A stretch of 64,000 bases of DNA from Clostridium sp. (lineage in GTDB: Bacteria; Bacillota; Clostridia; Clostridiales; Clostridiaceae): positions 45,271-109,270 of the forward strand of contig JALEZF010000007.1 of assembly GCA_022773025.1 (NCBI GenBank), in the 5' to 3' direction. Position numbers and translations under genes: made by a program. Below are positions 1 to 64,000 of the stretch, one piece after another (position 1 is the stretch's first letter; each line of letters opens with the position of its first letter). Under the pieces are notes generated by a model. The model was not told the origin of the DNA. It saw only the letters and a list, made by a program, of their open reading frames with translations, and made no database searches.

Positions 1-537
1 TTTATAGTTTTAGCAACAGAAAATCCAATAGAATACCAAGGAACTTTTCCTCTTCCAGAAGCTCAGCTTGATAGATTTATGATAAAAGTAAAGATTGGGT
101 ATCCATCAAAAGAAGCAGAGGAAATAATATTAAGTGTATATAGAGAGCATATGCCTCTAGAGGATATAAATGCCGTTGCCTCCATAGATGAGATTTTAAT
201 GCTTCAAAGTGAAGTAAAGAAAGTAAAGATATCAGAAGATATAACGAAATTTATAGTTGAAATAGCCAATAGTACAAGAAATTCAAAATATATAGCTTTA
301 GGGGTCAGCACTAGAGGGGTATTAGCGCTTCAGAGAATATGCCAAGCAACAGCACTTATAAGAGGAAGAAATTATGTAGTGCCAGATGATGTGAAAGAAA
401 ATCTAATTATGGTTTTGAGTCATAGAATACTTCTAAGCCCTCTAGGAGTATCGAATAAATACAGTAGAGAAAGTATAATTGAAGCCATATCACAAAGAAT
501 AGATCCTCCAAGGGTAAAGTTTAATGATTGGAATTAA
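1..537 (+). CDS. MoxR-family AAA+ ATPase, C-terminal part (5' end outside the window)
   Basis: The reading frame is open from base 1 and the gene starts upstream of the window. The visible part begins in the AAA+ core at the sensor-1 stretch ATENPIEYQGTFPLPEAQ, followed by LDRF with the arginine finger, then the helical lid domain. This wording is characteristic of MoxR ATPases, which act as chaperone-like ATPases for cofactor insertion or assembly of VWA/DUF58 partners. The stop overlaps the start of the DUF58 gene by 14 nt and a transglutaminase-like membrane protein follows, the standard MoxR-DUF58-transglutaminase cluster. The substrate is unknown. Confidence 0.9.
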   Translation, partial: FIVLATENPIEYQGTFPLPEAQLDRFMIKVKIGYPSKEAEEIILSVYREHMPLEDINAVASIDEILMLQSEVKKVKISEDITKFIVEIANSTRNSKYIALGVSTRGVLALQRICQATALIRGRNYVVPDDVKENLIMVLSHRILLSPLGVSNKYSRESIIEAISQRIDPPRVKFNDWN

Positions 538-1684
538 AGTTAATTTAAGAATGCTATTTTTATTAATAACCTCTTTTATATTTTATTATTTGCAGGGAGG
601 GTACATCGCAGCTGGATTTTTCTTTAGTATACTTTCACTTTTTATATTGGCGGCTTTTGTAGATGGAATGAATTATTTCACTATAAAATTTACAGTGTAT
701 TTAGATGAAAGCATATATTTTAGCGGAGATGAGGTAGAAGTAATGCTAAATATACAAAATAAAAGCTTCTTCTCCATTCCATATATGATTATAAAAAGGC
801 ATGCTTTAGAAGAGTCTTATGATAAATATGAAGGAGAAGCTTTAAGCTTAGGTATAAACGGAGAGGAGCTTTTAGGATATAAGATTAAATTTTATCATAG
901 AGGGGTTTATGATTTAGAGGATTTTGAAATATCCATAAGTGACTACTTTAATATATTTACTATAAGAAAAAATAAAAGAAGTCATAAGAAAGTTACAGTT
1001 TATCCAAAGCTTTATAATATAGCAAAAGAAGAGTACTTAGGTGGAATTAACCTATTAGAAACTCAAAGTAGCAGTGACACATCTATAGAGGACATGCATG
1101 ATGTAAAGGAAATGAGAAAGTACGTATATGGTGATAATGTAAAGAGGATAAATTGGAAGCTTAGCGCTAAGACAGGAGAGCTTATAGTTAAAAGCTATAA
1201 TTATAAATCAGGCAAGGAATGTCTCGTATTTCTTGATATGAATAAAGAAAATTATGTCCTAGATTCTAAGGGGATCATGGAGGAACGTCTTGTGGATTTT
1301 ACGGAGTCTATAATAAAGGGGTTCAATGCATCAATTGATTCCTATAAGGTTTATATAAATAATTCTCCTTCATGGGAAATGGAAATAAACTCAAATAGAG
1401 ATATTGAAAGAGTAAATGAGTATTTTCTTCAAAATAAAAGCTGTGGTGACTGCACTATGGCTGAGTATATGAGAAGTATCGTTGATGAAAGATTTTCAGG
1501 AAGGCAGTTTATAATTATTATTGGAAAAGTTACAAAAGAATTTATAGACTCATTGATTATAATAAAAGGAGTTTCTAAGTATCTATGTGTCTTTTATTTA
1601 GTGGCAGAGGAAGACCTTAAGAAGAAACTAAAAGAAGAACACATTGAAGCTTTCAATATAAATTTAGTAATGAAAGAAAAATAA
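524..1684 (+). CDS. DUF58 domain protein, membrane-anchored partner of MoxR
   Basis: 386 residues. Two hydrophobic N-terminal segments (about residues 8-45) are followed by a soluble domain with the DUF58 signature MRKYVYGDNVKRINWKLSAK at about residues 196-215. DUF58 proteins have a von Willebrand A-like fold and sit between MoxR and a transglutaminase-like protein in many bacteria. The ATG at 524 overlaps the end of the MoxR gene, so translation is probably coupled. No enzymatic function is established for the family. Confidence 0.88.
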   Translation: MIGIKVNLRMLFLLITSFIFYYLQGGYIAAGFFFSILSLFILAAFVDGMNYFTIKFTVYLDESIYFSGDEVEVMLNIQNKSFFSIPYMIIKRHALEESYDKYEGEALSLGINGEELLGYKIKFYHRGVYDLEDFEISISDYFNIFTIRKNKRSHKKVTVYPKLYNIAKEEYLGGINLLETQSSSDTSIEDMHDVKEMRKYVYGDNVKRINWKLSAKTGELIVKSYNYKSGKECLVFLDMNKENYVLDSKGIMEERLVDFTESIIKGFNASIDSYKVYINNSPSWEMEINSNRDIERVNEYFLQNKSCGDCTMAEYMRSIVDERFSGRQFIIIIGKVTKEFIDSLIIIKGVSKYLCVFYLVAEEDLKKKLKEEHIEAFNINLVMKEK

Positions 1685-1701
1685 AAGATGGAGGGGGAAC
1701 T

Positions 1702-3834
1702 GTGAGTTTTTTTAAAAGAAACAAATTCGGAATAATTCTAACATATTTGAATTCTATTTTTATAATATCTCTTTTTAAGAAATGTTATGATATTCAGAAA
1801 CTTAGCTATTTATTAGTAACGGGTCTGTTTATTATATCCCTCATCATATACTTTGTCTTTTCAGAAATTTTATGGGAGGATAAAAAAAGATTTTATGTCA
1901 TAGCTACTATTTTATTCCTAGGAATATTTTTGGTATTTATATTTAGAGAAGATGTTTATAACTTTGTAACTAAGGATATAGTTTATAATATAGTTACCAT
2001 AAATCAATTGGTAGCAGATAAAAGACCAACTTTCTTTAATCAATACAAATATATAATAGCATTTGTATTTCCGCCTATAATAATTTTATTTTTAAGTCTT
2101 TCTAAAAATCTAAAGCTAAATTTTATTGTGTATATAAACCTATTGTTCATGATGTTTTTTTACTATATAGGCTATGATAAACTAATAAGAGGATCTATGA
2201 TACTTTTTATAGCTGCAAATATAGTTGCATTAGGTATCAATGAGCATAATATGTTTTTGAAATATACTCGGGACTCTAATGTGAGAAACAGCATAAAGGA
2301 TTCTACAATAATTTTTAAAGTCATTTCATTAGCTATGGTAATAGCAATTATAATCAATATATTGCCCTTAGATAAAGAAGGCAAATACCAAGCTATCATA
2401 GAGGACAAAATGTCATCTGTGATGCGCACTAACGGAATAGGAGCCGTAGATATAGAGGGAAAGTATGATTTGAGTTATTCAGGGTACAATAATTCCTCTA
2501 AAATCTTAGGGGGAAGTGTAAATATAGATAGCAGTAGGGTATTGAAGGTAAAGGGTGATTATAGAGGGTTATATTTAAGAGGAAGCGTAAAGGACTATTA
2601 TGACGGTAGTTCTTGGAAAAATACATCGAAAGAATATAGCAGAATAGATATAGAAAAGCCTTACCTTGGGGAAAATACTTCAAAAATATCTATAGAGCAA
2701 CTATCTATAGAAACCAACACATTATTTACCCCTCTAAAAACCATAAACGTAGAACTGGAAGGTAGAGGTGTTTATAAAGATAGTATAGACAATAGCTTTT
2801 TGTCTAAAACAGACAAAAAAAATGTATATGAGGTAGAGTATCTAAAAGAAGGGAGTCCTATTATAATAGACAATCCTAGATTAGATAAAGATATAAAAGA
2901 AATGTATCTACAGGTGCCTGATATAGTGACGGAAAGAACCAAAGAACTCACTAGAAATATAACAAAGGATAAAAACACATCTTATGAAAAAGCTATGGCT
3001 ATAAAGGATTATTTAGAAAAGAATTGTAGCTATTCAACCTCTGTTGGAAGTGTTCAGGTCAATGGAGATTTTGTAGATAATTTTTTATTTAACGATAAGA
3101 GAGGGTACTGCGTTTATTTTGCTTCTGCATTAACTGTCATGAGCAGGATAGCTGGTGTACCAGCAAGATATGTAGAAGGTTTCAAAATAGGAGAAAAAAC
3201 AAGGGCTAATGAAGAACTTTATGTCACTAATGAAGATGCCCATGCATGGACAGAAATATGTATAAATGAAACAAAAGATAGATGGATTTCTATTGATGCT
3301 TCTGCAACAATAACTGAACAAACACAAGGCACCCTTCATAATGAATCGGAAAATACAGGGGACAATCAAATTAATCCTGAAAATATAAAAGACCAGGTAG
3401 AAGAAGAAACATCAAATGAAGAGTTAAATGTAGAAAAAGAAGACAGAAAAGATTTAAAAAGTTTTGTATATATATCGCTAATATCAGGACTTATAACTTA
3501 TATAATATTTAGGTTTCTGAAAGCTAAGTCTGTAAAGAAAGGGTTCAGAGGTTATGTGGAGCCTTCGGATCTATATCAGTATTCTTTAAGAATACTTAGA
3601 TTAACAGGGATAGAGAAGAAAAAATATATGACAGATTTAGAATTTGCATATAGTATCAAAGATAAAAAAATAAGGGAAACTATTATAAACTTAGTTCAAT
3701 ATTCCTATGGAGAATATTACGGAGGAGAAAAATCTTTTATAAAGGGAGAAAAAACCATAGAAGTTTTAGATGAGTATTTAAAAAAACATCTAAGCAAAAC
3801 AAAGTATTATAGTAACAAATATTTTGGAAAATAA
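1702..3834 (+). CDS. Membrane transglutaminase-like cysteine protease-fold protein (TgpA type)
   Basis: 710 residues, GTG start preceded by GGAGGGGG. The N-terminal 220 residues hold several transmembrane helices, then an extracytoplasmic domain, a transglutaminase-like core, one TM helix near residues 588-608 and a C-terminal DUF4129-like tail. The catalytic triad is readable: Cys470 (GYCVYFASA), His514 (DAHAWTE) and Asp532 (WISIDAS). This matches the TgpA family. Its place after MoxR and DUF58 (17 nt spacing) completes a conserved three-gene unit. The substrate is unknown; cell-surface or peptidoglycan-linked protein modification is an inference. Confidence 0.87.
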   Translation: MSFFKRNKFGIILTYLNSIFIISLFKKCYDIQKLSYLLVTGLFIISLIIYFVFSEILWEDKKRFYVIATILFLGIFLVFIFREDVYNFVTKDIVYNIVTINQLVADKRPTFFNQYKYIIAFVFPPIIILFLSLSKNLKLNFIVYINLLFMMFFYYIGYDKLIRGSMILFIAANIVALGINEHNMFLKYTRDSNVRNSIKDSTIIFKVISLAMVIAIIINILPLDKEGKYQAIIEDKMSSVMRTNGIGAVDIEGKYDLSYSGYNNSSKILGGSVNIDSSRVLKVKGDYRGLYLRGSVKDYYDGSSWKNTSKEYSRIDIEKPYLGENTSKISIEQLSIETNTLFTPLKTINVELEGRGVYKDSIDNSFLSKTDKKNVYEVEYLKEGSPIIIDNPRLDKDIKEMYLQVPDIVTERTKELTRNITKDKNTSYEKAMAIKDYLEKNCSYSTSVGSVQVNGDFVDNFLFNDKRGYCVYFASALTVMSRIAGVPARYVEGFKIGEKTRANEELYVTNEDAHAWTEICINETKDRWISIDASATITEQTQGTLHNESENTGDNQINPENIKDQVEEETSNEELNVEKEDRKDLKSFVYISLISGLITYIIFRFLKAKSVKKGFRGYVEPSDLYQYSLRILRLTGIEKKKYMTDLEFAYSIKDKKIRETIINLVQYSYGEYYGGEKSFIKGEKTIEVLDEYLKKHLSKTKYYSNKYFGK

Positions 3835-3836
3835 CT

Positions 3837-3888
3837 GAAATTAGGTGAGTCAGGCTGAATGTAGATTATACTATTTATGCCTAATTTC
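3837..3888 (+). terminator. Possible terminator hairpin after the transglutaminase gene
   Basis: GAAATTAGG at 3837-3845 is the perfect reverse complement of CCTAATTTC at 3880-3888, directly behind the stop codon. The loop is long (34 nt) and only a weak T-rich stretch follows, so termination is uncertain. Confidence 0.3.
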
Positions 3889-4019
3889 TAATTTATTAAA
3901 AATATGATTGAATTGTATATTATTTATGAACTTTACTTCAAAACTTTACTACTCACAGGATTTAGAGTAATATATTTTATGTATCTATATGTCATTTTAA
4001 GATACATGGAGGGACTCAT

Positions 4020-4487
4020 ATGAATTTAAATATAGTTTTATATCAACCAGAAATACCACAAAATACAGGAAATATAGCAAGGACATGTGTCCTTACAAAC
4101 TCAAAGCTTCATCTTATTAAGCCTCTTGGCTTTAGTTTAGATGAAAAACATTTAAAAAGAGCAGGACTAGATTATTGGAAATACCTGGATTTAGAGATTC
4201 ATGAAAGTTATGAAGCTTTTAGAGAAAAATATAAAGAAGGAAACTTTTATCTATCAACTACAAAAAGAAGCAGGATATATACAGATATAGAGTTTAAAAA
4301 GGGAGATTTCATTATATTTGGAAGAGAGTCAAGCGGAGTACCAGAGTATATAAGAGAAGATATTGAAAATGGATGCATCAGAGTACCAATGATAGAATCA
4401 AGTACAAGATCTTTGAATTTATCTAATACTGTAGCATTAGTAGCATATGAAGCTTTAAGACAGCTAGATTTTCCAAATATGAAATAG
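4020..4487 (+). CDS. trmL: tRNA (cytidine(34)-2'-O)-methyltransferase (SPOUT family)
   Basis: 155 residues, the usual length for TrmL/CspR. It methylates the wobble ribose of tRNA-Leu using SAM. The start MNLNIVLYQPEIPQNTGNIA contains the family signature PEIPQNTGNIAR. The knotted SAM site is read from FGRESSGVPEYI, RVPMIESSTRSLNLSN and VALVAYEALRQ. GGAGGGA lies 7 nt before the ATG. The 132 nt upstream probably carry its promoter. It is followed at 22 nt by a DegV gene. Confidence 0.92.
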   Translation: MNLNIVLYQPEIPQNTGNIARTCVLTNSKLHLIKPLGFSLDEKHLKRAGLDYWKYLDLEIHESYEAFREKYKEGNFYLSTTKRSRIYTDIEFKKGDFIIFGRESSGVPEYIREDIENGCIRVPMIESSTRSLNLSNTVALVAYEALRQLDFPNMK

Positions 4488-4509
4488 AGATGGAGAGGAA
4501 TTTATATTG

Positions 4510-5346
4510 ATGGAAAAAATAAAAATTATAACAGATAGTACATCAGATTTAAGTAAAGACATCGTTGAAAAATACAATATAGAAGTGCTACCCCTTATAG
4601 TTAATTTTGGAGAAGAGAGTTATTATGATGGAGTCGACATGACTTTTGATAAATTAATAGCTAAAATAAAAGAAGGAGCGGAATTTCCAACAACATCTCA
4701 AATAAATCCTCAAAGATTTTATGATTGCTTCAAGAAATATATAGAAGAAGATTATAAAATAATATATATAAGCATAGGTTCAAAGTTTAGCGGTACATAT
4801 CAATCAGCGTGTATAGCAAGAGATATGCTTAACTCAGAGGATATAGTTATAATAGATTCTGAGAATGTAACATCGGGTCTTGGAATTCTTGTTATTTATG
4901 CAGGGCAATTAATGGACCAAGGAAAGAACTTAAGAGAGATAGAAAAGGAAATTTTAGAATGTGTTCCAAAGGTAGACAATATGCTTGCATTTAACTCTTT
5001 AGAGCATTTAATAAAAGGTGGGAGATTATCTAAGACAGCAGGTTTTATAGGTAACGTTCTAAATATCAAACCAATGCTTGCTATAAGAGATGGTGAGATA
5101 GGAGTCATAGATAAGGTTAGAGGAACGAAAAAGGCTCTTAAAGCTGTAACTGACTATTTAGATGACAAAAAAATCAAACCAGGAACTCCTGTGATACTTT
5201 TAGAAGCTCCAGGTGGTGATATGAAGAATGTGGTCCGTGAAAAGCTAGAAGAGAAAAACCTTGAAATTATAGAGCAAAAGGTTGGATGTGTGGTAGGAAC
5301 TCATTCTGGTCCAGATGCAGTTGGTGTTTTGTTTATAAAAGAATAA
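4510..5346 (+). CDS. DegV family fatty-acid-binding protein
   Basis: 278 residues. The opening MEKIKIITDSTSDLSKDI and the motifs PTTSQINPQRF, SIGSKFSGTYQSA and THSGPDAVGVLF are typical of DegV proteins, which bind a long-chain fatty acid and include FakB, partner of fatty acid kinase FakA. No fakA is in this window. The ATG at 4510 lies 11 nt after GGAGAGG; a TTG one codon earlier (4507) is an alternative start. A strong terminator follows. Confidence 0.88.
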   Translation: MEKIKIITDSTSDLSKDIVEKYNIEVLPLIVNFGEESYYDGVDMTFDKLIAKIKEGAEFPTTSQINPQRFYDCFKKYIEEDYKIIYISIGSKFSGTYQSACIARDMLNSEDIVIIDSENVTSGLGILVIYAGQLMDQGKNLREIEKEILECVPKVDNMLAFNSLEHLIKGGRLSKTAGFIGNVLNIKPMLAIRDGEIGVIDKVRGTKKALKAVTDYLDDKKIKPGTPVILLEAPGGDMKNVVREKLEEKNLEIIEQKVGCVVGTHSGPDAVGVLFIKE

Positions 5347-5370
5347 GAGAAAAATATTTTATAGAAATTG

Positions 5371-5404
5371 AAAGTCTTCAAATAATATTATTTGGAGACT
5401 TTTG
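5371..5404 (+). terminator. Rho-independent terminator after degV
   Basis: AAAGTCTTCAAATAA pairs with TTATTTGGAGACTTT around a 2-nt centre, ending in TTTTG. It isolates the grd operon from upstream transcription. Confidence 0.8.
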
Positions 5405-5563
5405 TAAAATATATAATAGAAAAAACCTTAAAATGTAAACATTATCATAATAAGACTTGAAAAGTATGAAAAAATAGTTTTTTATAAATTTTAAGAATAA
5501 GACCTATTACAAAAACAAATAGAATTATTCGAAAATTTTATGGTAAAAGCCGTGAACCTAGTA

Positions 5564-5569
5564 TATAAT
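5564..5569 (+). promoter_or_regulatory. Probable -10 box of the grd operon promoter
   Basis: TATAAT at 5564-5569 sits about 30 nt before the first riboswitch helix, where a leader transcript should begin. No good -35 hexamer is visible 17 nt upstream, so only the -10 is proposed. Confidence 0.4.
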
Positions 5570-5601
5570 GAAGATGTAGAAAATAAATAGCTGTGAATGA
5601 A

Positions 5602-5758
5602 ATTCTCGGGAGATGATTCTGAAAAAGAATAGCCGAAGGAATAAGTAATGTATTCCCATACATTATGAAGCTCTCAGGCAAAAGTATCGAGAATGGACAC
5701 AACTCTGGAAAGCGACTTTCGCACCGAAGGAGCAAATCTCTCAGGTAACAAGACAGAG
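5602..5758 (+). ncRNA. Tandem glycine riboswitch (two aptamers)
   Basis: Aptamer 1 is closed by P1 ATTCTCG (5602-5608) with CGAGAAT (5688-5694) and contains GCCGAAGGA and the conserved CTCTCAGGCAAAAG. Aptamer 2 is closed by CTCTG (5703-5707) with CAGAG (5754-5758) and contains GCACCGAAGGAGCAA and TCTCTCAGGTAACA. The linker between them is only 8 nt, as in known cooperative or tandem glycine switches. The 3' arm of the aptamer-2 P1 overlaps the 5' arm of the terminator that follows, so glycine binding should prevent termination (ON switch) and induce the glycine reductase genes. Confidence 0.95.
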
Positions 5759-5789
5759 CTAAAGGGAACTTTGGTTTGCTGTCTTTTTT
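5751..5789 (+). terminator. Riboswitch expression platform: intrinsic terminator
   Basis: AGACAG (5751-5756) pairs with CTGTCT (5779-5784), with an inner helix CTAAAG/CTTTGG around GGAA, followed by a T run. Its 5' arm shares CAG (5754-5756) with the closing helix of glycine aptamer 2, so the two structures exclude each other. Confidence 0.88.
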
Positions 5790-5846
5790 GTTTGAAAAAA
5801 ATGTGAAAAAAGTAATTATAATTACTACGAAAGGAATCAAAAGCAT

Positions 5847-6224
5847 ATGATAGAACCATGTATAATACTTACTAACAATCCATTAAGCAAAAAGACCTTC
5901 GAAGATAAATTTGAGGTTCAGTATAAAGAAACAGAAGTTTTAGATATTATGTGCATGGTAAGAAATCGAATACATGAAGGCCATAGACTATTGACACATC
6001 CTCTTATGAGCAGTGTAAAACCTAATGAAACTCCATATAGGACAATCGTTATTTCTAAGGAAAAAGGAAAATTAGATTTTGACTCTCTTACTATTATAGA
6101 GGACTCAATAAACACAACTAAAAAGTTTTTAAATATGGCTAAAACACCACAATGGACACAATCCATACTAGAAGACTTTGAACTAATAGATATGGATTTA
6201 ATAAAAAATGCTCTTAATCTTTAA
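5847..6224 (+). CDS. grdX: GrdX family protein
   Basis: 125 residues, beginning MIEPCIILTNNPLSKK, with the family stretch VRNRIHEGHRLLTHPLMSSVKPNETPYRT in the middle. GrdX is the small first gene of many glycine reductase operons; its biochemical role is not established. AAAGGAA lies upstream of the ATG. It is the first gene behind the glycine riboswitch, 58 nt after the terminator. The stop codon lies inside a hairpin (6206-6233). Confidence 0.9.
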   Translation: MIEPCIILTNNPLSKKTFEDKFEVQYKETEVLDIMCMVRNRIHEGHRLLTHPLMSSVKPNETPYRTIVISKEKGKLDFDSLTIIEDSINTTKKFLNMAKTPQWTQSILEDFELIDMDLIKNALNL

Positions 6225-6233
6225 AGAGCATTT
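6206..6233 (+). other. Intergenic hairpin grdX-trxB
   Basis: AAATGCTCTT pairs perfectly with AAGAGCATTT around an 8-nt loop that ends at the grdX stop. There is no proper T tract, so it is more likely an attenuator or mRNA-stability element than a full terminator. Confidence 0.55.
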
Positions 6234-6267
6234 ATAAAAAAGAATTTACGTAAGTAGGAGGATTAGT

Positions 6268-7191
6268 ATGTCAAAGATTTACGATACCATCATCATTGGT
6301 GGAGGACCAGCAGGTTTATCTGCAGCATTATATGCAGGAAGATCAAAAATGTCAACACTTGTAATTGAAAGAGGAAAATTTGGCGGACAAGCAGCTACTA
6401 CTGATGAACTTGAAAATTATCCAGGATCTATCTTAGAGTGTACAGGACCTACTCTTATTGAGAGAATGAGAAGCCAAGCAGAAAGCTTTGGAACAGAATT
6501 TGTAAAAGACGAAATAGTAGACATAGATTTAGAAGGAAAGACAAAAACTTTAAAAGGAAGAAAAGAAGAATATCAAGGTAAAACTGTAATAGTAGCTACA
6601 GGAGCTCAACCAAGACTTGGTGGCTTTAAAAATGAAATAGAGCTAAGAGGAAAGGGAGTTTCTTACTGTGCAACTTGTGATGCAGACTTCTTTACAGAGC
6701 TTGATGTTGCGGTTATAGGTGGGGGAGACTCAGCTATAACAGAAGCTATATACTTAACAAAATTTGCTGACAGTGTAACTATAATCCATAGAAGAGATCA
6801 ATTTAGAGCAGCAAAATCTTTAGTAGAAAAGGCACAAAATAATCCAAAAATTAAATTCATATTAGACAGCGTAGTTACAGAAGCTAAGGGTGATGAAATT
6901 CTAGAAGGATTAGTTGTAAAGAATGTTAAAACTGGAGAATTATCTGATGTAAAGGTTGATGGATGCTTCGTATTCGTTGGATTCTTACCAATATCTGAAT
7001 TATTCAAGGGTAAGCTTAACATGAATGAAAGAGGAGACGTAATCACTGATGAAGAGATGAATACTGGAATACCAGGAGTATTTGCAGCAGGAGATATCAG
7101 ACAAAAGTCTCTAAGACAAGTTATTACTGCAGCAGCAGATGGTGCTATAGCAGCAACAAATGCTGAAAAGTATGTAGAAGAAAATTTCTAA
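6268..7191 (+). CDS. trxB: Thioredoxin reductase of the glycine reductase system
   Basis: 307 residues, normal for a bacterial low-Mr thioredoxin reductase. It shows the FAD motif GGGPAGLSAALYAGR near the N-terminus, the redox-active pair C134-A-T-C137 (SYCATCDADFF), the NADPH motif GGGDSAITEA and the C-terminal FAD motif GVFAAGDIRQKSLRQ. It reduces the TrxA encoded next to it. In glycine reductase operons this pair carries electrons from NADPH to selenoprotein A. AGGAGGATTAGT precedes the ATG. Confidence 0.95.
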   Translation: MSKIYDTIIIGGGPAGLSAALYAGRSKMSTLVIERGKFGGQAATTDELENYPGSILECTGPTLIERMRSQAESFGTEFVKDEIVDIDLEGKTKTLKGRKEEYQGKTVIVATGAQPRLGGFKNEIELRGKGVSYCATCDADFFTELDVAVIGGGDSAITEAIYLTKFADSVTIIHRRDQFRAAKSLVEKAQNNPKIKFILDSVVTEAKGDEILEGLVVKNVKTGELSDVKVDGCFVFVGFLPISELFKGKLNMNERGDVITDEEMNTGIPGVFAAGDIRQKSLRQVITAAADGAIAATNAEKYVEENF

Positions 7192-7210
7192 AATTAAATT
7201 TGTATTAAAT

Positions 7211-7237
7211 GGATGGCTGGATTAAAGCCAGCTATCC
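7211..7237 (+). other. Intergenic hairpin trxB-trxA
   Basis: GGATGGCTGG pairs with CCAGCTATCC (one G-U) around a 7-nt loop. No T tract follows. Confidence 0.5.
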
Positions 7238-7268
7238 TATAATAAATAAAAATATAGGAGTGATCAGA

Positions 7269-7598
7269 ATGATAGAATTAAATAAGGACAACTTTGAGGC
7301 AGAAGTGCTACAAAGCGAAAAACCTGTATTTGTTGATTTCTGGGGAGACAAATGTGAAATTTGTAAGGAATTAATGCCAGGAGTACATGGGTTAGAAGAA
7401 AAATATGCTGACAAGATCAAGTTTGCATCTTTAAATATCGGATCAGCAAGAAGACTTGCTATAGCTCAAAAAGTTTTAGGATTACCAACAATGATAATCT
7501 ATAACGGTGGAGAAAAAGCTCAAAGCATAACTCCAGACAAGATAGCAACTCTTGACGATGTAGAAAACTTTATAAAAACATATTACGAAACATTATAA
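7269..7598 (+). CDS. trxA: Thioredoxin dedicated to glycine reductase, unusual active site CEIC
   Basis: 109 residues with the thioredoxin fold pattern PVFVDFWGDKCEICKELMPG and GLPTMIIYNGG (cis-Pro). The redox pair is C29-E-I-C32; the ordinary WCGPC is replaced, W25 being four residues before the first Cys. Variant active sites are known for thioredoxins of amino-acid-reducing clostridia. The ATG at 7269 is chosen because TAGGAGTGATC precedes it and the protein then begins at the normal position; an ATG 60 nt further upstream would add a segment encoded by the 3' half of the preceding hairpin region and has no SD. Confidence 0.9.
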   Translation: MIELNKDNFEAEVLQSEKPVFVDFWGDKCEICKELMPGVHGLEEKYADKIKFASLNIGSARRLAIAQKVLGLPTMIIYNGGEKAQSITPDKIATLDDVENFIKTYYETL

Positions 7599-7613
7599 TT
7601 ATTAAGAAGGTTA

Positions 7614-7651
7614 TAACTAGAATTGTCTCAATATGGAGATAATTCTAGTTA
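7614..7651 (+). other. Intergenic hairpin trxA-grdE
   Basis: TAACTAGAATT pairs perfectly with AATTCTAGTTA and continues as TCTC/GAGA. There is no T tract, so an RNA processing or stabilising role is more likely than termination. Confidence 0.6.
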
Positions 7652-7691
7652 ATAATAAAAGAACTTTCAAATTATTTGGGAGGTGAAGGCT

Positions 7692-8978
7692 TTGCGTCTA
7701 GAATTAGGCAATATATTTATTAAAGACATGCAATTTGGAAATGACACAAAGGTAGAAAATGGAACTCTTTACATCAATAAAGAGGAATTATTACAAGCTG
7801 TTTCTGGTGATGAAAGAATAAAGTCTATCGACTTTGATATCGTAAGACCAGGAGAGGAAGTAAGAATTATACCAGTAAAAGACGTAGTAGAACCTAGAGT
7901 AAAGGTTGAAGGAAAGGGTGGAATATTCCCTGGCTTCATCAGCAAGGTTGATACTGTTGGATCAGGAAGAACTCACGTTTTAAAGGGAGCAGCAGTAGTT
8001 ACTACAGGTAAGGTTGTTGGTTTCCAAGAAGGAATTATCGACATGTGTGGAGAGGGAGCAAAATATACCCCATTCTCAAAGACTAACAATTTAGTAGCAG
8101 TAGTTGAGCCAAAAGATGGCGTTCATCAACATGAGCATGAAGAAGCTTTAAGAATGATAGGTTTTAAAGCTGCAACATACTTAGGCGAAGCAGGAAGAAA
8201 TGTTGAACCAGATGAAATAAAGACTTATGAAACTTTACCAATACTTGAGCAAGTTAAACAGTATCCAGAACTTCCAAAGGTAGTTTATGTGTACATGCTT
8301 CAAACTCAAGGATTATTACATGACACATATGTATATGGAGTAGATGCTAAGAAGATAATACCTACTTTCATTTATCCAACAGAAGTGTTTGATGGAGCAA
8401 TAGTTTCAGGAAACTGTGTATCCGCATGTGATAAGAACCCAAGTTATGTTCATATGAATCAACCAGTAATAACTGATTTATATGACAGACATGGAAAAGA
8501 CTTTAACTTCTTAGGCTGCATAATAACAAACGAAAATGTTTACCTTGCAGACAAGGAAAGAAGTTCAAATATGACTGCTAAACTAGTTGAATACCTAGGA
8601 GCAGATGCAGTTATAATTTCCGAAGAAGGATTCGGAAATCCAGATGCAGACTTAGTTATGAACTGCAACAAGATAACTGACAAGGGAATCAAGACAGTTC
8701 TTATAACTGATGAATATGCAGGACAAGATGGATGCTCACAATCATTAGCAGACTCAACTCCAAAGGCTGATGCTGTTGTAACAGGTGGAAATGCTAATGA
8801 AGTTATAACATTACCTCCAATGAAGAAGGTAATAGGACATCCAGAAGCAGCTAATATAATAGCTGGAGGATACGTTGGAAGTTTAAGAGAAGACGGATCT
8901 ATAAATGCAGAAATTCAAGTTATAACAGGTGCAACTTCAGAAGTTGGATTTAACTACTTATCTGCAAAGGGACTTTAA
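7692..8978 (+). CDS. grdE: Glycine reductase component B, GrdE proprotein (alpha/beta subunits)
   Basis: 428 residues from a TTG start. GGGAGGTGA (7678-7686) lies 5 nt before this TTG, and the protein then begins MRLELGNIFIKDMQFG as in other GrdE proteins; a GTG at 7683 overlaps the SD and is unlikely. With this start, the cysteine in SGNCVSACDKN is residue 242, the position at which known GrdE is cleaved to give two subunits, the downstream one with an N-terminal pyruvoyl group. With GrdB it forms protein B, which binds glycine as a Schiff base and delivers the carboxymethyl group to GrdA. Confidence 0.95.
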   Translation: MRLELGNIFIKDMQFGNDTKVENGTLYINKEELLQAVSGDERIKSIDFDIVRPGEEVRIIPVKDVVEPRVKVEGKGGIFPGFISKVDTVGSGRTHVLKGAAVVTTGKVVGFQEGIIDMCGEGAKYTPFSKTNNLVAVVEPKDGVHQHEHEEALRMIGFKAATYLGEAGRNVEPDEIKTYETLPILEQVKQYPELPKVVYVYMLQTQGLLHDTYVYGVDAKKIIPTFIYPTEVFDGAIVSGNCVSACDKNPSYVHMNQPVITDLYDRHGKDFNFLGCIITNENVYLADKERSSNMTAKLVEYLGADAVIISEEGFGNPDADLVMNCNKITDKGIKTVLITDEYAGQDGCSQSLADSTPKADAVVTGGNANEVITLPPMKKVIGHPEAANIIAGGYVGSLREDGSINAEIQVITGATSEVGFNYLSAKGL

Positions 8979-9025
8979 GATTTAATATTAAAATTAGTAA
9001 TGATATATAGAAGGAGATGAAGAAA

Positions 9026-9484
9026 ATGTTACAAGGAAAGAAAGTTATCGCTATAGGTGATAGAGATGGAATACCAGGACCAGCTATTGAAGCTTGTGTT
9101 AAGAGTGCTGGAGCTGATGTAATATTTGCTTCTACAGAATGTTTCGTCTGAACAGCTGCGGGAGCTATGGATCTGGAGATCCAACAAAGAGTTAAGGACC
9201 TTACTGACAAGTATGGTGCTGAAAATGTAGTGGTTGTTTTAGGAGGAGCAGAAGCTGAAGCTTCAGGATTATCTGCAGAAACAGTAGTTCTTGGAGACCC
9301 AACTTATGCAGGACCTTTAGCAGGTGTGGCTTTAAATCTAGATGTATATCATGTAGTTGAGCCAGAAATAAAAGATGAATGTGAAGAAGCTGTTTATGAT
9401 GAGCAATGCGGAATGATGGAAATGGTTCTAGACGTTGACGCTATCATAGCAGAAGTTAAAGCTATAAGAGATCAAAGAAATTAA
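9026..9484 (+). CDS. grdA: Glycine reductase selenoprotein A (UGA = selenocysteine 42)
   Basis: 152 residues when the in-frame TGA at 9149-9151 is read as selenocysteine. The start [20 protein letters not shown] follows AAGGAGATGAAGAAA. The redox motif is C39-F-V-U42. GrdA receives the carboxymethyl group from protein B on its Sec, passes the acetyl group to protein C and is re-reduced by TrxA. Reading on without Sec would give a 41-residue product, and the downstream ATG at 9167 would give a false 105-residue ORF. A compact stem-loop follows the TGA at bSECIS distance. Confidence 0.96.
9149..9182 (+). promoter_or_regulatory. UGA Sec codon and putative bSECIS of grdA
   Basis: TGA at 9149-9151 is followed 17 nt later by GGATC-TGGA-GATCC (9169-9182), a small hairpin at the distance expected for the SelB-binding apical loop; AGCT/AGCT just before it could extend the structure. 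Clostridial SECIS elements are variable, so the exact fold is inferred. Confidence 0.65.
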
Positions 9485-9517
9485 TAAAATTTGAACTCCA
9501 GAAAGGGGGAAATATCC

Positions 9518-10825
9518 TTGATTAGAGTAGTGCATTATATAAATCAATTTTATGCTGGAATCGGTGGAGAAGAAAAAGCTGATATAAAGCCAGAAGTTAG
9601 AGAAGGCGTTGCAGGACCAGGAATGGGCCTAAATGGATTACTAAAAAAGGAAGGTATTGAAATAGTTGCTACAGTTGTATGTGGAGACTCATATTTCAAT
9701 GAAAACATAGATGAAGCTAAGGCTGAAATTATAGAAATGGTTAAGTCTTATAATCCAGACTTATTTATAGCAGGACCTGCATTCAATGCTGGTAGATACG
9801 GTGTTGCTTGTGGAGACATAGCTGCAGAAGTACAAGAGAAGTTAAACATTCCTGTATTAACAGCTATGTACCCAGAAAACCCAGGTGCTGATATGTATAA
9901 GAAAGCTGTTTATATAGTTGAAACTAAAAACAGTGCAGTAGGTATGAGAGAAGCTCTTCCTAAGATAGCAAGTCTTGCTATAAAGCTTGCTAAGGGAGAA
10001 GAAATCCTTTCACCAGCTGAAGAAGGATATATAGAAAGAGGAATAAGAAAGAACTACTTTGCAACTGAAAGAGGTTCTAAGAGAGCAGTTGATATGCTAG
10101 CTAAGAAACTTAAGGGCGAAGAATTCGTTACTGAGTTTAAGATGCCAGTATTCGATAGAGTTGATCCTCAACCAGCAGTTAAGGATATAACAAAGGCTAA
10201 GGTAGCTTTAGTTACATCTGGTGGAATAGTTCCAAAGGGAAATCCAGATCATATAGAATCCTCAAATGCATCAAAGTATGGCGAATATTGTATCGAAGGA
10301 GTTGTTGATTTAACAGAAGAAGGTTATGAAACAGCTCACGGTGGATACGATCCAACTTATGCAAATGACGACTCAGACAGAGTATTACCTGTTGACGTTT
10401 TAAGGCAAATGGAGAAAGAAGGAAAGATAGGCTCATTACACAACAAGTTCTATACTACAGTTGGTAATGGAACAGCAGTTGCTTCAGCTAAGAAGTTTGG
10501 AGCAGAAATAGCTCAAAAGCTAGTTGCTGATGGTGTACAAGCAGTTGTCTTAACTTCTACATGAGGAACTTGTACTCGTTGCGGTGCAACGTTAGTTAAG
10601 GAAATAGAAAGAGTTCTACCAGTAGTTCATATGTGTACAGTAGTTCCAATATCATTAACAGTTGGAGCGAACAGAATAGTACCAACAATAGCTATTCCTC
10701 ACCCACTTGGAAACCCAGCATTAAGCCATGAGGATGAGTATGAATTAAGATACAAATTAGTTGAAAAAGCTTTAAGAGCTCTTGAAACTGAAGTAGATAC
10801 TCAAACTGTATTTGAAGACAAGTAA
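9518..10825 (+). CDS. grdB: Glycine reductase selenoprotein B, GrdB (UGA = selenocysteine 349)
   Basis: 435 residues when the TGA at 10562-10564 is read as selenocysteine. The TTG at 9518 is chosen as start: AAGGGGGA lies 7 nt upstream and the protein then begins with the family sequence (M)IRVVHYINQFYAGIGGEEKA. The Sec is in TSTU-G-T-C-T-R-C, that is UxxCxxC. The portion after Sec, CGATLVKEIERVLPVVHMC onward, is in the same frame to 10825. GrdB is the glycine-specific catalytic subunit of protein B and works with the GrdE subunits. Without recoding the gene appears as two ORFs. Confidence 0.96.
10562..10591 (+). promoter_or_regulatory. UGA Sec codon and putative bSECIS of grdB
   Basis: TGA at 10562-10564 is followed at 10577-10591 by CGTTGC-GGT-GCAACG, a perfect 6-bp hairpin with a GGU loop. 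Distance (12 nt) and GGU loop resemble the SelB-recognised apical stem of E. coli fdhF. Confidence 0.72.
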
Positions 10826-10832
10826 TATATTT

Positions 10833-10859
10833 ATAAGGGGACAAGACTTGTCCCCTTAT
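10833..10859 (+). other. Strong intergenic hairpin grdB-grdC
   Basis: ATAAGGGGACAA (10833-10844) and TTGTCCCCTTAT (10848-10859) form a perfect 12-bp stem with a 3-nt loop. No T tract follows (ATGTTCTA). It may be a processing or 3'-stability element, or a partial terminator between the protein A/B and protein C genes. Confidence 0.6.
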
Positions 10860-10953
10860 GTTCTAATAAAGGTATTAAGTATAGTAGACAAAAGTGAAAA
10901 GTTAATTATCATCTGTTGACTTTTATCTATTTGAAATTTAAGGAGGTATAACA

Positions 10954-12489
10954 ATGGATTTTCCAGTAATTAAAAAGGCAAGTTATATTTTAGTTAATAC
11001 ACCAGATATGGTTCTACATGATGGAACAACTCAAACTGTAGAATTAGAAGCAAACAAGGACTCAGAATACTTAAAGGAGCTACCAAAACATATAAGAAGT
11101 TTTGAAGATGTTGTTGCTTACGCTCCAAACCAAACATATATAGGAAACATGACTCCAGAAGAGTTAAACTTAAGAAAGAGACCTTGGCACAATGAAAATG
11201 TTGAAGGTGCAAATAGATTTGGTAAGTTTGGTGAAATAATGCCACAAAAAGAATTCTATGGCGTTATGAAACTTGCAGATACTTTCGACTTAGTACTTTT
11301 AGAAAAAGCTTTTACAGAAAGCGTTAAAGAAGAATTAGCTAATCACCCAATATTAAAGGATAAAGTTCAAGATATAAAAGAAGGCATAGAAAAGTCAGAA
11401 ATTCAAAATCTAGTAGATAATCATATAGCTGTAGGTTTATATCAAAATGATGAGCTTATAGGATGTGTAAAGAGAGCTCATGAATATGACAAGAATCTTT
11501 CTGCTCACGTACTTTTAGAAAACTTAGCAACAAAGGCATCAGGAGTAGTTGCTCTTATGAATTTATTCAAAGACAATGATGTAAATCCAGATGATGTTGA
11601 ATATATAATTGAATGTTCAGAAGAAGCTATAGGAGATATGAACCAAAGAGGCGGCGGAAACTTAGCTAAATCTGTTGGTGAAGTAGTAGGACTTAAGAAC
11701 GCTTCAGGAATAGATATGAGAGGATTCTGTGCAGGACCATCTCACTCATTAATAAATGCAGCTGCTCTTGTAAAATCAGGAATTTACAAGAATGTAGTAG
11801 TAGTAGCAGGTGGATGTACTGCAAAGCTTGGAATGAATGGTAAGAGTCACGTAGAAAAGAACCTTCCAGCTTTAGAAGACTGCTTAGGAGGATTCGCTGT
11901 ACTTATAAGTGAAAATGATGGAGTAAATCCAGTAATAAGAACTGACATAGTAGGAAGACATACTATAGGACACGGTGCTTCACCACAAGCTGTATTAGAA
12001 GCATTAGTTCTTGAGCCACTTGAAAGAACAGGACTTAAGATTACAGATATAAACAAGTTTGCTCCAGAAATGCAAACTCCAGATATAACTGAACCAGCAG
12101 GAGCTGGAGACGTTCCAACTCAAAACTACAAGATGATTGGAGCTCTAGCAGTTAAGAAGGGACAACTAGAAAGAAAAGAATTATTGAATTTTGTTAAAGA
12201 TCATGGATATCCAGGATTTGCACCAACTCAAGGACATATACCTTCAGGAGTTCCAGTAATAGGACATGGAAGAGATAGCATCCTAAATGGTGAAATGGAT
12301 AACTTTATGATAATAGGAAAAGGAAGCTTATTCCTAGGAAGAATGACAAACTTATTTGATGGAGTTTCTATAGTTGTAGAAAAGAACAGCGGAGACATGG
12401 GAAGCGATGCTGGAGTTTCTAAAGAAGAAGTAAAGTCAATGGTTGCAGATGCCATGAAAGATTTTGCGGCTTACTTAATGAACAATTAA
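10954..12489 (+). CDS. grdC: Glycine reductase complex component C, beta subunit GrdC
   Basis: 511 residues starting MDFPVIKKASYILVNTPDMV after AAGGAGGTATAACA. The C-terminal two thirds have a thiolase/FabH-like core, seen in RGFCAGPSHSLINAAALVKSG, VVVVAGGCTAKLG and GHGASPQAVLEAL. With GrdD it forms protein C, which takes the acetyl group from selenoprotein A as a thioester and releases acetyl phosphate by phosphorolysis. The 128-nt gap before the gene holds a strong hairpin and a TTGACT hexamer, so a secondary promoter is possible. grdD follows at 15 nt. Confidence 0.94.
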   Translation: MDFPVIKKASYILVNTPDMVLHDGTTQTVELEANKDSEYLKELPKHIRSFEDVVAYAPNQTYIGNMTPEELNLRKRPWHNENVEGANRFGKFGEIMPQKEFYGVMKLADTFDLVLLEKAFTESVKEELANHPILKDKVQDIKEGIEKSEIQNLVDNHIAVGLYQNDELIGCVKRAHEYDKNLSAHVLLENLATKASGVVALMNLFKDNDVNPDDVEYIIECSEEAIGDMNQRGGGNLAKSVGEVVGLKNASGIDMRGFCAGPSHSLINAAALVKSGIYKNVVVVAGGCTAKLGMNGKSHVEKNLPALEDCLGGFAVLISENDGVNPVIRTDIVGRHTIGHGASPQAVLEALVLEPLERTGLKITDINKFAPEMQTPDITEPAGAGDVPTQNYKMIGALAVKKGQLERKELLNFVKDHGYPGFAPTQGHIPSGVPVIGHGRDSILNGEMDNFMIIGKGSLFLGRMTNLFDGVSIVVEKNSGDMGSDAGVSKEEVKSMVADAMKDFAAYLMNN

Positions 12490-12504
12490 GGAGCGTGATT
12501 ATAA

Positions 12505-13668
12505 ATGGAACAAAATAATAAAGTAAAAGATATGATATCAGAAGTATTTAATGAGATAGCAGATGGAATAAAATCTGGTTCCTTTAAATCAAAGGTTAAA
12601 ATAGGGCTTACAACATTAGGATCCGAGCACGGAGTGTGTGAAATGGTCCACGCCGCAGAAATGGCAAAAGAAAAGTATGGAGATTTTGATATAGTTTTGA
12701 TAGGTTCAAAGGTTGAATCCGAATTAGAACAAGTTGTAGTTGAAACTCCAGAAGAAGGACATAAAAAAATGGTTGAGCTTTTAGAAAGCGGATACCTAAA
12801 TGGATGTGTAACTCAACACTTCGACTTTCCAATAGGAGTTTCCACAGTAGGAAAAGTAGCTACACCAGGAAAAGGAAAAGATATGATTCTTGCAACAACT
12901 ACAGGAACAACTTCTACTAACAGAGTAGAAGGAATGACTATAAATGCAATTTCTGGTATAGCAACAGCAAAAGCTATGGGAATAAAGAATCCGAAAATAG
13001 GAATATTAAATATAGAAGGTGCAAGAAAAGTAGAAAAAATCTTAACAGAACTTAAAGAAGGCGGATATGAAATAGAATTCGGTGATTCTCTAAGAGCTGA
13101 TGGTGGAGTTGTAATGAGAGGAAATGACCTTCTTGCAGGAACACCAGATGTTATGATTTGTGATTCTCTTACAGGAAATCTTCTTGTAAAAGTATTTGCA
13201 TCTTTCACAACAGGTGGAAATTATGAAACTACTGGAGCAGGCTATGGTCCTGGAATAGGAGAAAATTACGATAAGCTTGTAAATATAGTTTCAAGAGCTT
13301 CAGGAGCTCCACTTATATGTGAAGCACTTAGATATTGTGCTAAATGTGCAGAAAATAATGTCTTAACTATTGCAAAAAATGAATTTGAAAAAGCTAACAA
13401 AGCAGGATTAAAAGATATAATAGCTAAGAATACTAAGGAGAAAAAGAAAGAGGATGGCGACGAAGATGTAAAGATGCCTCCTAAAAAAGTAGTAACTTAC
13501 GCTATAGCAGGAATCGATATACTAGAACTTGATGATGCATGCAAAGCTTTATGGAAAGCTGGCATATATTCAGAAAGTGGAATGGGATGTACCGGACCAA
13601 TCGTTCTAGTAGCAGAAGACGAAAATGATGCTGCAATGGAAGTGCTAAAAAAAGCTGGATATAAGTAA
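12505..13668 (+). CDS. grdD: Glycine reductase complex component C, alpha subunit GrdD
   Basis: 387 residues with a PlsX/phosphotransacylase-like fold. The C-terminal ESGMGCTGPIVLVAEDE contains Cys362, equivalent to the cysteine that carries the acetyl thioester in studied GrdD proteins; GATTTGTTSTNRVEGM-like glycine-rich segments lie around residues 120-145. Partner of GrdC in making acetyl phosphate, which acetate kinase (not in the window) would convert to ATP. Last gene of the operon; a hairpin follows 7 nt after the stop. Confidence 0.93.
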   Translation: MEQNNKVKDMISEVFNEIADGIKSGSFKSKVKIGLTTLGSEHGVCEMVHAAEMAKEKYGDFDIVLIGSKVESELEQVVVETPEEGHKKMVELLESGYLNGCVTQHFDFPIGVSTVGKVATPGKGKDMILATTTGTTSTNRVEGMTINAISGIATAKAMGIKNPKIGILNIEGARKVEKILTELKEGGYEIEFGDSLRADGGVVMRGNDLLAGTPDVMICDSLTGNLLVKVFASFTTGGNYETTGAGYGPGIGENYDKLVNIVSRASGAPLICEALRYCAKCAENNVLTIAKNEFEKANKAGLKDIIAKNTKEKKKEDGDEDVKMPPKKVVTYAIAGIDILELDDACKALWKAGIYSESGMGCTGPIVLVAEDENDAAMEVLKKAGYK

Positions 13669-13675
13669 GATTTTG

Positions 13676-13712
13676 ATCGACTTTAAGGTTCTAAAAGGAC
13701 TTTAAAGTCGAT
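13676..13712 (+). terminator. Hairpin ending the grd operon
   Basis: ATCGACTTTAA (13676-13686) pairs with TTAAAGTCGAT (13702-13712). The following DNA is A-rich, not a T tract, so it is a probable 3' end of the operon but not a textbook intrinsic terminator. Confidence 0.5.
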
Positions 13713-13774
13713 TAAATATATAAAAAAATAATATAATTTGGAATAAACTTTTTTTTAATTTTGTAAAAAGACTA

Positions 13775-13803
13775 TTCACAATTTAGGGGTTTATTGATAT
13801 AAT
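13775..13803 (+). promoter_or_regulatory. Promoter of the nucleoside-type ABC importer
   Basis: TTCACA (13775-13780), 17 nt, then TATAAT (13798-13803). A long leader of about 230 nt follows before the lipoprotein gene, with an AT-rich inverted repeat near 13846-13868 and TTGGAAT/ATTCCAA (13909-13933) around a T-rich loop. I could not recognise a purine or other known riboswitch in it. Confidence 0.65.
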
Positions 13804-14043
13804 CAAATTGTTATTTATAGTAAGTTATCTAAAAAAGCGCAAGAAAATTTATAATTTTTATAAATTTAGCTAAAAGGTATTTGTTTAGAAGAGAACTTTA
13901 TTTATAAATTGGAATTTTTTTTTGTGATTCCAAGAAAACGATGTACATGATTATTGGAAAATAAGTTAGTAGTAGTGCTATTTTTCAATGATTATATAAT
14001 AAACTTTTATTTTAAGTATTTAAAATTTTTAGGAGGTAGTCTT

Positions 14044-15156
14044 ATGAAAAGAAAAAGACTTGTGGCAGCCATAGCTGCATTTTCTGTTGTTGCAACTTTA
14101 TTTGCAGGTTGCGGATCAGATGCTAGCAGTGATGCAGAAAAAAAAGATGATGGCAAAGCTAAATTAAAAGTAGGTTTAGTTACAGACCAGGGAGGAGTTC
14201 ACGACGGTTCTTTCAACGAGAGCGCTAATAGAGGTATAGGCGAAGCAGTTACTGAATTAGGAATTGAACAAATACCTTCAATAGAATCTAAGCAACAAGA
14301 TGCTTACCTTCCAAATCTTCAAACAATGTCAGTAGCAGCAGACTTAACAGTTGGAGCTGGATTCATGATGCAAAAATCAATGGAAGATATAGCTGGACAA
14401 AAAGCTGACAAGAAATTCTTAATGATCGATGCTGAAATCAAGAAAGACAACGTATTATCAGTATTATTTAAAGAGCATGAAGGATCATTCCTTGCTGGTG
14501 TTTTAGCTGGTAAGCTTACAAAGACTAATAAAGTAGGATTTGTTGGTGGAATAGATGGAGATGTTATCCAAAGATTTGAAGCTGGATTTGCAGCTGGTGT
14601 TGCATCAGTTAACCCAGAAGCAGGAAAGCTTTTAATGCCTAAGGATGAAAAGAATCCAGGACAAATGGTTAAGTATGTAGCATCTTTTGATGATGCAGGA
14701 AAAGGATATGAAGCAGCTAAGATGTTAATTAACGATGGTTGTGACATAGTTTACCATGCAGCTGGTGGTGCTGGACTAGGAGTATTTAAGGCTGTTAAGG
14801 AACTTACAACAACTGACGCTCCAAAGTATGCTATAGGTGTTGACTCAGACCAAGCTAAAACTGAAGGTGGAAAGCCTTTTGCAGACATAATCCTATTCTC
14901 TATGGAGAAAAAGGTTGATGTAGCTGTTAAGAGAGTTATTAAAGAACTTCAAGATGGCAAGTTCAATGGCGGAAAGACAGAAACTTTAGGACTTAAAGAA
15001 GAAGCTGTTGGAATATCTCCAACTCGTTTAGCAGTGGTTACTGATGACTTAATGAAACTTTCACAAAATGCAGAACAACAAATTAAAGATGGAAAGATAG
15101 TAGTTCCTGCAACTCGTGCAGAGTTAGTAAACTACAAGGCTCCAGAAGTAAAGTAA
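14044..15156 (+). CDS. BMP-family substrate-binding lipoprotein (nucleoside-type ABC importer)
   Basis: 370 residues. The ATG at 14044 is chosen because AGGAGGT precedes it and the product then begins MKRKRLVAAIAAFSVV with a lipobox LFAGC (lipidated Cys23). The mature part shows the BMP/PnrA pattern: KVGLVTDQGGVHDGSFNESA, GVLAGKLTKTNKVGFVGGI, RFEAGFAAGVASVNP. Family members bind purine nucleosides or related compounds outside the membrane. It is followed by its ATPase and two permeases, as in B. subtilis nupNOPQ (yufNOPQ). A hairpin after the gene may keep the binding protein in excess. Confidence 0.9.
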   Translation: MKRKRLVAAIAAFSVVATLFAGCGSDASSDAEKKDDGKAKLKVGLVTDQGGVHDGSFNESANRGIGEAVTELGIEQIPSIESKQQDAYLPNLQTMSVAADLTVGAGFMMQKSMEDIAGQKADKKFLMIDAEIKKDNVLSVLFKEHEGSFLAGVLAGKLTKTNKVGFVGGIDGDVIQRFEAGFAAGVASVNPEAGKLLMPKDEKNPGQMVKYVASFDDAGKGYEAAKMLINDGCDIVYHAAGGAGLGVFKAVKELTTTDAPKYAIGVDSDQAKTEGGKPFADIILFSMEKKVDVAVKRVIKELQDGKFNGGKTETLGLKEEAVGISPTRLAVVTDDLMKLSQNAEQQIKDGKIVVPATRAELVNYKAPEVK

Positions 15157-15170
15157 AAGCATTTAAAATA

Positions 15171-15200
15171 GGCTAGATGAGTTTCATCTAGCCTTATTTA
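15171..15200 (+). terminator. Hairpin between the binding protein and its ABC ATPase
   Basis: GGCTAGATGA pairs with TCATCTAGCC around GTT, followed by TTATTTA. Likely a partial terminator inside the transporter operon. Confidence 0.6.
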
Positions 15201-15221
15201 ACCTATAGGAGGAGAAAATCT

Positions 15222-16763
15222 ATGGAAAAAGTTGTTGAGATGAGAGGTATAACAAAGATTTTCCCAGGAGTTGTTGCAAATGACAATGTGAATTTTGATT
15301 TAGAAAAGGGAGAAATTCATGTGCTCCTTGGTGAGAATGGAGCAGGTAAGACAACACTTATGAACGTGCTATATGGTCTTTACCAACAGGAAAGCGGAGA
15401 AATTTATATAAATGGAAAGCTTGCCAATATGAAAAGCCCTAAAGAAGCAATAGCTCTAGGGGTAGGTATGGTACACCAGCACTTCATGCTTGTGCATAAT
15501 TTTACGGTAGCTCAAAATATGATTCTAGGAAACGAACCGAAAAAAGGTTTAAATATAGATATGAAGAAAGCTATAAAAGATACAGAACAGTTATCTAAAA
15601 AGTATGGCTTCAATATAAATCCAAAAGATGTAATTGAAAATATGACAGTTGGACAACAACAAAAAGTTGAGATATTAAAGGCATTATACAGAGGAGCGGA
15701 AATATTAATATTAGATGAACCTACTGCAGTTTTAACTCCTCAAGAGATAATAGAGCTTGGTGATATATTAAGAAACTTAGTAAAAGAAGGAAAGTCAATA
15801 ATACTTATAACTCATAAGCTTAAAGAAGTTATGAGTATGAGTGATAGGGTAACTATAGTAAGACGTGGAAAAGTTATTGAAACAATAAAAACTAAGGAAA
15901 CTAACATAGATGCACTTGCTGAAGCTATGGTAGGAAGAAAAGTAAACTTAGTTGTAGATAAAGCAGACATCAAGGTGGGAGAACCTGTCCTTAAGATAAA
16001 AGACTTGCATGTTTTAGATAATCGTAAGATACCAGCTGTAAAAGGCATTAATCTTGAGGTTAGAAGAGGAGAAATTCTTGCTATAGCGGGGGTTGACGGA
16101 AATGGTCAAAGTGAGCTTATAGAAGGAATTGCTGGACTTAGGAAGCCTGAGAAGGGATCAATAGTTCTTAATGGATGTGAAATTGCTGGAAAATCACCAA
16201 GAGAGGCTATAGAAGCTGGACTTGGTCATATAGCAGAAGACCGTCACAAGAGAGGACTTATATTAGGATTCTCACTTCTAGAAAATTCTATATTAGGACT
16301 TCATTATAAAAAGCCATTCTCAAAGGGAATAATGCTAGATTACGGTGCTATAAGAGAACATGCTAAAAAACTAATAAAAGATTATGACGTAAGAACTCCA
16401 AATGAGGATGTAAACGCAGTTGCATTGTCAGGTGGAAATCAGCAAAAGATGGTTATAGCAAGAGAAGTTGAAAAGAATCCAGAACTTTTAATTGCTGCTC
16501 AGCCAACAAGAGGACTTGACGTTGGGGCTATAGAGTATATCCATAAGAGACTTGTAGATGAAAGAAACAACGGAAGAGCTGTGCTTCTTGTTTCGCTAGA
16601 GCTTGATGAAGTTTTAGCTTTAGCTGATAGAATAGCAGTAATTTATGATGGAAAAATAGTAGATGTACTAGATAGAAAAGAAGCTACCGAACAAAAGCTT
16701 GGTATACTTATGGCTGGAGGAAGCTTGAAAAAGGAAGACCAAGGAGGTAATGAAAATGCTTAA
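15222..16763 (+). CDS. ABC transporter ATPase with two nucleotide-binding domains (nucleoside-type)
   Basis: 513 residues, two tandem ABC domains. Domain 1 has Walker A GENGAGKTTL (about 36-45), signature MTVGQQQKVEI and Walker B ILILDEPTAVLT. Domain 2 has a degenerate Walker A GVDGNGQSEL without the Lys, signature LSGGNQQKMVIAREV and AAQPTRGLDVGA. This fused layout is that of RbsA/NupO-type ATPases that energise BPD_transp_2 permeases. AGGAGGAGA precedes the ATG. It overlaps the first permease gene by 8 nt. Confidence 0.92.
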   Translation: MEKVVEMRGITKIFPGVVANDNVNFDLEKGEIHVLLGENGAGKTTLMNVLYGLYQQESGEIYINGKLANMKSPKEAIALGVGMVHQHFMLVHNFTVAQNMILGNEPKKGLNIDMKKAIKDTEQLSKKYGFNINPKDVIENMTVGQQQKVEILKALYRGAEILILDEPTAVLTPQEIIELGDILRNLVKEGKSIILITHKLKEVMSMSDRVTIVRRGKVIETIKTKETNIDALAEAMVGRKVNLVVDKADIKVGEPVLKIKDLHVLDNRKIPAVKGINLEVRRGEILAIAGVDGNGQSELIEGIAGLRKPEKGSIVLNGCEIAGKSPREAIEAGLGHIAEDRHKRGLILGFSLLENSILGLHYKKPFSKGIMLDYGAIREHAKKLIKDYDVRTPNEDVNAVALSGGNQQKMVIAREVEKNPELLIAAQPTRGLDVGAIEYIHKRLVDERNNGRAVLLVSLELDEVLALADRIAVIYDGKIVDVLDRKEATEQKLGILMAGGSLKKEDQGGNENA

Positions 16764-17838
16764 AATGAAAGATGGAAAATCCTCAGAAGTATTTGGAAAA
16801 TTCATGGTATCCTTGGTTTCCATATTACTTGGATTATTTATATCCATATTTTTTGTTATGTGGGGAAAAAATTTAGGTTTCTTTAAAGCAGCAGGAGTTT
16901 TATTCTCTTCTATATGGAAGGGAAGCTTTGGAAGTCCAGCTCAATTTGCAGAAGCACTAGTATTTACAACACCACTTATATTTACAGGACTTGCTCATGC
17001 AGTAGCCTTTAAAACTGGCTTGTTCAACATAGGTGTTGAAGGTCAATTTATAATAGGTATGCTTGTTGCATCTATAATAGGACTTATACCTGGAATACCA
17101 AAACCACTTCATATATTAATCATAGCTTTAGGCGGTATGATTGGTGGAGGTATCTGGGCTGGAATACCAGGATATTTAAAGGCTAAGCTTGGAACAAATG
17201 AAGTTGTTAATACAATAATGATGAACTTTATAGCTATGTATTTATCAAATTACTTCACTATGGGAGTATTTCATAAAGAAGGTAGTGCAAGTACAGAAGC
17301 AATTCAAAGCAGTGCTGAGCTTACAAGATTTTTAGGACCACAATATAGATTGAATACTGCAATTTTTATAGCGTTAATATTTGTTGTTTTAGTTTATATA
17401 CTTCTTTGGAAGACAAATATAGGATATGAACTTAGAGCAGTTGGAACCAACCCTAGTGCAGCAGAATATGGCGGAATAAGCATTAAAAAGAATATAATAC
17501 TTGCAATGGTTATATCAGGTGCAATTGCAGGACTTGGTGGAGCTCTTCACGTAGCTGGAGTACAGCATATGTCAATGCAGTTATTTGGATTTACTAACCT
17601 AGGAATGGATGGTATCGCTGTAGCCCTTGTTGCTAGCAGTAACCCATTTGGTGTAATATTATCAGCTTTATTATTTGGTTCATTAAACCTAAGTTCAGGT
17701 ACAATGATGCTAAATGGAATACCAAAGCAGATATCCTACATCATCCAAGGTATGGTTATACTTTTCATAGCAGGACAATATGTGTTTAAGCTAGTAGGAG
17801 AGAAGAAAAAGAAGAAGGGGGCAGTTGTAAATGGATAG
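16756..17838 (+). CDS. ABC transporter permease, first (NupP-like)
   Basis: 360 residues. The ATG at 16756 has AAGGAGGT 7 nt upstream; an ATG two codons earlier is too close to the SD. A polytopic membrane protein of the BPD_transp_2 family, with TAFKTGLFNIGVEGQFIIGM-type loop sequence (residues about 84-103), LGTNEVVNTIMMNFIA and the EAA-like GTNPSAAEYGGISIKKNI. Forms the translocation pore with the next gene product. It ends 8 nt inside that gene. Confidence 0.9.
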   Translation: MLKMKDGKSSEVFGKFMVSLVSILLGLFISIFFVMWGKNLGFFKAAGVLFSSIWKGSFGSPAQFAEALVFTTPLIFTGLAHAVAFKTGLFNIGVEGQFIIGMLVASIIGLIPGIPKPLHILIIALGGMIGGGIWAGIPGYLKAKLGTNEVVNTIMMNFIAMYLSNYFTMGVFHKEGSASTEAIQSSAELTRFLGPQYRLNTAIFIALIFVVLVYILLWKTNIGYELRAVGTNPSAAEYGGISIKKNIILAMVISGAIAGLGGALHVAGVQHMSMQLFGFTNLGMDGIAVALVASSNPFGVILSALLFGSLNLSSGTMMLNGIPKQISYIIQGMVILFIAGQYVFKLVGEKKKKKGAVVNG

Positions 17839-18766
17839 CTCATTATATGTAACTATAATAGGGATTATTGCGGCCACTCTTAGATATTCCACTCCTCTTA
17901 TATTTGGAGCGTTAGGCGGAATTTTCTCTGAAAAATCAGGAGTTGTAAATATAGCATTAGAAGGTATCATGGTAGCAGGAGCTTTCTTTGCAGTTTTAGG
18001 CTCTTATATTACAGGAAATCCATGGATGGGATTGGTGTTTGCAGCAGTTGGTGGTATGATATTTGCAGCTATACATGCTTATTTGAGTATACATCTTCAA
18101 GCTGAGCAGGTTGTATCTGGTACTGGAATCAACGTATTTGCACCAGCAATCATTGGATATATACTATTTAAAGTTTTTGGAAATCCATCACAATCAAGTG
18201 CAGTAGCTACTCTTCCATATCCAAGAGAATTTTTCTCGAAGATACCTGTTATAGGACCTATAATAGGGGACTTAAACTGGTTTGTATGGATAGCAATAGC
18301 TCTTGTAATAGTAGCTTCTTATGTGTTGAATAAGACAGCTTTTGGACTTAGAATAAAAGCTGTTGGAGAACATCCAAAGGCAGCAGATACACTAGGCATT
18401 AATGTATACAAAATCCGTTATATATCAGTATTACTTTCGGGAGTATTAGCTGGTATAGGAGGAGCTTCCCTATCTATCGGAGTATTAAACTACTTCAGAG
18501 AAGGTATGATAAGTGGTAGAGGATTTATAGCATTAGCTGCTATGATATTCGGTAACTGGAAGCCAAAGAATGCGCTATTTGCATGTCTACTATTTGGATT
18601 TGCAGAAAGTCTTCAGCTTGCAGCTCAAAGCTTTGGTTGGAGCATACCACAAGAATTTTATGCAGCATTCCCATATCTACTAACTATGTTAGTTTTGGCA
18701 GGCTTTGTTGGTAAAACTCAAGCTCCTGAGGCTGATGGTGTGCCTTATAGAAAAGGTGAGAGATAA
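17831..18766 (+). CDS. ABC transporter permease, second (NupQ-like)
   Basis: 311 residues, multi-spanning BPD_transp_2 permease. GGIFSEKSGVVNIALEGIMV is the characteristic loop of this branch; GEHPKAADTLGINVYKIRY is the cytoplasmic loop contacting the ATPase. AAGGGGG lies 9 nt before the ATG, which overlaps the first permease gene. A strong terminator ends the operon. Confidence 0.9.
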   Translation: MDSSLYVTIIGIIAATLRYSTPLIFGALGGIFSEKSGVVNIALEGIMVAGAFFAVLGSYITGNPWMGLVFAAVGGMIFAAIHAYLSIHLQAEQVVSGTGINVFAPAIIGYILFKVFGNPSQSSAVATLPYPREFFSKIPVIGPIIGDLNWFVWIAIALVIVASYVLNKTAFGLRIKAVGEHPKAADTLGINVYKIRYISVLLSGVLAGIGGASLSIGVLNYFREGMISGRGFIALAAMIFGNWKPKNALFACLLFGFAESLQLAAQSFGWSIPQEFYAAFPYLLTMLVLAGFVGKTQAPEADGVPYRKGER

Positions 18767-18785
18767 TAAGTTCAATTTTAATAAG

Positions 18786-18806
18786 AAAGCCCTTCGGGGC
18801 TTTTTT
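18786..18806 (+). terminator. Intrinsic terminator of the ABC importer operon
   Basis: AAAGCCC-TTCG-GGGCTTTTTT: stable UUCG-loop hairpin with a T tract. Confidence 0.92.
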
Positions 18807-18982
18807 ATTTTGCTGTCCTATAGATAACAATGGCTAAAAGAAAGTAAATCTAAAAAAATAATTGGAAACCTATGGAGTGAGTGATAAAATTTAGATAGGA
18901 CTACAATTAAAAAATATGTTCACAATATGAAAGTTGCTGAAATGATATAAAGATAAGGTATATGAAAAAGAAGGGAAAGAGT

Positions 18983-20458
18983 ATGAGAAAAAGTGGTGTA
19001 TTAATGCATATATCCTCCCTTCCCTCAAAGTATGGTATAGGTACTTTGGGAGAAGAAGCGTATAACTTTGTAGACTTTTTAAAAGAGTCAGGGCAAGGGT
19101 TTTGGCAGATACTACCTATAGGACCCACCAGCTTTGGAGACTCTCCATATCAATCGCCATCAACCTATGCAGGTAATCCTTATTTTATAGACTTTGATCT
19201 GTTAAGACATGATGGCTTATTAGAGGAAAGTGACTACAAGGATTATTATTGGGGAGAGGACTGCACAAAAGTTGATTTTAATGCTTTATTTCAAAATAAA
19301 TACAAGGTATTAAGAAAAGCCTATAAAAATGGCTTTTCAAGAGACAAGAATAATGTTGATAGCTTTAAGCAGGAGAATGAATATTGGGTTTTGGATTATG
19401 GTCTTTTCATGGCAATAAAAGAGTACTTTGGATTAAAGTCTTTTCTTCAATGGGATATGGCAATAAGAAGGGGAGAAAAACAAGAAATAGAAAAGTATAG
19501 AAAACTTTTAGAGGATGACATAAACTTTCATATTTATGTTCAGTATTTATTTTTTAAACAATGGAGAGCTTTAAAGGAATATGCCAATGGAAATGATATA
19601 GAAATCATAGGAGATATACCTATATATGTAGCAGAAGATAGCGTAGATTTATGGTGTAATAAAGATATTTTTTATGTGGATGACGATTTTAATCCTATAG
19701 AAGTAGCAGGATGTCCTCCAGATGCATTTTCAGAGGATGGACAGCTTTGGGGGAATCCGTTATATAACTGGGAAGAACTAAAAGAACAAAACTTTAAATG
19801 GTGGGTTAATAGGATTAGATATGCAGCTTCAATTTATGATGTGGTTAGGATTGATCATTTTAGAGGATTCTCCTCTTATTATGGAATTCCAAAAGGAGAA
19901 AACACAGCAAAGAATGGAAGGTGGAGAAAAGGGTTTGGAGAAGAGCTTTTTCAAAGGGTAAAGGAAGAAATTCCAAATGTGAGGATAATAGCCGAAGATT
20001 TAGGTATTTTATCTCAGGATGTTTATGAATTAATGGACAAGGTAGGATTTCCAGGAATGAAGGTGTTGCTCTTTGCATTTAACAGTGATGGGACATCCTC
20101 TTATCTGCCTTATAAAATTGAAGCAAATTCCGTAGCTTATATAGGAACTCATGACAACGACACTTATATGGGATGGATAGATAAAGCGGATAAAAAAGAT
20201 TTAGATTTTGCTACAAAATATATGAATTTGACAAAAGATGAAGGCTATAACTGGGGTGTAATAAGAACACTTTTAGAAACTAAGGCAGAAATAGCTATGA
20301 TTCAAATGCAGGATATTTTAGGGTTAGGAAATGAAGCTAGGATGAATCAGCCATCTACTCTTGGAACTAATTGGCTTTGGAGATTGAAAAAAGATGACAT
20401 TACAAAAGAACTTTCTAATAGACTATATGAGGTTACAAAGATTTTCGGAAGAGTATAA
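18983..20458 (+). CDS. malQ: 4-alpha-glucanotransferase (amylomaltase, GH77)
   Basis: 491 residues. The start at 18983 gives the family N-terminus MRKSGVLMHISSLPSKYGIG and has AAGGGAAAG nearby; an ATG 21 nt upstream (18962) is possible. GH77 landmarks: FWQILPIGPTSFGDSPYQSP, GDIPIYVAEDSVDLW, VVRIDHFRGFSSY (nucleophile Asp), IIAEDLGIL (acid/base Glu) and YIGTHDNDT. It transfers glucan segments during maltodextrin or glycogen metabolism. It stands alone here, without glgP, between the ABC operon and rpoN. Confidence 0.95.
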   Translation: MRKSGVLMHISSLPSKYGIGTLGEEAYNFVDFLKESGQGFWQILPIGPTSFGDSPYQSPSTYAGNPYFIDFDLLRHDGLLEESDYKDYYWGEDCTKVDFNALFQNKYKVLRKAYKNGFSRDKNNVDSFKQENEYWVLDYGLFMAIKEYFGLKSFLQWDMAIRRGEKQEIEKYRKLLEDDINFHIYVQYLFFKQWRALKEYANGNDIEIIGDIPIYVAEDSVDLWCNKDIFYVDDDFNPIEVAGCPPDAFSEDGQLWGNPLYNWEELKEQNFKWWVNRIRYAASIYDVVRIDHFRGFSSYYGIPKGENTAKNGRWRKGFGEELFQRVKEEIPNVRIIAEDLGILSQDVYELMDKVGFPGMKVLLFAFNSDGTSSYLPYKIEANSVAYIGTHDNDTYMGWIDKADKKDLDFATKYMNLTKDEGYNWGVIRTLLETKAEIAMIQMQDILGLGNEARMNQPSTLGTNWLWRLKKDDITKELSNRLYEVTKIFGRV

Positions 20459-20661
20459 AGATAAAGGTGAGAGGTTGAGTTTTAAAAGTAATCATATTAT
20501 GCATAAAAACAAATTTTTGGAATAAACCATAAAAAAGTGGGGTGGCTTAAAGTGCAATATGTCATTTTAAACTATCCTATTTTATTTTTATAGATATAAT
20601 TTTGTATAGTTGATATAATGGAACTAGAAATGAGATAATTAGTTCAGAGGGTGTGGCTATA

Positions 20662-22035
20662 ATGAGGATGGATTTTAATCTTAATGTTACTCAAGAGCAA
20701 AAGTTAATAATGACTCAGCAGATGCAGCTGTCAGTGAAAATTCTTCAAATGTCAGGTGTAGAGCTTCAAGAATATATCGATAAAGAAATTCAAGAAAATC
20801 CTGTTCTAGATGAAAAATATGAGGATAATGCAGAAAAGGAAAACAAGGATAATATTGACTATAAAGAGCTTGTAAAGTTTTTAGAGTTTGATAATTATGG
20901 ATCTCAGAGTTATGAACACTATGACAATAATGATGAGGTATCACCTTTTCAGTTTATAAGCAACCAAAAGAGTTTTGGAGAGTTTTTAGAGGATCAGATA
21001 TTAGAGCTTAATAAAGATGAATATACTAAAACACTATGCAGATACATAATAAATAGTTTAGATGAAAAAGGCTATTTAGCAGTTCCTCTTAAAGATTTAG
21101 CTGAGGAGCTTCATATTTCAGAAGATGAGATAGAGGATGCCCTTTATATAGTGCAATCTCTTGAGCCTTATGGAGTAGGGGCTAGAGACTTAAAGGAATG
21201 TCTGAAAATTCAGCTTAAATGTAAAGGTATTTTTGATGAGAATCTTCTTGAGATAATAGATTGTCATTTAGAGGATATAGCTGAAAATAGATATGTAAAT
21301 ATAGCGAAGAGCTTAAAAATCACTGGAAAAGAAGCTCAAGATTATGGAGATGCCATAAAAAAATTAGAACCAAAACCAAGCAGAGGCTTTTATAATGGAG
21401 AAGAAACTAAATATATAGCGCCAGACGCGTATATAAGAAATATTGATGGAGAATACTTTATAATAATGAATGATTCCTTAGCTCCAAAGCTTTCCGTAAA
21501 CGGTATATATAAAGAGATACTAAATATGGATAAGGATAAAGACGCTGTAAAATACGTAAAGGATAAGATGAACAGTGCTATGTTCCTTATGAAAAGTGTA
21601 GAAAGCAGAAAGAGCACCGTATATAGAGTACTTGAAAAGATTATCGAAAAGCAAAAAGACTTTTTAGATTATGGTGAGGAGCATCTTCATCCTATGACAT
21701 TAAAGGAAATTGCAGAGGCTTTGTCTTTGCATGAGTCAACCATAAGTAGAGCTATAAGGGACAAATATGTGTACACGCCAAAAGGAATAATAAAAATTAA
21801 AAAGTTTTTCACCCAAGGAATAGTTACAAATAGCTTCTCCGAAGATATTTCTACAGTGAATATAAAGAATGCTATAAAGAAACTTATAGATGAAGAAGAC
21901 AAGAAAAAACCTATTTCTGATCAAAATATATGCGATAAGCTTAATGCAATGGACATGAATATATCTAGAAGAACTGTAGCAAAGTATAGAGAAGAGCTTG
22001 GAATAAAGTCATCAAGCAAGAGAAAAAGGCTTTAA
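20662..22035 (+). CDS. rpoN: RNA polymerase sigma-54 factor
   Basis: 457 residues. N-terminal activator-interaction region MTQQMQLSVKILQMSGVELQ, a core-binding middle, the HTH PMTLKEIAEALSLHESTISR and the C-terminal RpoN box SRRTVAKYRE (435-444), which reads the -24 element. The ATG at 20662 lies 8 nt behind AGAGGGTG; a GTG at 20653 and an ATG at 20668 are alternatives. It directly precedes the cggR operon, separated by a terminator. No sigma-54 activator with an AAA+ domain and no clear -24/-12 promoter was seen in the window. Confidence 0.95.
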   Translation: MRMDFNLNVTQEQKLIMTQQMQLSVKILQMSGVELQEYIDKEIQENPVLDEKYEDNAEKENKDNIDYKELVKFLEFDNYGSQSYEHYDNNDEVSPFQFISNQKSFGEFLEDQILELNKDEYTKTLCRYIINSLDEKGYLAVPLKDLAEELHISEDEIEDALYIVQSLEPYGVGARDLKECLKIQLKCKGIFDENLLEIIDCHLEDIAENRYVNIAKSLKITGKEAQDYGDAIKKLEPKPSRGFYNGEETKYIAPDAYIRNIDGEYFIIMNDSLAPKLSVNGIYKEILNMDKDKDAVKYVKDKMNSAMFLMKSVESRKSTVYRVLEKIIEKQKDFLDYGEEHLHPMTLKEIAEALSLHESTISRAIRDKYVYTPKGIIKIKKFFTQGIVTNSFSEDISTVNIKNAIKKLIDEEDKKKPISDQNICDKLNAMDMNISRRTVAKYREELGIKSSSKRKRL

Positions 22036-22040
22036 AATCA

Positions 22041-22065
22041 AGGGGTGATAAGTCACCCTTTTTTT
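22041..22065 (+). terminator. Intrinsic terminator after rpoN
   Basis: AGGGGTGA-TAAG-TCACCCTT followed by a run of T. Confidence 0.88.
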
Positions 22066-22170
22066 GTGCAAACAAATTACCACTAGTATAAGGCAAAGAA
22101 TTTAAAATAAAATTCACAAAAAAAAATCAAGTTTTTCTAAAAGTCTATTTAAAAATTATATGATATGTAC

Positions 22171-22210
22171 TATAATAATAGATGTGGGACAAAAGTAAAT
22201 ATGCTGGGAC
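22171..22210 (+). promoter_or_regulatory. Promoter and CggR operator of the glycolytic operon
   Basis: A -10 box TATAAT (22171-22176) is followed by two direct TGGGAC repeats at 22185-22190 and 22205-22210, exactly 20 bp apart. In B. subtilis CggR binds two CGGGAC half sites with the same 20-bp period just downstream of the promoter. CggR with no sugar phosphate should block transcription here; fructose-1,6-bisphosphate should relieve it. Confidence 0.72.
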
Positions 22211-22236
22211 ATTAATCGACCAAAGGGGTGTTTGGC

Positions 22237-23271
22237 TTGAAAGAAATTTTAAAACTTCAACAAAAGATTGTTCCAGAACTCATAGAAGTTCTAGAAAAGA
22301 GATACACTATACTTAGAACTATATATTATAACGGACCAATAGGAAGAAGAGTTCTAGCAACTGAACTTGACATCGGGGAAAGAACTGTAAGGACAGAAAT
22401 AAATTTTTTAAAGTCCCAAAATCTGATTAACATAAGCACTCCAGGGATGACAGTAACCGAAGAAGGTGAAGAGGTGCTAGAAAAGCTTAAAACTTTTATC
22501 TATGAATTAAAAGGCTTAAGTGATTTAGAAGAAGTCCTTAGAAAAGTACTTGGAGCTGAGAAAGTGATAATAGTTCCAGGAGATGTAGATGAAGACGAGT
22601 CCGTAATGAAAGATCTAGGTAAGGCAGCAGCTGCATATGTTAGATCAATAATTACAGATGACAGCATCATAACACTTACAGGGGGAACAACTATGAAAGA
22701 AGTAGTTGATAACTTTCCACCCACAACTGGTTATGAGAACATCTTGATTTTGCCAGCAAGAGGTGGCATGGGAAGAAATGTAGAAACCCAAGCAAATACT
22801 CTAGCAGCGAATTTATCAAAGAGACTAAATGGAAATTACAAAATGCTTCATATACCAGACAGTTTAAGTGATACTGCCATGAGTGCAATGATGAATGAAG
22901 AATACATAAGTGACATAGTTGCAAGCATAAAAAATGCTGACATACTTCTTTATGGTATAGGGAAAGCTGAATCTATGTGCAGAAAAAGAGGTATGAGTGA
23001 AGAGAAAACTAAAGAAATCATGAATAAAGGCGCTGAGGGAGAAGCATTTGGATGCTATTTTTCAGAGCGTGGAGAAGTGGTTTACTCAATATCTTCTGTT
23101 GGAATAACAGGAGAGGATGCAGAAAACATAGAGCATCTTGTAGCAGTAGCAGGAGGAATCTTTAAGGCAAAGGCTATAATAGCTGCACAGCTTAAGAATC
23201 CAAGAAGTGTCCTTGTGACAGATGAAGGGGCTGCAAGAGAAATATTACATATTTTGAATAAAGATATGTAA
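22237..23271 (+). CDS. cggR: Central glycolytic genes regulator CggR (SorC/DeoR family repressor)
   Basis: 344 residues from a TTG at 22237, which lies 7 nt behind AAAGGGGTG and gives the usual start MKEILKLQQKIVPEL; a GTG at 22228 overlaps the SD. N-terminal winged HTH (about residues 25-80, GRRVLATELDIGERTVRTEI), then a sugar-phosphate isomerase-like effector domain with TLTGGTTMKEV and ILPARGGMGRNVETQAN, the fructose-1,6-bisphosphate-binding part. First gene of the glycolytic operon and autoregulated through the upstream repeats. Confidence 0.95.
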   Translation: MKEILKLQQKIVPELIEVLEKRYTILRTIYYNGPIGRRVLATELDIGERTVRTEINFLKSQNLINISTPGMTVTEEGEEVLEKLKTFIYELKGLSDLEEVLRKVLGAEKVIIVPGDVDEDESVMKDLGKAAAAYVRSIITDDSIITLTGGTTMKEVVDNFPPTTGYENILILPARGGMGRNVETQANTLAANLSKRLNGNYKMLHIPDSLSDTAMSAMMNEEYISDIVASIKNADILLYGIGKAESMCRKRGMSEEKTKEIMNKGAEGEAFGCYFSERGEVVYSISSVGITGEDAENIEHLVAVAGGIFKAKAIIAAQLKNPRSVLVTDEGAAREILHILNKDM

Positions 23272-23331
23272 ATAATTAATTAGTTATAAAAAAAAATTTT
23301 TATAAAGATGAACTTTTAGGAGGTAATTTTA

Positions 23332-24342
23332 ATGGCAAATGTAAAAGTGGCAATTAATGGTTTTGGACGTATAGGACGTCTTGCATTCAGACAAATGTTT
23401 GGAACAGAAGGATATGAAATAGTTGCAATCAACGATTTAACAGATCCTAAGATGTTAGCTCATTTATTAAAATATGATTCATCTCAAGGTAGATATGAAG
23501 GAACTGTTGAAGCTAAAGAAGACTCAATAGTTGTAAACGGAAAAGAAATAAAGATTTATGCAAAAGCTAATGCAGCTGAACTTCCATGGGGAGAAATTGG
23601 AGTAGACGTAGTACTTGAGTGTACTGGATTCTATGTATCAAAGGCTAAATCTCAAGCTCATATAGATGCAGGTGCTAAGAAAGTTGTTATATCAGCTCCA
23701 GCTGGAAACGACCTTCCAACAGTTGTATTCAACGTAAACCAAGATATATTAACTGCAGAAGACAACATAATCTCAGCAGCATCTTGTACAACTAACTGCT
23801 TAGCTCCAATGGCTAAAGCACTTAATGACTTTGCACCAATTCAATCTGGTATAATGTCAACAATTCACGCTTACACTGGAGACCAAATGGTACTTGACGG
23901 ACCACACAGAAAGGGAGACTTCAGAAGAGCTAGAGCTGCAGCTGTAAATATAGTTCCTAACTCAACAGGAGCTGCTAAGGCTATAGGACTTGTTATTCCA
24001 GAATTAAACGGAAAATTAATAGGATCTGCACAAAGAGTTCCAGTTCCAACAGGATCAACTACTATATTAGTTGCAGTTGTTAAAGGAAAAGACATAACTA
24101 AAGAATCTATAAATGCTGCTATGAAGGCTGCTTCAAATGAATCTTTCGGATACACTGAAGAAGAATTAGTATCTTCAGACATAATCGGAATCAGATATGG
24201 TTCATTATTTGATGCAACTCAAACTATGGTTGCCCCAATCGGAGAAGATTTATACCAAGTTCAAGTTGTTTCATGGTATGACAACGAAAACTCATACACT
24301 AGCCAAATGGTTAGAACAATCAAATACTTCGCTAGCCTATAA
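23332..24342 (+). CDS. gap: Glyceraldehyde-3-phosphate dehydrogenase
   Basis: 336 residues. NAD-binding [17 protein letters not shown] at the N-terminus, catalytic Cys152 in [12 protein letters not shown], and the C-terminal [16 protein letters not shown]. Converts glyceraldehyde-3-phosphate to 1,3-bisphosphoglycerate with NAD. AGGAGGTAATTTTA before the ATG suggests strong translation; 60 nt after cggR. A hairpin separates it from pgk, consistent with gap-specific transcript abundance. Confidence 0.98.
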
Positions 24343-24370
24343 TTTATAGAATTAGTAGAAAGTAGGATAA

Positions 24371-24405
24371 GTCTGGTTTTGTAGTATAAGGCTATAAAGC
24401 CAGAC
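24371..24405 (+). other. Hairpin between gap and pgk
   Basis: GTCTGG pairs with CCAGAC with inner TTT/AAA and TAG/CTA pairs; a short TATTTT follows. Likely partial terminator or processing site within the operon. Confidence 0.5.
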
Positions 24406-24444
24406 TATTTTAAAATGTAGAAATATTTTTATGAGGTGAATAGA

Positions 24445-25623
24445 ATGAGCTTTAATAAGAAAACTATAGAAGACATAGAAGTTAAGGGAAAAAAGGTTTT
24501 AGTAAGATGTGACTTTAATGTACCCCTAAAAGACGGAGTTATAACAGACGAAAATAGATTAAACGGAGCACTTCCAACTATAAAATATCTAATCCAAAAT
24601 GGAGCTAAAGTTATACTTTGCTCACACTTAGGAAAAGATGCTTCTAAATCTTTACAACCAGTTGCTACAAGATTAAGTGAAATGTTAGGACAGGAAGTTA
24701 AATTCCCAAGAGATGAAGAAGTTGTAGGACCTAACGCTAAAGCAGCAGTTGCTGAAATGAAAGACGGAGAAGTTATATTACTAGAAAACACTAGATGTAG
24801 AAAAGAAGAAACTAAGAATATAGAGACATTCTCTAAAGAATTAGCTTCTTTAGCAGATGTATTTGTAAATGATGCATTTGGTACAGCTCACAGAGCTCAC
24901 TGCTCAACAGTTGGAGTTACTGAATTCTTAGATACAGCTGTATGTGGATACTTAATCCAAAAGGAATTAAAGTTCTTAGGAGAGGCTGTAAACAATCCAG
25001 TTAGACCATTTGTTGCTATACTTGGGGGATCTAAGGTTTCTGATAAGATAGCTGTTATAAACAACTTATTAGAAAAAGTTGATACAATAATCATCGGTGG
25101 AGGAATGGCTTACACATTCTTAAAGGCTCAAGGATATGAAATCGGAACTTCATTATGTGAAGATGACAGATTAGATTACGCTAAGGAAATGATAGAAAAA
25201 GCTGCTGCTAAGGGAGTTAAATTCTTATTACCAGTAGATCATAGAGTAGCTGATGGATTCAAGGATGTTGAGCCTACAATAACAGAAGGACAAAATATTC
25301 CTGCAGGATTCATGGGACTAGATATAGGACCTAAGACAGAAGCTTTATATGCTGATGCTATAAAGGATGCTAAGACTGTAATATGGAACGGACCAATGGG
25401 AGTATTCGAATTCGAGAACTTCAATAAGGGTACAGTTGCAGTTGCTAAGGCTATGGCTGATGCAGATGCTACAACAGTTATCGGTGGAGGAGACTCAGCT
25501 GCTGCTGTTAACATTTTAGGATTTGGAGACAAGATGACTCACATCTCTACAGGTGGCGGAGCTTCTCTTGAATTCTTAGAAGGAAAAGAACTTCCAGGAA
25601 TCGTTGCATTAAACGATAAATAA
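24445..25623 (+). CDS. pgk: Phosphoglycerate kinase
   Basis: 392 residues. Starts [20 protein letters not shown], with [40 protein letters not shown] and GGGDSAAAV motifs of the two-domain kinase. The ATG at 24445 follows GAGGTGA; a GTG three codons upstream overlaps that SD. Makes ATP from 1,3-bisphosphoglycerate. Confidence 0.98.
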
Positions 25624-25719
25624 TTTTAAATAAATATAAGGATTTCAGGTAGAGGGACGAGATGTTTTGCCTTCTACCTATTCCACATTAAAAGAGTATT
25701 AAAAGGGAGATGTTTAGGT

Positions 25720-26466
25720 ATGAGAACACCAATAATAGCTGGAAACTGGAAAATGCATTACACAGTAGATGAAACTGTAAAAGTTATAAATGAATTAAAG
25801 CCTTTAGTAAAGGATGCAAAGGTAGACGTAGTTTTATGTGTTCCTTTCACATCTTTAGATGCTGCATTAAAAGCTACTAATGGAAGCAACATAAAGATAG
25901 GTGCACAAAACATGCACTTTGAAGAAAAAGGAGCTTTCACTGGAGAAATAGCTCCAGGAATGTTAGAAGCTATGGGAGTAGACTATGTTGTTTTAGGACA
26001 CAGTGAAAGAAGACAATACTTCAATGAAACTGACGAAGCTCTAAACAAGAAAGTTAAAGCTGCATTTGCACATAACTTACTTCCAATCCTTTGCTGTGGA
26101 GAAACTTTAGAGGAGAGAGAAAATGGAACAACTAATGCAGTTGTTGGAGCTCAAATCAAAGCTGATTTAGAAGGATTATCAAAGGAATTAGCAGAAAAAG
26201 TTGTTATAGCTTACGAGCCAATCTGGGCTATAGGAACAGGAAAGACTGCTACAGATGAGCAAGCTAATGAAACAATAAAGGCTATAAGAAACATAGTAGC
26301 TGAAATGTTTGGATCAGAAGTTGCAGACAAGGTTAGAATACAATACGGCGGATCAGTTAAGCCAAACACAATCAAAGCTCAAATGGCTATGTCTGATATA
26401 GATGGAGCTTTAGTTGGTGGAGCAAGTTTAGTTGCTAATGATTTTTCAGCTATAGTTAACTACTAA
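25720..26466 (+). CDS. tpiA: Triosephosphate isomerase
   Basis: 248 residues. N-terminal [14 protein letters not shown] with the catalytic Lys, [10 protein letters not shown] with the catalytic His, [14 protein letters not shown] with the catalytic Glu, and phosphate-binding YGGSVKP. AAGGGAGATG precedes the ATG. 96 nt separate it from pgk. Two hairpins and a fresh promoter follow it. Confidence 0.98.
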
Positions 26467-26479
26467 GATACATGACGGC

Positions 26480-26536
26480 TTAAGAAATTCTACTAGGATT
26501 TCTTAAACTGTTTTAGAAACTGCAATTGTGGTTTCT
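26480..26536 (+). other. Two consecutive hairpins after tpiA
   Basis: TTAAGAAAT/ATTTCTTAA (26480-26506) and AGAAAC/GTTTCT (about 26515-26536). Neither has a good T tract, but together with the promoter just downstream they suggest that the transcript from cggR is reduced or processed here. Confidence 0.4.
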
Positions 26537-26550
26537 TCACAAATATTAAA

Positions 26551-26580
26551 TTGAACAAATAATTCGTGGCTGCATATAAT
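26551..26580 (+). promoter_or_regulatory. Internal promoter upstream of gpmI
   Basis: TTGAAC (26551-26556), 18 nt, TATAAT (26575-26580), 53 nt before the gpmI ATG. gpmI (and perhaps eno) can thus be expressed independently of CggR, useful for gluconeogenic flow during amino-acid fermentation (inference). Confidence 0.6.
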
Positions 26581-26633
26581 TACAAATGTACTATGATTTA
26601 TAGTAAAGATAATAAATAATTCGGAGGAGTATT

Positions 26634-28163
26634 ATGGCTAAGAAACCAGTAATGTTGATGATTTTAGATGGCTTTGGTCTTTCTGACAAGGTAGACGGAA
26701 ATGCTGTAGCAGCAGCAAACAAGCCAAACTTTGATAAGTATTATAAAAACTATCCTCACACTTCTTTAAGTGCTAGTGGTCTAGATGTAGGCCTACCAGA
26801 AGGACAAATGGGTAATTCTGAAGTTGGACACTTAAACATAGGTGCAGGAAGAATAATATATCAAGAACTAACAAGAATAACTAAGGAAGTTAAAGAAGGA
26901 AAGTTCTTTGACAATGAAGCATTAAACCTTGCTATGGACAATGCTCTTAAAAACAATTCTTCACTACATTTATTAGGCCTTTTATCTGATGGAGGGGTTC
27001 ACTCTCACATAGATCACCTAAAAGCTCTTTTAGATATGGCAAAGAAGAAGGGTTTAAATAAAGTATATGTACACTGCTTTATGGACGGAAGAGACGTACC
27101 ACCATCTTCAGGAAAAGAATTCCTAGCAGACCTTGAAGCATACATGGCTGAAATTGGAGTAGGAAAAATCGCTACTGTAAGTGGAAGATACTACGCTATG
27201 GATAGAGATAAGAGATGGGAAAGAGTTCAGCTTGCATATAATGCTATGGTTCTTGGTGAAGGAGAGAAAGCGGCATCTTCTAAAGAGTGCATAGAAGCTT
27301 CTTACCATGACAATAAGACTGACGAATTCGTTTTACCAACAGTAATCATGGAAGACGAAAGACCAGTTTCTACAATAAAGAATGGAGACTCAGTTATATT
27401 CTTTAACTTTAGACCTGATAGAGCTAGAGAAATAACAAGAGCTATAAATGACAAAGTATTCGATGGATTTAAGAGAGAAACTCTAAACCTTACTTATGTA
27501 ACAATGACTCAATACGATAAGACTATCGAAGGAGTTCACGTAGCTTACAAACCACAAAGCTATGAAAACACTTTAGGAGAGTATGTAGCAAGCAAGGGAT
27601 TAAATCAGCTTAGAATAGCAGAGACAGAAAAATATGCTCACGTTACTTTCTTCTTTAATGGAGGAGTAGAAGCACCAAATGCTAAGGAAGATAGAGCCTT
27701 AATACCTTCTCCAAAGGTAGCAACTTATGATATGCAGCCTGAAATGAGTGCAAATGAAGTTACTGAAGAAGTTGTAAATAGATTAAATGAAGACAAATAC
27801 GACATGATAATACTTAACTTTGCTAACCCAGATATGGTTGGACATACAGGAGTATTTGAAGCAGCAAAGAAGGCTATAGAAACTGTAGATACATGTCTTG
27901 GAAAAGTTGTAGAGAAGGTTCTTGAAAAAGATGGAACAGTCTTCATAACAGCTGACCACGGAAATGCAGAGCAGATGATAGATTACTCTACAGGAAATCC
28001 TATGACAGCTCACACATCTGACCCAGTACCTTTCTTATATATATCAAAGAATGATAAGGGACTAGAGGATGGAGGAAAGCTATGTGATATAGCGCCTACA
28101 ATGCTTGAAGCTATGGGACTTCCTCAGCCACAAGAGATGACAGGAAAATCTTTATTAAAATAG
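26634..28163 (+). CDS. gpmI: 2,3-bisphosphoglycerate-independent phosphoglycerate mutase
   Basis: 509 residues, typical length. N-terminal MLMILDGFGL metal site, catalytic Ser62 in MGNSEVGHLNIGAG, DGRDVPP, SGRYYAMDRDKRW and C-terminal NFANPDMVGHTG and FITADHGNAEQM. Mn-dependent interconversion of 3- and 2-phosphoglycerate. CGGAGGAGT precedes the ATG. Confidence 0.98.
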   Translation: MAKKPVMLMILDGFGLSDKVDGNAVAAANKPNFDKYYKNYPHTSLSASGLDVGLPEGQMGNSEVGHLNIGAGRIIYQELTRITKEVKEGKFFDNEALNLAMDNALKNNSSLHLLGLLSDGGVHSHIDHLKALLDMAKKKGLNKVYVHCFMDGRDVPPSSGKEFLADLEAYMAEIGVGKIATVSGRYYAMDRDKRWERVQLAYNAMVLGEGEKAASSKECIEASYHDNKTDEFVLPTVIMEDERPVSTIKNGDSVIFFNFRPDRAREITRAINDKVFDGFKRETLNLTYVTMTQYDKTIEGVHVAYKPQSYENTLGEYVASKGLNQLRIAETEKYAHVTFFFNGGVEAPNAKEDRALIPSPKVATYDMQPEMSANEVTEEVVNRLNEDKYDMIILNFANPDMVGHTGVFEAAKKAIETVDTCLGKVVEKVLEKDGTVFITADHGNAEQMIDYSTGNPMTAHTSDPVPFLYISKNDKGLEDGGKLCDIAPTMLEAMGLPQPQEMTGKSLLK

Positions 28164-28168
28164 ACACT

Positions 28169-28206
28169 AAGGATAAAACTCAAGGATGTTTGGGTTTTAT
28201 CCTTTT
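28169..28206 (+). terminator. Terminator-like hairpin between gpmI and eno
   Basis: AAGGATAAAAC pairs with GTTTTATCCTT across a 16-nt loop and is followed by TTGTGGTTTTT. Confidence 0.7.
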
Positions 28207-28307
28207 GTGGTTTTTCAAAGGTATTTTTTATTTATTGTAATAAATATATGGTTTTTGAATAAAACTAAGGCTGTATGAAAAAAATATAATTTAGATTTCA
28301 TCATTAA

Positions 28308-29618
<1,311 letters not shown>

Positions 29619-29634
29619 TTCTATAAAGGAAAAC

Positions 29635-29677
29635 TAAGGGCATTTCCAAAATCCTAATAGATTTTGGAATGTCCTTA
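29635..29677 (+). terminator. Terminator of the glycolytic operon
   Basis: A stem of about 18 bp: TAAGGGCATTTCCAAAATC (29635-29653) against GATTTTGGAATGTCCTTA (29660-29677). Few T residues follow, so termination efficiency is unsure. Confidence 0.6.
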
Positions 29678-29833
29678 AATACATTATAAAGAGTTTTAAA
29701 ATATTAGAATTAAATTTATATCTAAAATCAATTTTACATATTTACACTTTTATGTGGAAAGAAAAAAGAAGAGATATATGGATAAAAACCATAGATTTCC
29801 TTGAGATTTAACACAGTATTTCACAATAAGATG

Positions 29834-29862
29834 TTGTAAAAGTTATGTGAATATGATAGAAT
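29834..29862 (+). promoter_or_regulatory. Promoter of secG
   Basis: TTGTAA (29834-29839), 17 nt, TAGAAT (29857-29862), 38 nt before the secG start. Confidence 0.5.
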
Positions 29863-29900
29863 GTTAAAGTATTAATTAACCTAGGAATGGAGGAGTGGAT

Positions 29901-30134
29901 TTGAGTACTTTTTTCATAGCCTCAGAATTAATTTTGGCAATTGCCATGATTGTTGTGGTATTACTTCAACCAAGTAAAGCAGATGGCTTAAAGGGATTTG
30001 TTACCGGAACTACAGAAACATTTTTCAGTAAAAACAAATCAAGAACAAAAGAAGCATTTTTATCAAAACTTACAGTACTTGTGGCAATCTTACTCGCAGT
30101 AAATACTTTAGCTTTAAATTTTATAGGAAAGTAA
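29901..30134 (+). CDS. secG: Preprotein translocase subunit SecG
   Basis: 77 residues from a TTG at 29901, five nt behind GGAGGAG; a GTG at 29895 overlaps the SD. Two transmembrane segments (STFFIASELILAIAMIVVVLLQ and LTVLVAILLAVNTLALNF) flank the conserved cytoplasmic loop with LLQPSKADGLKG. SecG assists SecYEG-mediated export. Its position after eno is conserved in clostridia. Confidence 0.93.
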   Translation: MSTFFIASELILAIAMIVVVLLQPSKADGLKGFVTGTTETFFSKNKSRTKEAFLSKLTVLVAILLAVNTLALNFIGK

Positions 30135-30361
30135 AAGCTTCTTGCTGACTTATGTTTTTTTAGGAAAGTCTGCCTAATTATAAATAAGCCAGCTTTTTTC
30201 ACGAAAAGTTAATGTTACTTTTTATAAAGCTTTAAGGATATGCGAAAAGAAAGTCGAAGAGAAAAAAATATATATTATTCCCATTTTAGCAATAATATTG
30301 TATATTATATTTATGGGATTGTTATATAACATAATTAAAAACCTAGGAGGGAAACAATAAA

Positions 30362-32392
30362 ATGGATAGTAAGATTTATATCTTAGCTGCTATCGCAGGT
30401 GTGATAGCGTTAATCTTTGCGTACTTGTTAGCTAAGAGCATTCTTAAGCAAGACGCAGGAAATGACAGAATGAAGGAAATTGCAGCGTATATACAAGAAG
30501 GTGCTATGGCATTCTTAAATAGAGAATACAAGTACCTAGTTATATTCATAGCAATAATAACAGTTGCTATAGCAATATTCTTAAATTGGCAAACAGCAGT
30601 ATGTTTTATTGTTGGAGCTATATTCTCAATATTTGCAGGATATTTTGGAATGAAGGTTGCAACATCAGCAAATGTTAGAACTGCTGAAGCAGCTAGACAT
30701 GGACAAAGCCCAGCTCTTAAAATAGCTTTCTCAGGTGGAGCTGTTATGGGTATGAGCGTTGTTGGATTAGGTGTTTTTGGAGTAAGTGCACTTTTCCTTG
30801 CATTCAAGGGAGAAACTGCTTACTTAACAGGATTTGGTTTAGGAGCATCTTCTATAGCATTATTTGCTAGAGTTGGTGGTGGTATATACACTAAGGCAGC
30901 AGACGTTGGAGCTGACCTAGTTGGTAAGGTTGAAGCTGGAATACCAGAAGACGACCCAAGAAACCCAGCAGTTATAGCTGATAACGTTGGAGATAACGTT
31001 GGTGACGTTGCAGGTATGGGAGCTGACCTTTTTGAATCTTATGTTGGAGCTATAATATCAGCTTTAACTTTAGGAGCTGCTATGACAGCAGAAATCGCTC
31101 CACAAGCTATGATGTTCCCAATGATCTTAATGGCAGTTGGAATAATAGCTTCTATATTTGGTGCTATGATTGCTAGAAGCAGTAAATCAGAAAACCCACA
31201 AAAAGCTTTAAACAGCGGAACTTATATAGGTGGAGCTATAGTTATAGCTGCAACTGCTTTCTTAAGTAACGTTATGTTTGGAAACTTCAATGCATTCTTT
31301 GCTGTAACAGCTGGTCTTGTAGTTGGTATGGCAATCGGTAAGATCACAGAAGTTTATACTTCAGCTGATTTTAAATCTGTTAAAACTATAGCTGACCAAT
31401 CTCAAACTGGTCCAGCTACTACTATAATATCAGGACTTGCAGTAGGTATGAAATCTACAGTTGCTCCAATATTCCTTATTGCAGTAGGAATATTAGTTGC
31501 TTTCTATGTAATGGGTGGCGGAACTGATACACCTGCAGGACTTTATGGAATATCTCTTGCAGCAGTAGGAATGCTTTCAATCACTGGATTAACAGTTGCT
31601 GTTGATGCTTATGGTCCAATAGCTGATAACGCTGGTGGAATAGCAGAAATGTCACACTTACCTCACGAAGTAAGAGAAATCACTGATAAGCTAGACTCAG
31701 TAGGTAACACTACAGCTGCTATCGGTAAGGGATTTGCAATAGGATCAGCTGCATTAACTGCATTAGCATTATTTGCTTCTTATGCACAAGCTGTTAACTT
31801 AAAGGGAATTGACTTATTAACTCCTGTAACTCTAGTTGGAGTATTACTTGGAGGAATGCTTCCATTCTTATTTGGTGCTTTAACAATGGAATCAGTTGGT
31901 AAGGCTGCAAATGAAATGGTTGAAGAAGTTAGAAGACAGTTCAGGGAAATACCAGGAATCATGGAAGAAAAAGCAAAACCTGACTATGCAAGATGTGTTG
32001 AGATTTCAACAGCATCAGCATTAAAGGAAATGATGCTTCCAGGAGTACTTGCTATAGTTGCTCCTTTAGCAGTAGGTTTATTACTAGGTGCAGAAGCTCT
32101 AGGTGGACTTATAGGTGGAGCAGTTGTAACTGGTGTTCTTATGGCTATATTAATGGCTAACGCTGGTGGAGCTTGGGATAACGCTAAGAAGTATATCGAA
32201 GGCGGAGTTTATGGCGGAAAAGGAAGCAGCGCTCACAAGGCAGCTGTAGTTGGAGATACTGTTGGTGACCCATTCAAGGATACATCAGGACCTTCAATGA
32301 ACATCCTAATCAAGCTTATGACTATAGTTTCATTAGTTTTCGCTCCAGTAATAGCACAATATGGCGGAATACTATTAAACTTAATAAAGTAA
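30362..32392 (+). CDS. hppA: Membrane-bound ion-translocating pyrophosphatase, K+-dependent type
   Basis: 676 residues, about 16 TM helices. The PPi-site signature [20 protein letters not shown] and [19 protein letters not shown] is complete, as is the C-terminal [14 protein letters not shown]. The K+-dependence switch reads GNTTA452-A-I-G455-KG, with Ala and Gly where K+-independent enzymes have Lys and Thr, so it should need K+. Whether it pumps H+ or Na+ cannot be told from what I can read. A promoter TTGTAT-18-TTATAT lies at about 30298-30327, and CTAGGAGGGA precedes the ATG. It couples PPi hydrolysis to membrane energisation, fitting an energy-limited amino-acid fermenter. Confidence 0.96.
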
Positions 32393-32410
32393 TTTAGAGT
32401 TTTCATGATG

Positions 32411-32441
32411 ACCCTGTGAGTTTACTCACGGGGTTATTTTT
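32411..32441 (+). terminator. Intrinsic terminator after hppA
   Basis: CCCTGTGAG-TTTA-CTCACGGGG followed by TTATTTTTG. Confidence 0.88.
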
Positions 32442-32569
32442 GTGTTAAAGAGGATAGAATATAAATATTATATAGTGTATCATAATATTTTTAGTGATAT
32501 AGTTTATATATAGATTCTAATTGATGAGATTAAGGGGAAATTTATTTTAGTAAATAAGGAGGACAGTTT

Positions 32570-34813
32570 ATGATAAGTATAAAAGATATATTATTGAAAT
32601 TTATGAATGAACCTGCTTACAAGCCTATGCATATAAGCGAGCTTGCAAAGATTTTTGATATATCCAAAAGAGACGCTAGAGATTTTCAAGATACCATAAA
32701 AGCTATGGAGAAAGAAGGATTAATTATAAAGACAAACAATGATAAGGTTGCACTTCCAGAAAGAATGGGCATGATTGTAGGAAAGCTTTCAGTTCATCAA
32801 AAGGGCTTTGGATTTTTGATACCAGATGATGAAGAGCATCAGGATGTATTTATTCCAAGTTCTTTTATAAATGGAGCCCTTCATGGCGATAGAGTAATGG
32901 TTCAAATAACAAAAGAAGATATAGGCAAAAAGAAATGCGAAGGAGAAGTTGTAAAGATAATAGACAGAGCAAATAAAACTGTAATAGGTGTATTTGAATC
33001 TTCTAGAAACTTCGGATTTGTAGTGCCAGAAGATAAGAGAATCCAAAATGATATCTTTATACCAAAAGCAAAGACTAATGGTGCTGAGGACGGGGATGTA
33101 GTAATAGTAGAGATCATTGAATGGGCAGGAAAGAGAAGAAATCCTGAGGGGAAGGTCATAGATATTTTAGGAAAGAAAGGTGATAAGGGCATAGATATCC
33201 TTACCATCATTAAAAAACATGGTCTTCCAGAGGAGTTTCCGCCAAAAGTTCAAAAGTACGCTGAGGGAATAGAAGAAGAAATTCCAAAGAGTGAGTACAA
33301 GAGAAGGGTAGACCTTAGAGATGTTAGAATGGTAACTATAGACGGTGAAGATGCAAAGGATCTTGATGATGCTGTTTCTATAGAGAGATTAGAAAATGGA
33401 AACTATAAGCTTGGTGTCCACATAGCAGACGTATCAAATTATGTAAAGGAGCTTAATCCACTAGACAAAGAAGCCCTAAAAAGAGGAACCTCTGTTTACC
33501 TTATAGACAGGGTTATTCCAATGCTTCCAAGGGAATTATCTAATGGTATATGCTCTTTAAATCCTAAGGTAGATAGGCTTACTTTATCCTGTATTATGAC
33601 TATCGACAAAAAGGGAAAGGTCTTAGATCATGAAATAGTTGAAAGTATCATAAGAACAGATGAGAGAATGACTTATACTGATGTAACAAAGATACTTAAA
33701 GACCATGATGAGGAGCTTATAAATAGATACGATTATTTATATGACGATTTCAAGGCTATGGAGGAACTATGCAATATCCTTAGAGCAAAGAGATTAGGCA
33801 GAGGTGCTATAGACTTCAACTTTGAAGAAAGCAAGATAATCTTAAATGAAAATGGAAAGCCTATAGATATAAAACCTTATGATAGAGAAATAGCAAATAG
33901 AATGATAGAAGAATTTATGCTGGTTTGCAATGAAACAGTGGCAGAGCATATGTACTGGGCTAATGTACCTTTTGTATATAGAATTCACGAAGATCCAGAT
34001 GAAGATAAGCTTCAGCATTTTAGTGATTTCATATACAACATGGGTTATAGCTTAAAATCTTCAAGAGAAGTTCATCCAAAGGCACTTCAGGCAATTCTTG
34101 AAAAGGTTCAAGGAAAGAAAGAAGAAACAGTGGTTTCCACATTACTTCTTCGATCCATGATGCAGGCAAAGTATTCTCCAGAATGTGTAGGGCACTTTGG
34201 TCTAGCGGCAAAATACTATTGTCACTTTACATCACCAATAAGAAGATATCCTGATCTTATGATTCATAGGATAATCAAAGAATTTATAAATGGAAAGATT
34301 GATCCAAAGAGATCAGAAAGACTTTCAGGAATTGTTGACTATGCATCAAAACAGTCTTCAGATATGGAAAGACGTGCCCAAGATGCAGAAAGAGAAGTAG
34401 ATGATCTAAAGAAGGCAGAATACATGAGCGAGAGAATTGGAGAACAGTACCATGGTATAATCTCTTCAGTGACAAACTTTGGCTTCTTTGTTGAACTTCC
34501 AAACACAATAGAAGGTCTTGTTCATATAACAGAGTTAGATGATGATTATTATGTTTACGATGAGAGACATCTCTCCCTTATAGGAGAACTTACAAAGAAG
34601 ATTTATAGGCTTGGTGACGAAGTGAAGATAAAAGTTGACAGAGTAAATATAGATACTCACGATATATACTTCAAGCTTGTAGAAAATGAAAAAGATGAAG
34701 AGGTCTATGAAGATTTAGAGGAGGAGTTCGAAGAAGTAGTTGAAGATTTTGATGAAAACTATGACTATGAAGAAGAAGATTCCTCAGAGGATTTAGAAGA
34801 AGATCTTGATTAG
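32570..34813 (+). CDS. rnr: Ribonuclease R
   Basis: 747 residues. N-terminal winged helix (about 1-65), two cold-shock OB folds, the RNB catalytic domain with D258-G-E-D-A-K-D-L-D-D (the aspartates bind Mg), HFTSPIRRYPDLMIHR, then an S1 domain (GIISSVTNFGFFVELPNTIEGL, about 628-705) and a strongly acidic tail. A processive 3'-5' exoribonuclease that degrades structured RNA and works with SmpB/tmRNA in rescue of stalled ribosomes. AAGGAGGACAGTTT precedes the ATG. In many clostridia smpB and ssrA follow directly; here they are about 9 kb away. Confidence 0.97.
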   Translation: MISIKDILLKFMNEPAYKPMHISELAKIFDISKRDARDFQDTIKAMEKEGLIIKTNNDKVALPERMGMIVGKLSVHQKGFGFLIPDDEEHQDVFIPSSFINGALHGDRVMVQITKEDIGKKKCEGEVVKIIDRANKTVIGVFESSRNFGFVVPEDKRIQNDIFIPKAKTNGAEDGDVVIVEIIEWAGKRRNPEGKVIDILGKKGDKGIDILTIIKKHGLPEEFPPKVQKYAEGIEEEIPKSEYKRRVDLRDVRMVTIDGEDAKDLDDAVSIERLENGNYKLGVHIADVSNYVKELNPLDKEALKRGTSVYLIDRVIPMLPRELSNGICSLNPKVDRLTLSCIMTIDKKGKVLDHEIVESIIRTDERMTYTDVTKILKDHDEELINRYDYLYDDFKAMEELCNILRAKRLGRGAIDFNFEESKIILNENGKPIDIKPYDREIANRMIEEFMLVCNETVAEHMYWANVPFVYRIHEDPDEDKLQHFSDFIYNMGYSLKSSREVHPKALQAILEKVQGKKEETVVSTLLLRSMMQAKYSPECVGHFGLAAKYYCHFTSPIRRYPDLMIHRIIKEFINGKIDPKRSERLSGIVDYASKQSSDMERRAQDAEREVDDLKKAEYMSERIGEQYHGIISSVTNFGFFVELPNTIEGLVHITELDDDYYVYDERHLSLIGELTKKIYRLGDEVKIKVDRVNIDTHDIYFKLVENEKDEEVYEDLEEEFEEVVEDFDENYDYEEEDSSEDLEEDLD

Positions 34814-34897
34814 ACAATAGAAGGTTAGAGTTATCTTTTAAAGATATATATGAAAACTAAAAATTTTCTTTGAAAGTATTTAAAGTTAACTTTATCT

Positions 34898-34927
34898 AGG
34901 CTTACCTAAAGAGATTTGGGTAGGCCT
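34898..34927 (+). terminator. Hairpin after rnr
   Basis: AGGCTTACC pairs with GGTAGGCCT (9 bp, one G-U) around a 12-nt loop; no T tract, so only a possible terminator. Confidence 0.4.
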
Positions 34928-34954
34928 TCAAAATGTAAAAAAGGGGGCACATAA

Positions 34955-35725
34955 GTGGAAAGAAAATTTACATTGATAACAGGTGCTACATCGGGAATTG
35001 GTTTGGAGCTTGCAAAAGTCTTTGGAAAACATGGTCACAATCTTTTCATTACTGGTAGAAATGAAGAAAGGCTTAAAGAAATAAAAAATCACCTTCCCAA
35101 AGATATAGAGATAATAATAATTAAAGGTGATTTGGGAACCCCAGATTTTATAGACAGCATAAAAGAAAAGTGTAAAATAGAAAATATATTTATTGAATTT
35201 CTAGTAAATAATGCAGGTGTGGGTTCTTTCGGCGAATTTTATAATATAGATAAAGATGTAGATTTAACTATGATAGATATAAATATAAGGGCTTTAACTC
35301 ACCTCACAAAGTTGTTCCTTCCCGATATGATAAAGAAGAATTCTGGGGGAGTAATGAATATATGCTCCACTGCTGCCTTTTCACCAGGTCCATATATGAC
35401 GGTATATTATGCAACGAAAGCTTATGTCTTATCATTTACAGAGGGACTCAAAGAAGAAGTTTCGGGAAAAAACATAAAAATAAGTGCAGTATGTCCTGGA
35501 CCTACAAACACAGCTTTTCAAAGTACAGCTAAAGTTAAAAAAGCTGAATTTGCAAAAAAAGCACTTATGGAGCCAGAAGAAGTAGCAGTGATTTCATACA
35601 AAGACTTTATGAAAGGGAAAACTGTAATAGTACCTGGCTTAAATAATAAATTTTTAGTAATGGGTAGCAAAATATTGCCTAGGAAATGTCTAAGCAAAAT
35701 AATATGCAAAGTAAACGGAAAATAA
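34955..35725 (+). CDS. Short-chain dehydrogenase/reductase (SDR)
   Basis: 256 residues, GTG start behind AAGGGGGCA. Rossmann motif TGATSGIGLELAKVFG, NNAGVGSFGEF, and the catalytic Tyr151-xxx-Lys155 in VYYATKAYVLSF, followed by VCPGPTNTAF. A classical SDR of the DltE/YqjQ-like branch; arginine in TGRNEERL suggests NADP. The substrate cannot be inferred. It is bounded by hairpins on both sides and appears monocistronic. Confidence 0.88.
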   Translation: MERKFTLITGATSGIGLELAKVFGKHGHNLFITGRNEERLKEIKNHLPKDIEIIIIKGDLGTPDFIDSIKEKCKIENIFIEFLVNNAGVGSFGEFYNIDKDVDLTMIDINIRALTHLTKLFLPDMIKKNSGGVMNICSTAAFSPGPYMTVYYATKAYVLSFTEGLKEEVSGKNIKISAVCPGPTNTAFQSTAKVKKAEFAKKALMEPEEVAVISYKDFMKGKTVIVPGLNNKFLVMGSKILPRKCLSKIICKVNGK

Positions 35726-35776
35726 AATAGATATTTATTTATATTTTATAAAAATTAAAAGCTCAAAGCTCTGATA

Positions 35777-35816
35777 AATAAAGCGACTGAATGCAGCCGC
35801 TTTATTAAATTTTTTG
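35777..35816 (+). terminator. Intrinsic terminator after the SDR gene
   Basis: AATAAAGCG/CGCTTTATT stem with a 12-nt loop followed by AAATTTTTTG. Confidence 0.8.
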
Positions 35817-36031
35817 AAAATGAAATGGGAATATACTATAAGGAAAAAGGTAAATTTAGAATTAATAAGATGATGTGTGCACAAAATTTCACTTTGATTC
35901 AAGGAAAAATAGGGCTTTTGAAGCTAAATAGTTCATTTTTTCCTAATGAATTAGAAATTTAAAGGACTCATCATGGGTTAATTTTACCTAGGGGGATGAT
36001 TTATAATTTAAATAGAGGAAGTGATTATAGT

Positions 36032-38164
36032 ATGGTACTTAATAAGGATTGTACTGATATTTTAAAATATCTTTGGAATAAAGATGATTATGTAGCAATT
36101 CCTGAACTTGCAGAAATATACAAAGTAACAAATAGAGCTATAAGGTACAAAATAGATAAAATAGAAGATTTTCTAGTAACTAACGGATTTGATTACCTAG
36201 AAAAGCAACATAGTAAAGGTGTAAAGATAATAAAAACAAAAGATCTTGAGGAATTTCTAGAAGGATTCCTAGGAGAGCATACACCTTACAAGTATGTTTA
36301 CTCAAAAGAAGAGAGATTTGAATTTATGGTTATAAAGCTTCTTCAGAGCAGCAGTCCAATAAATCTATCTTACTTTGAAAAGACCTTATGCCTTTCCAAA
36401 AATACTGTTTTAAAAGAGATAAACGAAGTTGAAAGCTGGCTTAAAACTAAGAAAATAAATCTTATAAGGAAGCCAAGAGTAGGTATACAAGCTGATGGTG
36501 ATGAGATAAACAAGAGAAAAGCTATAATAGACATAACTTCCGAAACCATGTCCTCAGAGGACCTTTTAAACTATGTTTCTAGAAAGATGGTTCAATCAAA
36601 GATAAATAATCTTCAATTTGACATACTGTTTGCAGATATAGATGTAGATTTTTTAGACATAGTTATAAGAGAAGCAGAATATGAGCTGAAGAAAGAATTC
36701 AGTGATGAAGCTTACGGGGGACTCATAACCCACCTTTCTATAATGATAAAGAGAGTTCAGCTTCACAAGGATATATATTTGCCAAATGTAAACGAAGAGA
36801 TGATTCTCTACACCGAAGAGTACAGAGTAGCAAATGAGATGATAGAAAGAATAGAAAAACACTTTAATATAGAAGTGCCTGAAGGAGAAAAGAGCTATAT
36901 AGTTATACATCTTTTAGGAGCAAAGGTTTTAAAGGATGACAACCTATATAAAGGTTCAGGCCACAATATAGAAGATTTAAGAGATATAGTAATAAAGATA
37001 ACAGAAGAAATAGAGGATCTTTATGGAGTTCACTTTGGTGAAGAAAGGCAAAAGCTTATAGATGATCTTGTTCTTCATCTAAGACCTAGCATATATAGAA
37101 TGAAATATGGTTCAAAGCTTGTGAATCCAATGTTTGAAGAAATCAAGATGAGCTATAGAGATTTATTTTATAATGTGAAAGCAGCAATGATTCATTTAGA
37201 AAAATATGTAGGAAATGCAATAGATGAACAGGAGATTTCTTATGTTGTGATTCACTATGCAGCAGCCCTAAGAAATCTTGAAGAGAGAAATAGTCAAAAG
37301 ACAAGGGTAGTTTTAGTATGTGGAACTGGAATTGGAACAGCAAAAATGCTTTCCACAAAGATTCAGTCAAAATTCCAAGTTGAGGTTGTAGCGACTACAG
37401 CCAGCAGAAATATAGATGCCTTAGGTGATGAGCCTTATGATTATATAATAAGCACTGTAGACATACCACAGCTTAACAAAGACCAGTATATAAAAATAAG
37501 TGCATTGCTATTAGAAAAAGACTGCAAGAAGCTTGAAAAGTATCTAAACATAAAGCTGAAAGCAGATAACAGCTTTTATGAAGCACAACTAGTGAAAAGA
37601 TTAGTTGGAATAATAGAGAAGCATTGTACTATAAGAGATGAAAATACCTTAAAGTATGAGCTTTTATATGAACTAAAAAAGGAATATGAGTACAAAAAGG
37701 AAGAGCAAACTTATGTCCTAAGGGATTTAATAAAGAGCGATACTGTAAAGCTAAAATGCAATTGCAAAGATTACAAGGAAGCTTTATATGAAGGTTGTAA
37801 GCTTTTAATAGATAAGAATATAGTAAGTGAAAGATATTATGAAGAAGTGCTAAATAACATAGATATCTATGGTCCATATATAGTAATTGCACCTGGAATA
37901 GCACTATCTCATGCCAATGTGCCAGAAGATGTAAGGGGTACGGCTATGAGCATGGTAAATCTTAAATATCCAGTGAAATTTAATCATGCAACAAATGACC
38001 CAGTAAGGCTAATAATAACCTTTGCTACAGAAGATGAAGAAAAGCATCTAAATGCATTGTCTCAGCTTATGTCACTTTTCACTAATGCTGAAGACTTAAA
38101 TGAAATGATGCATACATCTTCAAAGGAAAAGGTGTTAGAAATTATAAATAAATACTCAAAATAA
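36032..38164 (+). CDS. BglG/MtlR-family PTS-regulated transcriptional activator (HTH-PRD-PRD-EIIB-EIIA)
   Basis: 710 residues from the ATG at 36032 (GAGGAA 11 nt upstream); an ATG at 35996 touches its SD and is less likely. Order: two N-terminal HTH domains, PRD1 and PRD2 (conserved SYIVIHLLGAKVL and ISYVVIHYAAAL), a GatB-like EIIB domain with Cys430 (VLVCGTGIGTAKM), and a C-terminal EIIA domain with His627 (GIALSHANVPED). PTS phosphorylation of these sites controls its activity. It precedes, by 13 nt, the transketolase and PTS genes, which are its evident targets. The EIIA domain closely resembles the separate IIA at 40072. Confidence 0.9.
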   Translation: MVLNKDCTDILKYLWNKDDYVAIPELAEIYKVTNRAIRYKIDKIEDFLVTNGFDYLEKQHSKGVKIIKTKDLEEFLEGFLGEHTPYKYVYSKEERFEFMVIKLLQSSSPINLSYFEKTLCLSKNTVLKEINEVESWLKTKKINLIRKPRVGIQADGDEINKRKAIIDITSETMSSEDLLNYVSRKMVQSKINNLQFDILFADIDVDFLDIVIREAEYELKKEFSDEAYGGLITHLSIMIKRVQLHKDIYLPNVNEEMILYTEEYRVANEMIERIEKHFNIEVPEGEKSYIVIHLLGAKVLKDDNLYKGSGHNIEDLRDIVIKITEEIEDLYGVHFGEERQKLIDDLVLHLRPSIYRMKYGSKLVNPMFEEIKMSYRDLFYNVKAAMIHLEKYVGNAIDEQEISYVVIHYAAALRNLEERNSQKTRVVLVCGTGIGTAKMLSTKIQSKFQVEVVATTASRNIDALGDEPYDYIISTVDIPQLNKDQYIKISALLLEKDCKKLEKYLNIKLKADNSFYEAQLVKRLVGIIEKHCTIRDENTLKYELLYELKKEYEYKKEEQTYVLRDLIKSDTVKLKCNCKDYKEALYEGCKLLIDKNIVSERYYEEVLNNIDIYGPYIVIAPGIALSHANVPEDVRGTAMSMVNLKYPVKFNHATNDPVRLIITFATEDEEKHLNALSQLMSLFTNAEDLNEMMHTSSKEKVLEIINKYSK

Positions 38165-38177
38165 GGAGGACAAAATT

Positions 38178-38999
38178 ATGAATAGAGAAGAAATTTTACT
38201 TCTTGAAGAGAAAGCTAAAAAGGTAAGAAGATTAATAATAAAGGAAATCGCAACTATAGGAACAGGTCATGTAGGTGGAAGTTTATCAGCAGCAGATGCA
38301 TTGGTGCTTTTATACAATAAAGTTATGAATATAGATGTAAACAACCCAAGAATGGAAGGAAGAGATAGATTCGTACTTTCAAAGGGACACGCAGGAGCTG
38401 GACTATATGCAGTTCTATGTGAAAAAGGATACATAACAGAGGAAACTCTTTATACATTAAATCAAAACAACACAACACTTCCAAGCCACTGCGACATGAA
38501 CAAGGTAAATGGAATAGATATGACTACAGGTTCATTAGGACAGGGATTCTCGGCTGCAGTTGGAATGGCTTTAGCAGCAAAAATAGCTAAAGAAGATGCA
38601 TATATCTACACAATGGTTGGAGATGGAGAATGCCAAGAAGGACAAATATGGGAAGCAGCTCTTGCTGCAACTAGCTTCAAACTAAACAACCTTATAGGAT
38701 TTGTAGATTACAACAAGATGCAGTTGGATGGACCATTAAGCGAAATCATCGAAATGTCTCCAATGGACAAGAAGTGGGAAGCATTTGGCTGGAACACTAT
38801 AGAGGTAGATGGACACAATATGGAAGAAATGTATAGTGCCATAATGAAAGCTAAAGAATGTAAGGACAAGCCTTCTATGATAGTTCTAAACACTATTAAG
38901 GGTAAGGGTGTAAAATCCATAGAAGCTCAAGGATTCAAAAATCACAGCATGACTTTAACAGAAGAAATAGTTAAAGAAGCTTTAGAAGAGTTAAAGTAG
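38178..38999 (+). CDS. Transketolase, N-terminal subunit
   Basis: 273 residues, the ThDP-binding half of a split transketolase. GTGHVGGSLSAADALVLLY, SKGHAGAGLYAVL, TGSLGQGFSAAVGMALA and the ThDP/Mg motif GDGECQEGQIWEAA...DYNKMQ are clear. Works with the next gene product to transfer two-carbon ketol units between sugar phosphates. AAGGAGGACAAAATT precedes the ATG. 14 nt before the C-terminal subunit. Confidence 0.95.
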   Translation: MNREEILLLEEKAKKVRRLIIKEIATIGTGHVGGSLSAADALVLLYNKVMNIDVNNPRMEGRDRFVLSKGHAGAGLYAVLCEKGYITEETLYTLNQNNTTLPSHCDMNKVNGIDMTTGSLGQGFSAAVGMALAAKIAKEDAYIYTMVGDGECQEGQIWEAALAATSFKLNNLIGFVDYNKMQLDGPLSEIIEMSPMDKKWEAFGWNTIEVDGHNMEEMYSAIMKAKECKDKPSMIVLNTIKGKGVKSIEAQGFKNHSMTLTEEIVKEALEELK

Positions 39000-39013
39000 G
39001 AGGTAGGAAAGTT

Positions 39014-39946
39014 ATGGGAATGAGAGAAGTTTTATGCGAAGAAATGATTAACTTAATGGAAAAGGACGAAAGAGTAGTATTTATAGATGCAGACTTAGCG
39101 TCAGCTAACGGAACACTTCCAATAAGAAAGAGATTTCCAGAAAGAGGACTTGATGCAGGTATAAGTGAGCAGAACATGGCAGGAATGGCAAGTGGAATGA
39201 GTGCTTACGGACTTAAACCATATATCTGTACATTTACAGCGTTCTCAACTAGAAGAATATGTGACCAAATAGCTATATCTATGGCTTATGCAAAGCAAAA
39301 CGTAAAGATAATAGGAACAGACTCAGGAATAACTGCACAGCTTAACGGTGGTACTCATATGAGTATGGAAGACATCGGAGTTTTAAGAAGTATACCAGAG
39401 GTTATGATAGTTGAAGTTGCAGATGAAGTAGAGCTTAGAAAAGCACTTCCTGTAATAGACGATCATTATGGAACAGTTTATTTAAGAATGGTTAGAAAAG
39501 ATTCTCCAAAGGTATATGAAGATGACTATGAGTTCAATTTATTTGAAAATCATACAGTAAGAGAAGGATCAGATGTTGCAATATTCACAAACGGGGTTAT
39601 GGTAAGTGAATCGCTAAAAGCAGCAGAAGAGCTTAAAAAGGAAGGAATAAACGCTAAGGTTGTAAATGTCCACACTATAAAGCCTTTAAATAGAGAAAAT
39701 GTAATAGATACATTAAAGGAAACTGGTTGTGCTGTAACAGCAGAAAACCACAATGTATTAGGCGGCTTATTTAGTGCAATATCAGAAGTTGCAGCTTCAG
39801 AAGTGCAAGTTCCAGTAAAAGCAGTAGGTGTTATGGACCATTTTGGAGAAGTTGGAAAGCTTGATTTCCTTATGGAGAAATACAATATGACATATAAGAC
39901 TATAGTTGAAAAAGCAAAGGAAGCTATAGCTTGCAAAAATAAATAG
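39014..39946 (+). CDS. Transketolase, C-terminal subunit
   Basis: 310 residues, pyrimidine-binding and C-terminal domains of transketolase. GISEQNMAGMASGMSAYGLKP holds the catalytic Glu; PYICTFTAFSTRRICDQI follows, and the C-terminal domain reads VAIFTNGVMVSESLKAAEELK and VVNVHTIKPLNRE. GTAGGAGGTAGGAAAG precedes the ATG. Confidence 0.95.
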   Translation: MGMREVLCEEMINLMEKDERVVFIDADLASANGTLPIRKRFPERGLDAGISEQNMAGMASGMSAYGLKPYICTFTAFSTRRICDQIAISMAYAKQNVKIIGTDSGITAQLNGGTHMSMEDIGVLRSIPEVMIVEVADEVELRKALPVIDDHYGTVYLRMVRKDSPKVYEDDYEFNLFENHTVREGSDVAIFTNGVMVSESLKAAEELKKEGINAKVVNVHTIKPLNRENVIDTLKETGCAVTAENHNVLGGLFSAISEVAASEVQVPVKAVGVMDHFGEVGKLDFLMEKYNMTYKTIVEKAKEAIACKNK

Positions 39947-39979
39947 TTCAAAATTTCACTTTTAATTCGAAAAAGAACG

Positions 39980-40034
39980 TACCTTTACCTTATTTAATGG
40001 GAAGTAACTATACCATATAATATAGGTAAAGGTA
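39980..40034 (+). promoter_or_regulatory. Inverted repeat upstream of the PTS IIA gene
   Basis: TACCTTTACC (39980-39989) and GGTAAAGGTA (40025-40034) form a perfect 10-bp inverted repeat, with AAC/GTT continuing after a 1-nt gap, 35 nt apart, enclosing a TATAAT (40016-40021). It could be an operator pair with an internal promoter or a long RNA stem. The spacing, 45 bp between arm starts, would also suit looping by a dimeric regulator. Confidence 0.55.
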
Positions 40035-40071
40035 GTTATTAAGAAATTCATAGATTAGGAAGAGGATAGAA

Positions 40072-40521
40072 ATGGATAAACAATTAATTACCGAAGAGGT
40101 TGTAAGAGTAAAGGTCAAATGTGAGAATTGGAAACAGGCAATACATGAAGGTGCAGACCTTTTAGTAAAGTCAGGAGCCATAACAAATGAGTATGAAAAC
40201 GCTATCTTAGACAACTTCAAGGAACTTGGACCATACATGGTTATAGCACCAAGAATAGTATTATCTCATGCTAGACCTGAAAATGGAGTAAATAATACAG
40301 CCATGAGTATGATAACTTTAGAAACTCCAGTAGAGTTTGGAAGTGATTTAAACGATCCAGTTACATTAGTAGTTACTTTAGCAGCTTCAGATAATAGCAG
40401 TCATATGGAAACTCTTGCAAAACTTATGGAATTATTCATGAATGCAGAAGATATGGATAAAATATTTGAAGCATCAAGCAAGGAACAATTATTAGAAGTA
40501 ATAAACAAGTACAAAATATAA
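40072..40521 (+). CDS. PTS sugar transporter subunit IIA (mannitol/fructose/ascorbate-type fold)
   Basis: 149 residues, EIIA type 2. Phosphorylated His66 in RIVLSHARPENGVNNTAMS. Accepts phosphate from HPr and passes it to the IIB encoded next. It shares the sequence path AP.I.LSHA and the ending INKY with the EIIA domain of the regulator at 36032, so the two are paralogues. AGAGGATAGAA precedes the ATG. Confidence 0.92.
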   Translation: MDKQLITEEVVRVKVKCENWKQAIHEGADLLVKSGAITNEYENAILDNFKELGPYMVIAPRIVLSHARPENGVNNTAMSMITLETPVEFGSDLNDPVTLVVTLAASDNSSHMETLAKLMELFMNAEDMDKIFEASSKEQLLEVINKYKI

Positions 40522-40542
40522 AATTTTTAGGAGGAATTAATT

Positions 40543-40812
40543 ATGAAAATATTAGTATGTTGTGGAAGCGGACTTGGAAGCAGTTTTATGATTGAGATGA
40601 ATATCAAAAAAGTGTTAGCTGAGCTAGGAAAAACAGGAGTAGAAGTTAACCACGCTGACTTATCTTCAGCAAAGGGAATGCCAGCTGATATATATGTAGG
40701 AACTAGAGATATCGCAGTTCAATTGAATGGACTAGGTGGAAAAGTTGTTTCTCTAAACAACATGATAGATATAAATGAATTAAAGACTAAGCTTCAAGAA
40801 GCTTTAGCTTAA
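40543..40812 (+). CDS. PTS sugar transporter subunit IIB (lactose/ascorbate type)
   Basis: 89 residues. P-loop KILVCCGSGLGSSFMIEMNI with phosphorylated Cys7, VEVNHADLSSAKGMPADIYV and GGKVVSLNNMIDINELKTKL, as in UlaB/SgaB-type IIB proteins. AGGAGGAATTAATT precedes the ATG, 21 nt after the IIA gene. Confidence 0.92.
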   Translation: MKILVCCGSGLGSSFMIEMNIKKVLAELGKTGVEVNHADLSSAKGMPADIYVGTRDIAVQLNGLGGKVVSLNNMIDINELKTKLQEALA

Positions 40813-40851
40813 GAAAAGGTAAAAGAATTTTACATTTAAATTATAAAATAT

Positions 40852-40891
40852 GGGAGCGTTATAAAAGTCTTGAGTATTAGATAATGCTCCC
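40852..40891 (+). other. Hairpin between PTS IIB and IIC genes
   Basis: GGGAGCGTTAT pairs with ATAATGCTCCC (11 bp, one G-U) around an 18-nt loop, without a T tract. Probably a processing or stabilising structure that separates the soluble IIA/IIB part from the membrane IIC message. Confidence 0.55.
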
Positions 40892-40988
40892 GCCTCCAAC
40901 AAACAAATGAAAAAATAAAGTAGTTGTTAAATTTCAAAAAGAAATTATACATAGTTATTAAAATTTATTAAACAAGGGAGAGATAAAA

Positions 40989-42248
40989 ATGCTAGATTTT
41001 ATCGTAGATATTTTAAGTGAACCATCAATATTAGTTGGATTAGTAGCTCTTATTGGACTATTACTTCAAAAGAAAACGGCTTCAGAAACAGTTACAGGAA
41101 CTATTAAGACAATAATGGGATTCCTAGTACTTAGTGGAGGAGCAGCTATAGTTGTAGGAGCTCTTGAGCCATTCGGAGTTATGTTTGAACACGGATTTGG
41201 AATACAAGGTATAGTTCCAAACAACGAAGCAGTAGTTGCAGTTGCATTAAAAGATCTTGGTAGCCAAACAGCTCTTATCATGGCATTTGGTATGTTAGCT
41301 AATATATTAATAGCTAGATTTACTAAGTTAAAATATATATTCTTAACAGGACACCACACTCTATACATGGCTTGTATGATAGCAGTTATACTAGTTTCAG
41401 GTGGAGTAACAGGAGTACCTCTAGTAGCAATCGGAGCAGTTGTTTTAGGATTCATCATGGCAGTTATGCCAGCTATAGTTCAACCAACAATGAGAAAGAT
41501 AACTGGAGTAGATGACGTTGCATTCGGACACTTTGGTAGCTTTGGATATGCTTTATCAGCTTGGGTTGGTAAAATAGTAGGAAAAGGATCAAAATCAACA
41601 GAGGAAATGAACGTTCCTCAAAGCTTAACTTTCTTAAGAGATACATCAGTAGCAATCAGTTTAACAATGAGCATACTTTACTTAATAGTTGCAGTAGCAG
41701 CAGGACAAACATTTATTGAAGCTGAATTAAGTGGTGGACAAAACTTCATAGTTTACGCTATAATCCAAGCAATCACTTTCGCAGGTGGAGTTTATGTAAT
41801 ACTTTCAGGTGTTAGATTAATACTTGCAGAAATATTACCAGCATTCAGAGGAATAGCAATGAAGCTAGTTCCAAATGCAAAGCCAGCAATAGACTGTCCA
41901 GTAGTATTCCCATATGCACCAAACGCAGTACTTATCGGATTCTTATCAAGCTTCGTTGGTGGTATAGTAGGATTATTTATATTAATGGCACTAGGCGCTC
42001 CAGCAATACTTCCAGGAGTTGTACCTCACTTCTTCTGTGGAGCTACAGCAGGTGTATTTGGTAATGCAACAGGTGGTAGAAGAGGAGCTATACTAGGAGC
42101 TTTCGCTCAAGGTTTATTAATAACTTTCTTACCAGCATTATTAATGCCAGTACTTGGAGGATTAGGATTCGCAGGATCAACATTCTCAGATGCTGACTTC
42201 GGAGTATTCGGAATACTTTTAGGAAAGATAGTTCAATTCGTAAGATAA
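40989..42248 (+). CDS. PTS transporter subunit IIC, ascorbate family (UlaA/SgaT-like)
   Basis: 419 residues, polytopic. Family landmarks: MGFLVLSGGAAIVVGALEPF, ITGVDDVAFGHFGSFGY, AKPAIDCPVVFPYAPNAVLI and PHFFCGATAGVFGNATGGRRG. These belong to the EIIC of the L-ascorbate family, which also transports other sugars. None of the ascorbate catabolic genes ulaG, ulaD, ulaE or ulaF accompanies it; transketolase and transaldolase do instead, so the substrate is probably not ascorbate. Confidence 0.9.
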   Translation: MLDFIVDILSEPSILVGLVALIGLLLQKKTASETVTGTIKTIMGFLVLSGGAAIVVGALEPFGVMFEHGFGIQGIVPNNEAVVAVALKDLGSQTALIMAFGMLANILIARFTKLKYIFLTGHHTLYMACMIAVILVSGGVTGVPLVAIGAVVLGFIMAVMPAIVQPTMRKITGVDDVAFGHFGSFGYALSAWVGKIVGKGSKSTEEMNVPQSLTFLRDTSVAISLTMSILYLIVAVAAGQTFIEAELSGGQNFIVYAIIQAITFAGGVYVILSGVRLILAEILPAFRGIAMKLVPNAKPAIDCPVVFPYAPNAVLIGFLSSFVGGIVGLFILMALGAPAILPGVVPHFFCGATAGVFGNATGGRRGAILGAFAQGLLITFLPALLMPVLGGLGFAGSTFSDADFGVFGILLGKIVQFVR

Positions 42249-42389
42249 TATAATAAATGGGGGGATTAAACCTCCCTTTTATTGTTACCACAATATTGTG
42301 TAAAACAAAGAATTTTAATATAAACTTTTAAAATTTTTATAATAATGATATAATAAACATGGAATTTTGAAGAAAAGGAAGGGATAAGA

Positions 42390-43040
42390 ATGAAATTATT
42401 TATCGATACAGCCATAGTTGAAGAAATAAAAAAAGCTAATGACATGGGTATTATTTGTGGAGTAACTACTAACCCATCTCTAATTGCAAAGTCAGGAAGA
42501 GATTTCAAAGAAGTTATAACAGAAATAACTAATATAGTAGATGGACCAATAAGCGCAGAGGTTATAAGCCTTGAAGCAGAAGGAATGGTTTCAGAAGCTG
42601 ATGAATTAGTAAAAATACACAAGAACATAGTTATAAAGTTACCAATGACTGTAGAAGGATTAAAAGCTACAAAGATCCTTTCAGCTAAGGGAATAAAGAC
42701 TAACGTGACTTTAATATTCTCAGCTGCTCAAGCATTACTTGCAGCAAGAGCTGGTGCTACATATGTAAGCCCCTTCTTAGGAAGATTAGACGATATCGGA
42801 ATGGAAGGTATGAACCTAATTGAAGAGATCGTAGACATATTTGAAATTCACGGAATAGAAACAGAAATAATCGCTGCAAGCACAAGAAGCCCAATGCACG
42901 TAACAAGAGCTGCAAGAGCTGGTGCTCACATAGCAACTGTTCCTTACAACGTATTACTTCAAATGACTAAGCACCCATTAACAGATGCAGGAATCGAAAG
43001 ATTCTTAAAAGACTGGGAAGGCGTGCCAAAGAGCAAGTAG
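42390..43040 (+). CDS. Transaldolase (short, TalC-type)
   Basis: 216 residues, the length of the short transaldolase/fructose-6-phosphate aldolase subfamily. Schiff-base Lys83 in VIKLPMT. Two subtype positions read as transaldolase: Glu57 (ISAEVIS; Gln in FSA) and Phe129 (SPFLGRLDD; Tyr in FSA). It would complete non-oxidative pentose phosphate interconversion with the split transketolase encoded 2.5 kb upstream. 141 nt after the IIC gene; AGGAAGGGATAAGA precedes the ATG; a terminator follows. Confidence 0.92.
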
Positions 43041-43054
43041 TAAAAACGAAAAAG

Positions 43055-43087
43055 AGAACTCAACCGTAAAGGTGTGAGTTCTTTTTT
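43055..43087 (+). terminator. Intrinsic terminator after transaldolase
   Basis: AGAACTCAACC pairs with GGTGTGAGTTCT (one bulge) and is followed by a T run; end of the PTS-transketolase operon. Confidence 0.88.
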
Positions 43088-43516
43088 GTTTTTAGTGAAG
43101 AGTTAAGCAATGAATAGGAGTCAGTGGAGTTTTAAGTGAGAGAAGGATTAGTGAAGAGTTACATAGATAAGAGTGAAGAGTTGAGCGGGGAATAGGGGGA
43201 TGGAGTTTTCTTGGGGAGACTTAATCAAACTCCTTTTTCTCATAAACGAGCCATTTGTAATACTCAACAATATCAACACCAAATTTGATACTCTGCTCAA
43301 CTATAGGTCCAATCACAATAACTCACCCTCTCAAACTCAATTTATTTTAATTATTAACTTCGTAATTAAAAGTTATTCATCCAATCTCAAAGCCCTAACA
43401 ACTACTGAATCTCTGCCGAACTCTTAACTCTTCACTCAAGTTACTCTTCACTAAGTCACCAAATCTCAAAGCCTTCACCAATACTAAATCCCTGCTGAAC
43501 TTTTCACTAACTAGAA
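43088..43516 (+). repeat. Intergenic repeat element built of inverted GTGAAGAGTT units
   Basis: The left part has GTGAAGAGTT followed by AGC or ACA about every 20-60 nt (near 43094, 43152, 43171), partly with a GGGAATAGG tail. The right part has the same unit on the other strand: AACTCTTCAC and ACTCTTCACTAA near 43422-43450, and AACTTTTCACTAA near 43498-43510, within two imperfect direct copies beginning CCAATCTCAAAGCC and CCAAATCTCAAAGCC. The whole is a large imperfect inverted repeat whose core carries a broken minus-strand gene. This looks like a decayed small mobile or palindromic intergenic element. Confidence 0.6.
43221..43316 (-). pseudogene. Remnant of a four-helix-bundle (23S rRNA intervening-sequence-type) protein gene
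   Basis: On the minus strand a GTG at 43316, behind a GAGAGGGTGAG stretch, opens 31 codons ending at TAA 43221-43223. The peptide contains EQSIKFGVDIVEYYKWL and EKKEF, which matches my recollection of the start of four-helix-bundle/IVP proteins (about 120 residues). The rest of the gene is missing and repeat sequence follows. Assignment is by motif memory only. Confidence 0.45.
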
Positions 43517-43596
43517 ATTTAATTTAAGGTTAGTTGATTAATGATATAATATATAATATAATTAAGTATCACAGAGGATATTGAGGTGATTAAGAT

Positions 43597-44073
43597 ATGG
43601 CTAAAACAGGAGAAAAGAACAACAATAAAACTTTAGCGGAAAATAGAAAAGCGAGACATGACTACTTCATAGAGGAAGTTTATGAAGCTGGAATAGAACT
43701 AGTAGGCACAGAGGTTAAGTCCATAAGAAATGGCAGAGCAAATCTTAAGGATAGTTATGCTGATATATATAATGGAGAAATTTTTATAAATAATATGCAC
43801 GTAAGCCCATATGAACAGGGAAATATATTCAATGTAGACCCTTTAAGAAAGCGTAAGCTTCTTCTTCATAAGGCAGAGATTTTAAAGCTTTTGGGATCAA
43901 CAGCCCAGGAAGGATATACCTTAGTTCCATTATCTTTATATTTAAAGCGTGGAAGAGTTAAGGTGGCTCTAGGCGTTGCAAAGGGTAAGAAGAATTACGA
44001 TAAGCGTGATGCTATGCTTGAAAAGGCTCACAAGAGAGATATAGAGAGAGAAATGAAGGAAAGATATAGATAG
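43597..44073 (+). CDS. smpB: SsrA-binding protein SmpB
   Basis: 158 residues. [52 protein letters not shown] and the basic C-terminal tail [23 protein letters not shown] identify SmpB. It binds tmRNA, encoded 4.8 kb downstream, and starts trans-translation. GAGGTGA lies 7 nt before the ATG. Confidence 0.97.
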
Positions 44074-44251
44074 AGCATAGAAAAATTTAAAATAAGGGGT
44101 GTAGTTATAGATGTATAAATCATTTTATAGCGCACTCTTTTATTTTGTGGCATAAAAAGAAAATTTAGTTAAGATTATTCTTCATGACTTATTTCTCTTG
44201 AAATGTTAAAATATAAAATGCATACTAAAAATCTTTTAAGGAAGTTTTAAA

Positions 44252-47200
44252 GTGAAGATGAATAGAGTAGATGAAATTTTTAGTGATTTTAGTGGTGGAA
44301 GAAGTATAGGAAGTGCCCTTATAGAAAATGTTACTTTGATGAAAAAGACAAACAGCCTTCTTATAAGGATTATTTCAAGTAAGTACATTGCCATAAGAGA
44401 GATTGAAGCTTTCAATAATTTTATAAAAAAGAAGTTTATATTATCTGATTCTAAAACAGCTATTAAGTATACTGATGAAGTTGATAGGAAGCATATAGAA
44501 AATGAAATTAAAAATGTAATACTTTTGATTTCAGATAGACATCCACTTCTTAAAGCTGCAGTAAATGAATGTGATTATGATATAAATGAAAATGAGATAA
44601 GTCTAAAGTTTAAGGTAGTTGTATCTCATATTTTCAAAAAGCTTAATTATGATAGGGAACTTCAAGAGGCTATCAAAAACTTCTGTGGCATGTCCTATAG
44701 AATAAATTTTTCTGACGATGTAAGCCATGAGGAACTTATGAAGATTAAGGAAGATGAAGAAAAGAAGGAGCTTATGGCTATCCAAAAGCAGATAAAATCT
44801 CAGAAGGCTGCTGTAAGTAGCGCTCCTAAACCAGTCAGTGAACCAGAAGTTAAAGATGACGGCAAGAAGGAAAATACACTTTTAATATACGGAAGAAATG
44901 CCAATATCAAAGATCAAGTAGTGAGGATAATTGATATTACTCAAGATGAAGGAAATATAGTCTTAGAAGGAGAACTCTCCAATATAGAAACAAGGGAATT
45001 AAGAAGTGGAAAAGTATTGATTTCCTTTGATTTATATGACGGTTCGGGATCTATAACATGCAAGTCCTTTGTAAAGGGAGAGCAGTTTGAATCCGTAGAG
45101 TCAAGACTTAAAAAGGCTAAGGGAGTAAAGCTTCGTGGAAATGCAGGTTACAGCAAATTTTCAGGTGAAGTAGAAGTTATAGCTAATACTATAGTTGAAA
45201 GCGGAGGCCTTATGAAGATTACAAGGAAGGATAAGGCGGAGGTTAAGAGAGTAGAGCTTCACATGCATACTAAGATGAGTCAGATGGATGGTATGACAGG
45301 TGCTGCTGATTTAATTAAGAGAGCCATGAGCTGGGGCATGAAGTCCATAGCCATCACTGACCACGGAGTTGTGCAGTCCTTCCCAGATGCCCATAAGCTT
45401 TTAGGAAGAGATAATCCTGATATGAAAGTTATTTATGGAGTGGAAGCTTATCTAGCACCAGATAGAAACAAATCTGTTGTAAATGCAAAGGGTCAGAGCA
45501 TAGATACAACTTACTGCGTACTAGACTTAGAAACCACAGGGTTCTCACCTGTAACTGAAAAAATAACGGAAATAGGTATAATGAAGGTAAAGGATGGAAA
45601 GGTAATAGATTCCTTCAGCACTTTTGTAAATCCAGAGAAGCCTATTCCGCCAAGGGTAGTGGAAGTTACAAATATAACTGACGACATGGTAAGAAATGCG
45701 GAAACCATTGATAAGGTATTCCCTAAGATGCTTGAATTCATTGAGGGGAGTGTATTAGTTGCTCATAATGCTGAATTCGATATAGGATTTTTAAAGCATA
45801 ATGCTAAGGTTTTAGGTTATGATTTTGACTTTTCATATATAGATACACTTCCTTTGGCTCAGGATATTTTTTATGACTATAAGAGCTTTAAACTTGGCAG
45901 AATCGCAAAGAACCTTGGTATAAAGGTTTTAGTTGCTCATAGAGCTTTAGATGACGTTGACACTACTGTTAAAGTGTTCAATATAATGCTTGATAAGCTA
46001 AAAGAAAAAGGTGCAAAGACCATAGATGATATAAATCAGTGTGCTTTATGTGAGGAAGCATCTAAAGTAGAATACAAAAAGCGTAAGACATATCATGCTA
46101 TAATCCTTGCAAAAGATTATACAGGACTGAAGAATCTTTATAGGCTCGTATCATATTCTCATTTAGATTATTTCTATAAAAGGCCTCGTATACTTATGAG
46201 CATGTATGAAAAGTATTCCGAAGGACTTATCCTTGGAAGCGCTTGTAGCGAAGGTGAAGTGTATAAAGCTGTAATGATGGGAAAATCTGATGATGACCTT
46301 GAAAAAATAGCTTCTAAATATGATTATTTAGAGATTCAGCCTCTTGGAAATAATGATTACCTAGTTAGAACTGAACAAGTTGATAGCAAGGAAACTTTGA
46401 AAGATATAAATAGAAAGATTGTAAGACTTGGAGAAAAGCTTAATAAACCTGTAGTTGCTACAGGTGACGTTCACTTTATGGACCCTGAGGATGAGATATA
46501 TAGACGTATATTAGAAGCAGGTCAAGGCTTTAAGGATGCCGATGATCAAGCACCATTATATCTTAGAACCACTGAAGAGATGCTTGAAGAGTTTTCATAT
46601 TTAGGCAGTGAAAAGGCTTATGAAGTTGTTGTTACTAATACCAACAAAATAGCTGATATGTGTCAGCAGATAAGCCCTATTTCTCCTGAAAAATGTCCGC
46701 CACATATAGAAGGTTGTGAGCAGACTATTAAGGATATAGCTTATGGAAAGGCCCATGAGCTTTACGGGGATACTCTTCCTGATATTGTTCAAGATAGACT
46801 GGACAGGGAGCTTGACTCTATAATAAAGAATGGATTCTCCGTAATGTATATCATAGCCCAAAAGCTTGTGTGGAAGTCTAATGAAGATGGATACCTTGTT
46901 GGTTCTAGAGGATCTGTAGGTTCTTCCGTTGTTGCTTATATGACGGGAATAACGGAGGTAAATGCATTGCCGCCTCATTATAGATGTCCAAAATGCAAAT
47001 ACTCGGATTTCAAAGACTACGGCCTCAAAAATGGTTTTGACTTGCCAGACAAAGCTTGTCCTGTGTGTGGCGAAATGATGGATAAGGATGGTATGGATAT
47101 ACCTTTTGAAACCTTCCTTGGATTCAATGGAGATAAAGAGCCTGATATAGACTTAAACTTCTCTGGAGAATATCAAGCAAAGGCTCATAAATATACAGAG

Positions 47201-48595
47201 GTTATATTCGGAAAGGGAACGACATTTAAGGCAGGTACCATAGGAACCATAGCTGACAAAACAGCCTTTGGTTATGTGAAAAAGTATTTTGATGAAAAGC
47301 ATGAAGAGGTAAATAAGGCAGAAGTCCTTAGAATTTCAAAGGGATGTACTGGAGTAAAGAGAACTACAGGACAGCACCCAGGTGGAATCATAGTAGTTCC
47401 TAAGGGAAGAGAGATATTTGAATTCTGTCCCGTACAGCACCCAGCTGATGACCCGGAATCAGATATCATAACAACCCATTTTGACTATCACTCCATAGAT
47501 CAGAACCTTCTAAAGCTCGATATACTTGGTCACGACGACCCTACGGTAATAAGGATGCTTCAAGACCTTACAGGAGTTGATCCTCAAAAGATACCACTTG
47601 ATGATAAAGACACAATGTCATTATTTTCATCAACAGAAGCTCTTGGAGTAACACCAGATCAGATAAATTCCAAGGTAGGAACCTTTGGAGTTCCTGAGTT
47701 TGGTACTAAATTCGTTAGAGGAATGCTTGTAGACACTCTTCCAAAAACCTTTGGGGACCTTTTGTGTATATCAGGACTTTCCCACGGTACAGACGTGTGG
47801 CTTGGAAATGCCAAAGACCTTATTGATTCCGGAACAGTTACACTTAGTGAAGCTGTATGTACAAGAGATGATATAATGATTTACCTTATTAAGAAAGGAC
47901 TAGATCCTAATACGTCCTTTAAAATAATGGAGCTTGTCCGTAAAGGTAAGGCTTTAAAAGATCCTGAGAAATGGGCATCCTATGAAAAAGATATGAGAGA
48001 GCATGGTGTACCTGAATGGTATATAGATTCCTGTAGAAAGATAAAATACATGTTCCCTAAAGCCCATGCTGCCGCTTACGTAATGATGGCCTTTAGAATT
48101 GCTTGGTTCAAGGTTCACATACCAAAGGCATATTATACGGCGTATTTCACTATAAGAGCCAAAGCTTTTGATGCTGAATTCATGATTTTCGGAAAAGAAA
48201 AGGTAAAAGAAAAGATGAAGGAAATAAGCGATCAAGGTAATGATGCAGCACCAAAGGATAAGGATATGTACGATGATTTAGAAATAGTTTTAGAGATGTA
48301 TGAGCGAGGAATAAAGTTCCTTCCTATTGATTTGTACAAATCTCATGCTACAAAGTTCCAAATGGAAGAAGAAGGACTAAGACCTCCTATAAACAGTATA
48401 TCTGGTATGGGAAATGTGGCAGCAGAATCTATATATAATGCTGTCCATGAAGACATACCAATAAGCTCTGTAGATAATTTAAAGAAACGTGCAAAAATCG
48501 GAAATGCAGCAGTAGATCTTCTAAGAAAATTTGGCTGCTTAAATGGAATGACAGAAAGCGACCAAGTAAGTTTCTTTGATATTATGCAGGCGTAA
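44252..48595 (+). CDS. polC: DNA polymerase III alpha subunit, PolC type (Gram-positive)
   Basis: 1447 residues. N-terminal domains, an OB fold (about 205-330), PHP segment H337-M-H339 (ELHMHTKMSQMDGMTGAAD), an inserted DEDD 3'-5' exonuclease starting D425-L-E427 (VLDLETTGF), the rest of PHP, a zinc motif (CPKCKYSDF / CPVCGEMM), catalytic EPDIDLNFSGEYQ and the helix-hairpin-helix tail. GTG start at 44252, 7 nt behind AAGGAAG; an ATG two codons later is possible. It lies between smpB and ssrA, which are usually adjacent. Confidence 0.97.
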   Translation: MKMNRVDEIFSDFSGGRSIGSALIENVTLMKKTNSLLIRIISSKYIAIREIEAFNNFIKKKFILSDSKTAIKYTDEVDRKHIENEIKNVILLISDRHPLLKAAVNECDYDINENEISLKFKVVVSHIFKKLNYDRELQEAIKNFCGMSYRINFSDDVSHEELMKIKEDEEKKELMAIQKQIKSQKAAVSSAPKPVSEPEVKDDGKKENTLLIYGRNANIKDQVVRIIDITQDEGNIVLEGELSNIETRELRSGKVLISFDLYDGSGSITCKSFVKGEQFESVESRLKKAKGVKLRGNAGYSKFSGEVEVIANTIVESGGLMKITRKDKAEVKRVELHMHTKMSQMDGMTGAADLIKRAMSWGMKSIAITDHGVVQSFPDAHKLLGRDNPDMKVIYGVEAYLAPDRNKSVVNAKGQSIDTTYCVLDLETTGFSPVTEKITEIGIMKVKDGKVIDSFSTFVNPEKPIPPRVVEVTNITDDMVRNAETIDKVFPKMLEFIEGSVLVAHNAEFDIGFLKHNAKVLGYDFDFSYIDTLPLAQDIFYDYKSFKLGRIAKNLGIKVLVAHRALDDVDTTVKVFNIMLDKLKEKGAKTIDDINQCALCEEASKVEYKKRKTYHAIILAKDYTGLKNLYRLVSYSHLDYFYKRPRILMSMYEKYSEGLILGSACSEGEVYKAVMMGKSDDDLEKIASKYDYLEIQPLGNNDYLVRTEQVDSKETLKDINRKIVRLGEKLNKPVVATGDVHFMDPEDEIYRRILEAGQGFKDADDQAPLYLRTTEEMLEEFSYLGSEKAYEVVVTNTNKIADMCQQISPISPEKCPPHIEGCEQTIKDIAYGKAHELYGDTLPDIVQDRLDRELDSIIKNGFSVMYIIAQKLVWKSNEDGYLVGSRGSVGSSVVAYMTGITEVNALPPHYRCPKCKYSDFKDYGLKNGFDLPDKACPVCGEMMDKDGMDIPFETFLGFNGDKEPDIDLNFSGEYQAKAHKYTEVIFGKGTTFKAGTIGTIADKTAFGYVKKYFDEKHEEVNKAEVLRISKGCTGVKRTTGQHPGGIIVVPKGREIFEFCPVQHPADDPESDIITTHFDYHSIDQNLLKLDILGHDDPTVIRMLQDLTGVDPQKIPLDDKDTMSLFSSTEALGVTPDQINSKVGTFGVPEFGTKFVRGMLVDTLPKTFGDLLCISGLSHGTDVWLGNAKDLIDSGTVTLSEAVCTRDDIMIYLIKKGLDPNTSFKIMELVRKGKALKDPEKWASYEKDMREHGVPEWYIDSCRKIKYMFPKAHAAAYVMMAFRIAWFKVHIPKAYYTAYFTIRAKAFDAEFMIFGKEKVKEKMKEISDQGNDAAPKDKDMYDDLEIVLEMYERGIKFLPIDLYKSHATKFQMEEEGLRPPINSISGMGNVAAESIYNAVHEDIPISSVDNLKKRAKIGNAAVDLLRKFGCLNGMTESDQVSFFDIMQA

Positions 48596-48613
48596 CTAAA
48601 TCTTAAAATATTG

Positions 48614-48652
48614 AAACACATACAGAATGTAATTTTTCTGTATGTGTTTTTT
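48614..48652 (+). terminator. Intrinsic terminator after polC
   Basis: AAACACATACAGAA pairs perfectly with TTCTGTATGTGTTT and runs into a T tract. Confidence 0.92.
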
Positions 48653-48764
48653 ACAAAAACTAAAATTTATGAATAACATCTTCTACACAAGGCATACTAT
48701 AGATAACAAAGGAAACAAATAGAGTTATAATATAAACTTTTCAAAGTGTAGTTACAGTTACCTA

Positions 48765-48793
48765 TTGATTAAAGTGGCTGATTAATGTATTAT
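48765..48793 (+). promoter_or_regulatory. Probable ssrA promoter
   Basis: TTGATT (48765-48770), 17 nt, TATTAT (48788-48793), about 110 nt before mature tmRNA. The rest of the 48653-48904 gap shows nothing else recognisable. Confidence 0.5.
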
Positions 48794-48904
48794 AATAAGT
48801 GTCAGTAAGAAGTAATCCTTACTGAGAGTCTTAAAAATTGAATATGTGGAGCAAAACAAACAAAGTTTCAGAGACTTTTACCTCTGCGTTAAATCCCATA
48901 ACAT

Positions 48905-49260
48905 GGGGGCGCAATGGTTTCGACGGGGGTACGGAGTTCTAAGGAAGCGAGTGGAGGGAAGTATGGGCCCGCCTTAAAAAACGATGCACTAAATGTAAAC
49001 GCAGAAGATAATTTTGCATTAGCAGCTTAATATAGCTGTTCGTTCTACCTTTGAGTCCCACGGCTTAGGATAGGGCGTCGATTAGTGGGGAACCGAGCGT
49101 AGGAAAGCTTTGACCTATGAACGGAATTCATGAAGCTACTAAAGTGAAAAGCCTGCCAATGGGCGTTTCATAGAGGGAATGTTAAATCATCTGGCTGCAC
49201 TCGGAGATGCTTTAGGAGTTTGGCTTTCGGACAGGGGTTCGATTCCCCTCGCCTCCACCA
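48905..49260 (+). ncRNA. ssrA: tmRNA (transfer-messenger RNA)
   Basis: Mature RNA of about 356 nt. The 5' end GGGGGCGCAATGGTTTCGAC pairs (7 bp, one G-U) with CGCCTCC before the terminal ACCA, which is genomically encoded. The TpsiC-like GGGGTTCGATTCCCC is at 49233-49248. The tag reading frame reads GCA GAA GAT AAT TTT GCA TTA GCA GCT TAA (49001-49030), giving (A)EDNFALAA. It rescues stalled ribosomes with SmpB. The 3' end is a classical integration site; accessory DNA begins immediately after it. Confidence 0.97.
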
Positions 49261-49284
49261 TAGATATTAGTCGGGTATGAAAGG

Positions 49285-49335
49285 CACTCAAATCCCTTGA
49301 TTTCATTAGGAAATCGGGATTTGGGTGTCTTTTAG
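49285..49335 (+). terminator. Terminator behind ssrA
   Basis: CACTCAAATCCC..GATTTC pairs with GAAATC.GGATTTGGGTG, followed by TCTTTTAGTTTT. Confidence 0.75.
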
Positions 49336-49526
49336 TTTTCAGCAAATTTGGATCCAGTAGCGGTATGAGTAGCGGTATGGAAAGCAAAAAAGTTCTTGAT
49401 AAAATTAAAAAAAAGCGTATAACATATCTTATATCAAGTGTGAAATTGCTTGGAATAAGATAGAGTAAGAGATTAGTGGTAAAGTACACGTTTTAAGATC
49501 TGCTTAACTGAATATAGTAAAAATAT

Positions 49527-49558
49527 AAAAAGCAGCCTATTATATAGGTTGCTTTTTT
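49527..49558 (+). terminator. Terminator upstream of hsdR
   Basis: AAAAGCAGCCTAT-TAT-ATAGGTTGCTTTTTT. Strong, with a T tract; it may shield the island from chromosomal read-through. Confidence 0.8.
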
Positions 49559-49692
49559 GTACCTAAAATTTCATTTATCTGAAGATATAAGAAAACTATC
49601 ATTCAATATATGGGTTATCAAAAAAATACAAACGAAATTATGTTATAATATTATAAGTATTAAGAAAATTTAGAATAGGGGGGTGGATGTAA

Positions 49693-52600
49693 ATGGCGGT
49701 CTTTAATGAGGATACCAGAGTTAAAATACCTGCTACTATACAGTATTTAAAGATAGGATATAAATATCAGTCCCTTAGGAATGCTGATGTGGATTTTCAT
49801 ACCAAGATATTTATGAATAGATTCAAGCCGGCACTTGAGAAGATAAACAGAAGGAAGTTTTCTTATGATGAGATTAAGGAAATCCTTATGGATATAGATA
49901 ATGTCATCAAGAATCATGACTTAGGGAAAGAATTTTATAAATGGATTATCAATCCTTTAGATAGGGTAAAGCTTATTGATTTTGAAAACGTTGATAATAA
50001 TGATTTTGCTGTGGTTGATGAGCTACCTTTCAATATCGTAGAGGGAACAGAGGAAGGATCATTCAGGCCTGATATAAATATACTTATAAATGGTATGCCT
50101 CTTGCCTTTCTTGAGGTTAAGAAGCCAAATAATGAGGGTGGTATTCAGCAGGAGTTTGACAGGATGATAAAGAAGCGACTGAAAAATAGGGATTATGCGA
50201 AGTATTTTAATTTGATACAGATGGTGTGCTTCTCTAACAATATGGAGTATGAGGAAGATGATGACTCTGAGGATGTGAAGGCTGGATCATTCTATACTAC
50301 ACCTAATGGAAATAGTACAAGCTTCTCATTCTTTAGGGAAGATGATGAGAGATATATTGCGGATTATCCGTACAAAGATATAAGTGAGAATAAGATAAAG
50401 GAAGTTATGAGAGACTGCGGATATAAGAGTTCAGAAGCAGATACTCCAGAGTTTAAGGAGAATCTGAGAAATGATTCACCATGCAATAGTTTCGTTACAT
50501 CTGTATTCGATAAGGAGAGATTTTTATATTTTTTACAGTATGGAATCATGTTTGTTGAGGAAAAAGTGCCTCAGAAACATATAATGCGTTACCCTCAGTT
50601 CTTTGCTACTAGAAAGATAATTGAAAGGCTGGAGTCAGGGGGAAAGGGCGGCATTATATGGCACACTCAGGGCTCAGGTAAGACAGGTCTTGCAGCTTTT
50701 GCTAACAGGGTAGTGAGAGACTACTATGGAGAGAAAAATATAAATACTAGGTTCTTCTTCGTGGTAGATAGGATAGAGCTTTTAAATCAGGCAAGTACTG
50801 AGTTTAAAAACAGGGGACTTAATGTGGTCAACTGCAGCAGCAGAGCAGACTTTACAAAAGAGCTTAATAAGAGTCTTTCAACCAATATTGACAGTAAATC
50901 AATAGGGGAAGTCTGCGTTGTTAATATACAAAAGTTTGAGGAAACCATACCAGAAGCTAAGAATGATTATGATGCTAACGTTCAGAGAGTATTCTTTATA
51001 GATGAGGCACATAGGAGCTATAAGATGACAGGAGAGTTCTTCAAGAACCTTATGACCTGTGATACAAACGCTGTTTATATAGCTCTTACAGGAACACCTC
51101 TGCTGACAAAGAAAGAGCGTTCAAACCTTAAGTTTGGTGATTATATTCATAAATATTTTTACGATAAGTCCATTGCAGACGGATATACCTTAAAGATTAA
51201 AAAAGAAAATATAGATACTGTGGCAAAGAAGGAGATATTGAATAATCTCCAGATAGAGGATACAAAGCTTGATGAAAAAGAAGTTTACGAATCTCCTGAG
51301 TACATAAATGACCTTGGACAGTTTGTAGAAAAGGATTTCAATAATTTTAGGCTTCAAAATGGAGATAAGACCATCGGAGGCATGGTGGTATGTAGAAGTA
51401 ATCCTCAGGCAAAGATGATGCAGGAATGGTTCAATAATAATTCCAAGCTTAGTACAGGACTTGTCATCTCAGATGAGAACAATGCTGCACAGTCACAAAT
51501 CAATAAGAGCAATCAGCTTAATTTCAGGGAGACTAATGCTCCTGATATTCTTATAGTTAATATGATGCTTACCACGGGCTATGATGTTAAAAGGCTTAAG
51601 AAGATGTATCTCTTAAGGGGACCTCATGCACAGTCTCTTCTTCAGACCATATCAAGGGTAAACAGGCCTTATAAATCACCTACAGGTAAGATTTATAAAT
51701 ATGGATATATAGTTGATTTTGTTGATATAACCCATGAATATGATAAGACTGTTGAAGCGTATATAAAGGAGCTTGAGGAAGACCTTAATGAAAATGGGGA
51801 AAATGAAGGCTCATTGAAGGGGCTTGTAATAAATAAGGATGATATAAATAAGAAATATCATGAGTATCAGGATAACCTCGATGAGATCATAAGCACTGAT
51901 AATCTTGAAAAATTCTCTAAGCAAATCGCAAATTTTAATAAGGATGCACTTTTTAAGATTAAGCGTCTTTTAAACGGTATAAAGGAGTGTTATACGGAGT
52001 TTATACTTTCAAGTGCGTCAGATTACGCAAAGCAGATTGACTCTGATAAGGTGAAGAAGCTTACACGCACAGTTCAGGAGAGGATAGACTTTATAAATTT
52101 GAAGACAAATACAGTAAGCATGATGGACGTTATCTCTAATGAAGATATTGTTCATATACTCTATGAATTTATAAAGACTAAGATAAGCATACTCAATCTA
52201 GGTGAGCTTTCTGAAGATGATGAGAGGGTAAGACGTTTCACTGATATAGTCAAAGAAGTTCAAAATGAGGTAAAGAAGAACAAGAATAAAGAGGACGTTA
52301 AGATTGTAATGCTGGACGAACTTTTGCAGAAGATATTTAACAAGCTTGAAATAGCAGATTTAGACCAGCTTGATGATATTTCAGATGAACTTTTACAGGC
52401 ACTATGCAACGCAAGAGATATAAACTACGAAAATGACAGGCTTTCCAGAAACTATGGAGGTAATTTCGGATTTGTTAAGACTTATCAGGATGCAGTTGAG
52501 CTTTATCAGGATGCTGACAAAAAATCAATAGAGAGACTTCTTCTTGCAGCATATGAGGATGTTAAGGATAACCTTGATAATGATGTGCTTTTGATTCAGG

Positions 52601-52737
52601 GAAGGGATAACTTTATAGCTTCTATAAAGCATGATATTACAAAGATACTTCTAAAGGAGAAGATTTATTCATCCATAAAGAAGTTCTATGACAAGATATT
52701 AAGTGAGCTTTACACTAATATTCAGTTATTTAAATAG
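49693..52737 (+). CDS. hsdR: Type I restriction enzyme, R subunit (HsdR)
   Basis: 1014 residues. N-terminal PD-(D/E)xK nuclease with D127 (RPDINI) and E141-V-K143 (FLEVKKPN), then an SF2 translocase with Walker A IWHTQGSGKT (K330), DEAH 437-440 (FFIDEAHRSYK), ALTGTPL, and motif VI LLQTISRVNRPYKS, and a helical C-terminus. Cleaves and translocates unmethylated DNA with HsdM and HsdS. ATG behind GGGGGGTGG. 14 nt before hsdM. Confidence 0.96.
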   Translation: MAVFNEDTRVKIPATIQYLKIGYKYQSLRNADVDFHTKIFMNRFKPALEKINRRKFSYDEIKEILMDIDNVIKNHDLGKEFYKWIINPLDRVKLIDFENVDNNDFAVVDELPFNIVEGTEEGSFRPDINILINGMPLAFLEVKKPNNEGGIQQEFDRMIKKRLKNRDYAKYFNLIQMVCFSNNMEYEEDDDSEDVKAGSFYTTPNGNSTSFSFFREDDERYIADYPYKDISENKIKEVMRDCGYKSSEADTPEFKENLRNDSPCNSFVTSVFDKERFLYFLQYGIMFVEEKVPQKHIMRYPQFFATRKIIERLESGGKGGIIWHTQGSGKTGLAAFANRVVRDYYGEKNINTRFFFVVDRIELLNQASTEFKNRGLNVVNCSSRADFTKELNKSLSTNIDSKSIGEVCVVNIQKFEETIPEAKNDYDANVQRVFFIDEAHRSYKMTGEFFKNLMTCDTNAVYIALTGTPLLTKKERSNLKFGDYIHKYFYDKSIADGYTLKIKKENIDTVAKKEILNNLQIEDTKLDEKEVYESPEYINDLGQFVEKDFNNFRLQNGDKTIGGMVVCRSNPQAKMMQEWFNNNSKLSTGLVISDENNAAQSQINKSNQLNFRETNAPDILIVNMMLTTGYDVKRLKKMYLLRGPHAQSLLQTISRVNRPYKSPTGKIYKYGYIVDFVDITHEYDKTVEAYIKELEEDLNENGENEGSLKGLVINKDDINKKYHEYQDNLDEIISTDNLEKFSKQIANFNKDALFKIKRLLNGIKECYTEFILSSASDYAKQIDSDKVKKLTRTVQERIDFINLKTNTVSMMDVISNEDIVHILYEFIKTKISILNLGELSEDDERVRRFTDIVKEVQNEVKKNKNKEDVKIVMLDELLQKIFNKLEIADLDQLDDISDELLQALCNARDINYENDRLSRNYGGNFGFVKTYQDAVELYQDADKKSIERLLLAAYEDVKDNLDNDVLLIQGRDNFIASIKHDITKILLKEKIYSSIKKFYDKILSELYTNIQLFK

Positions 52738-52751
52738 GGGGAGATTTTACA

Positions 52752-54413
52752 ATGACAGAGATATTTGATTTAGAAAATAAGATTAAACAGATAATAGATG
52801 AGCTGAAGGGGCTCTGCCAGACAAACGGACTTTCAAACCAGGCATCTGAGGAAGTGGTTATAACCGCAGTATTCCTATACAAATTTCTTAATGATAAGTT
52901 TATGTACAACTTAAAGGAGTTTGCAAAAGAGATAGACATGGAATATACAGAAGTATTGAAAAATGAAAATGATGAGCTTGATGCTTTTTATGATTCATAC
53001 CCACAGGATGTAGCGTTTACTTATGATGAGACAATTGAATATCTTATAAATAAGGTATCATACAATGAGTTTTACAAGCTCTTTGATAATGCACTTGAGA
53101 AGATATCAAATGATACGAAGAATGAAGTCTTCAGCATAGATACAGCAGATGGAGGAAGAAAGCCACTATTTACAAGGATTACAGAAAATGTTGAGGTATC
53201 TAAGAGGAATAATTTTGCAAAGAATATCTTTGGAATCATAAGTCAGGAGAGGTTTGACTTTGGCAGTGCCTTTAAGAAAAATTTTGACTTCTACAGCACT
53301 ATATTTGAGTATCTTATCAAGGATTACAATGTGGCAAGCGGAGTATATGCTGAGTATTTTACACCTCAGGCCATTTCAAAGATTATATCAAAGATACTTG
53401 TAAATATGACTCCTGTGGAGGATAAGATATATGAGATTTATGACCCGTCAGCAGGTTCAGGCTCCCTTGTGCTTCACCTTGCAAATGAGCTTGGAAAGGG
53501 CTCTTTTGGAGAGAAGGCACATGTTTATACTCAGGATATATCAGGTAAATCATCTAGATTTTTAAGAATTAATATGCTTCTTAACGGGCTTACGAGCAGT
53601 CTAGATAATATTATTGAAGGGGATACCCTTGATACTCCAGCACATTATATTATCCCTCATGATCCAAGCTCAGGAGTTAAGAAGTTTGATTATATAACAT
53701 CTAATCCTCCTTTCAAGATGGATTTTTCATCTACGAGGAATTCCATAGAACAGAAATGGGAGAAGACAGACAGATTCTTTGCAGGAGTGCCTAAAATTCC
53801 AAATAAGAAGAAAGAGTCAATGGCTATATATCTATGCTTTATACAGCATATCCTATGGTCATTAAAGGATGATGGAAAGGCTGCTATAGTAGTGCCTACA
53901 GGCTTTATAACAGCTCAATCTGGAATAGAAAAGAGTATAAGAAAACAGATAGTGGACAACCACTGGCTTAAAGGTGTAGTATCTATGCCTTCAAATATAT
54001 TTGCAAATACAGGCACAAATGTATCAGTTCTCTTTATAGATAAATCCAATAAGGAAGGAAAGGTAATGCTCCTTGATGCATCAAAGCTTGGCACTAAGGT
54101 TAAGGATGGCAAGAATCAAAAGACAGTGCTTAATGATGATGAAGTGAAGAAGATAGAGGATACATTTATAAATGCAGAAGCAGTGGAAGATTTCAGCGTT
54201 CAGGTTACATATGATGAGATCACAGAAAAGAACTACTCCCTGTCAGCAGGTCAGTACTTTGAGGTAAAGATAGAGTATGTGGACCTAACCCCAGAAGAGT
54301 TTAATGAAAAGATGAACAGCTATAAGGAAAATTTAAATAAGTATTTCAATGAAGGAAGATCTCTTGAAGAAGAAATAAAAAGGAGATTGGAGGAGTTGGA
54401 ATATGAAAGTTAA
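52752..54413 (+). CDS. hsdM: Type I restriction-modification methyltransferase, M subunit (HsdM)
   Basis: 553 residues. N-terminal helical domain, then the N6-adenine methylase core with SAM motif YDPSAGSGSLV (D231) and the catalytic NPPF at 318-321, as in gamma-class enzymes. Methylates adenine at the site defined by HsdS. GGGGGAGATTTTACA precedes the ATG. It overlaps hsdS by 11 nt, ensuring coupled translation. Confidence 0.96.
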   Translation: MTEIFDLENKIKQIIDELKGLCQTNGLSNQASEEVVITAVFLYKFLNDKFMYNLKEFAKEIDMEYTEVLKNENDELDAFYDSYPQDVAFTYDETIEYLINKVSYNEFYKLFDNALEKISNDTKNEVFSIDTADGGRKPLFTRITENVEVSKRNNFAKNIFGIISQERFDFGSAFKKNFDFYSTIFEYLIKDYNVASGVYAEYFTPQAISKIISKILVNMTPVEDKIYEIYDPSAGSGSLVLHLANELGKGSFGEKAHVYTQDISGKSSRFLRINMLLNGLTSSLDNIIEGDTLDTPAHYIIPHDPSSGVKKFDYITSNPPFKMDFSSTRNSIEQKWEKTDRFFAGVPKIPNKKKESMAIYLCFIQHILWSLKDDGKAAIVVPTGFITAQSGIEKSIRKQIVDNHWLKGVVSMPSNIFANTGTNVSVLFIDKSNKEGKVMLLDASKLGTKVKDGKNQKTVLNDDEVKKIEDTFINAEAVEDFSVQVTYDEITEKNYSLSAGQYFEVKIEYVDLTPEEFNEKMNSYKENLNKYFNEGRSLEEEIKRRLEELEYES

Positions 54414-55680
54414 AGTATCAGATATAGCAATAATTAATAGATGTAGTATTGGAGATAAGTGTAAAATTGAAAAAATTAAATATTTAGATACTGGAAGTAT
54501 TATTGAGGGAAATATAATTGAGTATAAAGATTTACAAGTAGGAAGAGATATAATTCCAAGTAGGGCAAAAAGATTAGTAAAAGATAATACAATACTATAC
54601 TCAGCTGTTAGGCCTAGACTTTGCCACTATGGGATATTAGACAAACCAGCTGAAAATACAGTAGTATCTACAGGGTTTATTACTATTGATGCTATAAAAG
54701 AGAAGGTTGACCCTTATTATCTATATTGTAAATTAATTAAAAGGGAAATGACAGAGTATTTAGCTTCAATTGCAGATACAGCAGTATCTTCATATCCGTC
54801 CATAAATCCTAGTGATTTAGGAAATTTAGAGATAGATATAATTGATGATATTCATAAACAAGAAGAAATATCTATATTATTTAAGAATGTTGAGAATAAG
54901 ATTAAGAATAATAATAAAATTAATTTTGAATTAGAATCAATGGCAAAGACTATTTATGATTATTGGTTTTTGCAGTTTGAGTTTCCTAATGAAGAAGGTA
55001 AGCCTTATAAGTCATCAGGAGGAAAGATGGTTTGGAATAAGGAATTAGGAAGAGAAATTCCGGAAGGATGGGAAGTAAAGAATATTTTCGAATGTATGGA
55101 TGTCATTTATGGAGTACCATTGTCAACAGAGTTGTTTAATAAAGCTGAAGGAATACCTATAATTAGGATCAGAGATATTTTAAATAATACAGTATCTGCA
55201 AAAACAGTAGAGGATGTAGATGAGAAATACCTTTCTAAGAAAAAAGATTTATTAATTGGAATGGATGGTAATTTTCATATGAATTTTTGGAGTAATGATG
55301 GGGACTGTATAAATCAACGAATAGTCCGTATTAGGGATGCAAATAAAAAAGTATCATCATTACAAGCTTATTATGAAATAGCACCATATATTAAAGCAAG
55401 GGAAGGAAATGTTGCAAGATCTACAGTAGGGCATTTGAGTGATAGAGATATGAAACAATTAAAGATATTAGTGCCTGATAGAATGTATATATACAAATAC
55501 TTTAATAGTATACTTGAAGAAATGTGTATAAATAAATCAGAAAACCGATACTTAGCATCTCTTCGAGATTTTCTTCTACCTCTTCTTATGAATGGACAAG
55601 TTGGATTTAAAGAGAATGTAGGAGAGAAAGAGATGGAAGCAGGTAAGGAAGAAGTTGCTGCTTCGGTACATGGGAAATAG
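54403..55680 (+). CDS. hsdS: Type I restriction-modification specificity subunit (HsdS)
   Basis: 425 residues with the two-TRD layout: TRD1 (about 1-160), central conserved helices (HKQEEISILFKNVENKI, ELESMAKTIYDYWFLQFEF), TRD2 starting IPEGWEVKNIFE (about 220-370) and a C-terminal conserved helix with LASLRDFLLPLLMNGQV. It sets the bipartite DNA recognition sequence, which cannot be predicted by eye. The gene is much more AT-rich than hsdR and hsdM just upstream, as expected if specificity genes are exchanged. Confidence 0.94.
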   Translation: MKVKVSDIAIINRCSIGDKCKIEKIKYLDTGSIIEGNIIEYKDLQVGRDIIPSRAKRLVKDNTILYSAVRPRLCHYGILDKPAENTVVSTGFITIDAIKEKVDPYYLYCKLIKREMTEYLASIADTAVSSYPSINPSDLGNLEIDIIDDIHKQEEISILFKNVENKIKNNNKINFELESMAKTIYDYWFLQFEFPNEEGKPYKSSGGKMVWNKELGREIPEGWEVKNIFECMDVIYGVPLSTELFNKAEGIPIIRIRDILNNTVSAKTVEDVDEKYLSKKKDLLIGMDGNFHMNFWSNDGDCINQRIVRIRDANKKVSSLQAYYEIAPYIKAREGNVARSTVGHLSDRDMKQLKILVPDRMYIYKYFNSILEEMCINKSENRYLASLRDFLLPLLMNGQVGFKENVGEKEMEAGKEEVAASVHGK

Positions 55681-55705
55681 GAACTTTAGATTAGGAGGAA
55701 GTATT

Positions 55706-55834
55706 TTGAAGCAGAATAATACAGAAGAATTTTCAATGAAATTTTACGGTATGCTTGAAGAGTTATTGCAACAAATTAAATGTGTAGGGGATTATAATTA
55801 TAAGATCTTAAATGCTTTAATGGAAGGTGAATAA
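55706..55834 (+). CDS. Small ORF of 42 codons between hsdS and the helicase gene
   Basis: TTG start at 55706 behind an excellent SD (AGGAGGAA, 55693-55700), ending TAA 55832-55834. The peptide runs MKQNNTEEFS..., is predicted largely helical (MLEELLQQIKCV) and ends NALMEGE. Its end provides the SD GGAAGGTGA for the following helicase gene, 6 nt away. No homologue is recognised. The SD, spacing and operon position argue that it is translated. Confidence 0.55.
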   Translation: MKQNNTEEFSMKFYGMLEELLQQIKCVGDYNYKILNALMEGE

Positions 55835-55840
55835 AATACA

Positions 55841-58282
55841 ATGGATTGTAACTATATAGCTTTAAAATATTATAGACATGCAGTTGAATTAAAAGAAATA
55901 TATGAACTAGTTAAAAATGGCGTGGTGGTTCATATTTTTACAAATCAGGATCAGAATGAAGTGCTTGATGTTATAAGTGGATATAATCAGTGTTTAAAAG
56001 ATGCTAAAGAGTTGAGATTTGTGAATGTGTATAGAACTGATTATATGCTGCAAGATGATGAAATTATAGCATTGGATAATAAAATATTAAATGCTGAATT
56101 TTATGAGAAAGTATGTAAATTAAGGGAGGTAGGTTTTAACTATCAACAATATGAGATTATTACTGCTGAAAAAAACAATAATTACATTGTAATAGCAGGA
56201 GCTGGTACTGGAAAAACTACAACAATGATAAATAGGCTCATATATTTAAGAAAAACTGATTACAGTTTTGATTTTAGCAAGGTTATTCTTATAACATTTA
56301 CTAATAAAGCAAGTATTTCAATGAGAAATAAATTACTTTCTACTTTAGATGATTATTTTACAGTGACGAGGGATAATTTTTATCTTAATGTAATGGATGA
56401 AACTTCAAGTGCAATTATATCAACAATCCATGGTTTTGCAAAGAAATTAATTAATGATAATGGTGAAAATATTAATATAAATAAAATGGCAGAGATAAAA
56501 TCTTTTAAATATCAAAGACAACGAGCAATAACTAGTGGGTTGGACTATCTATATAAAGAGCATACAGAACTATACAAGGTAATAAAATATTACCCATTAT
56601 ATCAGGTGAATAGAAGGTTAGTTGAAATATGGGAAAAGCTTGATAATTACTCTATTGATTTGAATAACCCTGATTGCAAAGTTGATTTTGGAGAAGATGA
56701 AAAGAAATTTAGTGAGATATTAAAGATAGTCTTAGTTAAGGCACAGCAGTATTTAGATAATAACAAGGATTATGAATTTGAAATTGCCGATTTAATGAAA
56801 AAGCTTGCATATAAAGATTTGTTAATAAAAGTGAAAAACGATTATGACTTGATAATGGTAGATGAGTTTCAGGATAGTGATAATGTACAAATTGAATTTA
56901 TAGCAAAATTCAGTAATATTACTGGGGCTAAACTTTTTGTGGTTGGAGATGAAAAACAAAGTATCTATAGATTTAGAGGTGCTGAGCATACTGCATTTGG
57001 TAAACTTAAAAAATCCATTGGAGAATATAAAGAAAAATGTTATGAGTTTTCTATGGTTCGTAATTATAGGACTGATTCATGTTTATTAGAAGATATTAAT
57101 AATTGCTTTATTAAAATAAGTGAAAATGTTGAAAAATTTAATTATGATGAGAAGAATCAAATATATTCCCTAGAGAATAAAGAAGTTAAAACAAAAATAG
57201 ATTTAATAAAGCTTCCTAAAGAGGATATTAGGGCAGTTGGAGATTTTTATGAAAGTCTTCTTAAGAATAAAAAGAATGATGAATATGTTGCGGTTTTATT
57301 TAGAACTAATGAGGATTTAAAGGATTTTAAGAGATTTTGTGATATGGAAAGTTTAAGGTGCAGAATTGATGTATCTGGACAATTCTTTAGACATCAAAGT
57401 GTAAGAGATTTTTATATAATGCTTAAAGCTTTAACTAATTATAAACAAAATGAGATTATATACTCTTTGGTTGACAGTCCATATATTAACACTTCTATTA
57501 ATAAGAAAGTGATAATAGAAAATGATACAGATAAAATACATGACTATCTAGATGATATTCTTGATAGGGAAGGATGGTATAAATATACAAGTCTTGTAAA
57601 TAGCATGGATTCACTATCTCTGATTGATAAGGTCATAGCTGAAATAAATCCTATAAAGAATTATTATGAACATGAATATTTTAAGGCTAAAAGAAATTCT
57701 AGGGATGCAAAGAAGACAGCATATGCAAAAGCCTTGGAATATAAGATAAATCTTGAATATTTAGTATATCTATTAAAAGATAAATTCGCAGATAATGTGT
57801 CATCTATTGAGGCTATACAGAGTTTTTTGAAAAATAAAATTGCTACTGATAATTCAGTAGATGTTAGAAGACTTGAGAAAGTGATTGATGAAAAAGGAAA
57901 AACTCAGATAGATGAAGCTGACTTTCTTCAGTGTTCTACGGTTCATAAAGCCAAAGGTCTTGAATATGAATATGTAGTTTTACCTAAAATGAATAATGAA
58001 TTTATTGTGGGAGGAAATGTAGATATCATTATAAGAAGCAATCTAAATGTAGTTACAATTGGTTTTAAAGTGAAATTTGGAAATGATGAATATATGAACT
58101 CATATTATATTAATTATAAGAAAAATGAGAAGGAAGAAATAATTGGTGAAGAAGCTAGGCTTCTATACGTTGCAATGACTAGATGTAAGAATAGGCTGTA
58201 TTTAAATGCTGGGGGAGTAGTTGGAACAGAAGGACAAAATAATTGGAAAAGTCTTATAGGGGGAGCTGTATCTTATGTATAA
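55841..58282 (+). CDS. UvrD/PcrA-like SF1 helicase with extra N-terminal domain
   Basis: 813 residues. The first 105 or so residues are a separate domain I do not recognise (MDCNYIALKYYRHAVELKE...). The helicase then begins NYQQYEIIT (Q motif) and has Walker A AGAGTGKTTT (K125), motif Ia ITFTNKAS, ISTIHGFAKK, Walker B VDEFQDSD (341-347), motif III GDEKQSIYRFRGAE, motif IV RNYRTD, motif V HKAKGLEYEYVVLP (H702) and motif VI LLYVAMTRCKNRLYL. There is no nuclease domain. It overlaps the next gene by 8 nt, so the products are probably made together. Confidence 0.88.
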   Translation: MDCNYIALKYYRHAVELKEIYELVKNGVVVHIFTNQDQNEVLDVISGYNQCLKDAKELRFVNVYRTDYMLQDDEIIALDNKILNAEFYEKVCKLREVGFNYQQYEIITAEKNNNYIVIAGAGTGKTTTMINRLIYLRKTDYSFDFSKVILITFTNKASISMRNKLLSTLDDYFTVTRDNFYLNVMDETSSAIISTIHGFAKKLINDNGENININKMAEIKSFKYQRQRAITSGLDYLYKEHTELYKVIKYYPLYQVNRRLVEIWEKLDNYSIDLNNPDCKVDFGEDEKKFSEILKIVLVKAQQYLDNNKDYEFEIADLMKKLAYKDLLIKVKNDYDLIMVDEFQDSDNVQIEFIAKFSNITGAKLFVVGDEKQSIYRFRGAEHTAFGKLKKSIGEYKEKCYEFSMVRNYRTDSCLLEDINNCFIKISENVEKFNYDEKNQIYSLENKEVKTKIDLIKLPKEDIRAVGDFYESLLKNKKNDEYVAVLFRTNEDLKDFKRFCDMESLRCRIDVSGQFFRHQSVRDFYIMLKALTNYKQNEIIYSLVDSPYINTSINKKVIIENDTDKIHDYLDDILDREGWYKYTSLVNSMDSLSLIDKVIAEINPIKNYYEHEYFKAKRNSRDAKKTAYAKALEYKINLEYLVYLLKDKFADNVSSIEAIQSFLKNKIATDNSVDVRRLEKVIDEKGKTQIDEADFLQCSTVHKAKGLEYEYVVLPKMNNEFIVGGNVDIIIRSNLNVVTIGFKVKFGNDEYMNSYYINYKKNEKEEIIGEEARLLYVAMTRCKNRLYLNAGGVVGTEGQNNWKSLIGGAVSYV

Positions 58283-60935
58283 GGTGAAAACGCATAATAA
58301 TTCTAAAGAGTATTTTAATAATTTAATTATTGAGAAGGAAACACTATATATCACAGCAAACTCTTCAATATCTCAAATGATTATAGAAAATAAAAAATTA
58401 TCTTTAAATGAGAAAGTTAATGTGATGGATATTGAAAATTTTATTAATATGATATATCCAATTTGGAATGATACAATGAATCAAATAAGACTTAAAGCAG
58501 TACTAAGAAGTTTTTTATTAGAGATGAAAAGTAAAGAAACGGTTGCAGATAACATTAAAGTGCTAAATTACTTAAATGATAATATTTCTATATTGCTCAG
58601 TGATTTTAGATATTTATATGAATCTGGGATTAGACATATAAATGAGACAAAAGATGATGTGAAGTCTGTATTTATAAGAAAGATATATAATGACTTTATA
58701 AATGATGAATATTTTAAAAAGGTTAGTCAAGAACTATCATCTAATAAAGTTTTTGAATGTATAGGAGATAGTAGTTGTAAGTATTATATTGGGAAAGTTA
58801 AAAAGTCAAATGAAGATAGAGCTAAGAAAGAGTTTGAAGAATTAAAGAAGTATAGTCATAACATAAAAAGGATTTATTTTTATAATATTAGTAATATTGA
58901 TCTTAAGAGATATATGCTTATTGAATCATTAAGGGTATCGGGTTATGAAATTGAATTTAGGATTCCATATTATGAGGATATACCTGTGCTGAATAAATGC
59001 TGGGATATGGTTTATAAAGATAAGGATTTATTTGAAATCACTATAGATAAAGATTATTGCACACCTACTAAGAGGAATATAAAGTATATTAATTTTCTTA
59101 ATGGGATGAGAACTGATTTCCCAACTGATGAAGATGTGGTTACTAAGAGTTATAAAGAAGTATATGATTTTAAGAAAGATATTAAAGATGATTGTTTCAT
59201 AACATTTTATAAAGGTAGTATTAATGCTAGTATAGATAGAAGTAAGATACATATAAATGAGCATTGTTATCAGACTGCTATAGGAAAATTTTTGTTGAAT
59301 TTATATAAATGTGGAGTTGAAGATTCAGATGTTAAACTTGATTTTTCTATGTTTAGAGAAATGATTACATCTGGATGGATTGATTATAAAGAATGGAATG
59401 GAACAAAGCTTAAAGCATATCTTATTGATAATGAAGAGTATTTTTCTGGTGTTAAAAGTATAAATGAGATAATACAAAGAATTTATGGGATAAAAGAAAT
59501 ATGTGAAGTCTGTGATATATTTGAAAGTCAATCGAAAAGTAAAATAGGAAATAATAAAACAAAAGCTTTTTTAGCAAATCCTTTTAAATGTCTAAGCTAT
59601 ATAAATACTGATAAGTATGATATTACAGTAGCATATTTGTTAGAAACTACTTTGAAGTTAAAAAGAAGTATACTTAAATTATATAATAATGAAAATCAAT
59701 ATATAAATATTGAGATGCATTTTAATGATTTATATTTATTATTTAATAATAAATATATGAGAAGTCTATATGTGAATGGTACTGATATTGAAAAAGTTAC
59801 CATTAAAAAGATTTATCAACTTTTAAAGAATCCAGATGTTATTGGGAAAAGGGTCTATAAAGATGATTTGTCAGAAATGATTAGTTTAAAGCTTCTGTTT
59901 GCATCCAAGAGTGAAGAAAAAGAAAATGATTTTTCTATTGATCAGCTTGAAGGAGTAATTTTAAGAGATTCATTATTTAAAAATTATAAAATTCTCCATA
60001 TAAGTGACTTATCTTATCAAGCATATAAAGAATATAGTGATATGCATGATAAGTCATTTAGAGTTATGTCTCAAGGGGATATTAAGTATTTAATTGATAA
60101 AAATCTTATTGGACAAAATAAGATATCAGCATTTCAAGCACTTAAGTTACAGTATAAAAGTGAAAAATCCTATCAAAGTTATATAAAATTTGCATTGGGT
60201 AATCTTTTTATTAATTTTAATGGAAGAATAGAGTTTAGTTGGATAAAGGGGATTAGACGTGATGATACTGAGTCAATAATATTTAAACAGATTGAATCTA
60301 TATATAAAAATCATGTATATGTATCTAAGGGATTAGATAGTAAAGAGATAGATATTGACGAACTTGACAGGAAGTATATTGATTATAGTAAAACTGAATT
60401 ATACTCATCTAAAAAAAATATACCTGAAGTGGCTGCTTTAAATTTAGATTTTTGTGGAGATAAGTTTTTATTTTCATCTATTATAAATGATTATCCTATT
60501 TATAAATCTGATTTTCATCAAAGACTAGTTTTTGCAGAGCTTGTAGGCATATTAAAAGATGGCATAGAGGATGGAATTTCTAATATTAAGAAATATTTAT
60601 TTCCGTTATTTCCTCAATGGCAGGATGTTGAGAAAACTAATATATTAGATTGCGAATATGTGAGAAAAAAGATTAATGATTATAAATATTTTGATGGAAT
60701 GAACTATCCAAAAGAAATGGATAAATTATATCTTTTAAAGAGTAGATATATAGTTGGTGAGAAAAATAAAATAAGAAATAGATATAATGATAGACCTTTT
60801 ACTCCTGATAAATATTTTAATGAGTTCATAGATGATTATATAACTGATGCTGAAAATCATGGTGGTAGACATTGTATGATGTGTCCTTATTGTTTTGTTT
60901 GTAGAGAGGGGGAGTTCATAATTGACAGTATCTAA
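58275..60935 (+). CDS. AddB/RecC-like protein with C-terminal four-cysteine cluster, nuclease motif not seen
   Basis: 886 residues, very Lys/Asn/Ile/Tyr-rich. The N-terminus (LYITANSSISQMIIE ... VNVMDIENFINMIYPIW) resembles the degenerate helicase start of AddB/RecC-like proteins and lacks a Walker A. The C-terminus HCMMCPYCFVCRE (Cys867, 870, 873, 876) fits the CxxCxxxxxC iron-sulfur staple of AddB and Cas4; an upstream partner could be Cys727. I could not find the GxxD...ExK nuclease residues. It sits between two UvrD-like helicase genes and overlaps both, which suggests an AddAB-like complex. The family call is by motif resemblance only. Confidence 0.6.
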   Translation: MYKVKTHNNSKEYFNNLIIEKETLYITANSSISQMIIENKKLSLNEKVNVMDIENFINMIYPIWNDTMNQIRLKAVLRSFLLEMKSKETVADNIKVLNYLNDNISILLSDFRYLYESGIRHINETKDDVKSVFIRKIYNDFINDEYFKKVSQELSSNKVFECIGDSSCKYYIGKVKKSNEDRAKKEFEELKKYSHNIKRIYFYNISNIDLKRYMLIESLRVSGYEIEFRIPYYEDIPVLNKCWDMVYKDKDLFEITIDKDYCTPTKRNIKYINFLNGMRTDFPTDEDVVTKSYKEVYDFKKDIKDDCFITFYKGSINASIDRSKIHINEHCYQTAIGKFLLNLYKCGVEDSDVKLDFSMFREMITSGWIDYKEWNGTKLKAYLIDNEEYFSGVKSINEIIQRIYGIKEICEVCDIFESQSKSKIGNNKTKAFLANPFKCLSYINTDKYDITVAYLLETTLKLKRSILKLYNNENQYINIEMHFNDLYLLFNNKYMRSLYVNGTDIEKVTIKKIYQLLKNPDVIGKRVYKDDLSEMISLKLLFASKSEEKENDFSIDQLEGVILRDSLFKNYKILHISDLSYQAYKEYSDMHDKSFRVMSQGDIKYLIDKNLIGQNKISAFQALKLQYKSEKSYQSYIKFALGNLFINFNGRIEFSWIKGIRRDDTESIIFKQIESIYKNHVYVSKGLDSKEIDIDELDRKYIDYSKTELYSSKKNIPEVAALNLDFCGDKFLFSSIINDYPIYKSDFHQRLVFAELVGILKDGIEDGISNIKKYLFPLFPQWQDVEKTNILDCEYVRKKINDYKYFDGMNYPKEMDKLYLLKSRYIVGEKNKIRNRYNDRPFTPDKYFNEFIDDYITDAENHGGRHCMMCPYCFVCREGEFIIDSI

Positions 60936-63000
60936 TGAAGATAAAAAGATGTTCTTTACAAAACTATCAAAGCTATGGACTAACTTTAAGGATTATTCCT
61001 ATATTAGTGGCATAACATTATCTCATGATCAAATTAGTATTATTGAGCAAAATGAAAAACAGATGCTTATAGAAGGATATGCAGGGACTGGGAAAAGTTT
61101 AACCTTACTTTATAAATTTATAGATATAATTGTAAGGGAAAATAATAAAAGAATTCTGTTTGTTACATATAATTCTGCACTTATTGATGATACTAAGAAA
61201 AGATTAAATTTATCAAAGGAATATATAGATAATGTTAATAGGCATGAAACATTTGTTATGACATTTCATGAGATCTCAAGTAAAATTCTAAAGACGATAA
61301 GAATTATTAATAAAGAATGCAATTATTTAACAGCTGATAGGATTAAAAAGTTTGAAGATGATGAATACCGTAGAATAGCATCTATATCAGCAAGATATAT
61401 TCAAAAAACTGGCGAAATGTATAAAGTGATTTCTGATGATGAAAAACTATATTCTACTCATAATGAAAAATTTATAATGGATGAAATTAGATGGATCAAA
61501 GCGATGGGATTCACTAAGCTTGAAAACTATCTTGCGACTGAAAGAACCGGAAGAAGTAAGAGTATAAGACTTACAAGAAATCAAAGAAAAACTATTTTTA
61601 GAATATATAAAGAATATCAGAAAGAGATGGAAAGCTCGAAATATGGATATGCAACTCTTGATCTAGAAGATTATGCATTAAAAATATTAGAAAACAGTAC
61701 TCTCATTGAAGACGACTTGAAGTTTGATTATGTATTTGTTGATGAAGTACAAGACCTTGATCCTATGCAAGTTATGGCATTATGTAAGCTTACAAAAGGA
61801 AATATCATACTGTCTGGTGATGCAAAACAGAGAATATATAAGAAGTGCCCTATAAAATATGAGCAGCTGGGTTTGAATGTAAATCAAAAAGGTAGGAGAA
61901 AACTTTTAAAGAAAAATTTCAGATCAACTAAAGAAATAGTGAATCTTGCAAACTCATTAAGATTTTATGACTCTGATGGTAAATACAATACAGAGGACTA
62001 TGAAAAACATGGGGACAAACCCATAATAAAATATTCAAATGATATCAATAAGATTCTCAAGTATGTTGTTAATGAGATTAAGACAATACAACATGAAAAT
62101 CCAAAGGCAACAATAGCAATTGTTAATAGAGAAGAAATAAAGAATAGGACTGGAAATAAAAGCAACTTTAGAATAGGGTTAGAAATGCAATTGATGCAAA
62201 GTTTAGTTGATGTAAACACATATAATAAAAAGTTTGATTTTTCTAAGGAGAAACAGATTTTTTATACGAATGTATATGATATTAAAGGGCTTGAATTTGA
62301 TGTAGTCTTTGTTATGGATTTTAATAAAATATATTATCCTTACAGTGAAGGCATTCAAAAGATTAAGGATAATAATGATAGTAAGGATGAAAGTTCACTA
62401 AATGATGATTTAATTGAATTCTATAATACAGAGAAAAAGCTTCTTTATGTAGCCATGACTAGAGCTAAAGAAAGGTTATATCTTATTGCTAGTGGGAATT
62501 TTAATAACTCTATATTGGATCCAAGTAAAAAGATATCAGAATATATATTTGATTTTGAAACCAAGGATTATATTTCTAATGGATTTAAAAAAACTGATAT
62601 TGAATCTGGTAAATCAAAATATAATAATGTTGGTTTTGGTAGGATTTTAAAGGACAAGCAGGAGTATAAGATTCAAATGGATATAGATAAGTCTATGCTA
62701 AAAGAAGGTCTTAAATCTCAAACTAAGATTGAAAAAAATGAAATCAAAGATGCAGTTACAAATGAAGATTACCCAATAGCTAATCAGGATAATTTGACTA
62801 GGGATGAGATAATTGAAAAGATTATTAAACCTGTATTAGGTAAAAACAAGATACGTTTCATTGATAATAGATCTAAAAAAGGAGCCTTTTGGGTTATAGG
62901 TGGAATGGAAATTGCTGATATTCTTAAGGTGTTTAGTAAATATAAAGTGTCATTTATCTTCAAAAAAGATGGTGGACGAGCAGTTTGGTATACTAAATAG
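60922..63000 (+). CDS. Second UvrD-like SF1 helicase with distinct C-terminal domain
   Basis: 692 residues from a TTG behind GAGAGGGGGAG (7 nt), overlapping the previous gene by 14 nt. Q motif LSHDQISII, Walker A GYAGTGKSL (K58), Walker B VDEVQDLD (274-280), GDAKQRIYKKCP, KKNFRSTKEIV, VYDIKGLEFDVVFV and LLYVAMTRAKERLYL. After the helicase core comes a linker and a C-terminal unit (about 615-692) with FIDNRSKKGAFWVIGG, a motif I recall from the tails of some bacterial helicase-like proteins. It differs from the first helicase and is not a duplicate. Confidence 0.87.
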   Translation: MTVSNEDKKMFFTKLSKLWTNFKDYSYISGITLSHDQISIIEQNEKQMLIEGYAGTGKSLTLLYKFIDIIVRENNKRILFVTYNSALIDDTKKRLNLSKEYIDNVNRHETFVMTFHEISSKILKTIRIINKECNYLTADRIKKFEDDEYRRIASISARYIQKTGEMYKVISDDEKLYSTHNEKFIMDEIRWIKAMGFTKLENYLATERTGRSKSIRLTRNQRKTIFRIYKEYQKEMESSKYGYATLDLEDYALKILENSTLIEDDLKFDYVFVDEVQDLDPMQVMALCKLTKGNIILSGDAKQRIYKKCPIKYEQLGLNVNQKGRRKLLKKNFRSTKEIVNLANSLRFYDSDGKYNTEDYEKHGDKPIIKYSNDINKILKYVVNEIKTIQHENPKATIAIVNREEIKNRTGNKSNFRIGLEMQLMQSLVDVNTYNKKFDFSKEKQIFYTNVYDIKGLEFDVVFVMDFNKIYYPYSEGIQKIKDNNDSKDESSLNDDLIEFYNTEKKLLYVAMTRAKERLYLIASGNFNNSILDPSKKISEYIFDFETKDYISNGFKKTDIESGKSKYNNVGFGRILKDKQEYKIQMDIDKSMLKEGLKSQTKIEKNEIKDAVTNEDYPIANQDNLTRDEIIEKIIKPVLGKNKIRFIDNRSKKGAFWVIGGMEIADILKVFSKYKVSFIFKKDGGRAVWYTK

Positions 63001-63034
63001 TTATAAAAACATTTGGGAGTGATGTTTTATATAA

Positions 63035-63379
63035 AGGAAGCTATGTATTGTATCTACTGGAATAATGACACCGCTCTCTATAGAGACAGCAGACGAGCTG
63101 GCTAAAGAGGGGATTAAAGTTACAGTATTAAATATTCATAATATAAAGCCTTTAGATATAAAATCTATATTAAATAATGTTATAAAGTGCAATAGAACTC
63201 TTTTTGTTGTTGAAGAAGCAAATAAAATTGAAGGACGAGGGAAACTATTGCATATGGGTTACAAGGTAAATGTGAATTCAGAATGAAACATATTGTTATA
63301 AATAATAGATTTTTACAATCAAAAAACAGCAGGGTTGCTTGCAAAGTATGGTATCACAGCTTTAAATATTATTAAATAG
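63035..63379 (+). pseudogene. Decayed transketolase C-terminal fragment
   Basis: In one frame from 63035 the translation reads CIVSTGIMTPLSIETADELAK and VTVLNIHNIKPLD, the transketolase C-terminal domain. An in-frame stop at 63284 and another at 63299 interrupt it, and the same frame resumes with GLLAKYGITALNIIK ending at 63379, like the end of a transketolase. No start or catalytic part remains. It is different from the intact split transketolase at 38178-39946. Confidence 0.7.
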
Positions 63380-63424
63380 GCCAAGACACTACTAGAGTAA
63401 ATAATTTTTTATTTATACTGATGA

Positions 63425-63465
63425 AAATACAGCAGCTTAATATAGAAAGCTGCTGTATTTTTTTG
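63425..63465 (+). terminator. Intrinsic terminator after the transketolase remnant
   Basis: AAATACAGCAGCTT pairs perfectly with AAGCTGCTGTATTT and runs into TTTT. Confidence 0.9.
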
Positions 63466-63527
63466 CTATGAAAACCACTGGCTATGCCAGTGGATAAAAA
63501 GGCTTTAGCTCTGAAGAAAAAAAGAAA

Positions 63528-63587
63528 TCCTATGATAGAATGAAAGCGACTGACAATCGCAAAACAAAGAAATCATAGGAGGTGTCG
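63528..63587 (+). promoter_or_regulatory. 5'UTR structure masking the tnpA ribosome-binding site
   Basis: TCCTATGAT (63528-63536) is the exact complement of ATCATAGGA (63572-63580), which includes the first bases of the SD AGGAGGTG. A small hairpin GCGACTGACAATCGC lies in between. Such 5'UTR stems repress transposase translation in IS200. Confidence 0.6.
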
Positions 63588-63588
63588 C

Positions 63589-63918
63589 ATGGTAAACGAC
63601 ATAGACAGATTAACACATTCAAAATGGAGGTGTCAATATCATATAGTATTTGCGCCGAAATACAGAAGACAGATAATATACGGAAAATATAAAAGTGAGA
63701 TTGGAAAAATATTGAGAGAAATATGTAGGAGAAATGGAGTAGAAATAATAGAAGCTAATACATGTCCGGATCACATACATATGTTAGTAAGCATTCCACC
63801 GAAAATGAGTGTATCAAAATTTATGGGGATTTTAAAAGGTAAAAGTAGTCTAATGATTTGTAAGCGTCAAAGTTTTAGTGTCTTCAATAATTTCAAAAAT
63901 AGTATTAAAATATCCTAG
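63589..63918 (+). pseudogene. tnpA: IS200-type transposase TnpA, C-terminally truncated
   Basis: 109 residues of an expected 140-150. SKWRCQYHIVFAPKYRRQIIYG and the HUH motif H62-I-H64 (CPDHIHMLVSIPPKMSVSKFMG) are intact. After GKSSLMI the sequence turns into an unrelated tail (CKRQSFSVFNN...), so the catalytic tyrosine helix is lost. It should be inactive. AGGAGGTGTCGC precedes the ATG. Confidence 0.85.
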
Positions 63919-63946
63919 TAAGGTAATACAAGCTTTACTAGGATTA
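63911..63946. terminator. Bidirectional terminator between convergent reading frames
   Basis: TATCCTAGTAA pairs with TTACTAGGAT(TA); T-rich sequence follows on + (TTAATTTTATTTC) and TATTTTAA on the minus strand. Confidence 0.65.
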
Positions 63947-63949
63947 ATT

Positions 63950-64000
63950 TTATTTCTTTTCTTTAACTTTTATGCTTTTAGGGATCTTAGGAGACCAAGG
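63950..64000 (-). CDS. Possible C-terminal end of a minus-strand gene
   Basis: The minus strand is open from the window edge to TAA at 63950-63952, giving 16 residues PWSPKIPKSIKVKEKK. The stop is followed on that strand by a terminator hairpin. Too short to identify. Confidence 0.3.
   Translation of the reverse strand, partial: PWSPKIPKSIKVKEKK

What the first reader, a model, noticed from the sequence alone, without database searches (positions are those of the whole stretch)
55706..63000. Uncharacterised helicase / AddB-like / helicase module attached to a type I RM locus
Directly behind hsdRMS lie a 42-codon ORF and three genes whose starts overlap the preceding stops (8 and 14 nt): a UvrD-like helicase with an unknown N-terminal domain, an 886-residue AddB/RecC-like protein with a Cys4 C-terminus, and a second, different UvrD-like helicase. 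Two SF1 helicases flanking an AddB-like scaffold without visible nuclease residues does not match any defence system I can name (it is not Gabija, Zorya, BREX, DISARM, Druantia or ordinary AddAB). One idea is that the complex unwinds DNA that HsdR or a host nuclease then destroys.
Basis: partly seen in the sequence, partly recalled or inferred. Interest (0 to 1): 0.82.

Follow-up and report, generated by a model that had tools for sequence, protein, structure and literature searches.

The report
Three-gene helicase module in defence islands
Next to a bacterial DNA-cutting immune locus sits a set of three genes, two DNA motors and a scaffold that looks like a DNA-repair protein without its cutting site; it seems to travel as a unit and is often found among anti-virus genes, so it may well be an undescribed immune system.

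Summary
In detail: hsdRMS, a 42-codon ORF, then helA (813 aa), addBL (886 aa), helC (692 aa), the last two overlapping the gene before by 8 and 14 nt. It is not housekeeping: the host has full AddA and AddB elsewhere. No library model credibly matches AddBL. I found 14 loci (Clostridiaceae, other Firmicutes, two Bacilli plasmids, one gut phage-labelled scaffold); nine have all three genes full-length. Distances agree among the three proteins (Mantel r 0.95-0.98) but poorly with host AddB (0.37-0.50, not significant): it moves as a unit. By my reading 9 of 13 loci lie beside defence genes; flanks of the hosts' AddAB loci matched 4 PADLOC models against 145. Type I RM flanks three loci, of differing families, so this is no hsdRMS accessory. 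AddBL keeps four 'iron-staple' cysteines in 12 of 12 sequences, but no Asp/Glu is conserved family-wide in its last 190 residues: the nuclease looks dead. AddB ancestry is suggestive only. Both helicases keep ATPase motifs. Best reading: a stand-alone anti-phage or anti-plasmid complex that grips DNA ends and unwinds them with two motors, without its own nuclease in the clostridial form. Function is inferred, not shown.

The parts
48905..49260 (+). tmRNA gene (ssrA); its 3' end is the left border of the variable segment
   Evidence: ARAGORN; same-genus genome G184 aligns at 94% up to window base 49261 and then differs
49693..52737 (+). hsdR, type I restriction subunit (neighbour, not part of the conserved module)
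   Evidence: PF18766, PF04313; PADLOC REase_I
52752..54413 (+). hsdM (neighbour)
   Evidence: PF02384 E 3.1e-67
54403..55680 (+). hsdS (neighbour)
   Evidence: PF01420 E 4.1e-18
55706..55834 (+). 42-codon ORF (TTG start, AGGAGGA upstream); the other loci were not searched for it with ORFs this short
55841..58282 (+). helA: SF1 UvrD/AddA-type helicase (813 aa) with a ~95-aa N-terminal part that no library recognised; no C-terminal nuclease domain
   Evidence: PF00580/PF13361; nearest NCBIfam model AddA, TIGR02785 E 9e-40, 136 bits against a cut-off of 708; nearest PDB sequence AddA; motifs GAGTGKT and DEFQDSD
58275..60935 (+). addBL: 886-aa scaffold, no Walker A, iron-staple-type cysteines C727, C867, C870, C876, nuclease motifs not visible
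   Evidence: no credible family match; four Cys in 12 of 12; weak in-register match to AddB
60922..63000 (+). helC: second SF1 UvrD-type helicase (692 aa, TTG start); the last ~110 aa resemble the C-terminal 'EH signature' part of ZorC
   Evidence: PF00580/PF13361; GYAGTGKS and DEVQDLD; ZorC1 model E 9.6e-5 on the tail

Best explanation
helA-addBL-helC encode a stand-alone, horizontally moving defence complex related in design to AddAB/RecBCD. AddBL is the scaffold: an N-terminal part without a P-loop and a C-terminal iron-staple domain whose nuclease centre has been lost but whose four-cysteine, DNA-end-binding fold is kept. HelA and HelC are two live SF1 motors. The complex loads on free ends of incoming DNA (injected linear phage DNA, or ends made by a neighbouring restriction system) and unwinds or occupies them, preventing circularisation, replication or packaging; in the clostridial form host nucleases finish the DNA, while one related copy carries its own NERD nuclease domain fused to HelA. 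Shown here: gene order, co-inheritance, spread independent of host AddB, defence neighbourhood, intact helicase motifs, retained cysteines, no family-wide acidic residue in the old nuclease region. Inferred: complex formation, Fe-S cluster, end binding, target, outcome.
For: Conserved order and overlaps; Mantel r 0.96, 0.95, 0.98 (p 0.0001) among the three proteins over nine loci, against 0.37-0.50 (p 0.09-0.16) with host AddB over seven. Flank proteins of 10 loci (76, all ORFs of 100 aa or more but one) match 145 PADLOC models at E<=1e-25, flank proteins of the same ten genomes' AddAB loci (104) match 4. Strong HsdM within 10 kb in 3 of 10 genomes, 0.21 expected (Poisson p 0.0013); without the window's genome 2 of 9 against 0.19 (p 0.016). 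Host owns a full AddAB. Four Cys in 12 of 12. ZorC-like tail on 2 of 11 HelC. NERD fused to HelA, with a WYL-type gene upstream, in L083. Precedents: iron-staple domain of AddB (PMC7430649, passages); Gabija favours injected ends and blocks circularisation (PMC12407980, abstract and headings).
Against: No experiment. In L017, L027 and L028 I recognised no defence neighbour, and L012 is ambiguous. The 145 PADLOC models are redundant: the 25 shown are all type I or type II RM models matched by two or three proteins each, so the figure rests on few loci. On the Geobacillus plasmid the trio follows DNA polymerase IV and YolD genes, which would also suit repair. No conserved nuclease partner accompanies the trio. 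Among nearer sequences some acidic residues are invariant (D725 in eight; D746 and E829 in five), so a lineage-specific site is not excluded.
Confidence: 0.55

Rival explanations
1. The trio is a repair or recombination module of mobile elements: an AddAB-like end processor without nuclease that protects or recombines plasmid or island DNA rather than attacking phage.
For: Two plasmid copies, one behind DNA polymerase IV and YolD genes; the window copy lies behind an ssrA border where a same-genus genome differs; helicase family nearest AddA.
Against: The other copies in named or held genomes were not identified as plasmids and many lie among restriction and other defence genes; 10 of 10 genomes tested already own AddB; no recombination partner gene was recognised among the flank proteins scanned with Pfam, though I made no systematic search for one.
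Confidence: 0.2
2. One reading: the trio is an accessory to type I RM, unwinding DNA that HsdR or a host nuclease degrades.
For: Adjacent and co-directional with hsdRMS in the window; type I RM beside 3 of 13 loci, more than expected.
Against: The RM systems differ between loci (HsdR 24-25% identity to the window's), 10 of 13 loci have no type I RM that I recognised, and GC separates trio from hsdR/M.
Confidence: 0.1
3. The complex is a helicase-nuclease after all: a cryptic active site in AddBL or in the unrecognised N-terminal part of HelA cuts DNA.
For: A related HelA carries a NERD nuclease domain; the Exiguobacterium AddBL is annotated as PD-(D/E)XK nuclease family and its C-terminus matches a Cas4-like model at E 8.1e-5; D725, D746, E829 and H748 are conserved within subsets.
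Against: The Cas4-like match covers residues 871-908 of 913, the cysteine end; no Asp/Glu is conserved in 10 or more of 12 sequences from residue 700 on; no nuclease model hits the three window proteins (of HelA's 39 PADLOC hits 25 were shown).
Confidence: 0.15

Closest known systems
AddAB (RexAB) helicase-nuclease
   Same: An SF1 AddA-type helicase beside a large scaffold ending in C...C-x2-C-x5-C; two sub-significant, collinear matches to host AddB.
   Different: HelA lacks AddA's nuclease domain; AddBL lacks AddB's Walker A (invariant in the host AddB set) and visible nuclease motifs; 140 against 316 residues between first and second cysteine; a third gene, a second live helicase. The host has a normal AddAB besides.
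RecBCD
   Same: Three subunits with two motors and a catalytically dead scaffold, as a design (recalled).
   Different: Both motors are UvrD-type; no RecB nuclease; AddBL found no RecC or other credible match among PDB sequences.
Gabija (GajAB)
   Same: UvrD-type helicases; GajB models are the best PADLOC hits of both helicases.
   Different: No GajA recognised beside the trio; AddBL matches no Gabija model.
Zorya (ZorC)
   Same: The C-terminal ~110 residues of HelC in the window and in C. saudiense match the ZorC tail (E 9.6e-5 and 2.5e-8).
   Different: No ZorA, B, D or E model was hit by the trio; the tail is absent from 9 of 11 HelC proteins.
Iron-staple nucleases (AddB C-terminus, DNA2, Cas4, Bad)
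   Same: Four-cysteine signature spanning the domain (described in PMC7430649, passages).
   Different: The shared nuclease motifs are not visible.

Membership tests
AddAB | AddB model TIGR02773 matched | tested here: not met
   No NCBIfam match to AddBL; the own-genome TIGR02773 search hit addB on C13 and helicases on C13 and C79, not the trio's addBL
AddAB | Nuclease domain on AddA and on AddB | tested here: not met
   HelA's Pfam match ends at residue 788 of 813 with no nuclease domain; no Asp/Glu conserved in 10 or more of 12 AddBL sequences from residue 700; subset-conserved acidic residues exist
AddAB | AddB-type C...C-x2-C-x5-C iron-staple signature | tested here: met
   12 of 12 AddBL sequences; same spacing in host AddB
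AddAB | Helicase-like AddB fold | tested here: inconclusive
   hhalign N-terminal match 126-216 to 140-230, 0 of 300 column shuffles as good, yet probability 4%; no structure could be predicted
Gabija | GajA partner | tested here: inconclusive
   No GajA hit among the trio proteins and none among the annotated genes next to it; the window left of about 44 kb was not surveyed
Zorya | ZorAB membrane motor with ZorC/D or ZorE | tested here: not met
   Trio proteins hit only ZorC's tail; the genes annotated beside it are hsdRMS, a transketolase fragment and a transposase
Type I RM accessory | Constant linkage with hsdRMS | tested here: not met
   Seen at 3 of 13 surveyed loci
Anti-phage defence system | Enrichment among defence genes and horizontal spread | tested here: met
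   few independent loci
Anti-phage defence system | Restriction of phage or plasmid in cells | not testable with these tools
   Needs plaque, conjugation or transformation assays

The most novel reading that the evidence does not exclude
A nuclease-free, DNA-end-sensing two-motor complex, built from an AddAB-like repair machine whose cutting site was discarded while the iron-staple end grip was kept, works as a stand-alone immune system: it recognises invaders by their unprotected ends and disables them by motor action alone, with a nuclease (NERD) added only in some lineages.
Probability: 0.33. Interest if true: 0.8.

Novelty: new variant of a known kind. Interest (0 to 1): 0.62.

Why it matters
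If it defends, it is a system absent from PADLOC 2.0 whose scaffold has no credible family model in the libraries searched, and a natural separation of DNA-end recognition from DNA cutting in an AddAB-like machine. One could then test directly whether unwinding or occupying DNA ends is enough to stop a phage, which bears on how systems such as Gabija tell foreign linear DNA from the host's own breaks.

Tried and rejected
Ordinary AddAB/PcrA: rejected; full host addA and addB lie on contig C13. Catalogued system: no PADLOC, NCBIfam or PHROGs model for AddBL, only a sub-threshold Pfam hit; the helicases match as generic UvrD proteins. CRISPR-like arrays, as reported for another AddB-like nuclease (PMC10910872, one passage): the repeats shown near the trio (20 of 29 direct families) have two or three diverged copies, no array. 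Phage-borne family: AddBL queries found nothing in phages or viral contigs (and 105 with the gut relative); only a HelA query led to one unverified gut scaffold with HelA and AddBL. A second phage-labelled hit, L084, has no AddBL. On plasmids HelA at E<=1e-20 occurs only in the two records that also have AddBL; HelC-like helicases are wider spread (12 records). PDB profile hits of AddBL to growth factors (E 0.04 and worse) vanish with the broader alignment. The HelC tail found nothing on plasmids, phages or in the PDB. A second copy of the ssrA end: none in the window, so the right border is undefined; the contig ends with the window. Structure prediction was off, so no fold search was made.

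Print: searches of the held library listed no paper that I recognised as describing this trio; passages of PMC12839542 hold neither UvrD nor AddB. Subscription papers and most preprints are not held. The defence count (9 of 13) is my reading of Pfam, PADLOC and record annotation; for L017, L027 and L028 only two, three and two flank proteins were scanned with Pfam (L017 and L028 flanks were also in the pooled PADLOC scan, which does not name members). L083 (8.4 kb) was left out of it. In the PADLOC comparison one short ORF overlapping the tmRNA was dropped from 77 flank ORFs and the 20 AddA/AddB ORFs from 124 control ORFs; four loci (L011, L012, L027, L083) were not in it.

Full report
What is there. 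Behind polC and the tmRNA gene ssrA (48905-49260) the window carries hsdR, hsdM and hsdS, a 42-codon ORF, and three co-directional genes: helA (55841-58282), addBL (58275-60935) and helC (60922-63000), the latter two overlapping the gene before by 8 and 14 nt. Plausible ribosome-binding sites precede the small ORF, addBL and helC (by eye). HelA and HelC are UvrD-family SF1 helicases by Pfam, nearest to AddA among NCBIfam models though far under its cut-off; the nearest PDB sequence is AddA for HelA and PcrA, then AddA, for HelC. AddBL matched nothing credible: Pfam's best is E 0.033 below cut-off, and NCBIfam, PHROGs, PADLOC and PDB sequences gave none.

Not housekeeping. The host genome (3.15 Mb, 98% complete) has full-length addB and addA over the curated cut-offs on contig C13, and 10 of 10 trio-bearing genomes tested have an addB over the cut-off.

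A conserved, rare, mobile trio. A search with AddBL found it in 8 of 225 genomes of the order, the window's own included. Profiles added a diverged ninth, G160, and G549 of another family: 3 of 398 genomes sampled across the phylum (G000, G160, G549), 4 of 391 across the class (G000, G160, G195, G045), 1 of 9 in G549's order. Plasmids of Geobacillus zalihae and Exiguobacterium acetylicum carry relatives (2 of 72,556 records). In the phage collection the AddBL query found none, but a HelA query led to an unverified gut scaffold, MT836883, with HelA and an AddBL relative (HMM E 2.7e-43). Of these 14 loci, nine have all three full-length genes; in G199 and G190 only part of helA was found (G190 is split over contigs, G199 is 81% complete); G160 and Exiguobacterium have HelA and AddBL without a recognised HelC; the gut scaffold is cut off by its end.

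The 8- and 14-nt overlaps are identical in five of ten loci measured, all close relatives; in the others the figures depend on the start codon assumed. Pairwise distances agree among the three proteins (Mantel r 0.96, 0.95, 0.98; p 0.0001; nine loci) and poorly with the hosts' AddB (r 0.37-0.50; p 0.09-0.16; seven loci). In the window GC is 25-28% for the trio, 30% for hsdS and 35% for hsdR/M. The segment begins at the ssrA 3' end: a same-genus genome aligns at 94% up to window base 49261 and then carries other genes, two of which look like pieces of a serine recombinase (my reading of the sequence, no model run).

What AddBL is. Across 12 full-length sequences the invariant residues include C727, C867, C870 and C876, with the C...C-x2-C-x5-C spacing seen in the host AddB set (C800, C1116, C1119, C1125) and known as the iron-staple signature of AddB, DNA2, Cas4 and Bad (PMC7430649, passages). 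The Exiguobacterium C-terminus matches a Cas4-like nuclease model at its cysteine end (E 8.1e-5). But only 140 residues separate the first and second cysteine, against 316 in the host AddB, and no Asp or Glu is conserved in 10 or more of 12 sequences from residue 700 on. Against this, D725 is invariant in the eight sequences of alignment A1 and D746 and E829 in the five of A3, and H748 in 10 of 12, so a lineage-specific site is not strictly excluded. There is no P-loop at the N-terminus (by eye). Profile comparison with AddB is sub-significant but in register at both ends: columns 126-216 on 140-230, and the cysteine end on the cysteine end; each beat 300 of 300 column shuffles and the reversed profiles, with hhalign probabilities of only about 4%. 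I take AddB-like architecture as likely, not shown.

Motors and accessory domains. Walker A and the DExQ motif are kept in 11 of 11 HelA and 11 of 11 HelC aligned (its printout was cut further on in HelA). HelC of the window and of C. saudiense carries an extra C-terminal domain, absent from the other nine, that matches the tail of ZorC (E 9.6e-5 and 2.5e-8). In the gut scaffold HelA has an N-terminal NERD domain over Pfam's cut-off (E 2.3e-12; not found in the two plasmid records), and the gene before it matches WYL proteins of the PDB (E about 5e-4); that WYL regulators often precede defence operons is recalled. So one related copy has a nuclease domain that the clostridial form lacks.

How it most likely works. 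AddB's Fe-S cluster has been reported as essential for binding broken DNA (Yeeles 2009; only its title was seen, in a reference list; not held). Keeping that element while losing the nuclease centre, with two live motors, suggests a machine that grips DNA ends and unwinds or occupies them. Gabija offers a precedent: it favours injected ends, is licensed where RecBCD is kept away, and blocks circularisation (PMC12407980, abstract and headings). Complex formation, cluster, polarity and target are untested.

Novelty. AddBL is in none of the libraries searched, and searches of the held papers listed no description that I recognised. PMC10910872 mentions a different AddB-like nuclease with an inactive helicase domain beside a repeat array (passage); no array was seen here. 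I rate it a new variant of a known kind: AddAB/RecBCD design, apparently recruited to defence without its nuclease.

Noticed in passing
window 49260/49261 and L082: The ssrA (tmRNA) 3' end is a border of variable DNA in this genus: identity to a same-genus genome stops there, and that genome has ORFs there that look like a serine recombinase in pieces.
   Followed up: partly
L083 (MT836883.1) 607-8363: A human-gut scaffold labelled phage carries a WYL-type gene, a HelA with fused NERD domain and a longer AddBL, cut off by the record end: a possible nuclease-bearing branch.
   Followed up: partly
window 62650-63000 and L014:14213-14593: HelC's C-terminal domain resembles the ZorC tail and is present in two of eleven HelC proteins: an exchangeable accessory domain.
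   Followed up: partly
L012:6672-18057 (Exiguobacterium plasmid): HelA and AddBL relatives followed by a 681-aa unknown, a HerA-like ATPase and a colicin-DNase/HNH protein, no HelC recognised: perhaps another architecture.
   Followed up: no
L085:8299-10356, L087:6980-8323: HelC-like helicases without AddBL annotation occur on plasmids beside restriction genes and DarT ADP-ribosyltransferases (Rhizobium, Streptomyces).
   Followed up: no
window 63065-63286: Fragment of a transketolase C-terminal domain (73 aa), apparently a remnant at the right side of the module.
   Followed up: no
window 63589-63918: IS200-like Y1 transposase ORF of 109 aa, matching 83 of the 121 profile positions, close to the contig end.
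   Followed up: no
L029:2017-12988: Two C5 DNA methylases, a HelA relative, a distant AddBL and a DUF3841 gene near one another: a possible methylation-linked branch.
   Followed up: partly
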